From Thuidium tamariscinum (Eukaryota; Streptophyta; Bryopsida; Hypnales; Thuidiaceae): a DNA stretch of 64,000 bases. The notes beneath the pieces are model-generated. The model was not told the DNA's origin and made no database searches. It worked only from the letters and a program-made list of their open reading frames with translations. The first letter of the stretch is position 1, and each line of letters begins with the position of its first letter. The position numbers and the translations under genes are program-made. The stretch spans positions 8,391,598-8,455,597 of the forward strand of contig OX344756.2 of assembly GCA_947034885.2 (NCBI GenBank), in the 5' to 3' direction. This document shows, piece by piece, positions 1-64,000 of this stretch.

Positions 1-757
1 CCAATCAAAATGGCGTTTTCAAAATCGCAGTGAAGGAAATTTCAGTGCAGCCAACTTTGAGAGCTCCTGAGAGCTCAAAAATTGGTATTTTATCACGAAA
101 TTTCTATCAAAGCATCATCTTTATGTTAATAACACGTGTATTAATTTTCAAGGCCAGAAAATTCACTATAAAAAAGTTATTCAAAATCTACCAACATGGG
201 TAGTGGTGAGAGACATTTCACTACTTTCAACTTTGACACCCTTCCGAGGATTGAGTTTTTTTTGCCATAAATTTTTTGTCATGAAACAATCTCTATGTTT
301 TTAATATGTATAAAAAATTTCAAGGTAAAAAAATAAATTTAAAAAAATAAATTTGAAATCTCCCAATAGGTATAATTTTGAGAAAATTTTCACAATTGCC
401 AACTTTGACACCTTCCTAAGGGCTAAAAAATTAGTTTCTTATCATGAATTTTTTTTTGTAAAGTTTTCTCTATGTTGATAACATGTGTTCAAAATTTCAA
501 GTTCAAATGAATTACCAAAAAAAAGATATATAAAATCTCTCAACATGTATAGTTATGAGGAGGAGTTTTTAAGCCCTTAGTATAGTGTTATTTTGTGGAG
601 CAAAGTTTGACACGGATGTAAAAACTCAACCTCACAACTACACGTGCTGAGAGATTTTGAATATCTTACTTACCAATTTTTGAGCTCTCAGGAGGCTCTC
701 AAAGTTGGCTACACTGAAATTTCCTTCATTGCGATTTTGAAAACGCCATTTTGATTG
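1..757. repeat. Foldback (giant palindrome) element, copy 1
   Basis: The window opens with CCAATCAAAATGGCG. The reverse complement of this end closes the element near 730-757, followed by a GGGACCCC flank. The left arm carries three diverged units of roughly 177 bp, each with an 'aactttgac' core followed by a 'cctcc.aaggg' type motif (near 52, 230 and 402). The right arm (about 600-757) keeps only a central unit and the outermost one. The arms are therefore asymmetric, which suggests an internal deletion in the right arm. No open reading frame looks real. The left terminus may extend before the window. The same family recurs at 35141-36437 and 59697-60195. Confidence 0.8.
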
Positions 758-2307
758 GGACCCCACTGTACAAACTTAAACCTTACCTTGCAATCATTCT
801 AAATGAATTTCCTTGAACTTCCAAAATGCCATTTGGTTTGAAATTTTTATGGCATGAAGAAACAAAAGAATTTGCTCAAGAGGCAAGATCCCTCTAAATT
901 CAACCAATATTGATCCCCAAGGTCTACTTCATCATGTAATATCCAAACCTTTTTGAATTATTGCATTTGTTTATTTACATCTATAAACAAGTGCATTGCT
1001 TTTATTGATTTCATCTAATGTGCTATGATTGTAGGTTTCTTATTAAAGACTACAACATTGCCTTTTTACAACCATCATTGAATGGGCCAAGGTTCCAATT
1101 AAATTTCAAAGATTATGAACTTTGACTATAAAAATATCAAGCAAGGAAATACAAGTGAAGGACTAAATGGAAGCACAATCAACCAATGAACAAGGACTTT
1201 TTAGGATGACTCCAACTTTGCAATCTTTTCGCATATCATTTGGTAGTTTTCTATAGTCATTTGGTTGTTGCATGAGCTTAGTCATTTAATTCAATAAAAA
1301 AACTTTTATTAAAGGCATTCTTGTATCCTTTTTAAATTAGCAAAATCAATTGATCCATCACCATATAGAAACAATATCAAACATCAATAAGCCATATAAA
1401 ATATTAGATATCAAACATCAAATATGGAATGACAATAAGCAATATTAAATGACAAACATCAAGCATCAAATATCAAAGAAGCAAATATCAATATGCAATT
1501 TCAAATACCAATATGGAGTATGAATTTCAAACATCAATAAGCAATATAAAACAACCAAATATCAATGAACAATATCAAGTACCAATTTCTAACTAAACAC
1601 AAGTAAGCCTAAAATTTCATAATACAATTGTTGCCAATCCTTACATACAACTTCAATAAATTTAATTCAAATAAATATCAATAGGTAAGGCAAAGTCATC
1701 CTACACTAAAATCACTTGAAACTCTCTATTAAATTTTTTCTGAAATGCCAAAGTGAAACAACACAAACTAGAAACCCAAGTATCTACAGAAGCATCTATA
1801 GTCTATAAAACGTCACCACTACAGTTATCAAGAGCTTTTACAACTTGATGTATGTATCAAATAGAAGCTCTCAAAAATTCAAAAGTTCTTGTGGACAATC
1901 AACACACATTATTTTTCTTAGAACTTACACCTATTTATTATTGCAAAGTTGTACTTACATATAACATCCAACTCACTTAAGCTTTGATCATTTCGAGCAA
2001 GAAGCAAATATAGAGTAAATTCAATTCCAAAACATCAAAGAAATAAAAAATAAATAAAGGATAAGGACAATTGCTGTAAACAAAAACATAAAATCTTTGC
2101 ACTCTAGATGTCGTACTTGGGTTTTCGGGTCTTGCAATTTGATCTTGAGCTTCGGAATGACAAACTAGCACGTAGCACAGTCATTGAATTCTCCATACTG
2201 GACATGAATGTGGCACTCGTTTTAACCCCCAAGTGCTGGCACCATTTGGATGGCTTTATAGGTCTAGAAGAGATGGTGAACAATATTTTTTTCATCCATT
2301 TTTTTGA
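758..2307. other. Gene-free AT-rich stretch
   Basis: No convincing coding region was found. The short open frames near 1977-2311 lack codon structure or recognisable motifs. The only clear structure is a low-complexity tract (about 1365-1590) of irregular 'atatcaaacatcaataagca' units. Confidence 0.5.
1365..1590. repeat. Low-complexity ATCAAACATCAATAAGC-type tract
   Basis: Irregular, diverged repetition of words such as 'caatatcaaacatcaa' and 'atcaataagcaatat'. The period is not constant, so this looks like a decayed minisatellite or simple-sequence expansion. Confidence 0.55.
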
Positions 2308-2960
2308 ATGACCTTTCATGTTGAGTTACAGAGAGTCTCTAATTTAGTTTTTAGTCTAATTGATGTTTGTTTTCATGTAGTTGAGAAGTAATTAGAAATT
2401 TAAAAAACGAATGGCAAAATTTGCCATTTTAGTGTATTTTGAGAAATTGAGAAAATCTAAAATTTCTCCTTGAGAATGACATTTTTTGAGTTTGAGCCAA
2501 ACTAACAAAGTGAAGGCCCTCTATTCTAGTTTCCACTCCAATTAGAATTTTGGAAAATTTCTTAAAATTGAATATTTTATTGTAGTTTGAACTTTAGCTA
2601 TATTTTTAATGTCCACTGGATTGTAATTATAGAGTGACACGGCGGTTGAATTTCCGCCATGATGTTTATCACGATAATGTACACACATGGTGAAATTTTC
2701 AGATTTTTTTGAGGGAATTTCTATTTTATATGATTTTTTCTTTGCTGTTTCTTCCAGAAATTTCATAAAAATCAATTTTCCTCAAAAAACTACTCCAAGT
2801 TTTTATGAAGTACAAAAGACATGCAACTTCATGTGTGAAAAATAAAAATAAAATTTTTCATAGCCATCTAGTAACAAAATGGCAAGAAACTGAGTGTTGC
2901 AGTAAGAGGCTTGAAATTAATTATTATACGCCCAGCATTTCAGGGCACCGTTATGCGTGT
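2308..2960 (+). repeat. Dispersed repeat pair, copy 1 (with 26875-27510)
   Basis: This stretch and 26875-27510 are homologous along their length in the same orientation. Shared landmarks, in order, are 'gacctttcat', 'tttttagtcta', 'attttttgagtttga', 'ctccaatt', 'gaatattttattgt', 'ataatgtacaca' and 'gaaattttcagattttt'. They differ at many positions and by small indels, so the duplication is old. No terminal inverted repeats and no coding frame were recognised. Confidence 0.75.
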
Positions 2961-3204
2961 GAGCTTTCCGATTCTTAAAATTTACCCCCCTGAATTCTCT
3001 CTAGATGTGTTCTTGCTCTAGTGGGTGAATATGTGTTCCATTTTAGTTTGTGAGACAATATTCTTTGATTGCAAATATGTGTAGATTGTTTATATGCAAT
3101 GATAAATTTTGTGTCCGACACATGTATTTCCTTCCATGAATTCTATTTGACTTTGGAATTTCAGTGTCCATTACATTAAGTAGCAGCTTGTCACACTGCC
3201 TCCC

Positions 3205-3275
3205 AACGGATGAAATGGTGTGGAATATCCCACACCATTCCATCCAACACCAATGGTATTCCACACCATTCAGTA
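3205..3275. repeat. Small nested palindromes
   Basis: Contains the near-perfect palindrome GGTGTGGAATATCCCACACC, followed by further 'ccacaccattc' copies in alternating orientation. It could fold into a short hairpin. No function is apparent. Confidence 0.5.
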
Positions 3276-3833
3276 ACTAAAGTTGCAACTCCATGAAATG
3301 TCAGATGAAATTAGGTGATGGGGACTTCACCAAGGGGAAGGCAGTCCTTCCATGGGCTACTGAATGTTATGTCCATACAAAAGATGGGAAACGGTCTTTT
3401 AATTTTTGTTCCTTGGTGTTTCGGTACTTATAACTGATATGCTAGTTTATCATTCAAATTCTAAAATTCCAAGCTTAAAACTTTTGAGACCTATTCAAGT
3501 GTAAATTTGATTATTGGTAGTCTAAAAATTTGAAATTTTGAAATATTGATACTAGGGCTTCCTTGTCTTGTATGTTATGGGTGATGCTCATTAAAGATTG
3601 AAAATTCTTTAGGTCCCATTTTTTACTAAAGAGACCTTGGCATTATTGGCAAAAGAAATTTGATCCTCACACAAGTGTTTGAATATAGAAAGAGTAGTCC
3701 TTAGAATAACTAGCCTTCATGCAAAGTACAAACATGTATGGACTAGAACAACAAACTTGAACAAAGCATAAAATTAAAAAATGCAATTGTTATAGTAGTG
3801 AGTTGGTCATAATTATGTACTAATGAGCAGTGG

Positions 3834-4073
3834 TGCTAGTATGTGAGCATGAAAATGTGAGCATGTGACCCTTGAGTATATATATAAGAAGATATACTAC
3901 GACCATTGAAGGTGATTATAACATACACCTCCATAATATAGGTAGCTATAATACAAACACACTATAATTATAGAAGTTTTTTTTTATGAAGATAGTTGCA
4001 CTATAGGTGTATAGTCTCTTAGGCTCATAGGCTCATTTTTCTAGGCTCACATTTGTAGGCTCACATTATAGCA
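3834..4073. repeat. Inverted-repeat element with GTGAGC-type subterminal repeats
   Basis: The left end reads GTGCTAGTATGTGAGCATG. The reverse complement of the right end reads GCTATAATGTGAGCCTAC. Both ends continue with several GTGAGC/ATGAGC words. The core GCTA.T.TGTGAGC is shared with the 11600-12453 element, so both probably belong to one non-autonomous DNA transposon family. No clean TSD was found here. The right flank abuts the TTAA element that starts at 4089. Confidence 0.55.
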
Positions 4074-4088
4074 AAAGTATAGAGTTAA

Positions 4089-5004
4089 CCCCTAAAGATT
4101 TTTTACTGTGTTTTCATTAAGATTGTTCTAAAACTATCAATTCTAGGACAACTACCAAATTTTTGAAAAAAAACATTTTTGGAATAATGTAAATGTAGGA
4201 TCTTTTATTGCACTAGTTTAACAACATGTAGAATTTTTTTTAGAAATTTTCACCATGTAGATTGCAAGATACTAGTGTTTAAAGTTACAGAAATCCTTTT
4301 TTTACCATTGCGGAAATCTAGAGAGTTGCACTTCAAAAGGTCACATTTGTATGAGAAAATGTTGAAAATGATTGTTACCCTTTAGATTCATTCTTCAATT
4401 CAAGTTGGATACATTCTTGAAAATTATCAAATCATTTGGAATTATACAACATGTAGAGAAAAATAGTAAGTAGGAAAAAATAGAGAATGATTCAAAATAC
4501 TAAATTGTTAACAACTTAATTATTGAATTGAAAAATGACAATTCCAATGGTTTTAATGTTTTAATAAACAAATCTACACTCAATATTTTTATTTTTTTTC
4601 AAAAATATTAAAGATTGAATTAAATAAAAGACTTCAAAGTTATTTTAGACTAGACATTCTATAACTTCCTACAAACTAGCTACAAACAAAAACTCCTCAT
4701 TACTTTTATCTCATTAATCCAAATGGCATGAGTTAAGGCTTCCCAATTTTTTATTTTAAAGAATAGGGACTTTTGAAGAAGTTTTTTAAGCTGCCTAGAT
4801 TGCCTGCTGAATAGAGAAAATCACATATCATACAATAACTTTTTAACCATGTAGTCAAAAGTTTTGAAAATTGTTGGGCCTTAAAGTTACTCCTTGGGTG
4901 CATGTTTTGGAATTTTTTTGAAGAAAAACAAAACAAAACTCCATTTGTAGTGAACTGCCCAAAATCACTATATTACCAAAAAATGTAGTTTGGTCCTTTA
5001 GGGG
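4089..5004. mobile_element. TTAA-flanked non-autonomous DNA transposon (CCCCTAAAG ends)
   Basis: TTAA (4085-4088) is followed by CCCCTAAAG, and CTTTAGGGG is followed by TTAA (5005-5008). The ends are a short perfect inverted repeat inside a TTAA duplication, as produced by piggyBac- or Kolobok-type transposases. The roughly 916-bp interior is AT-rich and has no credible frame. The short open frame at 4751-4936 has no recognisable domain. The short terminal repeat leaves some chance of coincidence, but 7447-7688 has the same CCCCT-next-to-TTAA design. Confidence 0.55.
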
Positions 5005-5008
5005 TTAA

Positions 5009-7442
5009 AAAAGACAATCATTGCAAAAATCATTATAAGATTTTTTTTCAATTTCTATATGAATGATTATAAGTGACATAGTAAGTTTACTTTAAAAAAT
5101 TCAGTAATTATTATTTTGTCTCATTGGATGCATTGATGTTTATTCAAAAACCTTAGATTCATTCTATTTTGGTTAATTAATCCCATAATGCACTAGGAAA
5201 CTATTGAAGGTTAGATTAGTTTACATTAGGCCTATGATCTCAATTTTTTGGATTGGATCCATTTTTACTTAAAGAATGTAGTAGATCCATTTTTAACTTA
5301 GTTTTCATCATTTTCAAAAAATCTAGAAAAGGCTTGGTGTTTAGTGCTCAACAAATCCTACATCATCTTAATGGATACTTATTGAATTACTCATGCTAAT
5401 TCAAACCTCCCTTTCTTCATACAAAACACTTGAATTCCAATCCTATTAATCTCAATTTTCATTGACTCTATTCTTTGAGAGAAAATTAATTTTTTTTAAA
5501 GTCATTCTTTTGGTAATTAGTATTGGTGACAAAATCACAACAACAATCAAAGACATTCATAGAAGCAATTTGAATATAGAATCCAATGGAAATAAAATGG
5601 AAAGTATTTATAAGAGAACACAATATGCAAAATGGTTACTATCTATATTCTTTAGACATATGTTTGTTTTGTTTGTAGTGTATATATGGTCAAAAAGATA
5701 GATGTTATCTTGTGTAATCACTTAAAATATTTAAGTCTAATTAAATAAAATTTAAATATAAATAAAATTGGGCTTGAAATAACCCTTCAACCCTTCTTTT
5801 TAAAAGGTCAAAATTATACTTTAACTACTCCTTCTATCCTAAAATGAACTTCCAATTGGATAAAATGTTTGTGATTACATTTGAAAATAATGTCATTTCA
5901 ACATGTCTAATGTGCAAGTAGAATCAAATACTTTCCTATCTTTGTGAAATTTTGAGTATGAAAGCCTTTTCAAAATGTAGTTTTGTAGTATTGAAAAGGA
6001 TAAATTTCTAAGCATTTTCAAGGAGCATTTGTAGGTACTTAATTGTTGACTAAGATGTGGTCGTTTAGTAGAGAATTAGTTTATATGAGCCCAAGATCAT
6101 GTATTGTTCTCCTTCCTAAAGAGGCCTAGAGCTTCATGCCCTCTAATGAGGCATCACTCTTGAAATGAGATGCAAAAAACAAGAACAAATAGTATTGATT
6201 GACTCCTTCTAGTCATTTCATATTTTCCCATAACAATCAAAAGCTAAATTGATAGATTTGCAATGTTGCAATGTGCAACTAGAAGATAATTTTGGATAAA
6301 AAAAGGAAAGGAAACTATAAGATTATTTTGGAATGAATGGGATATATTTTATGAAAATACCACAATTGTGGGTGATGTAGGTGAAGAGATATACAAACAC
6401 ATGAATAGTTATGGCTTCACTTATTGGCTTAATATCATGTCTTTTATTAGCCACGAGGCATTATTGTCCATGGACATTTTGTAGCTTCATTTCATTGTTG
6501 TAGTCGTTTTGCCTTATGATTCAATAACCATGTCTTTGCTTCATTCTATTGTCATTTTGGCTTTTGGCCCCATAACTTCATGGTTAATCCACATCTAAGT
6601 AGTGCTTCACACTTAAATGCCTTCTATTTTCATCAGTAGAAAAGTATAGATTGCCAAATGGCTAAACTAATTCCAACCTAAAGTTTGTCTTTGGAATCTA
6701 AAACCTATAGTCTAATATAAAATTTGTAATTCCTACAAGAAAAAGTCTATAAAAATTTATTGAGTAAAATTATTTTGCATTGTGATTCATGAAACATGAA
6801 AATGATCACTTTGGAATCAAGATTTTTAATGAAAATAAATGTAAAAATTGACAACAATAACTATGGGATCTAAAATTCATTGAAAATACATCTTTTCTAT
6901 AAAGTCCTAGCCCCACTAAGTTATTGCAAGTACAAGAAGATAAATCTTAGTATGTCTTTTGTTTAACTATAATCATGCACGCCTATATTTTATCATATTT
7001 TTTGAGGTCTTAAAGCATAAAATTGATTTTCACTTGAATTCCCTTCCTTGCAATAAAGGTCTCCTTCATTTGTGTCAAAATTTAAAGTACGTACTACTAT
7101 TACTACTTCTACTTCTACTACTATGACTTGTGCTTGAGTTTGATTTTTCTAAACCTTTTCTAAACATGTTCCACTTTGGGGATGTGTCCTAAATTTGGTT
7201 AAAGATATTTTGTATTCTTTGTGAATAAGTTAATTTCCTTTCAATTGAATATTCTAAAACAATCGTCTTCAACTTGAACCTTTCCTTAAGCTTGAATCTT
7301 TGCCTATTTCATTCATTCCTGTTGGAATTGCTCTCAAAACTATTGTCAACCTCCTTCTACCAACATCACAATATGCAACAAAAAAATCATCTTGAAACAA
7401 AGGGAGTATATTGCAAGAAGATTGATTTCAAAGTTTGCATCC
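5009..7442. other. Gene-free AT-rich stretch
   Basis: No gene seen. The 79-residue open frame at 5462-5701 has low-complexity AT-rich codon use and no motif. A short impure TAC/TTC trinucleotide tract lies near 7089-7125. Confidence 0.45.
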
Positions 7443-7446
7443 TTAA

Positions 7447-7688
7447 CCCCTGAGCGCCCAACCCATGTTCACCAAAATGCAAACTCTTTGGAACTCATTC
7501 CACTCAAACAATCATTTAAAATACAATCTACAATTTTTAACCGTACCGATTGGTAGTAGAGAGAGGCTTATAGCTCCATGTGAAAGGACCAATGATTTCA
7601 CCGTACCATTGAGAAAATTATAACGGTCAAACAAGGACAACCTTTCAAGTCAAAGAGGCCATATTTTGGCCTCTTGGGCGCTCAGGGG
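7447..7688. mobile_element. TTAA-flanked MITE (CCCCTGAGCGCCCAA ends)
   Basis: The left end is CCCCTGAGCGCCCAA and the right end is TTGGGCGCTCAGGGG, a perfect 15-bp terminal inverted repeat. It is enclosed by TTAA at 7443-7446 and 7689-7692. The length is 242 bp with no coding capacity. A TTAA duplication with CCC... termini is the hallmark of piggyBac-type insertion, and Kolobok elements also use TTAA. A diverged relative with matching interior sequence lies at 17602-17834. It sits just downstream of the coiled-coil gene, whose stop codon is near 7826. Confidence 0.8.
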
Positions 7689-7825
7689 TTAAGCAACTTC
7701 AAGGCTTTGTTACAAGAGCCTTCATATTCTATTTTGCAAAGGGTTAATTTCAAAATTTTAGATTTCCAAAAGAAAATTGGTCATTCCACTTAAAATTTTT
7801 ATTAGCCCCTAGTTGATGAAACTTC

Positions 7826-10800
7826 TTAATCATCTTTAGAGGTTGATGCACCATCTTTCAATTTCAATTCTGCTACAGTTTTTTCTTGCTGAAGTTTTTG
7901 TTTTCCTTGTAATTGCTCTAAGAATTTCATTTTTCTATCAAGTCCCTGTAGAAATGATAAAATTTGATATAAATGCATATAATTGATCTTGAATATATTA
8001 AAATTTGGTTGACAAATGAAAATGTAAAATCTCCAAAATTGAGTTATTAATTTTTCATTTTAAGTAAAAATCCATTATGTTATTCGTGCATGTATTATAA
8101 ATGTCAAAAAATATTAGCAACCTGTAACAAAAATACAAGCTTGGATTCGGTTTCTGCAAGGACTATCCTTTCAGGTACACTTTTTTCTTCCAAGCCTTCC
8201 TATAATTACATGAAATGAAATGAAATGAAATTCCTTGACTTCAAATAAAATGTAATTTTCTAGTCAATAAAAACTCTCTAGTATTAGTTTATTTAAATTT
8301 ATTCAATTAATATATATAGAAAGTATGACAATCACTAACCAATCTTGCAGATCCTTCATGAATTTTTTCAACAAGTTTTTTTGTGCCTTCTACTAATAAT
8401 ACAAGTGGATATGAATTTTTTCTTTGCACTTGAATTGTCAATCTTCGAACAGTTTCTTTCACCCCATCCACAAGCCCTCCCACTTGCTCAAGACGAGTTG
8501 TACTTCTCTTCTGTTTTGTACCATTAATACAGGTGTGGTTAAATTTTTAGAATAAAATCATGTAAATTAATGTAGGAAAAAATGTTAGAAAGTGTTTCAA
8601 AATTGAACATTGTTTAGCTAAATCAATGTCATGTAACCAATAATTTAGGCCCTGTTTACACCAAAAAACTTTGGGTTGGGGCCCAAAAGAATGGAGTATT
8701 TTGATTGGAAGATAGCTATGGTACCAATCCAAAGTTCTAATCAGAAGACTCCGTTCCTCGGGGCCCCAACCCAAAGTTTTTTGGTGTAAACAAGCCCTTA
8801 GTTCCTATTAACACAAATGCAAGGTTGTTAGTACGTGAGCTTAAAATCTTGAGTCCCCAAGTCTAAGCACTTGTCTTATATGTGCCTAAGTTATAGGCAC
8901 CTTCCATGAAAATAGAAATTCTACTTACATCAAGGCTCAACATTCATAGACTTGCATCACTAAGTGCACTTGCTAACATCATTCATTGAGACAAGTGTAT
9001 ATAGGCATTATTGTTACATGATTAAAAATCATTCACATTAATATAATTATTTCAACATACTCTATGTGTAGCCAGAATTGGTGCTTCATTCCTCAATTTT
9101 GATAGAGTTGCTATAAGTTCAACCTTCACTTGTTCCAAATACATTATTTGTTTGTCTTGAAATAAATAATGTTTGTACATCTCTCTCATACTATCCACTT
9201 CCATCACTTCCTTAATTTTTTTTATAGCTATTTGTATTTTGTTTTGTAGTGATTTAGAAATTCCTTCCTATATTTGATTCATTATCATTAGATGTTAAGA
9301 AAATTATGTGCAAAAAATTAAAATTTTTATTATAATTTAAAATATTTAATTAAAAAAATTCATAAAAAAAACTTTTTAAATTTGATAAGAAATTGATTTC
9401 AAGATTAAGAAAATACTTACAATTCTTCCTCCAGGAAATAAAGAAGCCAAAAGCTGCATATATGACAACAATGTATAAAATGATTTTATATTAATTTTCG
9501 AATTGAGTTAATATAACATTGTACACAATATAATCAATTACAATTTGAATGTTAAAATTGTGGTGCATTATATCACTTCTAGCATTTTTTTAAAGAAAAA
9601 AGTTTAGAGGTTTATATTTTATTGTCTTAACATTCAACTAAATTGGTAAAATGAAGACATTAAATCGTACCTACTTCTTCAAGTTCATTCTTTGCTTGAT
9701 CACGTGATTTGACACCATCACCTTGCACCATCTTCAATTGTGCAATTTGAGCATTTTTCAAACCAATGATATTTGTTAAAGCTTCCAACTGTTATATAAA
9801 AAAACATCTAGCTCTTGTTTAAATCTTAATTTGCAATTGGTGACTTTAAATTAAAACTCAAATTATATATATGTAATAAATGTGACTTTTGTCTAGTTAG
9901 ATATGTAAATCATAATATATAATTAAATATGCTTTTGAAAAACATTAAAGAGAGTGTATGTGTCCTATAACAAGAACAATTTAAATTAAAAATATATTCT
10001 TTTTATATCAAGGAAAAAAAGTTATTTCTTTTATATACATTGAATTAAAAAAGTTGTAATATAGAATTACTTGAATTTGTTTTGCAATAGACCTTTTGCG
10101 TTGTGAGTCAAAATTTGTCCTCAAATCAACTACTTGCTTTTGCATGCTTCCTAAATTGCTTGATTCTTTTTTTGCCACCAACTCTTTTTGCTCAAGTAGC
10201 ATAAATGTTGAATGTAGTAACATGTTTTCAGTTCGTGCAGCGCGGATGAGATACCTATTCCTTCGTAGTTTGATTTGCGAGGCCTCATAGTAGGCCCTTC
10301 CAACAATACCTGCAATTTGATGTATGACATTGATTTTGAAATTGTGGCATACATTGCAAAGATTAAATTGTTCCTTGTAAACTCATTTAGCTCAATAACA
10401 AAGTGGATAACTTGACTATATTGAAATGTCAAGAATTCTATTACATGTAATTAGCTCAAAGATCCTTTATCATCAATTTTCAAGATTGATTTGCAATTAG
10501 AACATACACCATTCAAAATTACACATGTCTACATTCAAAATGAGAATCCATATAGCTCAAATGGATTTGGTACGAATATTAACTATCAATTTATGTCAAT
10601 TTGGACGGACTCACTTGTTGATTTTCATTAGCATACACTTTTGAAAAAGAAGTTGTTTTACAAAATGAGGTGTAAACAATATAAACAATTTTTTTTGTGC
10701 CCATTTGCATTTATGATTTCAATTGGGAAATAAGCATAAAGGATGGTTTTAATTGAAGACTTACCATTGCCATTCTAAAACGAAGATGCATATCCACATT

Positions 10801-11013
10801 GTAATTGCATAATTGGCATGAAGAACATACAATATTATATTCTCTATTATTTTCAAAGAATTAAGCCCAAAGATTGTCAATTTTTTTCAATATATCAAAA
10901 AGATGAAGTTTCAAATACAAGTTATGGGACAAACCAAGCTTATTGATTTTGAATTCAAGGACAACAACCTTCTCCTTTAGCAAGTTGTTGCGACGGGCCT
11001 CGGCTTCCGACAT
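7826..11013 (-). CDS. Multi-exon coiled-coil protein of unknown function
   Basis: Seven consecutive minus-strand exons join in phase 0 with GT/AG boundaries: 10309-10071, 9788-9675, 9453-9421, 9267-9061, 8510-8340, 8199-8122 and 7945-7826 (stop). They encode about 319 residues rich in E, K, Q and L, typical of coiled coils. The first begins IVGRAYYEASQIKLRRN and the last ends GASTSKDD. Two likely 5' exons are 11026-10919 (possible start ATG at 11013, MSEAEARRNNLLKEK) and 10843-10765, which encodes a cysteine-rich stretch with CSSCQLC. The join from 10765 to 10309 is out of phase. A 10-nt microexon (10774-10765, after a good 'cttcgttttag' acceptor) would restore phase into 10309 but not from the exon before it. 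The N-terminus is therefore unresolved. I do not recognise the family. A cytoskeletal or structural role is only suggested by composition. A Tourist-like MITE lies in the intron at 8648-8797. Confidence 0.7.
8648..8797. mobile_element. Tourist-like (PIF/Harbinger) MITE, 150 bp
   Basis: The left end reads GGCCCTGTTTACACCAAAAA. The reverse complement of the right end reads GGGCTTGTTTACACCAAAAA. The arms continue in near-perfect complementarity for about 38 bp. TTA flanks both sides (8645-8647 and 8798-8800), the target duplication typical of PIF/Harbinger. It lies in an intron of the coiled-coil gene between the exons at 9061 and 8510. Confidence 0.85.
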
Positions 11014-11029
11014 ATTTTCAATCAATCTA

Positions 11030-11590
11030 TAAAACACTTCTAGTGGTCAAAATAATTCATGCAAGCATCATTGATCTCCTAATAAAATTGATATAATTTA
11101 GATGTTTTGTTTAAAATTAAAGTCAAGTGGATAGAGGTTAGCGTATACTTCACACTTATTTGAATTCCACCAAGTCAATAATGCATACTTCTCCACTAAT
11201 TTAGGGTTTTGGAATTTGAATGTTGAAGATTTGAATGAATTGGAGTTCTCTAAGGAATGAGTTCCATTTGATGTCACTAATATAGTAGTATAGTAATTTA
11301 AGTTGAAAGATTTCATTTGTATACTTTATAGTATTCAACTAATTCTAGAATTACAAAAGTTAGTGAGGAAAACTAATATTTAGAGGTGTATACTATTATA
11401 GAATGTGGTTATTATTATTCTCAAATTTTTTTATACTTCCTTTCACTCAAATTTCATCTAAATGATCACACCAATCAAATTAAATTCATCCACATTCCAT
11501 CCAAGTCCATCCAATACACCCAAAAAAGCCACTTATTCATACTAAGCCTAATTCCTGCTATTAATGAGTTCAAATTTTTATGAAGTCTTG
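11030..11590. other. Stretch upstream of the coiled-coil gene
   Basis: No additional exon could be assigned confidently. The minus-strand open frame at 11098-11316 has no recognisable motif. The acceptor-like 'ttttatag' next to 11026 suggests that at least one non-coding or coding 5' exon lies further upstream on the minus strand. Confidence 0.35.
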
Positions 11591-11599
11591 TTGGCAAGT

Positions 11600-12453
11600 C
11601 GGGGATGCTATTTTGGGAGCTTGCGAGCGTGAGCTTGTGAGCTTGTGAGCCTAGAATTTTTGGTGAAATTTTTAGTGATTTTTAGGGCATGGACCTATTA
11701 CCGTGCTTTAAGAATTTCGGATTTTAATATCTAGTATCCCCCTCATGAGATTTGAAATTTGTGACTTTCAAAACTTTTTTTTTCAAAACTTTTTTTCAAT
11801 TTTTTTCAATTTTTTTTGAAGTCCTTGTTTTATTTTTCAAATTTTTTTTGCAACTCCATCACCCTTCAAAACCCCTCTTGATATTGAAAGGGTTTGGAAG
11901 TAGAGGGCTTTAGAACTTTCAAAACTTTTTTTTTCATTTTTTTTCAACTTTTTTTTCTTTTTTTCCAACTATGTTACTAGTTCATTTTTGTTGCGACTTT
12001 TCACCCTCGAAAACCTTCTCTCGGTACCGAGAGATCAATTTGAAGGTGATAAAATCGGGGGAAAAAACAAAACAACCCCCCCCCCCCCCTTTCTTTTTTT
12101 CATGACTCCATCACCCTCAAAAAACCCTTGTTAGATTCTGGATTTTGAACCTCAAAAAAAAATTCAAAAATTCAAATTTTTTTTGGAAGGTATTGAGAGG
12201 CTCTTTAGAGATAGTAGGGTTTGAAATTTTAAAATACATCAACCACATTTCCACGTTCATAAGTCCACGGTCATAGGTCCATGGTCATAAAGTTGAAATT
12301 TTATTATAAATAGATTTTTTTTAAATGACTTCACTTTCTTTTTCCCTTGGCTTAAGAAATTCACAGTTTTTTTTTGTTAATTCTCTAGGCTCAAAAAACC
12401 TATGCTCATTGCTCGCAAGCTCATGCTTTTAGGCTCACAAACTAGCGTCGTTG
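11600..12453. mobile_element. Mutator-like non-autonomous element, 854 bp, 9-bp TSD
   Basis: The 9-bp sequence TTGGCAAGT occurs directly before (11591-11599) and after (12454-12462) this segment. The left end is CGGGGATGCTA and the reverse complement of the right end is CAACGACGCTA. They align without gaps and share GAYGCTA. Both continue into blocks of GTGAGC/GCGAGC subterminal repeats (11617-11655 and about 12405-12440). A 9-bp duplication is diagnostic of Mutator-type insertion. The interior is poly-T-rich with a 14-16 bp C run near 12075 and no coding frame. Confidence 0.7.
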
Positions 12454-12536
12454 TTGGCAAGTGAAAGCATGTTCCAATGCACCAAAGAACGCAGGAATTG
12501 GATACCGTATGCAAAAGTTATTAATAGTCAAAGTCT

Positions 12537-12618
12537 GTTCCTGAAAGCGCCATTTACAGTCTCTGAACATGACTGATTTCGGAAATGTATGTGCACTGTA
12601 GATGGCGCTTTTAGGAAC
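12537..12618. repeat. Short hairpin (GTTCCTRAAAGCGCCATYTACAG arms)
   Basis: Left arm GTTCCTGAAAGCGCCATTTA pairs with the right-arm complement GTTCCTAAAAGCGCCATCTA (two mismatches), across a short loop of about 40 bp. It could be a small MITE or a structured RNA locus. No clear target duplication was seen. Confidence 0.55.
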
Positions 12619-12654
12619 CGGGCGCTTTTGGGTGTACCCACCTTACATGAGGAA

Positions 12655-13250
12655 GGTCATTGCAAGAAACACCAACCACTTTTGTTGCACTTTGCAAAAT
12701 TTGTTCTTGTCCAATGCTATAACTTTTGATTGATGAATCCAATGCCCAAACCAAAAAAGCTATTTCTATAGTTTTTGATTGCAATCATATTCTATATTTT
12801 TCAGAATTTAAAAAAAATCATCTTATATTTAAAAGTTATTTTCGTTAATTTGTCACACTTTTAAGATTAGAGTTTTTTTATACAATTTATTAGTTTAAAT
12901 TAATTATTTTTGGTTGAAATTTCTGTGGTATGTTTTTGTAGTAGGTATACATGTCCCTATTAAAGGGCATCTAAAAAAACATTATTTTATGACCTCTACA
13001 TTAGTGCAAACAGGCCTCCCTTGCACGTACACTTCAAAACATTAGAAATGATTTTGAACTCATTTTCTCAGTCAAACCTCATCACCATAAAGTCTTCTCA
13101 AATGGCTAATTTTTAGTTTTATTCAAAAAAAAAATTCTATTTTTTACAAATTAAAATGTCAATGTATGCATTTTCTTTAGTACCCGCTTTAGTAGAATTC
13201 AATGTCCAAGATGATGTCCTAGAAAATGCATACATTCAGATTTTAGGTCA
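12655..13250 (+). mobile_element. GGTCATTGCAAGAAACACC-family transposon, copy C (right end lost)
   Basis: The left end, GGTCATTGCAAGAAACACC, matches the ends of the elements at 45048-45776 and 52262-52989. The interior aligns to 45048-45776 in order: 'ctataacttttg', 'tatttttcaga', 'cttatatttaaaa', 'caaatggctaatttttagtt' and 'ttttacaaattaaaatgt'. The expected right end is absent. The homology fades just before the LTR-like sequence that starts at 13258, which may have truncated it. Confidence 0.7.
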
Positions 13251-13257
13251 AAAGTAA

Positions 13258-13811
13258 TGTGAAATTAGGGGATTTGGCCCCTAATGGCCGTGGGGAATGC
13301 ATCGGGAACATGTGGGGAACTTTGAGAGTACATGGGAGTAAAGTACATCTCAAAAAACAAGAAGATGTAAGCCCAAGTGTTTGGGAGTAAGTAAATTTGA
13401 ATTTGAAGTAAAAAATACGTGGGAACACATGGAAATAAGTCCCATGTGAGAACTTGTAGATTTTGGGAAGACAAAAGTAGGTAAATTACAAGTTTTTGTA
13501 AGGGTTAGGTGGGATTTGAATTCTAAATTCAAATTATATAGATCTTAAGTAGATAATTAGATTTGGAGAATGATCACATGTACAGCTAAGCTTTATTGGT
13601 CAATCTAGTTTTTCTTAGTAGATTAAGGGGGGGGAATGCTACCTTTTGGATATAAAAGGGGCAACCATTCTCCCCTTGTTTTTTTTCTCTCTCTCTCTCC
13701 CCTTCCCTCCGTATATTATTTTAGAAACTAAAACATGTATGGTATTCAAATAATAGAACCTTGTTCCAAGGATTACTCACAAAATCTCTTGATTATTTAC
13801 AATACCCAACA
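13258..13811 (+). mobile_element. Probable LTR (solo, or 5' end of a deleted retrotransposon)
   Basis: The segment begins TGTGAAATTAGGGG and ends CCCAACA (TG...CA). It contains a TATA-like box TATAAAAGGGG at 13651 and a CT-rich tract after it (13681-13712), matching LTR promoter layout. It is followed by GGGTATTAACACTC, which resembles a degenerate primer-binding site of the TGGTATCA... type. No internal coding region or second LTR follows. No 5-bp duplication was found. An ordinary promoter cannot be excluded. Confidence 0.45.
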
Positions 13812-13905
13812 GGGTATTAACACTCAAAAGAGCATCCACCCACCTTCCTTGACACCTACCAATAAGGAATGATACGGTGGAATAATGTGTTTTTTCTAAA
13901 ACACA

Positions 13906-14120
13906 CACTAGTAGAAATCCCCATTTAATGTAACAAAGCCTAATTTTTCTTGACGGATTTTGCTAGGCATCAAAAGTAAAACCCGTGTTCTTATGTCAGC
14001 ATTGATGTTGTGTTGAACGTTTTTGTTGACATAAAAACATAGGTTGTTACTTTTGATGCCTAGCAAAATCCGTCAAGAAAAATTAGGCCTTGTCAGATTC
14101 AACGGGGGTTTCTACTAGTG
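13906..14120. mobile_element. CACTA-type MITE, 215 bp, 3-bp TSD
   Basis: The ends are CACTAGTAGAAATCCCC and GGGGGTTTCTACTAGTG. ACA flanks both sides (13903-13905 and 14121-14123), the 3-bp duplication expected for CACTA (En/Spm) transposons. The interior is itself a long inverted repeat: about 45 bp from 'gcctaatttttcttgacgga' re-occurs as its complement before the right end. The transcript would fold into a near-perfect hairpin. No coding capacity. Confidence 0.9.
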
Positions 14121-14554
14121 ACAAATTAATCTATGGGTAGTGTACACAACTTATATTAAGTACTGTACTACCACTACACCTCCATAGTACCGTGATGGCT
14201 ACCCACGTCCACAAATTCCATCATCACTAGACCTTGGTCAAGGACTGTTCTTCTTTTTCCTCAGTCAATTAAGGACTTGCAACGGTTGTTTAGTACTGCT
14301 AACTAGGCTTTCCGTTAAGCAAATCACTGCCCTGCTGTGAAGCTAATGACTGCTCCGATCAGCCCATGCACCACACTACGTGATTGCCACTAAATTAGCT
14401 TTGATCAGTTGATTTACTCACTTAGAGCATTCACATTTGACTTGAATGCATTTGCAAGTAGCTGAAGCACGAGATAGGGAGTAAAGATGTGGTGATCCAC
14501 TCAAGTAGTATCGATCCAACATGATGGATGATTCTACCATGATTGGACAGGTTC

Positions 14555-14556
<2 letters not shown>

Positions 14557-14636
<80 letters not shown>
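14557..14636. repeat. (TTA)n microsatellite, about 26 units
   Basis: An uninterrupted run of TTA/ATT trinucleotides of about 80 bp. On the minus strand it produces a spurious poly-asparagine frame, which is not a gene. Confidence 0.95.
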
Positions 14637-15930
14637 TGATTTCACATTGTTCCTACTTCGTGTCAGCTTGTAGCGTTATGTTGCTCAATTCATGCAAAGA
14701 ATAACAACTGGGGTTTAATTGAAGACACCTTGCATACGTATTTTTAACAAACTACTTGTCTTTGGGGATACATGGGTGCAAGTGAGATTACCCCCCCTGA
14801 ATTGGGCGTCGGAAGTTGCTTCTAATATTCCACGAAGAAACTTTCCCTAATTCCTAGGACAACAATCTGCCGAGGAGTTGGCTTTGTTAGTTTGCATTGG
14901 AATTTGCATATATATATATATAATTGAGAGTGTTGGCACTGATACTACCAACTACAATATTTAGGCTCAATTGAATGGAATCAAGTAGTTATGACTTAAC
15001 TAACATGCTATAATCGATAGAATTGGGATTATGTCCTCCCATCAGTTAAAGACCACTACTCTACTAACTGATTTGATACAACATGTACTAAAACCAAATA
15101 GAGGTCTCAAACTTGGTTACATTACATTTTTTTGAAGAAAAATGGACAATTCTTCTCGTATTAAATGTTAGGAAATGAGCGATGCTTGAGTACCGATGTG
15201 AATTTTTTTGAAAGTGACTAGTAATGGGATGTTGAGTAACTGTCTTCTCTCTCTCTTTCATTCTCCATTTTTGGAGGTAGACTCTCTTTTTCTCTCCCTA
15301 CATTTTGAGGGAAGTACTATTAGGCCCAAGTTATGGTGGATTTTCTTGGCTTGTAATGCTAATAAGCCTTTGATAGTTTTACTTGGATTTTTACACTCTT
15401 GGGCACTTTTTGTTGGCACCTTGGAGACTTGATACCCCCCCCAAGCTTGTGTGGTACTTTATAAAGACCTTGTTGTGGAACTTTGTGTGTTGTGGGTCAG
15501 TTGAGAGTTGTTATGGGAGAGATTGTGAAATTGAGGGGTGACTTGGGAAGTAACTTATGAGAGTATGCCACTTTTTGTGTAACCTTATCTTTTCCCTCTT
15601 CTCTTATTCATGATAATATAGTGGTCCCATTGGAGACAACAAAGCTATGGATTCCGTAGGTTACTAGTAGACCAAAAGTCTTAGTCAAGTGTCAAAATTA
15701 CCACTTTCACGGCAAAGCTTTGAACCCCTAAAGTCTTAGCGGGGTGTCAAAAGTAAACATCCTTGAGCAAGTCTCAACGTTTAGTTTCCAACACATTTGG
15801 AAACTAATTCAACGTTTAGCTTTCAACAAATTAGTGCTAATTAGTTCTTTGAGGTAGATAGGTGCTAGGCTCATAAATTTAGCTTAGCCTTGCATAGTTA
15901 ATTAGAAGTTAGAATATTGCATTCAACCCT
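14637..15930. other. Gene-free stretch, possible decayed LTR
   Basis: No supported gene. The 74-residue frame at 15208-15432 shows no motif. Around 15460-15640, a TATA-like 'ctttataaagacc' is followed by 'cttttccctcttctcttattcatgataatata', an arrangement reminiscent of plant LTRs. No partner repeat or boundary was found. A dinucleotide (AT) run lies at about 14910-14924. Confidence 0.3.
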
Positions 15931-15934
15931 CAAC

Positions 15935-16110
15935 TCCCCAGTCCAGGCCGTGAGTCTCCAGCCCAGCCAGAGTTCCCCCCAGTCCATGCCGTGAGCCTCC
16001 AAGCCAACCAGAGTTCTCCCTAGTCTAGGTCGTAAGCCTCCCAATCCAGCTGAAGTTCCCCTCAAACCAGTCAAAGCCTCCTTAGCCCAACCAAGACGAA
16101 ACCTCAACCG
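15935..16110. repeat. GC-rich diverged tandem repeat (about 42-44 bp unit)
   Basis: At least three to four units of the type 'CCAGTCCAGGCCGTGAGCCT' followed by 'CCAGCCCAGCCAGAGTTCCC', each somewhat diverged. The GC content contrasts sharply with the AT-rich surroundings. The open minus-strand frame across it is a by-product of the repeat. Confidence 0.75.
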
Positions 16111-16231
16111 AGGTCGGGTTGCTTAATTGGGGCTAAGCCGGGTATTGGGTTGCTTAATCAAGGTCCAAGGGTCAGGCTGCTTGATCGAGGTCTAGGGATT
16201 GGGGCTGCTATATGGGGTCCAAGAGTAGATA

Positions 16232-16442
16232 GAAATTAGGAACAAAGCAAATTAATTAGAGGGAATAGTTTAGGGGTAGTTTAAAAATTAGGAACAAAGC
16301 AAAACAATTAGAGGGAATAGTTTAGGGGTAGTCTAGAAATTAGGAATAAAGCAAAATAATTAGATGGAATAGTTTAGAGATAGTTTAGGAATTAGGAAAC
16401 AAGCCAAATAATTAGAGGGAATAGTTGGGAAGTAGTGTAGGG
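16232..16442. repeat. Tandem repeat, about 52-bp unit x 4
   Basis: Four successive copies of a unit running 'aattaggaacaaagcaaa', 'taattagagggaatag', 'tttaggggtagtttag', with a few substitutions per unit. It lies directly downstream of another tandem array. Confidence 0.85.
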
Positions 16443-16654
16443 GTTAGAAACCAACTAATTCAAACAAAGGAGGAGCATGGACCTGGCATGGAATGAAGGG
16501 GAAGGGGACCCGGAGGGTGCCGCCATAGTGCCACACACGTATTGGAGGTAGGTTCCTAACTCTAACTTTTCTCTTTTGATTTAAGTGGTTTATGCAATTA
16601 GGAAGTAATTAGGAGGAAGGGACTAGTGGCCTAATCACAATTAGGAACCGGAGA

Positions 16655-16965
16655 TTAGCAAATATAGAAGAGAATAGAAGAACAAACACATAGAATAAAT
16701 TAGAGGAACAAATACATAAAAGAGATTAGAGGAACAACCACGTAGGGGTAGATTAGAGAACAAATATGTAGAAATAGATTAGAGGAATAAATAAATACAC
16801 ATAGAGCAGAAGGAAAAATACTTATGCGTAGAATAGAGGGATAAAATACCTACATGTAGAGTAGAGGGATACAATACATAAAAGTAGAATAGAGGGATAA
16901 AATACCTACACATAAAGTAAAGTAGGAAGAAATACCAAGAATTAGAATAGGAAAGCAAGTACATA
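16655..16965. repeat. Irregular purine-rich tandem array
   Basis: About ten diverged units containing 'agattagaggaacaaatacata' or 'agaatagagggataaaatac', with a variable spacing of about 30-35 bp. It continues the strongly A/G-biased character of 16232-16442 and may derive from the same expansion process. Confidence 0.65.
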
Positions 16966-17601
16966 GAGATAACATCAAGGGATAAAACATATAGGATAGA
17001 ATAGAAAGGAACAATCGCTTAGAAGAAAGTAGAATGAGCTAAACACCTGAAGCAAAATAGGAAGAATGTTCTAGGTAGGAGCAACTTACGCATTAAAATA
17101 GGTAGGATAGCAAAAGATCCATTGCTTGGATTTGACGCTTAGACACACATAGGAGTTAGAATGTTATAGAACTCGATTGTGATTGCTTGATTCCAAGGGT
17201 AGAAATAAAGCGCCTACAACATCATAACAATTTTTTCTTATTTTCTTATAGTACTATCTCCTATAAGTACACTCTCTCAATATATCTATTGAAAACCTTG
17301 TTAGCCATATTAGTTGCAGAGGTGATATTGTTACGTTGTTTCTCACGTCAAACTATTGATCGATAAGCACTATAGATTGGGTTGTTCACCTTAGTAATTT
17401 TGAACTCACAAATATACTAATTAGGATTGAATCCTCTAGGAAACTCATAATGGGTGCTTCGTTTTGCAAATACTCTATTACAACATTCATTGGAGTCTAT
17501 GATTCAATTTTCTTGCACTTTTGTAGAATCTTTAATCTCACATTTGCACTTGGAGGGATTTTAGAGGGGGTTTTGAAACCAAATTTGTTGCAAAGTAATT
17601 G

Positions 17602-17834
17602 AGTGATCAACCCATGTTCACTAAAATCCAAACCTTGTTATACTCATTCCAATTAAATTGTCACCTAAGAAAAGATCCCCACTAACTGACCATATTGATT
17701 TATAGTAAAGATATGCCCATAGGTATATGGAAAGGGATTGTACCATTGAAAAGATTATAACAATTATTCAAAGAAATTTTTCAAACTTTAGGAGGCCATA
17801 TTTAAGGCTCTAGCTAGGGCACTATGGGGTTCAA
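17602..17834. mobile_element. Diverged relative of the 7447-7688 TTAA element
   Basis: Interior sequence aligns with 7447-7688 in order: 'caacccatgttcac.aaaat', 'actcattcca', 'ggtatatgg/ctccatgtg', 'gtaccattgaaaa..attataac', 'gaggccatattt' and 'ggcactatggggtt' against 'ggcgctcaggggtt'. The right terminus keeps GGGGTT, but both TTAA sites have decayed. It is an old copy. Confidence 0.7.
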
Positions 17835-20093
17835 TAATCGCTTGATTGTTAAAATTGTACCTTTAATCAAAGATAAAAGCTTCACCCCAATGTCTACACT
17901 CTACACTCACTCTTGATGTCTAGTCTTTATGGGTTTCCATATTTGTTTGAACGCTAAATTTTGGAATTTCTTCTAGCACTAGTAGATTATCTACTAGTTG
18001 AAGTAAGTATTTTTGTATGTTTAAAGATGTGTGTAGTATTGAAATTTTTTTGTTAGATTTTGTCATTTGATAATTTATTGGTCAATAGTTGATGTAAGGA
18101 TTAAAAGGAATTAGGGTCAAGTAGTCATTAGCTTCTTAGAATTGTGGTTGGACACTTAGAAGCAAGAATAATTGGTTCCTTGTCTTTTTCTTAGTTCATG
18201 CCTTTATAGTGGATTTGAGGTGTCGGATGCACTTTGGGACTAAGTTGTATGTTTTTTGATAAGTTATTATTGAAGGAAACATTGATGTGAGGAGTTTTTG
18301 GTTTAAGTTGTGATGATATATTGGACAAAGAAATTTTTCAAAATTTTGGAAAGAAATTTTTGGATATTTGATCTACTATCATATCAATTTTGAGATCTAG
18401 ATTTATTTGATAAAAGAAAGTGATATGAGACTTCAATAAAGATGTTCTTAGGATCTAAGATTGCCAAGAAGGGTATATTTGAGAGCTTTAATCTTTAAAG
18501 GATGATCTAGTGTCCGTGGAAATTGTGCATTTTGGTACCGTGTGACACCATCTACTTTGAAAAAGCCAAAAATACTCATTGAAAGTCCAAGCATTGTAGA
18601 AGATCTTTCCTTTCCACCCCTAATACCAAGGATGAAAAGTTACTCTTCTATTGTATAAGGAATAATTCTATTCATTCAAAGGACTCCAAGCGTTCGCGGC
18701 ATCATTTAAGGATTAATGTTATGAAAATTTCGCCATATGACTATAAAATTTAGAAAGTATCTTAAAAATTACATACTAAATATCAAAATTTTTATTGGAA
18801 TAGATATGGGATCTACAAGTTATGCACACAATACAATTGGGTTATTGACGCATGACTTGGCAAAAAGTCAATAGTGGTAAAATATTTACCAAAATTAGAC
18901 AACATCTTCAATTGAGATAAATATTGGTATGCGAGTATTTGAATAGTTGATCTATGTTGCAAAAAGGTTTCAAGACATTTAGGATGCCTATACAATATTT
19001 ATATGAGGTTGAAGATAGTTATATCAAATTTAAGGTTATTGTCCAAAGGGTTAAAAAGGCAATAATGGGAAAATGTCTAGCTAAGTTGTAAAGTATTTTA
19101 CTTTTGAATGAAAATTGATATGTTAGTGCTTAAATACTTGATTTAATTTGTGGAAAATTTCCAAAACATTTGGAGTGATTTTGCATCATTTAAGCAAGGC
19201 CAAAGATAATTATAGTAGTTTCTAATTATTCATATCAATTATAAGATAGGGATTTGGAAAAAAGAAATTTGGAAATAAGCTTAGGATTATTTAGGAGTAT
19301 TAAGGGTATAAAGAAATTATATGCAAAGCATTTCTACATCACAATCTTTGTGCTATTTGATAGACTTATACACACAACCTTGTAACACCAATAACCTTCA
19401 ATCGTCATATAGGTGACTGGGCGTTATTGGCAGCACAAAAAATAGTTTTTTTTTGTATTTTTAATTCAAAATATATTTTATTTGTAGAAATATAGAAATA
19501 ATTACTAATAGACCAAGTAATTTTTTTAAATGTGGAGTTTTTCTTATCATTCAATCAAAAAGATTTTTATTTAAATCCAAATTGGTGATTAAATCACCAT
19601 TACAATTTGTTCACTAAAAGCATCCCATTCCTTTAATATCTCAACAACTATGATGTTAAAAAATTTCTCTATGTATATTCAAAACTACATATCTTCTCCA
19701 CTAATTCATGAACACTTCATCTTTCAACAAATTCTCTCTGATTAAAACATCAACATCTCTCACTTTGTAATCTCTATACTAACATCCAAACTTCATATAC
19801 AAATCTCACAAAGACTTACACTCACAAATGAACAAAATTACACAATCAACTTGGACCGAGACATGCACTAAGTTCCCCTCAAAGTAAGTGAAAACAAAAA
19901 ATCCAACTGAACTAACTAGTAGGAAGTTGGACCTGGCTTGGCAATTATCTCTAAAGCCAGACTATCCAACCACCTATTGACTATTGATTTGAAACTTTGA
20001 GTATTGAATTCTAATTGGACTCACTTTTACAATTAAGTTGGATCCACTTAACCTATTCATCTAAGGCTAGACTCTACCTTGGCATTAATCTCA
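17835..20093. other. Gene-free AT-rich stretch
   Basis: No coding region was recognised on either strand. The longest open frame (18813-18995, minus) has no motif. No clear repeat structure was seen. Confidence 0.45.
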
Positions 20094-20101
20094 AATATTA
20101 C

Positions 20102-20399
20102 CCCGGGGAGGACACTTCTTGTATATTTGGGGGACCCACGTGCGGCAGTGGGGTATTTTTAGGGGGGCTATCAATTACTTGTAATCATTACTTGGCAACA
20201 TTAAAAGAGCCCCTATATTATCATAAAGCGGAAAAATCAGCCATATTATCATCCCTATTTTATTTTTAAAACACTTTGCCTTTTTAATGTCCCCTATTTT
20301 ATATGTAAATGTCTTATAAAATTTACCTAAGATTATTTAAATGTATCCTATATTCCGCCGCACGTAGGTTATTAAAAAACGGGAAGTGTCCTCCCCTAG
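20102..20399. mobile_element. hAT-like MITE, 298 bp, 8-bp TSD
   Basis: AATATTAC is present immediately before (20094-20101) and after (20400-20407) the element. The left end is CCCGGGGAGGACACTTC and the right end complement is CTAGGGGAGGACACTTC, with a second conserved block AC.YACGTGCGGC inside each arm. An 8-bp duplication with C.NGGGG ends fits the hAT superfamily. The short open frames across it are not genes. Confidence 0.85.
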
Positions 20400-20407
20400 A
20401 ATATTAC

Positions 20408-22052
20408 TCCAAATTGATTAAGACTAGAATTAGACATTTGAATACAAAAAGTAAAACTATCTTACCGCAAAGAAAAGAAAAAGCACACCTAATTGTACGT
20501 CCAAAAACCAAAAATAAACCCAACTAGTATATCTATAAAACTTCAACAATCAACTCACCAAATTTATTTAATTTAAACAAAAAATTGATCTTGGTTTTTA
20601 AATTGTATACCTAAAGTTTTGGATTGTTCTATTTCAGCCAAGAAGATGATAGTTTTGAGAAGATTAAAATTAGAGGCAATTGTTGAATGTTTTTCCTTAA
20701 AAACAAACAAATTGAAAATCTTTTTTTAAATCAATTTTTCATATGTGTAAAAATTTTGAAAGCAAAAGTTGTAGATTGCTTGGTATGATATTTCTACTAT
20801 TTAGATTAGAAAATTTCAATTATATACTTGAGTTTTTAGCAATTTAATATTTTCATTATAATATATCCTTCTATATAATATTTTTATGAGTGAGTTTGAA
20901 GGGCCCATAGTAAGTTTAATTTTTGTGCAATCCTTTTTTTTTGTCAAGATAGTGCATGTTTTCTTTGTAGAACTTAGAGTATCACATTTTTTTGATGATT
21001 TTCTTGAAAGATGAAAAACACTTTTGGTGGAATAGTTTAGAAGACATTCTACATGATTTCAACACTATGATCTTGTAATGTGTGAGGTTTATTTTCTTGA
21101 AATTTTATGAAACTATACCATAATAACTTAAATTAATACAGATCTTATAATTATATCTATAAAAAAAAGAATGAATAATTATATAATAAGTTTTAGCATT
21201 TGAAAGGTGATGTTGAGCAATTTTTGGTCAAATCACATGAAGAAGTTTAATTAGTGGTGAGATTCCATTTAAAAAAAAAAGTCAATTGTAAAAGGAGGTG
21301 ATATTTATTTATAAATATGAATATGCATTTCAAATGTAGTGTAGAAGTAAAATTTTGTACTTCTAAAAAGAGCCTTGAAATAGGATCTAAATATATCATA
21401 TATGTAAAGTTAAATAGACTAGTTTTACAATCAAAATAGAAGTTTGTATCATGTCTTGCAATAAACAAAAATTCATAGTTTTGCTTAATCATATATGTAG
21501 TTCCTTTTAGTCATTTTAATGAAGTATATTGAAGCCTTTTATCAAGTTTTAATGGAGTCTTAAATTAGATTGAAAAGTAATTTAAAGTAGATTAAAAATG
21601 AAGAAGTTGAAAAGTGATCAATAAGATTGAAGATAAATTCAAATGCCCCAGCTTAATTAGTTCTACTGAATTGATAGATAGAAATTGTGAATATTAATTG
21701 ACGTGTTTAAGTATGATAACAAATCCTGTTAAATTTCTCACAAAAAGTGTTTTCTTAATTAGAAACTTTAGAAATTTGGAACAAACCAAATCTATATTAA
21801 GTTGATAAAATTAAATATGTTATACACAATTCTTTGAGTGAAGCTATATCAAACATTATTGTCAATTTGTGGGTTGGTTTTTTGAAATATAATTTACTAA
21901 AGAACCTGTATTTTTATTCAACAATAACATACAAAAAATAGCACCAATTTTGAAGTTATATATGAGGAAAAATTTGGTATATATACGAGCAATCTTCAAA
22001 AATCAATATCATATAAGTGATTCATTATCACTTTAAATTTGTTCAATACTTA
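20408..22052. other. Gene-free stretch downstream of the NDB gene
   Basis: AT-rich, with no supported coding frame. The last few hundred bases next to 22053 probably include the 3' UTR of the minus-strand dehydrogenase gene. No polyadenylation signal could be chosen over the AT-rich background. Confidence 0.4.
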
Positions 22053-25000
22053 TTAATGATCAATTCGTGAAGAGTCTCGTCCAAAAAATGCCTTTTTAGT
22101 CCAATCAAAAACAACCAATGTTCGTGTGCGCCAACTTACCTGCTTACTAGCATACACAGAATACCAAAGCCATTGAGTACTACAACCAATAGACACCCAA
22201 TCTCCAGGGAGCTCATACGCTGCTTTTTCACCACCTAGAGGAGCAAATTGTCCAAAATGTCTATATTGAAAGGGTTGAAATCTATGTCGGCCCTTCCCTC
22301 GAATGCGCATTGGACCCTCTGGAACTACATTGTTGCAAACTTCAGCTGCCATGTGATTGAAGCAATGTGCTAGATACTCTCCTTGTTGAGCTGCAACTTG
22401 AGCTGTAGCTGGCATTGATTTCATTTGGCTATCAACCTGTTATTTTGTTCATATTGTTAACACAACTACATCGTTGTGAAGTATTTATTTTTAAATTTAA
22501 AAAAAAATCATTTATGAAATTTATATAAACCAAAATATTCATTAAAGTACACAAGTTGGAAAAATAGAGTAGAAGAGTTTGAATAGTATAAGATGAAGAA
22601 TGGATGACAATTAGATTATAGAAGATAGAATGGAAACAATATAGGGAGTTTTGTTAAAATGGTAGTCATTCCACAACTTTGGCACTCTTACAATATATAT
22701 TGTGGGGTCTTAATTCTTAAACCTATACTAGTCTTAGATGGTTAGACAGTGTGGTTTGAAAATGGCATATGAATATCACCATTTTAACAAAACTCACCAT
22801 TAATGTAAATTACATTATATAATTTCCATCTAAGTTATTCAGAACTACCATTTGAGTGTCCCTTACAAATATGAGTAATTTCCAAATTAGTGCTAATTTT
22901 TTTGGAGAGAAATGCACTACTTTGGTTAATTTATGTAGTTTTTTGGTTAAATGTTGTGGGATAAATTTGTTTTTGTTCAAAAAGAAAATCTCGAATAATT
23001 CATTTTTTGATACCTTTTACAATTTGTTATAATTTAGATTAGCTTGAACTTCCTTAAAGGTTCTTGACTTATTTTAAATTAAAAAAACAAAAATAGTTAG
23101 AAGACTTTGACAAATATAACTTTCATTACAAAACATAACCTTGCTGATTGCTTGTTTGAAATTTTCAATATCTAGTTGTACAGAAGCTTGATGACCATCT
23201 TGTATAGCATCTGCAAGTAATCCAAGCACACCTTTCATATGTTGTCGCTCCATGTAAATGTCAATTTGAGGATACCTTTGCCTCACTTGTTCCATAACTT
23301 CTACAAATTCTTCTACTGTTAAACGTCCAGTATTACTTTTATCGGCTAGTTTGAAGAGGTATGTGACGTCTTCTACAATACGTCTTTGTTCAATAGAAGC
23401 ACAATCTCCAATTCCATATGTACCTTCACAATTCTTAATTCGAAGCCATTCATCCGTAGCCAACACCCTTCGATCACTTTGACCAATTTGATTCATGAAG
23501 TCAGAAACAACAGGTCGAGTACCAATGCCTATATTGAAACATCTATTACATTAATTTTTGATGTCATACAACAGCCATATATACAAAATTGGTCATATGT
23601 ATTTTGTGATGATTTTATTCTCATAATATAAAAATAAATTTGGAAGCCATATAAAAATGTTGTTGTAGTTAAAATTTTGACAAACTATATATAAGAGATT
23701 GGTTAATTTTAAATATTATTGTACACATATTGTATAAATATTATACCTGTAGACCAAACAATCATTCCATATGGTAAATTCACAAGCTGTCCGTTTGATT
23801 TAATTTTGAAGTCAATGGCACCTTCTTGCACTCCAAGTACTCGACAACCAGTCTTCACGTGGATGCCTTCTCTTGTAAATTTTTGCTCTGCATATTTACT
23901 AATTCGTTCATCATATGTGTTCAAAATATGGTCACCAGATTGTACAAGAGTAATCTTGACATCGTTATGTAAATGTGGATAAAGATTTAATAAATCATCA
24001 TGAATTAAATCATGCAATTCTGCTGCAAATTCTACTCCAGTTGGACCTCCACCAACAACTACAAAACTTAATAGCTTTTGCCTACAAAATTTGAAATGAT
24101 TGATTAATAATAAATATTAATTAAACTCAAAATACAAATAAATTGAACTAATAAAAAATTAGAAAAATTATTTAAAAAAAAGTGCAACATGTATGTATTA
24201 TTCAATTCAATTAAAAAAATCATCCCAATTATGGATAATTAATTTGTGTATGCTACAAATATTCTTTAATATTTTTCATATGTGTTACAAATTTATATAT
24301 GGTTTATTGGTACCCAATTATTTGTTTTAGAAGGCCTTATTCGTTATATTGAGACAAAGTGTAGTCTCAATTTTATCTTAGACTCAAAGATAAATGGTCA
24401 TAACTTTTTAATTTGGAGTCTATTTGATGATTTGAGACTTTAATATAATAATATACATAAAAACCTTTGATTGCCCAAAGGTTGCAATCTCATCTTATCA
24501 TCGACTCAATGATAAATGAGTAAATGACTAAAATTGTTTTAGGGTGAAGTCTCAAAATGTGTAAATTGTCTCATTTTAACGAATAAGGCCTTTTAGATTG
24601 AAATGCACACCTATCTTCTTTACTTAAATGTGGCAAACTTGCACTTTCAAAACAATTTTGAATGCTTTCTTTGATTTTTTCTGCATCATGCACTTCTTTT
24701 AAAAAGTGACAATATTCTTGAACTCCTTTTGTTCCAAATGTATTTGTGGTTGCACCAACTGCTACAACAAGATAATCATATTCAAGGGAAAATTCTTCTT
24801 TTCCTTGAGGTGTAACTTTAGATACATCTTTACATGTAACAATCTTTTTTACTGCGTCAATCTTAATACATTCTGCTTCAAGAAATTGTACAAGTTTTCC
24901 TTTGCTTCGTATAATCCTTCTTATAGGTTCAATGATACTTCGAGCTTCTACACTTCCAGATGTCACACTTGGAAGCAAAGGAGTAAATACAAAGTAGTTT

Positions 25001-25732
25001 CGTGGTGCTACAACATAAACATCATATAAAGTAGAATCCAAGTTTTTCAAAAAACTCATTCCTCCCCACCCTGTTCCTAATATAATTACTTTTTTCTTGC
25101 TAGTGCCTAATAGAAAATCAAATACAATAAAAATTTAGAAAATTTTCTACTAAATTAATAATCACTATAATCAAATATAATTTTGTTATTTTCTATTGCA
25201 ATATCACTCTCCATTTGAAAAATACAAGGTAATAATAATATATACAATAATTCAATGAACATGCATGGAAATTCTTGAATTAGTATAATACAAAAATTAT
25301 TATTTTTTAAATTGTATACACAATTAGTGAAGATAAAGTAATTCAAACTTCTTTAGTTTTTATATATATAAAAAAAGAGGTATATGGGATGATAATCCTT
25401 GATAATCAACCTTTTGAATTTGAGACTAAAGGTGGTTCATGAAATTGGCCATCTGCAAATACAACAAGCAAACCAACACCAAAACATCCACTTATAGCAA
25501 ATCCTAAAACCAGAGGAAAATATGGAATACTACAAGCTTTTTCTTTGCCAATGGAAAATGCATGTATAAGGAATCTTTTTAATTCTTGTTGATTTCCAAA
25601 GTTTGTTGATCTAGCGCTTTGAGTATAAAATTGGCGTATAAGTGGTTGATGATGTGAAATTGCATTTTTAGACCTTGAAGGCCTAAAGAAGCTTGCCCAT
25701 ACCCCTACCCAAAGTAGTTCTTTACGGCCCAT
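22053..25732 (-). CDS. NDB: Mitochondrial external type II NAD(P)H dehydrogenase, EF-hand (NDB) class
   Basis: This rotenone-insensitive flavoenzyme passes electrons from cytosolic NAD(P)H to ubiquinone at the outer face of the inner mitochondrial membrane without pumping protons. Five minus-strand exons join in frame with GT/AG introns: 25732-25411, 25106-24611, 24081-23747, 23528-23140 and 22436-22053, giving 641 residues. The N-terminus has a basic presequence and a hydrophobic segment (FPLVLGFAISGCFGVGLLVV). The FAD-type Rossmann motif GTGWGG is at residues 118-123. The second dinucleotide motif GGGPTG is at 283-288. GIGDCAS follows in the FAD domain. The EF-hand loop DKSNTGRLTVEE is at 447-458. 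The C-terminus contains the family-typical tryptophan-rich membrane-binding region (WLWYSVY, SWRTRT). Q320, in VQSGDHIL after the second beta strand, occupies the site known to favour NADPH in NDB1 enzymes. The first ATG (25732) was chosen because the open frame upstream lacks another. Confidence 0.95.
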
Positions 25733-26784
25733 AGAAGTGATGTTCAATATTTTCTTGCATTGCAGAAAATGCCTAAGTTATATTTTTATAACATATAAAG
25801 ATTCAATTTCTAATCTTTATTGATATTTTCCAACAGTAGCTGCTACATTTGCTATAGATCTTATTGATTGCAATTTGTACAAGCAAAAGTCTCTTTAAGC
25901 TTATTTTCTAGGTATATATTTTTGATTAATTTATAAATAGATTTTTTTGCATTGAGCTCAATGATTCCAAAATTTTGTGTGTACGGAGAGCTTTCAACAA
26001 ATGCATCTTGAAATAATATCAATAACATTGTAGCTTAATCAATAACTGTTTGAAATGCTTTTGCTTGTATTCTCTTGCTTTCTTGTTCATGATTTTGTTA
26101 TAATAATTTTTTGCATAGAAGAATGAAAATTTCATTTTCTAAATGTTTCAATAATATAACATGTCATTTTTGAATTGAATTGAAATCCTTAGACTTGTAT
26201 ATTTTAGAAGAATTTTGTGACTAAAAGTAGCAATTGACTAGAAGTTGGCTACAAAAAGACCAAAAGGTGGCAATCATAGGTAAACGAAGATTTCAAAGAC
26301 AAGTGTAAAACTCTTTTTCAATATTATTAAGATTAATATCTACCAATAATTTTTATTAGATTCAATATACTATATATTTTGAATAAAAGATTTGTGAAAT
26401 ATTAAAAAAAAATTATAGAAATAATTCATTCTTTAAATTAATAAATTTTTATTAGAATTTTGGATTTAAGTGCACTATTGTACAAGAATTTAAAAAAAAA
26501 TTCTATTTACCTAGGATAATTTTTAATTATATATATGTATAAAAGGTGCATTGGGTGTGAAAAATTAGATAGACATGACTTGGTTGTGAAATTTAAAACC
26601 ACATTGCTAGAGTCATGAAATGAAGCCTCATGAGATAAACCCCAATCCCTCGAACAATGGTTACTTCAAAGAATTTGGATGTTCCGTAGTACAATTCCAT
26701 TTCTTAATAACTAAAAATTAAACCTTTGGAAATTAAAGAGTTATTTCATTTGAAAGTATAATTATAAATTTCTTTTATATTAAC
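25733..26784. other. Upstream region of the NDB gene
   Basis: AT-rich, presumably containing the 5' UTR and promoter of the minus-strand dehydrogenase gene. No discrete element stands out. Confidence 0.35.
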
Positions 26785-26785
26785 T

Positions 26786-26832
26786 GTGGATTGTCGCCAA
26801 TGCCATTTTGTGGCATTTGGATGACAATCCAT
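26786..26832. repeat. Short perfect-stem hairpin
   Basis: TGGATTGTC plus CCAATGCCA pairs with TGGCATTTGG plus GACAATCCA around a 3-4 nt loop, interrupted by a small bulge. It precedes the dispersed repeat at 26875. Confidence 0.65.
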
Positions 26833-26874
26833 GCCATAAGAAGATATTAAAAGTAGTTTTTTTATCCTCTTAGT

Positions 26875-27510
26875 TTTAATGACCTTTCATATTGACTTAC
26901 AAAAGTATCAAATTGAATTTTTAGTCTAAGTAATGTTTATTATCGTGTAGTTAAGAAGTAAGTAAAAAAATAGTTTGCAGAATATACCAATTTTAGCATA
27001 TCTTGAGAAATTGAAAAAATCTGAAATTTCTCTACAAAAATGATATTTTTTGAGTTTGATCCCAAATAATGAAATGAAGGTCCTCTACTAGTCTACTCTA
27101 GTTTCTACTCCAATTGAAATTTTGTAAAAATGTGCAATATTGAATATTTTATTGTGGTTTGGAATTTGGGTGTATTTTCAATGTGTAGAGTATTTTAATT
27201 ATAGGAAAACATGGGAATTGAGTTTACACCACAATGTTTGTCATTATAATGTACACATGTATTGAAATTTTCAGATTTTTTGAAATAATTTTCTATTTGA
27301 TATGATTTTGTCTTCAACTTTTCTTCAAAAATTCTTAGAAAAATTAGTTTACCTCAAAAAAAATCTAAATTTTTTGAGAAGCTCAGAAGACATATAGTTT
27401 CATCTTTGTACAATAAATCCAATTTTTTTCATACATATCTAGTTTCTAGAATAGCAACAAATTGAGTGATGTGCAAAGAGGCCTAAAATTAGTGGTTATA
27501 GGTCCATCCA
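26875..27510 (+). repeat. Dispersed repeat pair, copy 2 (with 2308-2960)
   Basis: Co-linear homology to 2308-2960 with many substitutions. Shared blocks include 'gacctttcat', 'cttgagaaattgaaaaaatct', 'attttttgagtttgat', 'ctagtttctactccaatt' and 'gaatattttattgt'. No terminal inverted repeats. The two copies mark an unclassified repeat family. Confidence 0.75.
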
Positions 27511-30420
27511 TTAAGGGTTAAACAATGCTACATAACACACTAACATTTTGACTAAATCTGTTTTCAACATCAATACAATATGTCAAAATTTGAGTGTCAA
27601 CACTTTGAAAATTTGATAAAAATCATGTAGTTATTCAAAGAGATTTCACACAAAAGAAATGCAAGGTATTGCCAAAGAATGCACCCCGCTTCTATGTCTT
27701 CCTAACATCCTTCTAAAGGCAAATAAAAACTACAACTATAGTATTGTCCAATGTCTTTGTTGACTTATTGGCCCCAGACTTGAGCAAAGAAGAAAATTAA
27801 CCAATCTTATGTACAAGTGAGTGTTAACACCCATCTGTGTAATGTTCAATGGCACACTAATTTATATTGGCAAGAGTGAGGACCTTCTACTTTCCAAAGA
27901 AGATAAGGGTGATTTGATGCAAAGTAAGAGTGGTAACTTTCAATGCTTGGATGCTACATTTGTTGATGCTACATTGTTGATGCCGCACACAAGGTTTTTT
28001 TGTCGCATGTGTCAAAGATTAACTAAAATTTTATTACTTAGCTATGATGAACTTTGGTAACATTAATTTGATATTGTAAAACAATTAGGCCAATTCTCAT
28101 ATAAGCTCTTTGCAATACCATATGCCATGGACATTGCATTTAGAATTGCCTCAAAGAAACTTTATTGCATTCAAGATAAAGAGAATTTTACACATATGGA
28201 AGGCATCAATGACATGGGGTTCAAGCTATTCCTTGATGCATGAGTTTCTACAACCACTCTTCTTGAGGTCCCTCATTTGTGTAAGAATTGTTGGTCCCAA
28301 TTGAATGATTCATATGTCATCTATACAATTACTTAACCAATACTTTGAAATCCCTATGTTGGAAATTTAAAAAAAAACTTTGTTACATTAATAACATTGC
28401 TATGAAGAGCTCTATTTGAATACTATTTTACAAAAAGTTTGAAAACAATCAAATATACAAAATTTGCCCTAAGAACAAATAATGTTCTTTACATTGCCTC
28501 TAATCCAACCCTATATTTATTGCACCCTTTTTTTTCAACATTTAACAAATATTATTATTCAACGTTCAATGTACTCCACTTCCTTTTTCAAACTAAATTG
28601 ATTAGTACATAGCCTCCTTTTTAACAAAGATGTATGGTCTAGATGTCACTTGGGCCAACTTTTTGGAACTTAAAGTGGGACCCTAAACAAACAAATTCTT
28701 CATATATGCAAACTACTTAGATTAGCTAAAGTTAGTTCTTTTTATTCAAGAAATCTAAACTCTAAAGATCTGCAAATTATATTGTAGACTAGAACATCAT
28801 GGTGCAAATTTTATTTTAAATCTATAAAATCAATACTACATGGAAATAAATTCATTTTTTCAAAATACATGGGACCTCAATATTTAAAAAAATTGAAAAT
28901 ATCTTTAATGTATTTATAATGAATAGCCAAAGAATAACAATGAAAAACTGATTTCCAATAGAAATCTAATACTTTATTGGTTTGAATATACATGTAAAAA
29001 TCTACATTGCTACTTAAAGTCTCTCAAGCTAAAAATTAGGTCTCAAAAGTATAAATCTTTAATGATGTTACTAGTAGCACAAAGAGAAAGGCACTAATAT
29101 TTGTTATGAATTTATCAAAAATTGAGTCAATATTATCCACTATTTTAATTTGCATTTAACATATTCAATGAAATCATCATACGTATAAGTTATCATTTCA
29201 ATTTTATGTTTTTAATCCTCTAGGGTATTTGACCCATTTCCAACCACTTAAGCAATTACACATATGTAGAATGCAGCTTTTTTGAATGCAATTTTTTTTC
29301 ATGTACAGAAATAGAATTCAAAAGGATGTCATATTTTTCAGAATTTTATTATACAAATTGTAATTACTATGAATTTTTTAGTAGAAGATTCTCTACAACC
29401 TATATCAGTAATATAAGTTGATTGCAAAACCAACCAAGGACTAGTTGCATTTATAAAAGCCTTTATTGGAACCAATCATAATGGGCCACAATTCTTTGAG
29501 AACTACACCCTACCTTCACGGAAAGAAAACAGTTTATTGATTGGAAATGGAGGCTAATCAGAAATGGGTTGCCATCTTCTAATCAAGACAAAGACCTTCT
29601 TCTTACATAAGATCAATAGAAGCCACTCCTATCACAAATGACAACTAAGAAAATTTAAGATATTCATTAGGTGCTTTTTCTATAATTATACAATATTTGG
29701 CTATTGCTATTATCCAAAATTATATTAACTTTTAATTTGTAGTTCTATGAACCTAAAACTATTATTTTTTGCAATATATATCCCTCTTTTCTCTCCCTCT
29801 ACATTAAATTCACTATAATTATTGATTATTTTATAAGAACTATAATTCTTAATAACATTTGATTGATTCATTGTTTTTCTAAATTTTAAATTTTGTAAAA
29901 GTCAAGAACCTTTACGGAATTTGTTTGTTTCACAAATTGTAAATAAAATGGAATATCCTATTTAAAGGTCACTTTATTTACATAATTAATTCACAATTTA
30001 GGAGATTGTCTATAATTTTGAAAAACTCTATGAGTTTTGTAAATGAATCTAAAAAAGTTTGATAATAGAGTGACTAAATTTGCAAAAATCAAATAAATAA
30101 AAACATATGTATTAAATAAAAGGCATTTTACAAAAATATATATAATTCATAAATAGGCACAAAGTGTAAAATTCTTTGAAGAAACAATGGAGTCATATAA
30201 CGAAGAATATTAAACATTGTGAAATATCATGGAACCCATGGAAGAAAAGAATTGAAAATTTTGAAATGGCTCTTGTCAAAACTATGGAATTCTTAATCCT
30301 ATGTTGAATGGCTAAGGTCTTTGAAAATGACTCATAAGACACTGAAGTGTTGAGTATGACCTATAAATTTGATTGATTTATTGGTGGTGATTTAAAATTT
30401 TTAATAGAAAACTCATCAAT
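27511..30420. other. Gene-free stretch
   Basis: Open frames at 27821-28060 and 28110-28304 were inspected. They have no recognisable domain and are separated by stops, so at best they are remnants of an unidentified coding sequence. The remainder is AT-rich without visible structure. Confidence 0.4.
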
Positions 30421-31367
30421 ATGGATCATTGTTATGCTGGAGAAGAGTATTCAAAATTGGAACTCCTTTGTGACCTATTTATGATACTCCTCATTCCACC
30501 TGTAGCTGTTTATTTAAAAGTTGGTCGAGGCCGTAGTAATCCTGTAAGTAATTGATATTTGATGGATTTGGGGGGATATATTTATAAGCTATCTTGTCTT
30601 CCAAGTCCATTGCTTAAAAGATATTTAATTTCTTTGTTGCAATATTTATACTCTTATGATGTTGTTAGAATTGTTATTATAATTGCTTTTGCATTACTTC
30701 TTTCAATAAATTTGATTGTAGCCAAAGTAAATAATTTGTATAGCACTACAATTCTTTTTTTATATTCTAAAATGTATGCATGCAATACATATCATTTTTA
30801 GAATAGACAAGTATGTGGCTTTAGTAAGCTATCCAATTATAATAGTATGGGACTGAAATTTTCTTCATAAAAAATACACTTATAAGTTATAACAAATTTG
30901 TGAACAAAACTTCATTGAAAAATACATTTTTATATAAAGTGTTAGAATTAAATGAATATTGTAGATAGGATGTTAAAAAAACATTGATTATTCACTTTCA
31001 AGTAGTTGCTTTTTCAAAACCACTAGACTTAAACTCTATATACACCCTTAGATTTAAAATTTAAAATCACATATATGCTTAGATGTATAATTGAAATTGA
31101 TATTGGAATTGCATGCAGCCAGAGTGGATAATTTGTCTTATATCTTGGTGTTTATTTTATATTCCTGGTTGCATATATGCTATTTGGATACTTTGTAGGG
31201 CAAACAAGCATATGCCTATAAATGATAATGATCATTCATCACATTTTTCAAATTCATTTGTATTTAGAAGGTCATGGTTACAAAACAATCATCGTCCATC
31301 AAATCCTTTACAAGATGGTGCTCCAGCATTGCTCTTTCCACATCATCGTCATTCTCACATGTGGTAA
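30421..31367 (+). CDS. PMP3/RCI2-type plasma membrane proteolipid with C-terminal extension
   Basis: Members of this family (UPF0057, yeast PMP3, plant RCI2) are very small two-helix membrane proteins linked to membrane potential and salt or cold tolerance. Exon 1 (30421-30543, 41 codons) encodes the first helix, LFMILLIPPVAVYLKVG, including the family's LPP-like IPP motif. Exon 2 (31119-31367) encodes the second helix, with PEWIICL, YIPGCIYAIWIL. The splice (CCT|gtaagt ... gcatgcag|CCA) is phase 0 and lies at the position of the known plant RCI2 intron, between the two helices. An in-frame stop lies upstream of the ATG. The predicted 123 residues exceed the usual 52-80. After the second helix comes a polar tail of about 55 residues, rich in H, N, R and S, ending PHHRHSHMW. 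The exact function of this variant is inferred from family membership only. Confidence 0.88.
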
Positions 31368-34300
31368 ATAATAATCACCATCTAAAATATGAAAATTGAG
31401 TTTAACATCAATGTTGCATTAGAACAAGATTATAAAGTAGTTACCTTTCTAATGCAATAATTACATAAGGTGATTTATAATTTCATAAAATGTTATTTTA
31501 CAATGAATTTAAAGTTTTTTCTAATGAATATGTGCCATTTGAAATATTATAAAGATCATTAATGTGTATCTAAAGTTTGTGATCTTTTGTTAAATCATTT
31601 ATCATTTGAAATAATATGCAAAAATATTCATTTTAGAAGTTCATATTGAAGACACATATTAATATATTTTTGTCATGTGAGAGTTTTAATGTCTTAACTT
31701 CATGCTAAAAAATAATAACTTTTATATTGTAGAAACAATGAAATAATTATCAACATGCACATTAGTAATAAATCAACTTCGAGGTGTTTTATGAACTACA
31801 ATATGCAATCTTTTCATTAATCAAGGTAATTAATTTGAATTAAAAAATATCAAAATCAAATTGCAAAATTTTATACATATCATAATTATAATACATTCAT
31901 GAAGAAAAGCCAAAAAAAAAGGTAATTTAAAAAAAAAATCCTAAATGACTTATGTTTTAAGAAATTTAAATATAAAAAATTTAAAGGATTATTTCATTTT
32001 ATTTTATTGAATTCTACAAATCATCAAGATGAAAGATAAGTAAATGACTAAAAATCGCATATCCTGCTATTTAGGTCATTAGGGATTTTTTCATCTTTTA
32101 AGAAAAATTACTCCTTCAATTTAAAAATATCTCAATTTCCAACTCTATGTTCCAAAAAAAATTCTTTTTACTTTAAACCCTTGCTATTCTAAATGAATTA
32201 TAGTTGGTAGTACTTAAAAAAAAATAGTCAACACAAATTCTAACCAATTTCAATAATGAAAACAATAAACTTTAATAACCAAAATTAATGATTTGCTAGT
32301 ATGTAAATAAAGAAAAAGACTTGTAAACAAACTTGAATGCTATTCTTCAATAGTTAGGATATTATTGAATGTAGTAGTTTGCTTGAAATGTAGATTTGGT
32401 ATTAAGATTGACATGTATGTAGTAGTTTTCATTAAAATATATTTGATTTATCACTTACGTTTGATGTTGAATATTTGATATCTTAAAATTTTTAATATAA
32501 AATAATACAACCTTATTTTTGAAATAATAAGACATGATAAGCATAAGGCATTTGAAATACAAAAGATTTAATAATGCAATTCTTTATAATTCTTAAATCC
32601 ATTATATACAATTGTTTTATTATATTAGAGGCATTTGAATAGAGTCACTAACCATTTCTTGTATAATTCACTTGAACATAAATTTTGAATGAAACTTAAT
32701 TTTTCTAAAGATTATAAAGATGTCTATATTGAATAAATTGATGGAAAATAGGAAAACAAAATAAATATCATCTCTTGCTATTATTTCATTCTGTCTTTAA
32801 TAACTTTTAATTCTAATTTCTTTCATTTGGGGCCCTTTTATTAGAATAGTAACATCTCATGCACAAAAAAAATTCACTTTCTTTGTAATGTTTTATACAA
32901 TATCAAAACACACTTGAAAATACATTTGTATCAAAGATTGTTTACATATTCGAAAAAGAAAAAACACAAAATTAAATACATCCACTACAAAGATAAACAA
33001 ATGAATGAAAATATAAATAAAATAGGAAAAATATAAAATCTATAAAATTTCAATTTCAATTTTTTGAAAGAAAAACTCCAAAAGCTGATAAAGCCAAAAA
33101 GAATTATACTAATAAAAAGATTCATAAAATTTAAAAAATTAGGAAAAATCAAGAAACCAATTACATAAATAATATACACAATGTACTACATAACATTTAT
33201 AACCATTTATAGAATATGATACATTTAAAATTAAAATTAAAATTATTTTGCATTTTCTATTTTATAAAAGCCTTAAAATTCAATAACTTTCCAATTGTAG
33301 ATTCAAATGCCATGGATCAAAGACCATACATCCCTCCTTACTAAGAGCTTTTTGGTGATACTAACGGGGCATAGCAAAAAGATGCATAGAAAGGAAGATC
33401 TCATTGTCATAAACAAAACAAAAGAACAACTTGAATTAAGATATTGAATGTAAGTAAAGAGCATGTTTAGCAAATTTGTCAAATATTTGTTTATTTTTTC
33501 CAAAAGATAAGCTTTGGTCAAATGCTAAAAACAATTTTAATATAATTTTAAGTTTTAATTTACTTAAATCCATTGTTTCTTATGATATACTTCTTAGTCT
33601 TAAGTCATAATTATTTCATTTTAATATATAAAGCATACATTTATTTCTTACTTGAATCATATTTTTTAAATAGGAAAATATAAATGCAATAAACATTTAA
33701 AAAAAGAATGCATCATGATATTCTTAAGCTAATTGCACAACAATCCTTCTAGGAATCTAAGAAATAATATGTAGGGTTTAATATGTAAAGGCAGATAAAA
33801 AGTAGTAAATGGTAGTGGTGAAAATTGAAGATTGATATAGTCACGAGAAGAAAATGGATGAAAATTATAAACAAAAAAATCTTTGATGGTGAAAGAAAGT
33901 TCATACTAGATGATGTTTCTAAAAGCCATTGAAGATTATTATACACTTCTATAAGCTTCATGATTAAAATAAGGAGAATCGAAATTGTCCCTTTTGATGA
34001 TCTTGACATCTATTAATTTTCAAATGAATAATATTCTTTGAATGGTTTTGTCAACAAATGAAGAAGATAACAAGAAATAAATTAGTTGGTTACAATTCTA
34101 GAGAATATGATGTTTGGATTTGCATTTAAGACTACAAAATAAATGCATATTATAAAGTTTTGTCAGTTTCAAATTCTCAATGCTTTAATTTAGATAGTAG
34201 ATAACATTACACTCTAATGTTAATTCATTATGTCAATTTATTGTGTTAATATATGCCATGCTAATTCATTCCATGTTAGCTTTACTTCTCATATGCCTTG

Positions 34301-35140
34301 TCATATTTTAATATGGAGAATGACATAGTAGTGTGTAGTGCTTTATATTGGAGAAAAATTTATAATGTATAGTGATGGTGATTTCTAAGTATACAATAGT
34401 AATAATCACAAAATTACAATCCACAAAGTAGTATTAAAATCCACATTTTGAGGAATTTTGACAACAAAAACAATTGCAAAATGTTCCATTATGTATTGGA
34501 ATTTTTATAATTATGTAAAAATAAAAATTTGAAGAACTCTAATTGTAGGAATAATTTCAGATCAATGTAAAGTTTTCATTCCTTAGAAAAATCTAAATCT
34601 GTGATATATTTTGAATTCAATGTAAATTTTTAATCTATAAAGCTTTAGATCTCTCTCTATTTCTCTAAGTCTATGAAGCCCTCAATCTAAAAAATTCTAT
34701 ATCTACAATATTTTGTTGAAACATCATCTAAAGAAAAAGGATTCAAACTTCAAAAAAACAGGTGGTGGTTTACAATAGTATTGTATTTGAACATCATAGA
34801 GAGACTTCGAACCTTAATTTTTAAAGAATTGTGCTTGTGAAGTCAAACCACAAGTGACAAAATCTAATGTGTATTAACAAAAAATGTAGAGAGTGATGTA
34901 AGAGCAAAGATATATCAAGAAAGCTTACAAATTTGTGGTTAAATATTGTGTCAATAGTCACAAAATTTTGTTGAAAAATTGAGTCAAAAGCGACAAAACC
35001 ATATAATTGCTCCAAACATTGAGGAAAAACCAAAAATGAAGACTAATGAGTAAAGTTGGTAGATTTTGAACATGCATCAAATACACTTAGAGGGTGTAGA
35101 CAACCAATGTAGTCCTTAAGTCAAATGTACAATGGGGGCT
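31368..35140. other. Gene-free AT-rich stretch
   Basis: Extremely AT-rich. The open frames here (for example 32985-33179, 33303-33521 and 33749-34009, all minus) are low-complexity F/I/L-rich products of AT composition. No domain, repeat boundary or RNA gene was recognised. Confidence 0.5.
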
Positions 35141-36437
35141 CAATCAAAATGGTGTTATGGGATCTATAGTGAAAACAATTTCACCTCTGCCAACTTTGAC
35201 AGCCTCCCAAGAGCTCAAAAATCAACTTTAATACTATGAAGCTTTTTTACAAAATCATTTGTAAATTAATAACATGTATGCCAAATTTCAAGGCCAAAAG
35301 ATTTACACAAAAAATATGTTCAAAATCTACCAACTTGTGTAGTGGTGAAAAAAATTTCACTACTTTCAACTTTGACACCCTCTTAAAGATTGATTTTGGT
35401 TTTTTTTGGCATGAAATTTTTGACATGAAATAAATTCTATACTTTTAGTATGCGTGAAAATTTTCAAGGTCAAAATGTTAATTTGAAAAAAGATATTTGA
35501 AATCTCCCTGCATATATAGTTTTGAGAAAGTTTTTACAATTGCCAACTTTGACACCCTCCCAAGGGCTGAAAATTTGGTTTCTTACTATGAATTTTATTT
35601 GTGAAGTCATTTCTATGTTGATAACATGTGTTCCAAATTTCAAATTCAAATGAATTACCCAAGAAAAAATATTCAAAATCTCCAAACATGTGTAGTTGTG
35701 AGGATGAGTTTTTACATCCATGTCAAACTTTGACCCACAAAATAACACTCTACAAAGGGCTCAAAGTTTGGAAAATATATTATCAACATATAGTTGGTCA
35801 TATGCAAAAAAATTCATGTTAAATAGACAAATTTTCAGCTCTTCGAAGAGTGTCAAAGTCAGCAATAGTGAAAATTTTCTCACAACTACACATGTTCAAG
35901 AGATTTTGTATATCTTTTTTTTGGTAATTCATTTGAACTTGAAATTTGGAACACATGTTATCAACATAGAAATGACTTCACAAACAAAATTCATGGTAAG
36001 AAACCAAATTTTCAGCCCTTGGGAGGGTGTCAAAGTTGGCAATTGTGAAAACTTTCTCAAAACTACACATGTTGGGAGATTTCAAATATCTTTAAAAAAA
36101 AATATTTTGACCTTGAAATTTTCATGAATATTAAAAACATAAAGATCATTTGATGTCAAAAATTTCATACCAAAAGAAACCAAACTCAATCCTTAGGAGG
36201 GTGTCAAAGTTGAAAGTAGTGAAATTTTTTTCATTGCTACATATGTTGGTGGATTTTAAATATCCTTTTTTGTGTAAATCTTTTGGCCTTGAAATTTGGC
36301 ATGCATATCATTAACTTAAAAATGATGTTATAACAAAAACTTCATAGTAAAATTGATTTTTGAGCTCTAAAGAGGCTGTCAAAGTTTGCAAAGCTAAAAT
36401 TGTTTTTATTGTGGATTCAAAAACACCATTTTGATTG
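35141..36437. repeat. Foldback (giant palindrome) element, copy 2, nearly intact
   Basis: The element starts CAATCAAAATGGTG and ends CACCATTTTGATTG. The whole 1.3 kb is one long imperfect palindrome with its centre near 35790. Each arm has four diverged units, marked on the left by 'caactttgac' near 35191, 35368, 35544 and 35728 and on the right by the complementary 'gtcaaagt' near 35857, 36029, 36204 and 36378. The spacing is about 177 bp. Each unit also carries variants of 'aaatctccaacatgtgtagt', 'ccctcccaagggctgaaaa' and 'ataacatgtgttccaaatttcaa'. The short open frames are by-products of the repeat. No TSD was certain. Confidence 0.9.
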
Positions 36438-37352
36438 CGACCCAGTCACTATACAACTACGTACAAATATTTGTAAAAGATGATAATGAAAATTTTTGAA
36501 TTTTTTAAATAAATAAAAGATGATTCATGTATGTATTGTAGAATCCATTATTGTATGGTCATGTATTTTGTAAAATCTTCAATATTATATAATATAAACC
36601 ATTACAATTGGAATATTTGAAAAGACTACATTACAAACCAATGTAGTTGTTTAATTTGTTCAAATGTTGGTATTGGTACTTTTGAAGGAATATTTGTTTC
36701 TTCAAAGGGAATGAATGTTACAAATCAAGAATATTTGGTATTTAACTTGTAATAAAGGTCATTGTTCATACATGTGATCACTACACATGTGTATATGTGT
36801 GTATGTGTATATATATAGTGTGTGTATGTATATATATTCAATCCTTTCTATCAATATAAAATAAATTTATTCTTTTTAAAAATATTTTAAAAATATATTT
36901 TTTAAATTCTACATTATGGGTGGTGCAAAATTTTATCACAAAAAAATATTCTTTATGTATATGTCAATGCATATAAAAAATTTGGCATTGCATTTGGAAC
37001 TACCTTCTACTAACAACCATACTAAAAGTTTATAACATTCTGTATTTACTATAATAGATTGTGTACAATGCATAGATTAAGCAATTGTATTGGTTTGTGT
37101 CATAGCTTGTTTAGAATACTAATTGTATTCATCTATATGATACAGAATAGTATTGTAGTTTTTCAAAAATATCAATATATACCACACGATAGACTATAAT
37201 TTTTCTTAAATTGAACAATTGTTACCATTTACCTTACTCAAATATTTGTACTATAAATAAAATCTCCATACAATCATTTCATTTGTGCTTTTGGTGCCTT
37301 TTAAGCTTTCTAAGGATTCTTTTGGTCGTTCACTCTCATTCTGTGATTAAGG
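36438..37352. other. AT-rich spacer with a TG/TA dinucleotide tract
   Basis: Contains a mixed (TG)n/(TA)n microsatellite at about 36788-36838. Otherwise featureless, with no coding region. Confidence 0.5.
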
Positions 37353-37563
37353 GAGAGGCACCCAATGGCATCCCTGTACCCAATGCCGTCCGTTTCTAAG
37401 TCATTTATTCAAAAACAGAAATGTAGCAGGATTGTAGAGAGCTTATTGTTTTAGGTCAAAAGAAATAAGCCATGTACTACCTACCTACATTTATAGCCTA
37501 AAATGATTGTGTATTGTAGAAATGGACGGCATTGGGTACAAAGACGCCATTGGGTGCCCTCTC
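37353..37563. mobile_element. MITE-like inverted-repeat element, about 211 bp
   Basis: Left arm GAGAGGCACCCAATGGCATC followed by TGTACCCAATGCCGTCC and TTTCTA is repeated as its complement at the right end (ggacggcattgggtac ... gccattgggtgccctctc). The arms are about 48 bp with a few mismatches. The internal 'cacccaatggc' and 'acccaatgcc' words make each arm partly repetitive. No convincing target duplication, so the superfamily is unassigned. Confidence 0.7.
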
Positions 37564-38400
37564 AAAAGAAACTTGCATAAATTTGACCTTTAGGAGTATA
37601 TGGTGTGTCTTTTGGATACAAAGTTGTATTTGAGTGGAGAAAGAAGGTTGAAGTGGTTTGAATTTTTTTGAATAAAAAAATGAAGGCATTTGTTCTAAAT
37701 ATAGAACTCATCAAATTTTGTGATAGTAGGAAGAATTATTCAAAAGCAAAGTTTTGCACTCAATCTAAAGAATAATAGTGCAATTTTTGGTATACAATGA
37801 TTTTAGTATGTATTGATAGTAGAAGGTAGCTCCAAATGCAATGCCAAATTTTCATATGCATTGACATATATATGAAGAATACTTTATCACAATTTCAATC
37901 ATGTTTTGAAACAAAGCCCTTTGTAAGGTTTTCCTTCACGAATTTTGCAACTAAACATGCTACTAATACCATAAATATAGTATACTTACCCATATGTTAC
38001 ATTCATCCATTACAAAAATTAAAATACAATAAAATAATAAAATGATTTAAAAAAAATCATGACTTCTTCACACATCCACATCACATAATCAAAGAATCCA
38101 AAAATCATGAAACAACACGTGTCACTTGCTTTCATAGCCATGGCGCGTGTTAAATCTTGTAAACGAAACTTACGTGGCGCAGCTGAGTTTACCCCAGGGT
38201 AAACACTGAAATTTATTATTTTTTTCAAAATTTATTATTTTCAAATTCTGAATTCATATTTGGATTTGAAGACCCCAAATTAGCGAGGAAGAACCTCAAC
38301 ACAGCCAAAAAACCCAACAAAACATAAACCCCAAAACCCTCATCAACCCCTGGTAAAACCTATTTTACCTGCGGGGGGCTGGATTTACCTGGTTCGTTTA
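37564..38400. other. Spacer upstream of the 39-kb gene
   Basis: No coding region. Base composition becomes GC-richer from about 38120 onward, consistent with entering the promoter region of the gene at 39631. Confidence 0.4.
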
Positions 38401-38699
38401 CAGGATTTAACGTCTTGCCATAGCCATAAGTCTTATTAATTGCTTCTCAGGCAAGCCTGCAACAAGCTACGATCCATAACAATACAGTACCATACCGTAT
38501 GATACGAGGTACGATGATACGGTCCCAGTCTCTTCATTCTCTCCGAGAATGCTCTCAATCAAACTCACAGGAATGGCGATTTGATTGTTCCATTATTTGC
38601 AACAACATTGTTTGCTGGCTTTCTTTCATGAAATCGCACAAGCTTTTTTTCCAATCAATGGCAATGCTTTTGTGCGCAATTTGTTTTTGATCCAGCCAG

Positions 38700-39630
38700 A
38701 GGTTGGTTCTTCAGCTCCCTGTTCTGAACGCGTCAACAATTAAAGGCAGCTGGCGTGTTTGTGAGCATTAATTCTCTATTTTCAAACGAAGAACAACAAA
38801 CGATTCTCCCATGGAAAAAGTGGCACTTGCATTGATTCCTTTCCAGCAGTAATTCCTGGGACGCTTTTTTCCGAAGAGTGATTTTTGGAGGGTCTCAGTA
38901 GTGTGCGACTTTCAAGCTCTGTGATGTGTGCTGTGTTCACAGGTGAAGATCTTTTTCTCTCAATAGGGTTGTCAACTTTGGAGTCTAGAGCTTTGCTGGA
39001 TTCCGTCGTCTTCGAAACCTGGTTTCGTTATCTCTCTTACGTGGAGGAATGTTTTGAATCATAGTGCAACTTCGTTATTTGTCAACTCTGTTTGTTTTCT
39101 CGTTTCAGGGAGTGATCTAGGGGTTCTTGTTTTATGAGTCCGCAGCTTCGGGTGTCGAATCATTGCTGAAGAGCGTGCTGTGTTTGTGAAGATTTAGGAA
39201 TTTAGGTCAAGTGCAAGTCTCGCTCTTTGCTTCTTTCCAGGGGGTGCGGAATTCTGTCGAATTTATGCGGAAATTCCAATTTGCAGGGTCGGTGTTGTAT
39301 TATTATTCGGCGATTATCATACAGATTCAAAGGTTCGGAGATTCACTGTTTAGTTACACGTTTCAGGCAGTTCCAGTGGTGATCTAGGGTTTCTTGCTTT
39401 GTGATTGCGCTAGCGCGTAGTATTTTTTTGGACACTTAGGAATTTAGGTCAAGTGCACTTCTTGGCTTTGAACCTATTTCAATGTGGTGCAGGTGCTTGG
39501 GTAGGTTGCTAAACTTTGCCGAGTGATTCCAACTGGCCGGATCTGGCGATTGCAGATGCGCAGGTTCCGGGTGGCCAATCAGTGTTAGGAGCTCGGGTGC
39601 AATTGTTTGAAAGCTAATTGAGTTATAACG
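38700..39630 (+). promoter_or_regulatory. Probable promoter and long 5' leader of the 39631 gene
   Basis: From about 38700 the sequence has clearly higher GC and CpG than the surroundings and lacks long frames. It ends at a gene start, so it is most likely 5' UTR and promoter. It contains an internal direct duplication (see 39111-39530). No transcription start can be pinpointed. Confidence 0.4.
39111..39530 (+). repeat. Direct duplication within the leader
   Basis: The block starting 'gtgatctaggggttcttg' and continuing to 'taggaatttaggtcaagtgca', 'ggtgc.g' and 'ttcca' occurs at about 39111-39275. It occurs again, diverged, at about 39378-39530. Both lie in the putative 5' leader. Confidence 0.7.
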
Positions 39631-40492
39631 ATGCAAGGGATGGAACGCGATCCGCTTCACAAGCTGGAGACTGGCGCCATTCCTATTGGACAAGATAGGT
39701 CACCCTTTGTGATTCCCATGAATCCTTCTCGTGAGTTCCTGGACCGTCTAGAAACAAAATATGGGAGGCTACTCTTAATTTTTCCACTTTATGGAGGAGT
39801 AAATGTTAATCACAAGGGAGTTGGTAAATTGTGACTGAAGTAGGAAGCGTTAGTCTGTTTGCATCCAACTTGAGTTCAATTTGTTATCCCTTAGGATTTC
39901 TCAATCACTGATGGCGGCTCTGTTGACAGTGTTTCATACTGTGACTACGCTTGTTCTTAATTTGAGAGCAAGGTTGAGTTACTTAAGTTGTCAAAAGAGA
40001 CGCAAGGGACATAGTTTACCAGTAGTTAGCCTTCCAAATTGGCTTTAGAATACCGAGATATTTCACTACATTTTGTCAGCATGATGATCCGCTACAGTGT
40101 TGCTGAACTGCACAGACGACTGTTCTTTTTACGATTGGCGGAGGTATTGTATGGAATGGAATGTGTTTGCAACCTAATTTAGTGGCGGAGTAGTGGTGCA
40201 CGTACAATTTTGTAGAGAAATGCAGCTGCTCTTTCTGATCTTTTCAGTCGCAGGCATTTTCTCCGAGTACGGTGTGGATGGGTCAGAGGACTTGAGAAGC
40301 CCCTTTCTTTGTTTGCACATACTGAGGGATTCTACTCGTGCCTCAATCACAGGCATGTGGATTGATCTTCCAGGAAATGGAGCTTGGGGGGATGGGAAAA
40401 GAGGAAGGTACAAGGACAAGAAAGGTCGATGCGATTGGTGTGCTGTTCAGCGCTTTATTCTTGCGGGCGTGATTCTTACATTCATTCTTTGG
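39631..40492 (+). CDS. N-terminal part of a probable single-pass membrane protein (unrecognised)
   Basis: An ATG at 39631 opens MQGMERDPLHKLETGAIPIG and runs to a strong donor (tctc|gtgagt) after 39730. The best in-phase continuation is 40353-40492, entered through 'cctcaatcacag|gcatgtgg'. It encodes WIDLPGNGAWGDGKRGR, a CDWC motif, then the hydrophobic segment FILAGVILTFILW, and reaches a donor (tgg|gtaaag). Together they give 80 residues: a basic cytosolic-looking N-terminus and one helix near residues 67-80, the topology of type II Golgi membrane proteins. No in-phase downstream exon was identified. The gene is either broken or continues through a long intron. I do not recognise the family. 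Confidence 0.4.
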
Positions 40493-41903
40493 GTAAAGTC
40501 ATCTTCTGCTACTTAATTCTGATCAAATTGGGTCGTTGTTTCTCTAATTCATGTGAAATTGTCGCAAGTAGATGGAAGATCTTCCACATACCAGCCACCA
40601 GCTATGTCAGTATTTGCCTGGAAGCATACTTCCAACTTGTGGCTGTTATCAAAGTATCAGGCTGCAACTAAAGTAGCAGCTTTCTGACAGGTGTAGGATG
40701 ACATTGGTACTGTAAGCATGAGTAACTTGATGAAGTCTTATCTTACCTGTTCAGGTTGCTTTCAAGATCTGGACAAGCGATTGAGCGATTTATTAATTGT
40801 TTAGGCATCTATGTACGGAAGGCTAGTAATAGCATTCCGTTACTTCGTAGGTAAAGCTTACCATATTTCTTGCTAATGTTTTTCACCTGTTCTCTTTTTC
40901 TCGTTCTGTTTGTGTGTCTAGTACTGTAGTTGTAGAAATTGCACTGTGAATATTCCAACTGGATTAGCATACTTAAAAACTTAGATAAGCTGGCTCTTTG
41001 TATGTTTATATAACATTACCACAGTACCTGCAACCGTTTGCTTTGCTTGTTTGAAGGATTTGCTCCTGCTTTGTGAATGTAGGCGTAACCCCAGCCACTG
41101 CTAGTAGCATCACAGAAGCTCAAACCGTAGTGTGCATGCTTCATGTTCTTTTGCTTACTCGCTTTACTTTCTTTCTGTCAGATTTTTGCGCAGGATGATG
41201 TGCTGCACTGAAGGGGTGACTTATTTAATTAACTTGTGTACACTAGTATAAACATCCTTACAAGGCAGCGTTAGGAATTCAAACACATCATTATTTTTGG
41301 AAGTATTTATCAATATCAAGATCTATTCAAAGCACAGGTTCTTTTAGTATTCTGTTTGTGGGGTTCATTGACAAGTCTATGCACAAAAATGTTCACTTGT
41401 TAGACTGGAAATCTTTTGGCTGGAGTAATCTGAGGAGTTGCACTTCTGGATGTTTGATTATATTGTCTTCAAGATTAGGGGTGTCTTTCATTGTAGAATT
41501 GTAATCTCTAGTTGTTGCTATGGCGACAAGCGCAGCAGTAGCTTATGGCTGTCGATGAAATTGAAAAGGCTAAGTAAGGTTCTGCAATAGAACCACAGCA
41601 TTGCTCATTCTGTGTCTGAACTTCAGTGAGTTGCATTCTAAAGTAGTAACTCTGAGTATTATTCAAGATTGACAGGACTGCAACACATGTACAATCGTTT
41701 ATTCTTGGTTAATTATAGATTCTCTGTAGAGAGTAAGAGCACCATCAATGCCTTGCTGCAAAAAAATGTGCTGAATCACAAATTTACCGGGTGGGGAGCA
41801 TGGCTCAGCCCGAAATCCAGATCCTACGCCGCTGCTCTACTTACTTTCTCGGTATTGAGGCGCTTTAAATGTTGTCTCCACCACAGCACATTTCTTATTT
41901 CTA
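40493..41903 (+). other. Possible intron/exon remnants of the 39631 gene
   Basis: GC content stays above the intergenic background up to about 41900. The frame at 41669-41953 (for example FTGWGAWLSPKSRSYAAALL) follows an acceptor-like 'attgacag' and could be an exon. It cannot be joined in phase to the exon ending at 40492, and it runs into a MITE at 41904. No firm annotation. Confidence 0.3.
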
Positions 41904-42042
41904 AGGTGGGAACACCCATTCCCATCCATGTATCCATTCCCGTCCATATGTAGCAGAGGTGCACATTTTTCTTTGAAAAATATGCACCCCTGCTACATAT
42001 GGACGGGAATGGATACATGGATGGGAATGGGTGTTCCCACCT
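41904..42042. mobile_element. Mariner-like hairpin MITE, 139 bp, TA target
   Basis: The ends are AGGTGGGAACACCCATTCCC and its exact complement, with TA on both sides (41902-41903 and 42043-42044). The two arms of about 63 bp are almost perfectly complementary (words include 'atccatgtatcc' and 'catatgtagcag'), separated by a very short loop. The near identity of the arms implies a young insertion. A TA duplication points to Tc1/mariner (Stowaway-type) mobilisation, although the terminus is not the usual Stowaway CTCCCTCC. Confidence 0.85.
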
Positions 42043-45000
42043 TAAAGCGGACTGAACACCACTTTATAAAGCCTAGTCAAACATTTGTTCAAGGCACTAA
42101 AATCTAGTGTTTGCAAAACTTTGAAGTAAAAATAAAACCTATTGAAGTTGCTAGTTTAAGTAGTTTGTATTTTTAGAAACTTCGTTTTGAAGTCTAGTTT
42201 AAGAATCAAAAACCTAATCTTGAAAATGATTGATTATGATTTTTTTATTCAAGATTTTGTGCAAGGGTGTCCATTGCAATCTTGACTTTTTGTAGTGTTG
42301 AGGGCTCTTGGAAATGAGCCTCAAATACACTAGATCTTGGAAAAAACACACATTTGAAATTCATTCAAAAAAATGTGGAGTAGATTTTGAAAAGCCATAA
42401 ATTAATTGGGTTTATGCAATCTAGGCCCTTTAACCTCATATTTTTTTGGTCACCAACTTTTTAGATTTGACCTGTGAAAAGTGGATCAAATGACTTTAAG
42501 TAACTTTCGCGGTTTTAACACCCTCATGATCAAACATTATAACCTTTCAATCCATAAAGTGATATTTTCATGTTTTCTTTTCCTAAGTGATCTCTAACAA
42601 GTCTAGTTTGAATTTGTACAATTACATTTTTTTTTAAATTGATAAAGTTTATCAAAATGTTGACTTTCTGTTGAACAAAGAGCAAATTCCTAAAAGCTTA
42701 AAAAAGGCCTTGAGCATTTAGGGGTTAAGAGTACATTGCAAAAACATTAAAAAAACCAACTACTCTTTCTGAAAAACATCATTTTTCAAAAAGGAGTAGT
42801 GAGATTGCATTGAAGGACGTGAGCATAGGCAAAAATTGATGACATGATCCAATATTCTCAAAATTGTCCAAATTCTCACAAATACTATGATTAGGCAGTA
42901 ACTGCCTCTTTTGAGCTTATTGTCATTGTCATTGTGACACTGTCACAAATTCACAATGAGCTCAACAACTAAAAGAAATTTAAAATCTAATTATTTTGCA
43001 CCCCCTCCTAATCTGATTTAAATATTAAATGTTTTATTTAAACTTTTGAAACCCCCTCCCCCCACCCCCTCTTATAATTCTCACATGGTGGCATTAGAAG
43101 AAATCTAAAGGCATAGGGCTGTTTCGGGTCTGTTCTTGAAATGGCTCCTAATGCCGTTGGTTGTTGGCAGGCCGGCTTTAATAAAAAAAAATTGGATCCT
43201 GAAATATGATAATAAGTCCAAAAACTAATTTGAAAAAAAAACTAATTACGTGGTAGGGTCGCAACCACGTAGGATTTGAGTTCACAAGGTAGAAACTACG
43301 TTTTTGCAGTCTGGGAACCCACAATCTCCTAATGCCCTCAAATTTCATCTAATGGCTTGGATACAATAAATATGGAATAAATGATATAATAACCATATAT
43401 TGTATCCATATTTAGTATATATATATATATATACGGTACTAGTATCTATATTTAATATTCATATCCAATATCCATATGTATATCCAATGGTTGTTGATTT
43501 TTCTTGAAGGGGGGTGAGATTTTTTAAAATTCAAATCCAACGACTATCGATTTTTCTGATGAGGGGTCAGAAAAATTAATCAAACAGGCTGATTGCCTCT
43601 TTTCGATACAATGTGTGTTGAAAGCACCCCCTTTGCTCCCAGTGGGACAAAACCAACAAATCCGTCACATTCATAGTCATGTGGCCATTGAATTTCTAAG
43701 AAGCATTGGTTCTTTCTCATGTGGCAGGGTTCCTTACTTTCAAATTTTTTGTGTTGATGATGTAGCCTTCCCACATATGGCCACTGATAGTCCATGAATT
43801 TGAAGGTACTGCCACACAATGATCCTCCCCCCAAGTCCTAGTGCCTGCTTTTCTGTCCAAGTCCTATACAGTGCCCTGTACTGTACTGCACTGCATTGTA
43901 CAGTGCCCTCCCCAAAAGACTGAGCTTACACCCACTTCTCCATATAGCTCAGGTCACTACCCTTGTAGATTGACACACAAACAAAGCCTTCTTACGGTTT
44001 TCAAGAATTGTACAAATTAAGTCAACCCTAGAAAGGTCCTTAGGGTTTCTCTACACAACCCATACACAACCCATACTTAGCCTCATAACTCTTCAATTGT
44101 GATTAAATATGTGAATTATAATACATATAATTATTTACATACTATCGTGACCATAACTTTACTTTGTATTGAAAAGTATTTGGTCAATGTTTTCGTGATC
44201 AAATACTACCATATTCATAATATACTATATGACCACAAAAGGCTTTTAGGCTCTTCTAGGGTTAAGCTCACAGTTGCATTCCAAAAGAATCTACAGTCAC
44301 TAATTGCCTAGAAGTAATTTAAGTTACTACAAAGCTAACTTCATTGATGAAAATTCTACTCAAAGTTTTGTATAATACAACAAGAATTGTAGAGTCAAGT
44401 GTTTGTAGCTCTCATAATTTCAAACAAAAAAGTATGTTTCACACTTGGTGTTAAAGGTGCTCCAAATTTCAACTTTCATCCACATATTGAATAGAAAATA
44501 TCACATATGTGCATATCACATGTCTATATTTCTATTTTCATTGACAATTTTGTTGATTTCATCCAAGATTTTTTATAATTTGAAGTATTCTCATGATAAA
44601 CCTTATAGTTTTTTTTACCGTTTTTAGCTACCTTATTATTTTTCTCGTGCATTCTGGCACTAGAAAGCCAAAAAAAAAGTCACGGTTGTTATTGAGGGTC
44701 TTAGGAACAAATTTAGACCTACCTTTGGACGAGACTCACATTGCAAACATCACCCCTAGTAACAAGTGTGAACATACCTAAAGACATTTTGTAACATTTC
44801 AACTTCATAATCTCTATAACTAAAGGTAGTTTGCTCTAAAAGCAACTACCAACACATAGGTACATTTAGCTTTCTTCAATGTATCAACAATGTACATTTC
44901 AAGAGGTAGTCACTTTTAGTGATCAATGCATTTCAACTTCAAAGATTTAGAACTAATTCCACAAAGGTCTAAAGAAATAAGAAATTGACTTCAGTTAGAT

Positions 45001-45047
45001 GCCAATTCCATTTTTAATCCAACAAAAATTCAGTTCAAGGAGTTTAG
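42043..45047. other. Gene-free stretch with small palindromes
   Basis: No supported gene. Visible structures are: a 5-TTTAGGGGTTAA end near 42718 resembling the TTAA-family termini but without a partner; a small palindrome at about 42764-42803; an (AT)n run at about 43418-43434; and a CAGTGCCCTGTACTGTACTG-type palindromic cluster at about 43875-43915. Open frames at 43580-43834 and 44099-44781 lack motifs. Confidence 0.45.
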
Positions 45048-45776
45048 GGGTCATTGCAAGAAACACCGGTCCTATTTCGCGTCACAACACGAACCACTTT
45101 TTTGTTTTCCACTATAACTTTTGGAGATTAATTCCAATGAACATGAATTTTTATTGAACATACCTAACTTGAAGTTTATTAAATCCTTTATTTTTCAGAC
45201 ATTAAAAAAATCATTTTATATTTAAAAAACATTTTTGTTGAGCTGTCACAAAATTACGTTTATGGTTATCATTACGTTTGCAATGTCTAAATTTAATGAC
45301 TTGAAGACAAAACCTTCATAGTCTATTTGCATAGGTGTAAAACCTATAAATTCCAAATAAAAATCTAAAAATATATTTTTTAATGTCTTCCACATGAGTA
45401 CAAATTTTTTCCCATCGCACGCAATTTTTGAACATTGATGATGGTTGTAAGATCGTTCTTTTGGTCAAATCTCATCAAAATCAACTTTCCTCAAATGGCC
45501 AATTTTTAGTTTTTTTAAAAATTGATTTTCCCATTTTTTACAAATTAAAATGTGAAAGTACTAATTTTCATGAGATTTTGCACTTTTTAGGATTTCCTAC
45601 TTAGAGATTTTTCCTATGCCTTTCCTTTATAGGGTACCTTCTTCTTAAAGGTTTATACATGAAACATATTTTTCACTTTTTTTAAAACTTGTTTTTCTAA
45701 TTTTAAAGTACTCACAAAAAAATAAAATACTATTGAAAACGCTACGCTTTTTGCACCGTGTTTCTTACAACGACCC
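45048..45776 (+). mobile_element. GGGTCATTGCAAGAAACACC-family transposon, copy A, 4-bp TSD
   Basis: The left end is GGGTCATTGCAAGAAACACC. The right end complement is GGGTCGTTGTAAGAAACAC. TTAG is duplicated at 45044-45047 and 45777-45780. At 729 bp it almost equals copy B (728 bp). There is no coding capacity. The interior contains the 'tatttttcagacattaaaaaa' and 'caaatggccaatttttagtt' blocks shared with copy C. The superfamily is undetermined. A variable 4-bp duplication is unusual (Sola-type elements are one known case). Confidence 0.85.
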
Positions 45777-45889
45777 TTAGCTTCCTCAAGGCAATCAGCT
45801 CTTAAAAGGTTGCTTTAGAGCAGACTACCCCAAAGTGACAAAGAGGACAGAAAGTGTCCTCACACAATTTCAAGTCTAATTCAAAGTGC

Positions 45890-46390
45890 TGTAACTTTTG
45901 CATCTAAGGTCCAAATTCAATAAAAACTTGTTGATAAGGTGTGCTCTCTCTTCTAGTTTGTGTAATAAAATTTTCAAATCAATCTAAGATGTATTGACTT
46001 TTTGGAAGCCAATCAAAGTCCACAACTTCAATTTGAGTTCACCAAACTACATTTCAGGGCTGCAATTTTGGGGCCTTGTATCTCCTTCATCCATTACTCA
46101 TTTTCAATTAAAAAAAATCTTGGATTTTATTCCCCTTGAAATATAGTTATTGTGGTAAAGTTTTCATGTCAATCCAAGTTGTTTTGAATGTTTGGGAGCA
46201 ATTCAAAGTTCAAAATCTTGCCATTATTGAAGTATAATGAACTTTGGCAACTTGTTTCTTCTTCATACAAAATTTATTTTCAATAAATTCTTTTTGGAAA
46301 AGTTGAGCATACTAGTCTAGTTTGTGTGGCTAAAATTTATTTTAATTCAAGAATCCATGAGTGATTGAGAAGCATTCTAGTAAAAGGAGG
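45890..46390 (+). repeat. Degenerate tandem repeat, about 180-bp unit x 3
   Basis: Successive units share, in order, 'tttcaataaa(a/t)..ctt', 'ctagtttgtgt..taaaatttt', 'caatccaa.tgt.ttga' and 'caattcaaagttc..aac'. Identity is low, so this is an old duplication. Confidence 0.55.
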
Positions 46391-47893
46391 TTCACCTTTA
46401 AATGTGTTTTTTGCAATTTTTCTTGCTGATTTTTGACATTTCAAAGTTGTTCCATAAAAAGCAATACAAAATGAGTCAATTCAGTCAACTTTTCAAAGTC
46501 AAAAAGTCAATTTCTTGTTCCATAATAAGCAATATACAATGAGTCAATTGAATGAATTTTTTTTTCACCAATGTGTTTGTATACTAGTTTTGAATCATTT
46601 TGTAGTGTAAAGTTTTTTCATTTGAGTAGGAGTAGAAATCAAATTTTACCCTCAAATGTGTTTTAAATAGGGATATTTTGGCATCCATTTTCAACACTAA
46701 AACATTATGATCTTGCAATTTATTTGGTCAAATTACTTCAAATTTTGTACACGTCATCTACAATATGTACACTACAAGATTGTACAATTGAGATTTATAT
46801 AATTTGAAGACATTTAGATCCATAAAGCTTCAAAAGCAATTATGTTCTTGAACCCTAAAAATTGAATGTCACTTTGGGGTTGAACCAAAGGTTGCTTTAG
46901 AGTAGACTACCTTAAAGTACAAAACTCGTAACCATTTGACAAGATGAGAATGGTTGTAGCTCATTACCTGCTCCCTTTATCATTAATTTTCACCTCTAAT
47001 TCAACCAACTAGAAGAACTCTCTTCTAGTTTCTTCACAATCAATTGTCCACCATAATTTATAAGATGTTCATTCAAGTCATACTAGGCAGCTTGAATGAA
47101 GAACCAAGTCATTAAAAGTAGTAACTAAAGTATATAATGTTTTGCCTCTTCCACGACTCAATGTGTATTGCTTATTACTCCTAATTCAAGTTACCTATTA
47201 TATAATTGGTTGTCCCACATGCTCTGAAGAGGCGTAACTTTCACACTTTTTAAATGAGAGAAGATTGAATGTATAAGATAATCTATCTACCATGGTAATT
47301 GACAACCTTTACTAAGGTTGAGGCACTAGTAACCAATCATTTAAGCAATTCTTGAGCAGATTGTGTATAGCATGAGACAGTGGAAATTTTTTCCATGTAG
47401 AAAGAGAAGAAATATGGAGACTTGCAAAATTTTCAGAACTTAATTCCCAAAATTGAAATTATTTATTGTGAATTTTGGGAGCCAAAAAAGTGCTCCTGAC
47501 TAGTAGCCAATGTCTAAAATCTTCTACGATTTCAATCATTCAAGAATTGCTTTCATGCTCACTATTACTTTCTTTCTTGCTCACTAATTTGAGACATGTG
47601 TGTCATAATATTGTTAGTTAGGACCCCAAAAATTGCTTTCCAAGCTTTTGTTGAAAGTCTCTTCTAGCCATGATTGGAAATATTGCACCCCTACAAGTTG
47701 GATATAGGGACATGGTTGGTTCTTGGTGCCTCACTCTTAGATTCAAATAAGAGATATTCAGATCTTCTTCAAAAATATTTAAACTACCTTGATTCTAGCT
47801 CAGTTTTCTGACCTATAATATAAATAGAAGCATATATAATAGAACCCCTTTGACACAATAGATCAAGGATTGATATGACAACAATTAATTATA

Positions 47894-48148
47894 GACGTTT
47901 ATTGGCTTATAGAAGGTTAGTTTTAGTCATAACATTTGGAATGTGACTCAATTCACAACCAATCTCACAACATTGATTTACAAAGGTTTATTGGCTTATA
48001 GAGTGTTAGCTTTTGTCATGTAACCTTTGTAATGAGACCGAATCTGGGACCAATCTGACAACATTGATCTACAAAGATTTATTGGCTTATAGAGTGCAAA
48101 TTAGAGAACATTGATCTCCAAAGGTTTATTGGCTTATAGTAGACAAGT
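47894..48148 (+). repeat. Tandem repeat with 'aaaggtttattggcttatag' core
   Basis: Four copies of 'gat.tacaaaggtttattgg' followed by 'cttatagagtgttag'. Intervals of roughly 50-110 bp arise from deletions within units. Confidence 0.8.
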
Positions 48149-48269
48149 TAGAGAAGTTCTATTGTAATCAAGAAATAGCAACCCACTATTTGGAATAGGA
48201 TTGAATTCTAAACCATAATTGCTCCTAGCTTTGAACTTTCTACACTAACTCTTTTTTTCAAACCTTCAT

Positions 48270-48382
48270 ATTATTTTCTAATAGAACTTGTTGTTCTACC
48301 ATACTAATTGATTATTTTCTAATAGAACTTATTGTATCCAATTATGATTGATTATTTTCGAATAGAACTTGTTGTATCCAAG
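48270..48382 (+). repeat. Tandem repeat, about 44-bp unit x 2.5
   Basis: Units run 'attattttctaatagaact', 'tgttgtatccaa', 'ttatgattg', with few changes. It lies just outside the 5' LTR of the copia element. Confidence 0.75.
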
Positions 48383-48611
48383 ATTTATGAGAGCCCATCT
48401 TCATATTAGAAATAGAGAAAGTTCAAATGACTGATTGGGACTTCCCTCCACTTCTTGGTATCACTCTAACTTGGAGAAACTTGTAGGTACTAATCAATCA
48501 TTTTCAGCTTCTCAGACTATACACTATATAATGTAAGCAAGGTCCCATATATAAGTTAGGTGTCGAAGTAGTGGCTAACTCAACATTAGAATAGCAGGTG
48601 CTACTTCTAGG

Positions 48612-48828
48612 TGACAGTACTCGTAGTGAATTGTCAATTAAATAGAGCGATCTACTAGTCACCTTAAGCTCTCTACATCTTATCCACACCTAAGAATAGG
48701 TGTTGGATATCTAATTTTATTTTTATATACTTATATAAACTATCATCTTCCCCATGCCAGGGGCAGTGGGATTCTCTTGCTCATTGGTGTTGTTTGACAT
48801 GCTTATATATTGTGCCTTCACCTTAACA
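48612..48828 (+). repeat. 5' LTR of the copia element
   Basis: Begins TGACAGTACTCG and ends CACCTTAACA (TG...CA). It contains 'tatatacttatataaac', a likely TATA region, and matches 54022-54232 closely. Confidence 0.85.
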
Positions 48829-48840
48829 TATTATCAGCAC
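48829..48840 (+). other. Primer-binding site of the copia element
   Basis: TATTATCAGCAC lies directly after the 5' LTR. This resembles the ATTATCAGCAC-type site seen next to LTRs of many plant copia elements, where a host tRNA primes minus-strand synthesis. Confidence 0.6.
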
Positions 48841-48927
48841 AAGACTCTCTCTGATCTCTCAATTGTTTATTTTAGTTTTCAATTCTCCTTTGTTTTTATA
48901 GCCTTGGCATTATAGTTTTCTCCATCA

Positions 48928-49815
48928 ATGGCGATGCCTGCAGCAAAACGCCCTAGGGAAGAAAAAGCCTATGTTCAATCGTTGCTTTTTGAGGCGTTGG
49001 AAGCTAACGGGAGAAATTACTTGGAGTGGAGCATCAATGTCAAATCGTATCTGTGTGCAGAGGGGTTGGATGGTACCTTGATGGCAAAAGGGGGCGATCA
49101 TTTGCATTTGGAACCATCATCTTTCAAGTGGAAGGCGCTTCTTATTATGAGGCGGCATTTAGACTTCTCTCTTTGACAATAGTACATTCAAATTAATCAT
49201 CCTGTTGAATTGTAGAAGCAACTCGAGGCCATATTTCACCATGAGAAGACAATTTTTCTTCCTCAAGCCCGCAACGACTAGATTCATTTGCGTGTCTTGG
49301 ATTTTTCTGACCTTTTGGCGTTCAACGCAAAACTGCATCGGATCACTGTCCAGCTGCGCTTATGTGGAGAGATAATTTCCGATGCGGAACTTATTGATAA
49401 GACTCTCTCCACCTTCCCTCCTGCTTCTGCTCTTTTAGCACAATAGTACTGCAATATGAAGTTTAAAACTCACTCTAAATTGATGTCCTATCTTTTGCTT
49501 GTGAAATAGCAACATCAACTTCTTTTGAAGAATGCTGAATCCAAGGATTCCAAGCCTGCTAAGGAAGTGCACATGGTGGAGATACCAACACGTAGGCCAC
49601 AAGACATGAAGGCGCAGTAACGGTGGAAGCAACATCAGAAGCAACAGTCTTCTTCAAAATCCAAAGATAAGTCCAAAATCTCTAACAAACCTTGTTCAAC
49701 TGATTCAAAGTTTGATGTTAAGTCTTATGATACATGCACATGTCACAAGTATGATAGGATTGGGCACATTGCTAAGGAATGTAGAGCTTCTGATTATCTT
49801 TTAAAGATTTATAAA
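48928..49815 (+). pseudogene. Copia gag remnant
   Basis: An ATG at 48928 opens a gag-like frame (82 codons; includes FEALEANGRNYLEWSINVK, typical of copia gag), then is broken by stops near 49174, 49215 and 49279. Further fragments continue to a zinc-knuckle remnant near 49730-49790 (CHKYDRIGHIAKEC). The second cysteine of the CCHC box is replaced there, so nucleic-acid binding would be impaired. Several stops read as CAA/CAG/CGA changed to TAA/TAG/TGA. Confidence 0.8.
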
Positions 49816-52800
49816 GAGTTGCAAGAACTCAAGGCCAGGCAGAGAGAGGCCCATACCCTTGATGCCCCCTCAATAGATGAGACAGACCTAGAAAATTTTA
49901 TGGTGAGCACAATAGAGTCCATAGATCAACTTGATGTAGCTCTATTGGATAGTGCGACCACAAATATGATCTTACGAGATCAAAAGTATTTTGATTTTTC
50001 TGGCCTAGCCAATTCCTGGCAAGTGTGTGGTATTACTACCATTGCAGAAAAACGGGACATGATGTTCCATAAGGGCAAGGCAACTTCGATTTTGCCTGAG
50101 GGGACCCCCCTCCAAATTGCAAAAGAAATGTATGCTCCATTAGCCCCCTAGAGCCTGATCAGCTACTAGGACCTACGGGCAAACAGAGACCACATTTTCA
50201 CCATGGTGAGGAACGGTGAAGAGGTTCTGGAGCTCAGGTAAAGACAGAGATTCCTTTCCACTCCATGTGCAGGAGCCTATGGCCTATATGCAATTCACAT
50301 CAGCGGTACTACCGGATCGGCTTTGATGAATTTAGCTACTGGAATTAAGCAACCCACGGGCTCTACTTTCTCTGTCATGTTTTCAGCCAAGACTAGATTA
50401 TAGCACAGCAGATTGGGGCACCTTGGAACTACAATATTCAGGCATATGTTGCTATTGCTAGCAAGCCATAACATCTGCCCCAACGACGCTAACAAGGTAA
50501 GGGAGTGCACTGCTTGTTCCCAAGGAAAGCTAATTAAGCGCCCCTCGAGGTGGACACTACCAACGGAGCTTCCAGCAAAGCTACAGCATTTATAAGGTGA
50601 TGTTTGTGGACCTATTACCCCTGTTTCTGAACCTTTAAGATATTTTCTAGTCCTTGTAGATGCGTTCGAGACTCATTTTGAGGTATCATTCCTTAGTACC
50701 AAAAATATGGTCTTTTCCAAGTTGTTAGCTATACTAATCAAGTACTGGGCTCATTACCCGGACTACCTTGTGAAAACTCTGAGGATGGATAATGCCCAAG
50801 AGTTTCGGTCACCGTACTTTGAGGATTATTGTGTAGCCTCTAGGATTACCTTGACCTATTTGTTTCTATATAAACGCTCTTAGCATGGCTTAGCTGAAGC
50901 ATTCATTAAGAAAATTTAGCTAATTACACGGCCACTTTTATTGCATGCAAAGCTACCCCCTACATTTTTGGGTCATGCCATTCTTCATGTCGCTACTCTC
51001 CTTGGATTCCGTCCTACTCTCCTTAATGATCATTCTCCTTTAAAGTTACTTTCGGGACAGGTTCCTAATGTTTCTCATTTTAGAACTTTTGGGTGTAGAA
51101 TATGGGTTCCCGTAGCTGAAGTACAGAGGAAAAACATTGGTAGCCATTGGCAAGAAGGGATATATGTAGGTTTTGATTCTCCTAGTACCATTCGCTATAT
51201 CTCCCCTTCCATTGGAACTCTGCAAAGAGCCTGGTTCTAAAATTGCCACTTTGAAGAAACCCATTTTCCTCTGATCTCTAACTCCAAATCCAATTCTACT
51301 TTGGAATTCCGGTCACCTAAACATTTACTCTTAATCCAGACCCTAGAAGGCTAGAACTGCCCTAGAAGACTCTGAAGTTCAAAAACTTCTTAACTTGAAA
51401 TCACTAGCTGAAAAGCTCCTTCATGGTTTCACTAATATTCCAAAGATTACTCGTAATCTACTTCCTAGAGCCACCTAGCCATCAGTTAGTATTCTTCCGA
51501 GAAGAGGAAACCTGCTCAGTTAGTATCTTCTTCCAAACAGTCAAAACTTGATCCCCTTAGCCTTCATAGTGATCTTTCTCTCGATTCTCACTTGGATCCG
51601 TTCTTTCCTTGTACCCCAAATGAAACAACCTATGTGATTACCTTTATCACTTGGATTCTCACTCCAAAATCTGATCCAACCACCTTAGCTGAAGCAAAAA
51701 CTAGATCTGATTGGCCTCAATGGTTTGATGCCTTACAAGCCAAATACCCATCTCTTAATAAACACAAAGTCTTTGAGCCCCTAAATACAAAGTTTTCCAC
51801 TAAACCCGTAGGTTTCAAGCTAATCTTCCCTAAAAAGAGGAATGCTTAGGGACATGTTGTTAGATACAAAGTCGGATTAATTGCCTAAGATTTTATCCAA
51901 CATCCCAGTCTTGATTATGACTTTACGTATTCTCCTGTTATGGATTCTGCAACATTTAGATATCTACACGGGATGGCTGTTCAGTTTGGATTAGAAATCC
52001 ATTTGCTAGATATTATTACAACCTACCTCTATGGTCTCCTAGATGCCACCTTCTATATCAGACCACCACTTGATTTTCTTAATAGTACCCCATCGGATGA
52101 CAATCCGAGATCCTATTCTGGTTTGAAAATTCGAAAAGTCCTTTATGGCCTTAAACAAGCAGATAGAATGTGGTACAAGCACCTTTGGGACTTCTTACTC
52201 CACCACATGTTCAAACATGATCCATCCCTACCTTGCATCTTTACACTTAAAAATGACACAGGGGTGATTGCAAGAAACACTTGTCCTATTTTTTGTCCCC
52301 TTGACCTCCAACAGGTAGTTTTTTGCTCATAACTTTTGCATCGTTTTCCCTATCAACTTGAAATTTGGAACGAAGGTGCACACAAAAGTTTTGTATGTTG
52401 TGTAATTTTTTCAATTTTCTTAAAATTAGTTTACTATTTTTAAATTGCCCCCAATTGGCTGTCTACCTTGGCCATTTTGGGGTTTTTTAGTCCTATTTTA
52501 GACCCAAAAATGCAAATTTTGAGCTGAAAATTGGCATGCTTATATATATAGTATAGTTACACAATCTCTAAAAAGAATTTTTGAAAATACTAAATTGTCC
52601 AGCTTCCACATGTCGTCAAAGTGGCTGACTTTGCGCAAGTGTAGAGAATAGAATTAATTTTTTCCAAAGATGAAATTTGTTGGAAAAGAAAGACCTTTAA
52701 TTGAAGAAAAAACGGATTTTTCATTTTCATTTTTTGAATTTTTGAATTATTTTTAACAAATTAGTGAAAAAAGAGCTATTTTCATTGCATTTTCCATTGT

Positions 52801-53961
52801 CTATAACATTTAGAGAAAAAATTTCTTAGGTCTGAATTTCAAGAGACATAATATTCTCATTTCTCTTCAAATTATCCATATTTTTTTCAATTTAAAAAAA
52901 AATTATTTCAAAGGGTCACAGGACTCACAGGACTCATTGATTTTGAGCCATTTTGAGCCAAAACTGGTAAGTGTTTCTTGCAACGACCCACAGGCTTTGT
53001 AGTAATTGTTGTCTATGTAGATGACCTCAATCTAATAGGCACCCCATCTACTTGTAGTCATGCTATGAGTCTCCTAACCACTCAGTTTGAGATGAAGTTG
53101 TTAGGCTAGACTTCTTTTTGCGTTGGCCTTGAGGTGATTCACTTACCAAATGGAAGTATCTTTCTCCATCAAATCGCCTATATCCGAAGACTTCTCAAGA
53201 AATTTCAGATGGACCAAGCTAGTCCTCTTTTGGCTCCCATGATGGAACGAAGTCGAACTTTGGATGACCCCTACCGTCCTTGCGAAAAGGAGGAGGAGTT
53301 TTCTAACAAAACCCGGTACCTCGCAGTAGTAGGAGCTCTCCTTTACTTGTCTACATATACCAAGCCTGATATTTCTTTTGCTACAAGTGTGTTAGCTTGT
53401 CATAGCCAAAAACTAGCAGCTCATCATTGGAACAGTGTCAAACACTTATTCCGATACCTCCGGAGGACAAAAGACTTGGGATTTTGTTATACTAAGGAGG
53501 GAACTTCAAATATCATAGATTATGCTGATGTTGGATTAAAATCCGACGAAATTACTGGGAAGTCACAAACTGGATACATATTCTTGAAGAATAACTCTCC
53601 TATTTCGTGGAAATCAGTGAAGCAGAAAGTTACTGCTACTTCCTCGAATCACTCTGAACTTATTGTTTTCCATGAGGCAACACGGGAAGCAGTATGGTTG
53701 AGGAATATGAACAAGATTATCATGGAGCAGTGCAAAATTACTCAAGACTTCAAGCCAACTATCATCTTTGAGGACAACACTGCATGTGTAGCTCAAGTGG
53801 CGTTCGGCTTCATCAAAATTGACCGCACCAAACACATTAGTCCACAGATATTTGGGTTCACCCAAGATCTCATTCAATCTGGACAAATAGAAGTCAAGAA
53901 GATAGAATCAGCACAACATTGCAGACATGTTGACCAAATCTCTTCCGGCCTATACTCATAA
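49816..53961 (+). pseudogene. Copia pol remnant (protease, integrase, RT, RNase H)
   Basis: Fragments lie in the order expected for copia pol. A protease-like LLDSATT is at about 49945, where the usual active-site glycine is missing. The integrase zinc finger with CTACSQGK is near 50500, followed by a broken integrase core and the conserved FGCRIWVPV region near 51090. Reverse transcriptase fragments at 51592-51849 and 51940-52300 are followed, after a nested transposon, by the YVDD catalytic motif at 53014-53025. The longest frame (53134-53961, 275 codons) carries the RT tail and RNase H (GKSQTGYIF, ATSSNHSEL, RTKHI). Multiple stops and frameshifts show that it is non-functional. I do not reconstruct it. 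Confidence 0.85.
52262..52989 (+). mobile_element. GGGTGATTGCAAGAAACAC-family transposon, copy B, nested in copia RT
   Basis: Left end GGGTGATTGCAAGAAACAC; right end complement GGGTCGTTGCAAGAAACAC. The target ACAG is duplicated at 52258-52261 and 52990-52993. It splits the reverse transcriptase frame just before the YVDD motif. Removing it and one ACAG copy would restore frame continuity across the site, which independently confirms the boundaries. Non-coding, 728 bp. It has the same orientation as copies A and C. Copy D (58673-59420) aligns best in reverse orientation. Confidence 0.92.
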
Positions 53962-54021
53962 AAGATTGGTACAAGAAGCTGGGATGCGTTTGTTGCATGA
54001 GATAGTTCGTCAATAGCTAGG

Positions 54022-54232
54022 TGACAATACTCGCAGTGAACTGTCAGTTAAACAAAGCGATCTACTAGTCACCTTAAGCTCTCTACATCTTATCCACACC
54101 TAAAAATAGGTATTAGATACCTACTTTTACTTTTATATACTTATATAAACTATCATCTTCCCCATGCCGGTGGGATTCTCTTGCTCATTGGTGTTGTTTG
54201 TCATGCTTATATATTGTGCCTTCACCTTAACA
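54022..54232 (+). repeat. 3' LTR of the copia element
   Basis: Begins TGACAATACTCG and ends CACCTTAACA. It aligns to 48612-48828 with about 13 substitutions and a 6-bp deletion (ccagggg against ccgg). It ends 316 bp before the GH5 start codon, so its promoter-like sequences lie just upstream of that gene in the same orientation. Confidence 0.85.
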
Positions 54233-54375
54233 GTGGGCACCCCCAAGTGTGCCACAACGCTCTCTTCCTACTGTAGATGTCTCTGAATGGGAGCTTGGAC
54301 TGGAATGGGGTGTTTGTACTTCAAGGCTGAAGCAAGAGCATGCCCGGAAACACCGACCGAGAGCATTCCACTGAA

Positions 54376-54421
54376 TTAGCGTTCTGGCACCTCGTAGCCA
54401 CTGTCGCAGTTGCAATTCCAG
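54376..54421 (+). pseudogene. Remnant of a second GH5 signal-peptide exon
   Basis: These 46 bp align without gaps to 54581-54627 of the GH5 gene (about 37 of 46 identical). The frame is conserved (AFWHLVATVAVAIPV against AFWQLLTTVAVAVPA). Most changes are at third codon positions, so the copy evolved as protein before it was broken. The frame ends shortly after, at about 54450. Probably the leftover of a tandem paralogue. Confidence 0.6.
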
Positions 54422-54547
54422 TCACAATGAAGATGATTCAAACAGCACATCACAGATGAAAATTTAGATGAAGAAGAAGTGACGCGAAGCAAAGACCCTG
54501 CACCGTGCTGTCACTGCTGTGAGCATCAAACACCGCGAGCCCTCCAA

Positions 54548-56141
54548 ATGGCGCGTCATTTCCTGTCCACACTCGTCCGATTCGCGTTCTGGCAGCTGCT
54601 AACCACCGTTGCCGTTGCAGTTCCAGCATTTCAGCTTCCCTTGTTCACAAACTCCTCGCAAATCACCGACAGCACCGGCGCCCGCGTCAAACTAAGCTGC
54701 GTTTGCTGGGCTGGTCACCTCGAGGCCAACATCCCCGAAGGCTTACACCACAACTCCCTCTCCTCCCTCGCCCTCCTCATCAAATCCTCGGGCTTCAACT
54801 GCGTCCGCCTCACTTCCTCCACCTGGCTCTGGACCCGCCGGCACGACGACAACTCCTCCGGATCCTCTCTCCCCCCTACCGTCTTCCACCATTTCCAATC
54901 CTTAAATCTCACATCCGCGATCGCCGGAATCCAACTCCACAACCCCCACCTCTTGCATCGAAATCTCCGCTCCGTGCACGAGAGCGTCGTCGCCACTCTC
55001 GCCTCGCATGACCTTATGGTGATCCTCGACAATCACGTGAGCAAGCCGCAGTGGTGTTGCCTGGATACAGATGGGAATGGCTTCTGGGGTGACAAGTATT
55101 TCAGCCCGGAGGAATGGTTGCAAGGATTGACCAGGGTTGCCATGAGATTCCGAGGAGTTTTGCATGTTGTGGGGATGAGCTTGAGGAATGAGCTGCGAGG
55201 GCCAAAGCAGAATAGTGGCGACTGGGAAAAGTTTGTCACCCAAGCGACGTCTGTTGTTCATGGTGTGAATCCCAATGTGCTGATTATTGCAGGAGGGTTG
55301 AGCTACGCCACGGATTTTTCTTTTTGGGGGAAGAGCGATGTTGGGGACAAACTTGCTGCACTTGCACCGGGGAAATTTATGTATGAATTTCATTGGTATA
55401 AATGGTTTGCGAGGGGGAGTGATTTCGATGATGCGAAGGACAAGGAGGCGTGTGCGAAGGTGGTGGAAGGGGAGGTGCGTGGGAGTTCGCATTCGCATCA
55501 AAAAGAGAAGGTGAGATTCTTGTGGTTGCGGGATGGGAGAAGCACAAAACTTAAAACATTCTTGAAATTCAAGAGATAGGGAAGCCTTTGCTTTACAATT
55601 CAGGAATGAATCGAGGGTACTTTCACTGGAGAACATCTTGAATGAATGCAAGCTTCGACAACAACACTGCAACAGGATTCTATATTCATGTTACAGAGGT
55701 GCACGATACATGGGCAAGCTTGCATTCAAGATGCTCTCCAGTGAAAGCGTCTTCAATTCATTCATGAGAAGCAAAGACTTGAAGTTGAAGAATGTTCCGC
55801 AGTAGAGTTTCGCTATTATTTCAACTGGAAGTAGGTGATTTTTACTGGGAATTCGTTGTTTTCAGGTGCCGTATTTTTTGTCGGAGTTTGGGGTGAAGCA
55901 AGAGGGGGATCTGAGCTATGGCGATGAAAGATTTCTGGAGTGTGTGATTGAGTATTTGAAGGAAGAGCAGGAGGCTTGGGCGTTGTGGGCGTTGCAAGGG
56001 AGCTACTACCTGCGCAAAGGGGTGCAAGATGTCGAGGAATCGTTCGGCATGCTGGATGCTGAATGGCAGTCGATTCGAAATCCAGAGCTCATTGCGAGGT
56101 TGCGCCCCATCCAAGATTCCAAGGTAACAGACAGTCCGTAA
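54548..56141 (+). CDS. Secreted glycoside hydrolase family 5 (plant endoglucanase/mannanase-like)
   Basis: GH5 enzymes cleave beta-1,4-linked cell-wall polysaccharides by a retaining mechanism with two glutamates. The start ATG at 54548 opens a signal peptide (hydrophobic AFWQLLTTVAVAVPAF). Exon 1 (54548-55510, 321 codons) contains the motif DNHVSKPQWCC, the acid/base glutamate E215 in SLRNELRG, and EFHWYKW (H282) of the active site. Exon 2 (55866-56141) supplies the nucleophile E328 in FLSEFG and WALWALQGSYYLRKG near the end of the barrel. The phase-0 splice is AAG|gtgaga ... ttcag|GTG. The predicted 412 residues lack the C-terminal beta-trefoil region of longer plant homologues. A donor-like AAG|gtaaca precedes the stop, so a further exon is possible but not found. 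GC is very high in the first 500 bp and falls toward the 3' end. Substrate is not predictable. Confidence 0.88.
55603..55763 (+). repeat. Imperfect hairpin within the GH5 intron
   Basis: The left arm (55603-55656, with 'ctttcactggagaacatctt' and 'gaatgaatgcaagctt') is repeated as its complement at 55715-55763 ('aagcttgcattcaagatgct', 'ctccagtgaaagcg'). The arms are about 49-54 bp with several mismatches and a loop of about 60 nt. The fold has pre-miRNA-like dimensions but could equally be a small MITE. Confidence 0.75.
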
Positions 56142-58671
56142 CAGTCATCTTTTGACAAGTGACTCTAACAGTACCGGTACTGTAGTTGTGTAGGCAGGTG
56201 TTCTTATTAATAAATGAGTACCCGCTCTTGTTGACAAATAAAAGTGGGCACAAAGTGTAAGAAAGAACATGAAATTTTGTTTGGTAGATGTTCAAAAAAA
56301 CCTTCTTTAACAATATATTCATAATGAGAAATGGGATTTGTATGAACTAAGGTAACTACAACTAAAATCATACACTATTCTTGTCTAGATGTACTCTCAT
56401 TATTCATGAGAATTTGTGATTGGTTTTAGAAACACCTATTTTCAGCACTTTGAAAATTTGTAGTTTATAAATACAGTGTCCAGAAAATGCATTCTAAGAG
56501 ACTTTAAAATCCCCTTTTGACTATCATCACAAACCGACAAAAAAAATTCAATGTAATATTGGGAATTGTATTGAATTGCATATTTGTGGGATTTTAGGTG
56601 TAGTTATCTTACAAATGATGCATCTGGATCCTTGGATTGATTTCATATGTGGAAAAATATATTGTAATTGACCAAACTTTGAATTTTGACAATTTTATGC
56701 ACAACTATTGACACATTGAGAGAGTGGTGTGCCACACTCACTATCTTATATATATATTCTTAATAAGTAGGAGATGGGTTTATAGTCTAATTAATACTTA
56801 AAAGTTTTGACATCTATATTCTAGATGATAAATGGAGGGTTTATAAATGTTGTTTGGTGTTGTTTACTTTAGTTACTTAGTGCAACTAACTTCTATTTTA
56901 TCCAATGTAATATTTGAATCTTAAAATGTAACCTTCTTTAATGACTAGTTTCAAGAAATTCTAGTTAAGGATGTTTTTATGTAAAGATACTACAAAAATA
57001 TGCAAAAAAACCAAGAAAAGATTGAGGTATTATAGGGCTAACTACTTGGGACTATAACGAAAGTCAAGGACCAAAACTGCAAATTTTTCTTCGAATAAGA
57101 CATTTGAAAAAGACATGCTACAGTAACATTTCACAACATTCTTGAAGCCTCTTAATCAAAGGTCTCTTTAACTTGCTCCCAAGAAATCCATCCATACCTT
57201 TAAATTAGGGTGGTTGTTTATTTGTTTTGTTTGTTTTGTATATTACATTGAGATCTTCCAAACTACCAGTCACAATAAAAAATAATTAAAAAATTAAAAA
57301 ATGATTTAAAAAATTAAAAAAAATCTTTAAAAATTATTTTATTATTATAATATGACGTGGCAATCTTTCGGCCTCATCAGATCGTAGATGTGGCAGCGTT
57401 CTCCAATGTTCCCACAATGGGGAACTTGTAGTCTTGTTACTAGCAGAAAAAACATCTAATGGTGCATTTTTTATATTGTTAGAAAGCTCTTAGTATAAAA
57501 AAGTATAGGAGCTTTTTTTATAATGTTTTGATGTATAAAAAAAGATGTTGAATTTGAAAAATTAGAATTTTAAGAAAAATGGTTTTGATTGTAGCAATGG
57601 CACACAGTACACTAGTAAGGATTTACAAATTGAATAACCAATCTTGTCTTGAATTCAAAGTGTTGCTAAGAATCATGAAAGCTAGCCACCTGAGAGGTGG
57701 CTATAGATTATTCAAGATTGCCTATAGTATTGTCTTTGGAGTGGAAAGAACATCCTTGCTAGGCTTGTAAAATAGATGATCTTGTAAGAATGTGTGTGCA
57801 TTGAACTTTTTCTAAATGGTGGATCTTGTGTTTTTTTTGCAGGATTTGCGCAAAGAGGAAATTTCATAAACTTGCATAGTACTAGATGAAAAAGGCATTA
57901 TTGACTACCAAGAAATCACTACAAGGATTTTCTTGTTCTAAATGACATCTTGATTCAAACAATAAAATGACAAAATTTTGTCATTTTGTTTGTTAGTTTG
58001 GATAGAATTTTTGTCAACTTCTATTTTTTGAAACCTTGGTTTCTCAATGGGCTATCTTTGAGTTGCATATAGATCTCCATGCCTACAAACTATTTGATCT
58101 TGATTCTATTCAAGTCACATGGTCAAGTCTCATATAGCAAACAATTTCCTACTTATTCAAGTTGCTAGGTTGTAATAGAATTTTTTGAGGCAAAATAAGG
58201 ATGAATTTTTCTCAATAAGTAACTATGAGGTAGTGAACTAAAATTTCTATTTTACAACCAAATAAAAGAGATGCTAATGTTGACCAAAAACTTGACATAA
58301 TTTATATATGTCTTGTACTAAATTGCAAATCCAAGAGCTGGATAGGTCATTTGAATACAACAAATCTACAACTACAACACAAATTAGAACTCTAGATGGT
58401 GACTTGAATGACAACTTTGTCCAAAAGTTTAAATAGGGGATGTCAAAATAGGTAGCATTTGCTACAAGAAGAAGCAATTGTACATTGGATGCGAACTCAT
58501 TGCTAATCCATCCTTGATCTTTATAGATGAGTCCATGACTAAATTGGATGTATTCCAAAGGAAAAAAATCACAAAAAATAAATAGAAATCATAAGTGCAA
58601 AGAAGAATCTAACCTTACCTTAATTCAATAGTTTAAAATTCAAAAATGCAAAGATGCAAAAAAAAGATGAA
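56142..58671. other. Gene-free AT-rich stretch
   Basis: The first 200-300 bp probably contain the GH5 3' UTR. The rest is AT-rich. Open frames at 57579-57770 and 58274-58558 have no motif. No repeat boundary was found. Confidence 0.45.
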
Positions 58672-58672
58672 A

Positions 58673-59420
58673 GGTGATTGCAAGAAACACTTCACATTTT
58701 TGGCTCAAAAATGTAGTTTTGGGCCATAGGATTGGTAATACTACACGATACTACTAGTACCACATGTGAACAATATACTTGCAAATATAAACTGTTGATT
58801 CAAGGTGCTCAAAGATTTGGATTGTCAATTTAGTACTATGCAGTACTATAGACTACTACAAAGTACTATAAAGGCTATTGGAAGCAAATTTTTTTTTAAA
58901 AAGGGTTTGTTGACCTTTTCCATTTTTAGTAATTAAAAAAAATTGAAAAAATTATTAAATTTTTTTTCTAAATAAGATTGTGCTCACATTGCAATAAACA
59001 AAATTCCTCTAGAATTTTTTTCAATCTTCATAGCCTTTGTGCAAAAGAAGGTCACTTTGATTCCATGTGCGTAATAGACATGTTGCTATTTTCATAAAAA
59101 AACTCATTGTCAATCCTTGTAATGTTAATAAACCTCCAACTTGTCCAATATGTGGCTTCAAATTTAGATTTTTGGATCAAAAATGGGACTAACACCCACC
59201 CACCCTAATGGCCAAAGTAGACATTCAATCAAAGGCAAGTTAAAAATAGTAAACTAATATGAAAAGAATTGAAAAAACTACTCAACATTTAAAACTTTTT
59301 TTAGTACCTTCATTCCAAATTTCAAACCAAAAGGACAAAGATGAAAAAGTTATTAGCAAAAAACTACCTGTTGGAGGTCAAGGAGACAAAAAAAGAAGAT
59401 AAGTATTTATTGGAATCACC
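58673..59420 (-). mobile_element. GGTGATTGCAAGAAACAC-family transposon, copy D
   Basis: Starts GGTGATTGCAAGAAACACTT and ends GGAATCACC. The reverse complement of its right half matches the left half of copy B ('ctccttgacctccaacaggt', 'agttttttgct.ataactttt', 'aaatttgga'). It is therefore inserted in the opposite orientation. The ends are more decayed than in A and B. TGAA and TTAA flank it, an imperfect 4-bp duplication. Confidence 0.75.
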
Positions 59421-59696
59421 TTTAAACCCCAAAGTTTTTTCAATACTATAAACCCTAAAATCCCAAGTTATTTTTCAAGACCCCAAGTTCTAAACTAAAT
59501 CTATACCAACCTTGTTCAACAAACAAACAAACACAAAGTCATTGCAAAAAGGAATATGTTCCTCCAATAATATTGAAACCCTCAACCTCAAACCCAAAAC
59601 TCAAACTTTCAAAGCCACCAATATTAGATGCAACAATATTGTTGTATTAGGTCAAATACAAGACAACTAGAAAGGAGAAGTGCAAATTTATATATA

Positions 59697-60195
59697 GCGG
59701 GGTACCATTCAAAATGACATTTTTGCATTTGTAGGGAAGGAAATTTCACATCTGCTAACTTAAACAACCTCCTAAGGGTTGAAAAATTGTTTTTTTTACC
59801 ATAAATTTTTGTCAATAAGATCACCTTTAAATTAATAGTATGTATGCCAAATTTCAAGGCCAAAAAATTTATACAAATGAAGATATTAAAAATCTACCCA
59901 TCGGTGTAGCTATGTAAAAATTTTCATAGGTGCCAACTTTGACAATCTCACAAGGACTGAAATTTTTTTCTTTTACAATGAAATTTTTAGTATGAAATCA
60001 TCTCTATGTTTGTAGTATGTTTTCCAAAATTGTAAGGTTGATTTTTTTTAAAGAAAGATATTTGAAATCTATCAAAATGAGCCATTGTAAGAGACAATTT
60101 CATTGCTACCAACTTTGACACTCTCCTAAGGGTTGAAAAATCAATTTTTTACCATGAATTTTTTTAACAAGAGCATCATTATGTTAATGACATAT
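59697..60195. repeat. Foldback element, copy 3 (one arm only)
   Basis: Starts GGGGTACCATTCAAAATGAC and holds three units of the 35141-36437 type ('ctaacttaaacaacctcctaagggttgaaaa', 'caactttgacaatctcacaagg', 'caactttgacactctcctaaggg'). It stops exactly where a CACTA terminus begins at 60196, and the second arm is missing. Probably truncated by that later insertion. Confidence 0.75.
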
Positions 60196-60600
60196 CACTA
60201 CAAGAAAAGGGTGTTTTAAGTGAGTTTTTAAGTATAGTCTTAAACATAGGATTTTAAATAATGACCTTTAAGGCAATTTTCAGCAAAATTTTACTAAAAA
60301 TACATGCATTTACTAAAAAATACATGCATTTACTAAAATACATGCATTTACTAAAAATACATGCATTTACTAAAAATACATGCATTTACTAAAAATACAT
60401 GCATTTACTAAAAATACATGTCTTTACTAAAAATACATGTGTTTATTAAAAATACATGTGTTTATTAAAAATACATGTGTTTACTAAAAATACATGTGTT
60501 TACTAAAAATACATGCATTTACTAAAAATACATGCATTTACTAAAAATACATGCATTTACTAAAAATACATGTGTTTACTAAAAATACATTTAGAACACA
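60196..60600 (+). mobile_element. CACTA-type transposon end with 19-bp minisatellite
   Basis: CACTACAAGAAAAGGGTG at 60196 is a classic plant CACTA terminal inverted repeat. About 90 bp inward a tandem array begins (60290-60600). The matching right terminus ...CTTGTAGTG was not found, so the element is truncated and its true right limit is unknown. Confidence 0.6.
60290..60600. repeat. 19-bp minisatellite, about 16 units
   Basis: Units of ACTAAAAATACATGCATTT (or ACATGTGTTT variants) repeat with almost no spacing change. Two variant types occur in blocks (GCATTT, then GTGTTT, then GCATTT), indicating several rounds of local amplification. Degenerate 'actaaaaatacattta' words continue to about 60900. 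Confidence 0.92.
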
Positions 60601-61039
60601 ATTTACTAAAAATACATTTAGTAATACATGTATTAGTGAAAATACTATGTATTTAGTATACAAATTTACTATGTATTTAGAACACAATTACTATTACTAA
60701 TAATACTAAAAATTATTGTGAACACAATTTAGTACTCAATAATACTAATAATACTAAAAATTACAATTAGTACACAAAGATATTATGTATTTAGAACACA
60801 TTACTTTTACTAATAATACTAATAATACTAAAAATTCATTCAGAACACAATTTACTAAAAATACTAAAATTTTTACTAAAAATACATTTAGAACACAATT
60901 ACTTTTAGAACAGACTATCTTGCATTTTAAATTGATGTGAAAATTTTACCACACAAACTAGACTAGTTTGTACAACTTTTTCAACAACTTTTATTGAATT
61001 CCGACATAGGATGCAAAAGTTACAGCACTTCGAATTGGA

Positions 61040-62231
61040 CTGCGAGACTATGTGGGGACCTTTACGAGCCTCCTACCTTACGTCAGTCTTGTGTTCTCCT
61101 GGCAGGTTTTGCACGGCGATGGCGATTTCGTTCTAACTTCACACAGGGAGCGAAGAATTTGATGCGTTAAGTGTCGGTATAGATCCTCCTCTTGTTCCTG
61201 TACACGATTTTACTTTCATTTTAGGATCTTAGGGTTTTTTTCCTCGCGCGTTCTGGGGTTGAAAGGGATACTCGCACATGGTTTCGGAGGTTGTCGCTGA
61301 AGATCTTCTGAGTTAGGGTTCGGCGCTCTGGTGGACGTCTCGGAGGTAGGGTTTTGCAGAGTGGACTGAAATTCAAATCGTGTATTTGCATTCGAGACTT
61401 CTTCAGCGCTGATTCTTCTGCACGTAGTTTCTATAGTTTCTATCTCTGAGCTATATTTGTGTCTTTTGAGGAATAATATCTTTCATCTAGTTCTACTACA
61501 TAGCCGTATTATTGGTCGTCACTCTAGGTGAATGTTTTTTTGATAAACTTTGATTTGGATTACTGTGTGTTTTGCCGAGTTCGTGCTGTAATTGCCTGTG
61601 CTTGTGAAGTTCTCTCGGGGGGCAGGCGGGGCGGGGGGCGGTATGGGGGACGGTAGGCGGGGGGGGGCGATGCACCTCTTCTGTACTTCTAATAGGGGAT
61701 TGGATTTTTTCACACCTCACCATCTCTATTATGTCGATTGATGCTCCTATGAAAAATTTTGACCCCGCGATATCTCGTCTACGGCAAATCTACAACACAG
61801 CTCATCGCTCCTACTATTATTTGAAGTAATTTTTTTTTTTTTTGTGGTGCTGTGGGGCTTTTTTCTTCTTTTTTTCCGCATCGATCTTGGAGCTTCGACC
61901 GTCGGGGATAGGTAGAGCTCGATTTCGTGGTCTGTTTGGCGATCATTGTTTTTCGGGGATTTCCGAGGGTTTGAGGGTGAGGGATAGGGTAGAGTTCGCT
62001 TCCATAATTATGTACCCCTTGTAAAATTTGTGTGACAGCTTTACAACAAATGAGATAATGATATGTGTACTTTTGTAAATCATGTGCGCTTTTCTGGAAA
62101 AGCGACTTCTTATCACTATGCGTTCACCATGCGATGCGTTCAAAAGAGACAAACACCAAACACTAAACTTCATAATCTAAGCGTTCATGTATTTTTTCTC
62201 TTATGAAACAATTCCATGCTTTGGTTGACAG
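61040..62231 (+). promoter_or_regulatory. Promoter, 5' leader and first intron of the SNARE gene
   Basis: Base composition switches abruptly to GC- and CpG-richer sequence near 61040 and there is no long frame. The coding exon begins after an acceptor (ttggttgacag) at 62231, so at least one non-coding first exon lies here. A plausible donor is cggag|gtaggg near 61345. The segment also contains the G-rich run at 61617-61669 and a T-run near 61829-61842. Confidence 0.5.
61617..61669 (+). other. G-rich run, potential G-quadruplex
   Basis: About 53 bases with six or more runs of three to nine G separated by short loops (for example GGCGGGGCGGGGGGCGG). It lies on the coding strand in the untranslated leader or first intron of the SNARE gene. 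Very unlike the AT-rich surroundings. Confidence 0.75.
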
Positions 62232-62248
62232 GCCGAGAATATGCACTC

Positions 62249-63476
62249 ATGGCTTGGACCGATGATAATTTGGGACGGCGACGAAATCCCGGGTACAATT
62301 ACAATTCCGATCAGGTCCAGCTGAGAATTGATCCTCGAGACCAGCTCGATGACGAAATTTCTGGTCTCCGGAATCAAGTACGCCAACTGAAGCAGGTATG
62401 ATTTGTCTATATCTACAGAATTGTAAGCATTGAAAATAGGAGAAATGAGTACGAATTCACAACATACGTCATCTTTGTGTAAGCAGGAGATTTTAAGATC
62501 TAAGACTGCTGAGACTTCTTGAGAACCTCTGATCCTGAAGTTGACTGGAAAATGATTCATGAAACCTGAAATAACTTACGAATTGGAGGTATAAACTTAA
62601 ATTTGTTATGATTAAGAACCAATAGTTCATATTATGACTTCAATCTAGTTTAATACTGGGAATTTAAGCTGAAGAACAATGAAAGAGTTTTCATGTTCTA
62701 AAAAGCACGGTGTGTGTAATTTGGTGCTTGCGTCAGGTAGCGCAACATATCGATACTGAGACGAGGTACCAGAATGAGCTTCTTAATCAACTGGTAAGCT
62801 TTTACTTCGCAATACCTGACAATCAAGAAAGCTTATTCTAGAATCGTCTTTTGGGTGTTAGTGTGGAGTATACTATTTGCGTCACTTGAGGCGTTTTAAC
62901 ATAACTATGTGGAGCCTGTTTTCATTGGGAGATCAATATAGATTTCTGTAAATATCATTTGGTCACAAGAGCCACATTTATCCAGATATCAGATTTTCTT
63001 CAGTATGTATAATTTCCTAGTCAATTTCAAAGTGGTAGTGGTGGTGACCTCTGTTAGTGACAATTGACAACCCTGCTTCCATCAACGATCAGTGACCGCA
63101 GCTGTTTAGCCAAGGCCTGCTTACAACACCAATTGTGTGATAAGATGAGGTGTCGGTTACAAGGGTCGGTGAAGTAGATGGTCTCAGCTCCATAGCGTTT
63201 TCCAATCCCCCTTAGACTGGAGTACAACCTGCCTCATATGATGAAAACCTTGCTGTCAATTTGTTTCATTAGCCACGATTTTGAACATTTGATTGCCCTT
63301 GTGGTGTACAGGAAGAAACGGTGGCCAGAGCCCAGGCAGGGCTGAAAACCACGACTCGAAGACTAAAGCGGGCCTTGGCTCAGCGAGGCATCAGCCCACT
63401 TTATCTAGCGATTGGATTTGCTCTCTTGTGCTTCTTCCTTGTATATTTGTACACTAAATTGTTGAAGCGGCACTAG
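62249..63476 (+). CDS. Bet1/Sft1-like Qc-SNARE
   Basis: Qc-SNAREs of this type join a four-helix bundle that drives ER-Golgi or intra-Golgi vesicle fusion. Three coding exons (62249-62395, 62737-62793 and 63312-63476) join in phase 0 (cag|gtatg, cag|GTA; ctg|gtaagc, cag|GAA) to give 122 residues. Residues 1-24 are polar. A SNARE coiled coil covers roughly 25-88 (LDDEISGLRNQVRQLK, HIDTETRYQNELLNQL) with the likely zero-layer glutamine at Q61. One C-terminal transmembrane helix follows (about 97-117, PLYLAIGFALLCFFLVYLY), ending KLLKRH. Length and layout match plant Bet1-like proteins. An out-of-frame upstream ATG at 62241 overlaps the start. Confidence 0.93.
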
Positions 63477-64000
63477 AAGCTTACAACCCACTTCCGACCA
63501 CTTAAGGAATTCAGCGTAGCTCCTCGCTGAGTTTGGGGGGTGGGGGGAATTTCTTCATGTAGGAAATAGATTTCAGATGGATTTGAAATCTTTTTCAAGT
63601 TTTTGCCAAAAACAAAATTACTGTGGATTTTTTCATCAAGATTTTGTTAAACTTGTTCTTGTTATATAGGTATGTCTAATTTTGACCATAGGTTGGTTAG
63701 GAAATTCAAATGAAATCAATTACTCATAATGCATCATAATGGATTGGATTTTGAAACTTCAGTTGTGGTTGGTGGGCTTTGATTATTTTAGATTTTGGTG
63801 TGAAAATCAAGACAGATTTTCTAGGAGTGCAGATTTAGGTGCTCTATTGAGTCCTACTTTGAAAATTCACAAAAATTAGATGTCTTGTCCAAAAAAAATA
63901 TTTGTTTTAAAAAATTCATGATTTTCAGTTGCCAATACTGCAAAAATATTCTTCATAGAAAAAGGTGCGTCCAACTATGTTGAAACTGCTAAAATTGGTA
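63477..64000 (+). other. 3' region of the SNARE gene
   Basis: Presumed 3' UTR followed by AT-rich spacer. A short G run (tttggggggtggggggaa) lies near 63534-63549. No other feature was recognised. Confidence 0.45.

Follow-up and report, generated by a model that had tools for sequence, protein, structure and literature searches.

Plants have foldback transposons that are known by name, such as FARE in Arabidopsis and Tnr8 in rice, rye has foldbacks too, and a foldback of the Solanaceae bears the name SoFT. The closest described relatives in design are elements that carry repeats within their long TIRs. Tetris of Drosophila virilis is described as a non-autonomous foldback with ~220-bp AT-rich tandem repeats in long TIRs (PMC4079207). 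In the P superfamily, the F subfamily of Galileo has long TIRs with ~210-bp internal tandem repeats (PMC3573991), and Galileo-G is reported to possess repeated binding sites for the THAP domain, the first being ~70 bp from the tip (PMC3688188). Tandem-TIR MULEs were found in tomato and Arabidopsis, and solo extra TIRs in rice and maize (PMC3310237). In root-knot nematodes, the Mutator/Foldback elements named Tm1 have composite TIRs that contain motifs of ~14 bp (PMC3169594). MITE and TIR sequences have also been reviewed as sources of satellites (PMC9659126).

The locus analysed here lies in a 64-kb stretch of DNA (the window) and very probably represents a family of non-autonomous foldback (long-TIR) DNA transposons with tandem repeats inside the TIRs. 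The family adds to a published design, that of foldback/TIR elements with internal repeats. No published paper containing any of three sequence words was retrieved, and no description of the family was present among the literature matches listed, which is no proof that it is unpublished since the subscription literature lay largely outside the search.

The element under study, copy B, occupies 35135..36443 (no strand assigned) as judged from its inverted self-match, the unit profile and the aligned ends; the common tip sequence may extend ~10 bases beyond these limits. When 35041-36500 was compared with the window (blastn), 35135-36443 was recovered as one self-inverted match of 1344 columns with 81.7% identity and 1270 bits, versus a top self-inverted score of 44.6 bits among 200 first-order Markov shuffles of the element. 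The claim of the first-pass annotation that the whole element is a self-complementary foldback therefore holds over its full length. The left arm (35135..35789, plus strand; cores at 35192, 35368, 35545 and 35726) and the right arm (35790..36443, minus strand; cores at 36386, 36211, 36037 and 35860) were delimited from core positions, unit tree and profile; copy B is almost entirely inverted repeat and its unique centre is small. A repeat search returned ungapped arm matches of 194 nt (94%), 180 nt (79%), 99 nt (82%) and 72 nt (89%). In a global alignment of the two arms 540 positions were equal and 85 different, with 59 gap columns, i.e. 85 mismatches at 625 ungapped aligned positions. Arm identity varies from 0.75 to 0.98 per 50 columns and peaks within unit 3.

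Two relatives of copy B, both absent from the first-pass annotation, were detected by blastn in the same window. Copy A (1..~773, no strand assigned; blastn, aligned ends, unit profile and unit alignments) is truncated by the window edge, beyond which its left tip lies. It consists of units 1 to 3 (U1-U3) and the start of U4 of the left arm, followed by an inverted U4 and by the inverted U1 of a right arm that is shortened, U2-U3 being missing; the inverted stretch is 88% identical to left unit 4 of copy B over 100 bases. Copy C (59706..60195, plus strand) comprises left-arm U1-U3 and ends at a CACTA-like end. No piece of a second arm was detected downstream of it within the window (blastn, E 0.001; unit profile, E 1) and copy C, with one arm visible, is a candidate foldback.

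The sequence adjoining copy C, CACTACAAGAAAA (60196..60208, plus strand, located by motif), is presumably a CACTA-transposon end. Behind this CACTA-like end, in the stretch 60196-60900, a 19-bp unit is tandemly repeated 15.8 times (60290-60590), and weak candidates for the other end, each with 2 mismatches, occur at 61837 and 63817. Other palindromes of the window include one of 215 bp at 13906-14120 (83%), flanked by ACA at either side, which from its CACTAGTAGAAA/TTTCTACTAGTG ends we take to be a CACTA-type MITE, and one of 152 bp at 8647-8798 (80%), flanked by TTA at either side, which from its ends of GGCCCTGTTTAC type we take to be a Tourist/Harbinger-type MITE. Two further short palindromes are at 41902-42044 (95% self-complementary) and 37353-37563 (70%). 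A 0.66-kb direct repeat with 73% identity, 2284-2945 and 26854-27517, is a dispersed repeat.

Besides a terminal segment, each arm of copy B contains four units that are ordered and diverged, each of ~177 bp, a length that is satellite-like. The AACTTTGACA-type cores follow one another at 176, 177 and 181 bp in the left arm and at 175, 174 and 177 bp in the right arm (174-181 bp overall), once off-register matches of the loose core pattern at 35224, 36395 and 36354 were set aside; the spacings are 176 and 172 bp in copy A and 178 and 176 bp in copy C. The four units per arm proposed initially were thus recovered, and the left-arm core positions given with them proved correct to within 2 bases. 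The first core of copy B, of the AAATTTCA ... CCAACTTTGACA type, lies 57 bp inward from 35135. Units are 42-97% alike in pairwise comparison and the tip sequence of the arms is not repeated within the inner units. The innermost pair of copy B is equal at 79 of 106 positions, its left member having a 12-base insertion within the core. In the left arm of copy B, the parts of units 1 and 3 downstream of their cores are 77.8% identical over 162 columns, possibly a trace of an earlier stage with two units.

Both core and unit are confined to the three copies within the window. Allowing up to 2 mismatches, a 14-base core occurs 12 times in the window (0.32 expected), each time inside copy A, B or C and 7 times in copy B. 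A profile built from 15 units gave 17 window matches, all in the three copies; it gave none elsewhere in the window and, with E up to 1, none in the reversed window. There is, by this profile, no longer unit array and no lone unit in the window. An 18-base core was also found, exactly, in 14 prokaryotic contigs, and 10 of these 14 scored 8.1-17.3 bits with the unit profile, over short stretches around the core match; 3 of them score higher than the weakest window match (14.1 bits, 521-571). We rejected these contigs as relatives: having been chosen by the core word, they are word matches and provide no fair control, the control being the reversed window with its 0 matches. Three patterns gave no match in viral contigs, and no RNA family reached its gathering threshold anywhere in the window.

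The phylogeny of the units was analysed next to their position in the arms, with 15 units in the tree (right unit 4 of copy A was left out). Unit 1 from both arms of A, both arms of B and C formed one group (SH-like support 0.998), as did unit 2 of A-left, B-left and B-right (0.994), unit 3 of the same three arms (0.910) and unit 4 of the two B arms (0.842). The ultrafast supports from IQ-TREE for the U1, U2, U3 and U4 groups were 100, 98, 81 and 70, respectively, and a group of A and B unit 1 without unit 1 of C had a support of 80. Units 2 and 3 of copy C were loosely placed (0.262 and 0.852, SH-like; 54 and 81, IQ-TREE), so copy C joins the grouping by position only at unit 1. In 13 of 15 cases a unit is nearest to one that shares its position number, an agreement reached by 0 of 10 000 label permutations, in which it has to be considered that the units are not independent; the exceptions, unit 4 of B-left and unit 2 of C, are both nearest to unit 3 of B-right. 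Since units group by arm position across the arms and across copies A and B, the ordered array is older than the parting of A and B. The tree fits the suggestion, made in the first-pass annotation, that the element grew by duplicating units and was then copied in mirror image; an alternative order, in which an early palindrome had its arms homogenised later, is also compatible with it.

The arms within a copy are more alike than the copies are among themselves. For U1, agreement was 85/87 between A-left and A-right, 142/169 between B-left and B-right and 113/162 between A-left and B-left. The simplest reading is that the arms of each copy were alike at insertion and that A would have inserted more recently than B. 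The distribution of CpG was also analysed. In the U1-U3 alignment (U4 left out) 9 columns have a CpG in some unit, and 5 of these have it in A. B-left, B-right and C together have 15 cells at these 5 columns, of which 11 contain TG or CA, 4 TA and none CG; TG/CA in B and C at the CpG sites of A is the mark that methylated CpG is expected to leave on decaying. In the remaining 4 columns, with CpG in B or C, there is no such pattern, few of the 8 readable cells of A or the other arm being TG/CA. Observed versus expected CpG counts were 3 versus 29 in B, 1 versus 9 in C and 9 versus 19 in A. Values as low as that of B were found in 36 of 576 other stretches, and in 36 of 338 when GC was below 0.33. 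Low CpG is thus not peculiar to B, so past methylation is likely but not proven.

The arms of copy B do not differ evenly along their length. They are most alike in unit 3 (35485..35661 in the left arm, plus strand), where 164 of 177 aligned positions equal the right arm; differences number 13/177 there versus 72/448 elsewhere (Fisher P = 0.004, for a segment picked after viewing the profile). The likeness of A and B by unit follows the order U3 (0.85-0.87), U2 (0.80) and U1 (0.70). Any one of three processes could produce this pattern: conversion between the arms, constraint, or rapid change in the terminal unit. Gene conversion at unit 3 was not retained as an explanation, because the segment was defined post hoc and U3 is also the unit most alike between A and B, which constraint or unit age explains equally well. 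A more elaborate model, which we regard as quite unlikely, would have the arms composed of four ordered, position-specific units of nucleosome length, each with a transposase site, U3 being kept uniform by gene conversion in the hairpin and the terminal unit diverging fastest between subfamilies.

As to the identity of the element, long inverted repeats form most of it, tandem repeats lie inside its arms, and dispersed copies with common ends were found in the three window copies (one arm in C, left tip off the window in A). These features agree with the foldback transposon with modular arms that had been proposed. A coding repeat was considered (177 = 3 x 59, with a 139-aa frame at 35708-36127) and rejected: 16 of 1000 Markov shuffles reach 139 aa (up to 207), open frames do not exceed 77 aa in A and 62 aa in C, the spacings 172, 175, 176, 178 and 181 are not multiples of three, and the Pfam match is sub-threshold, at 15.8 bits versus a cut-off of 84. 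No transposase was found among the 10 window ORFs scanned for domains, one of them inside copy B. Copy B is most likely an old, non-coding, decaying relic. The family may have spread by transposition. Because copy B is without recognisable coding, mobilization was probably in trans, with an autonomous relative supplying the transposase, for which the unit core AAATTTCA ... CCAACTTTGACA would be the best candidate for a repeated binding site.

The window also contains coding sequences. The minus strand at 22056-25134 bears exons of an EF-hand NADH dehydrogenase of the NDH-2 type (Pfam NDH2_C, EF-hand_7 and Pyr_redox_2), and at 54437-55579 there is a reading frame of glycosyl hydrolase family 5 (cellulase; Pfam PF00150). 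An EF-hand NADH dehydrogenase and a GH5 enzyme are gene content associated with plants. At 48607-54232, direct repeats (48607-48828 and 54017-54232, 91%) surround open frames that by eye resemble Ty1/copia gag, integrase and RNase H; this is likely a broken LTR retrotransposon. Of its frames, the one compared with Pfam (53110-53958) had no match at E 0.01.

The homology of the three copies stops at or near the same tip. Four ends are visible, and both ends of a copy are in view for B alone. Aligned on TCAAAATG, all four share TAYARYG, GGG and TCAAAATG in this order, with GGG and TAYARYG outside; the right end of B has a 2-base shift in the shared tip order. The flanks were scanned for target duplications of 3-12 bases (matches listed for 4-12), with 400 random flank pairs as a control, and no target-site duplication clearly exceeded random flanks. 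With boundaries left free (7 x 7), the best 9-base match was 7/9, which 44/400 random pairs reach, and the best 8-base match was 6/8, which 84/400 reach; with a wide boundary grid, 276/400 (9-base) and 173/400 (8-base) random pairs match.

The foldback family may belong to the MULEs, to the Tc1/mariner type or to another superfamily. A tentative possibility is a MULE with repeated TIRs, 9-bp target duplications and a MULE transposase. It accords with the long TIRs, with the tandem-TIR MULEs reported in tomato and Arabidopsis (PMC3310237) and with a 9-base candidate duplication around B, AATGTACAA/ACTATACAA (7/9). However, random flank pairs attain this 7/9 score at the frequency just given (44/400), and the tip here is unrepeated in the inner units, whereas tandem-TIR MULEs are reported to duplicate the entire or almost entire TIR. 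An element of Tc1/mariner or pogo type is unlikely; its target would be TA and its tips would read TA/CAGTGGGG, the boundary falling between TA and CAGTGGGG. By eye, TA lies directly outside CARTG/TAGYG at all four visible ends, with the boundary chosen after viewing, and CAGT-type tips occur in Tc1/mariner/pogo-type elements. A TA target site is common to the superfamily (PMC7325037), but the words CAGT and Emigrant do not occur in that paper. Moreover, TA is frequent in AT-rich DNA, the post hoc boundary has no control, and the right end of B needs the 2-base shift.

The whole of copy B is predicted to fold as RNA at -731 kcal/mol with 564 of 564 pairs linking arm to arm, while 8 other window stretches of the same length gave -181 to -391 kcal/mol. 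The first-pass suggestion that read-through would yield a long double-stranded RNA stands in its structural part. It is very unlikely that the hairpin has been retained to supply long dsRNA for silencing the family in the manner of Mu killer, for which a hairpin RNA arising by read-through from a neighbouring gene is proposed (PMC3440606). The very stable predicted fold and the CpG to TG/CA differences of A versus B and C would suit such a role, but the arms of B differ at 85/625 positions and by 59 gap columns, as in a decaying relic. Finally, rearrangement of 177-bp satellite fragments head to head without a transposon is hardly credible, since despite the satellite-like unit length and the satellite arrays to which Tetris repeats are reported to have given rise (PMC4079207), the units are ordered and position-specific across copies, the tips are common, and the window has neither a longer array nor a lone unit, and no long head-to-tail array of interchangeable units.

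Considered as a foldback transposon family, these copies would show, by the order of their units, how foldback arms grow, the array having been built before A and B parted. The uneven arm identity offers a place to look for conversion between arms, and the 177-bp unit is a possible satellite seed, as reported for Tetris.

Modular arms had initially been thought unusual for plant foldbacks; this view is weakened by the tandem-TIR MULEs of tomato and Arabidopsis and by the ~210-220 bp TIR repeats of flies, as far as these are described in the available texts. Like Tetris, in which the repeat number is variable, the family is a non-autonomous foldback with tandem repeats within long TIRs and no apparent coding capacity. 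In Tetris a flanking domain, up to 866 bp long, lies beyond the repeats, whereas here the units start almost at the tip; it has 8-10-bp target duplications, whereas here none clearly exceeds random flanks; and its repeats are ~94% alike, whereas the units here are ordered and 42-97% alike. The long TIRs with internal tandem repeats are also a likeness to Galileo, the first core here being 57 bp inside 35135. However, Galileo is an animal element with a known P-superfamily transposase, whereas here the 10 scanned ORFs contain none and the binding sites are candidates. With Tm1 the family shares composite foldback-like TIRs with internal repeats, the repeats of Tm1 being ~14 bp long and accompanied by 9-bp target duplications and, in some copies, a putative transposase. 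Tandem-TIR MULEs are likewise plant DNA transposons with repeated units within the TIRs, and their external and internal TIRs are reported to group apart, with low bootstrap (PMC3310237). They are described as having two near-complete TIRs at each end around an internal region, and target duplications, whereas the family described here has four units per arm, an unrepeated tip and little internal region.
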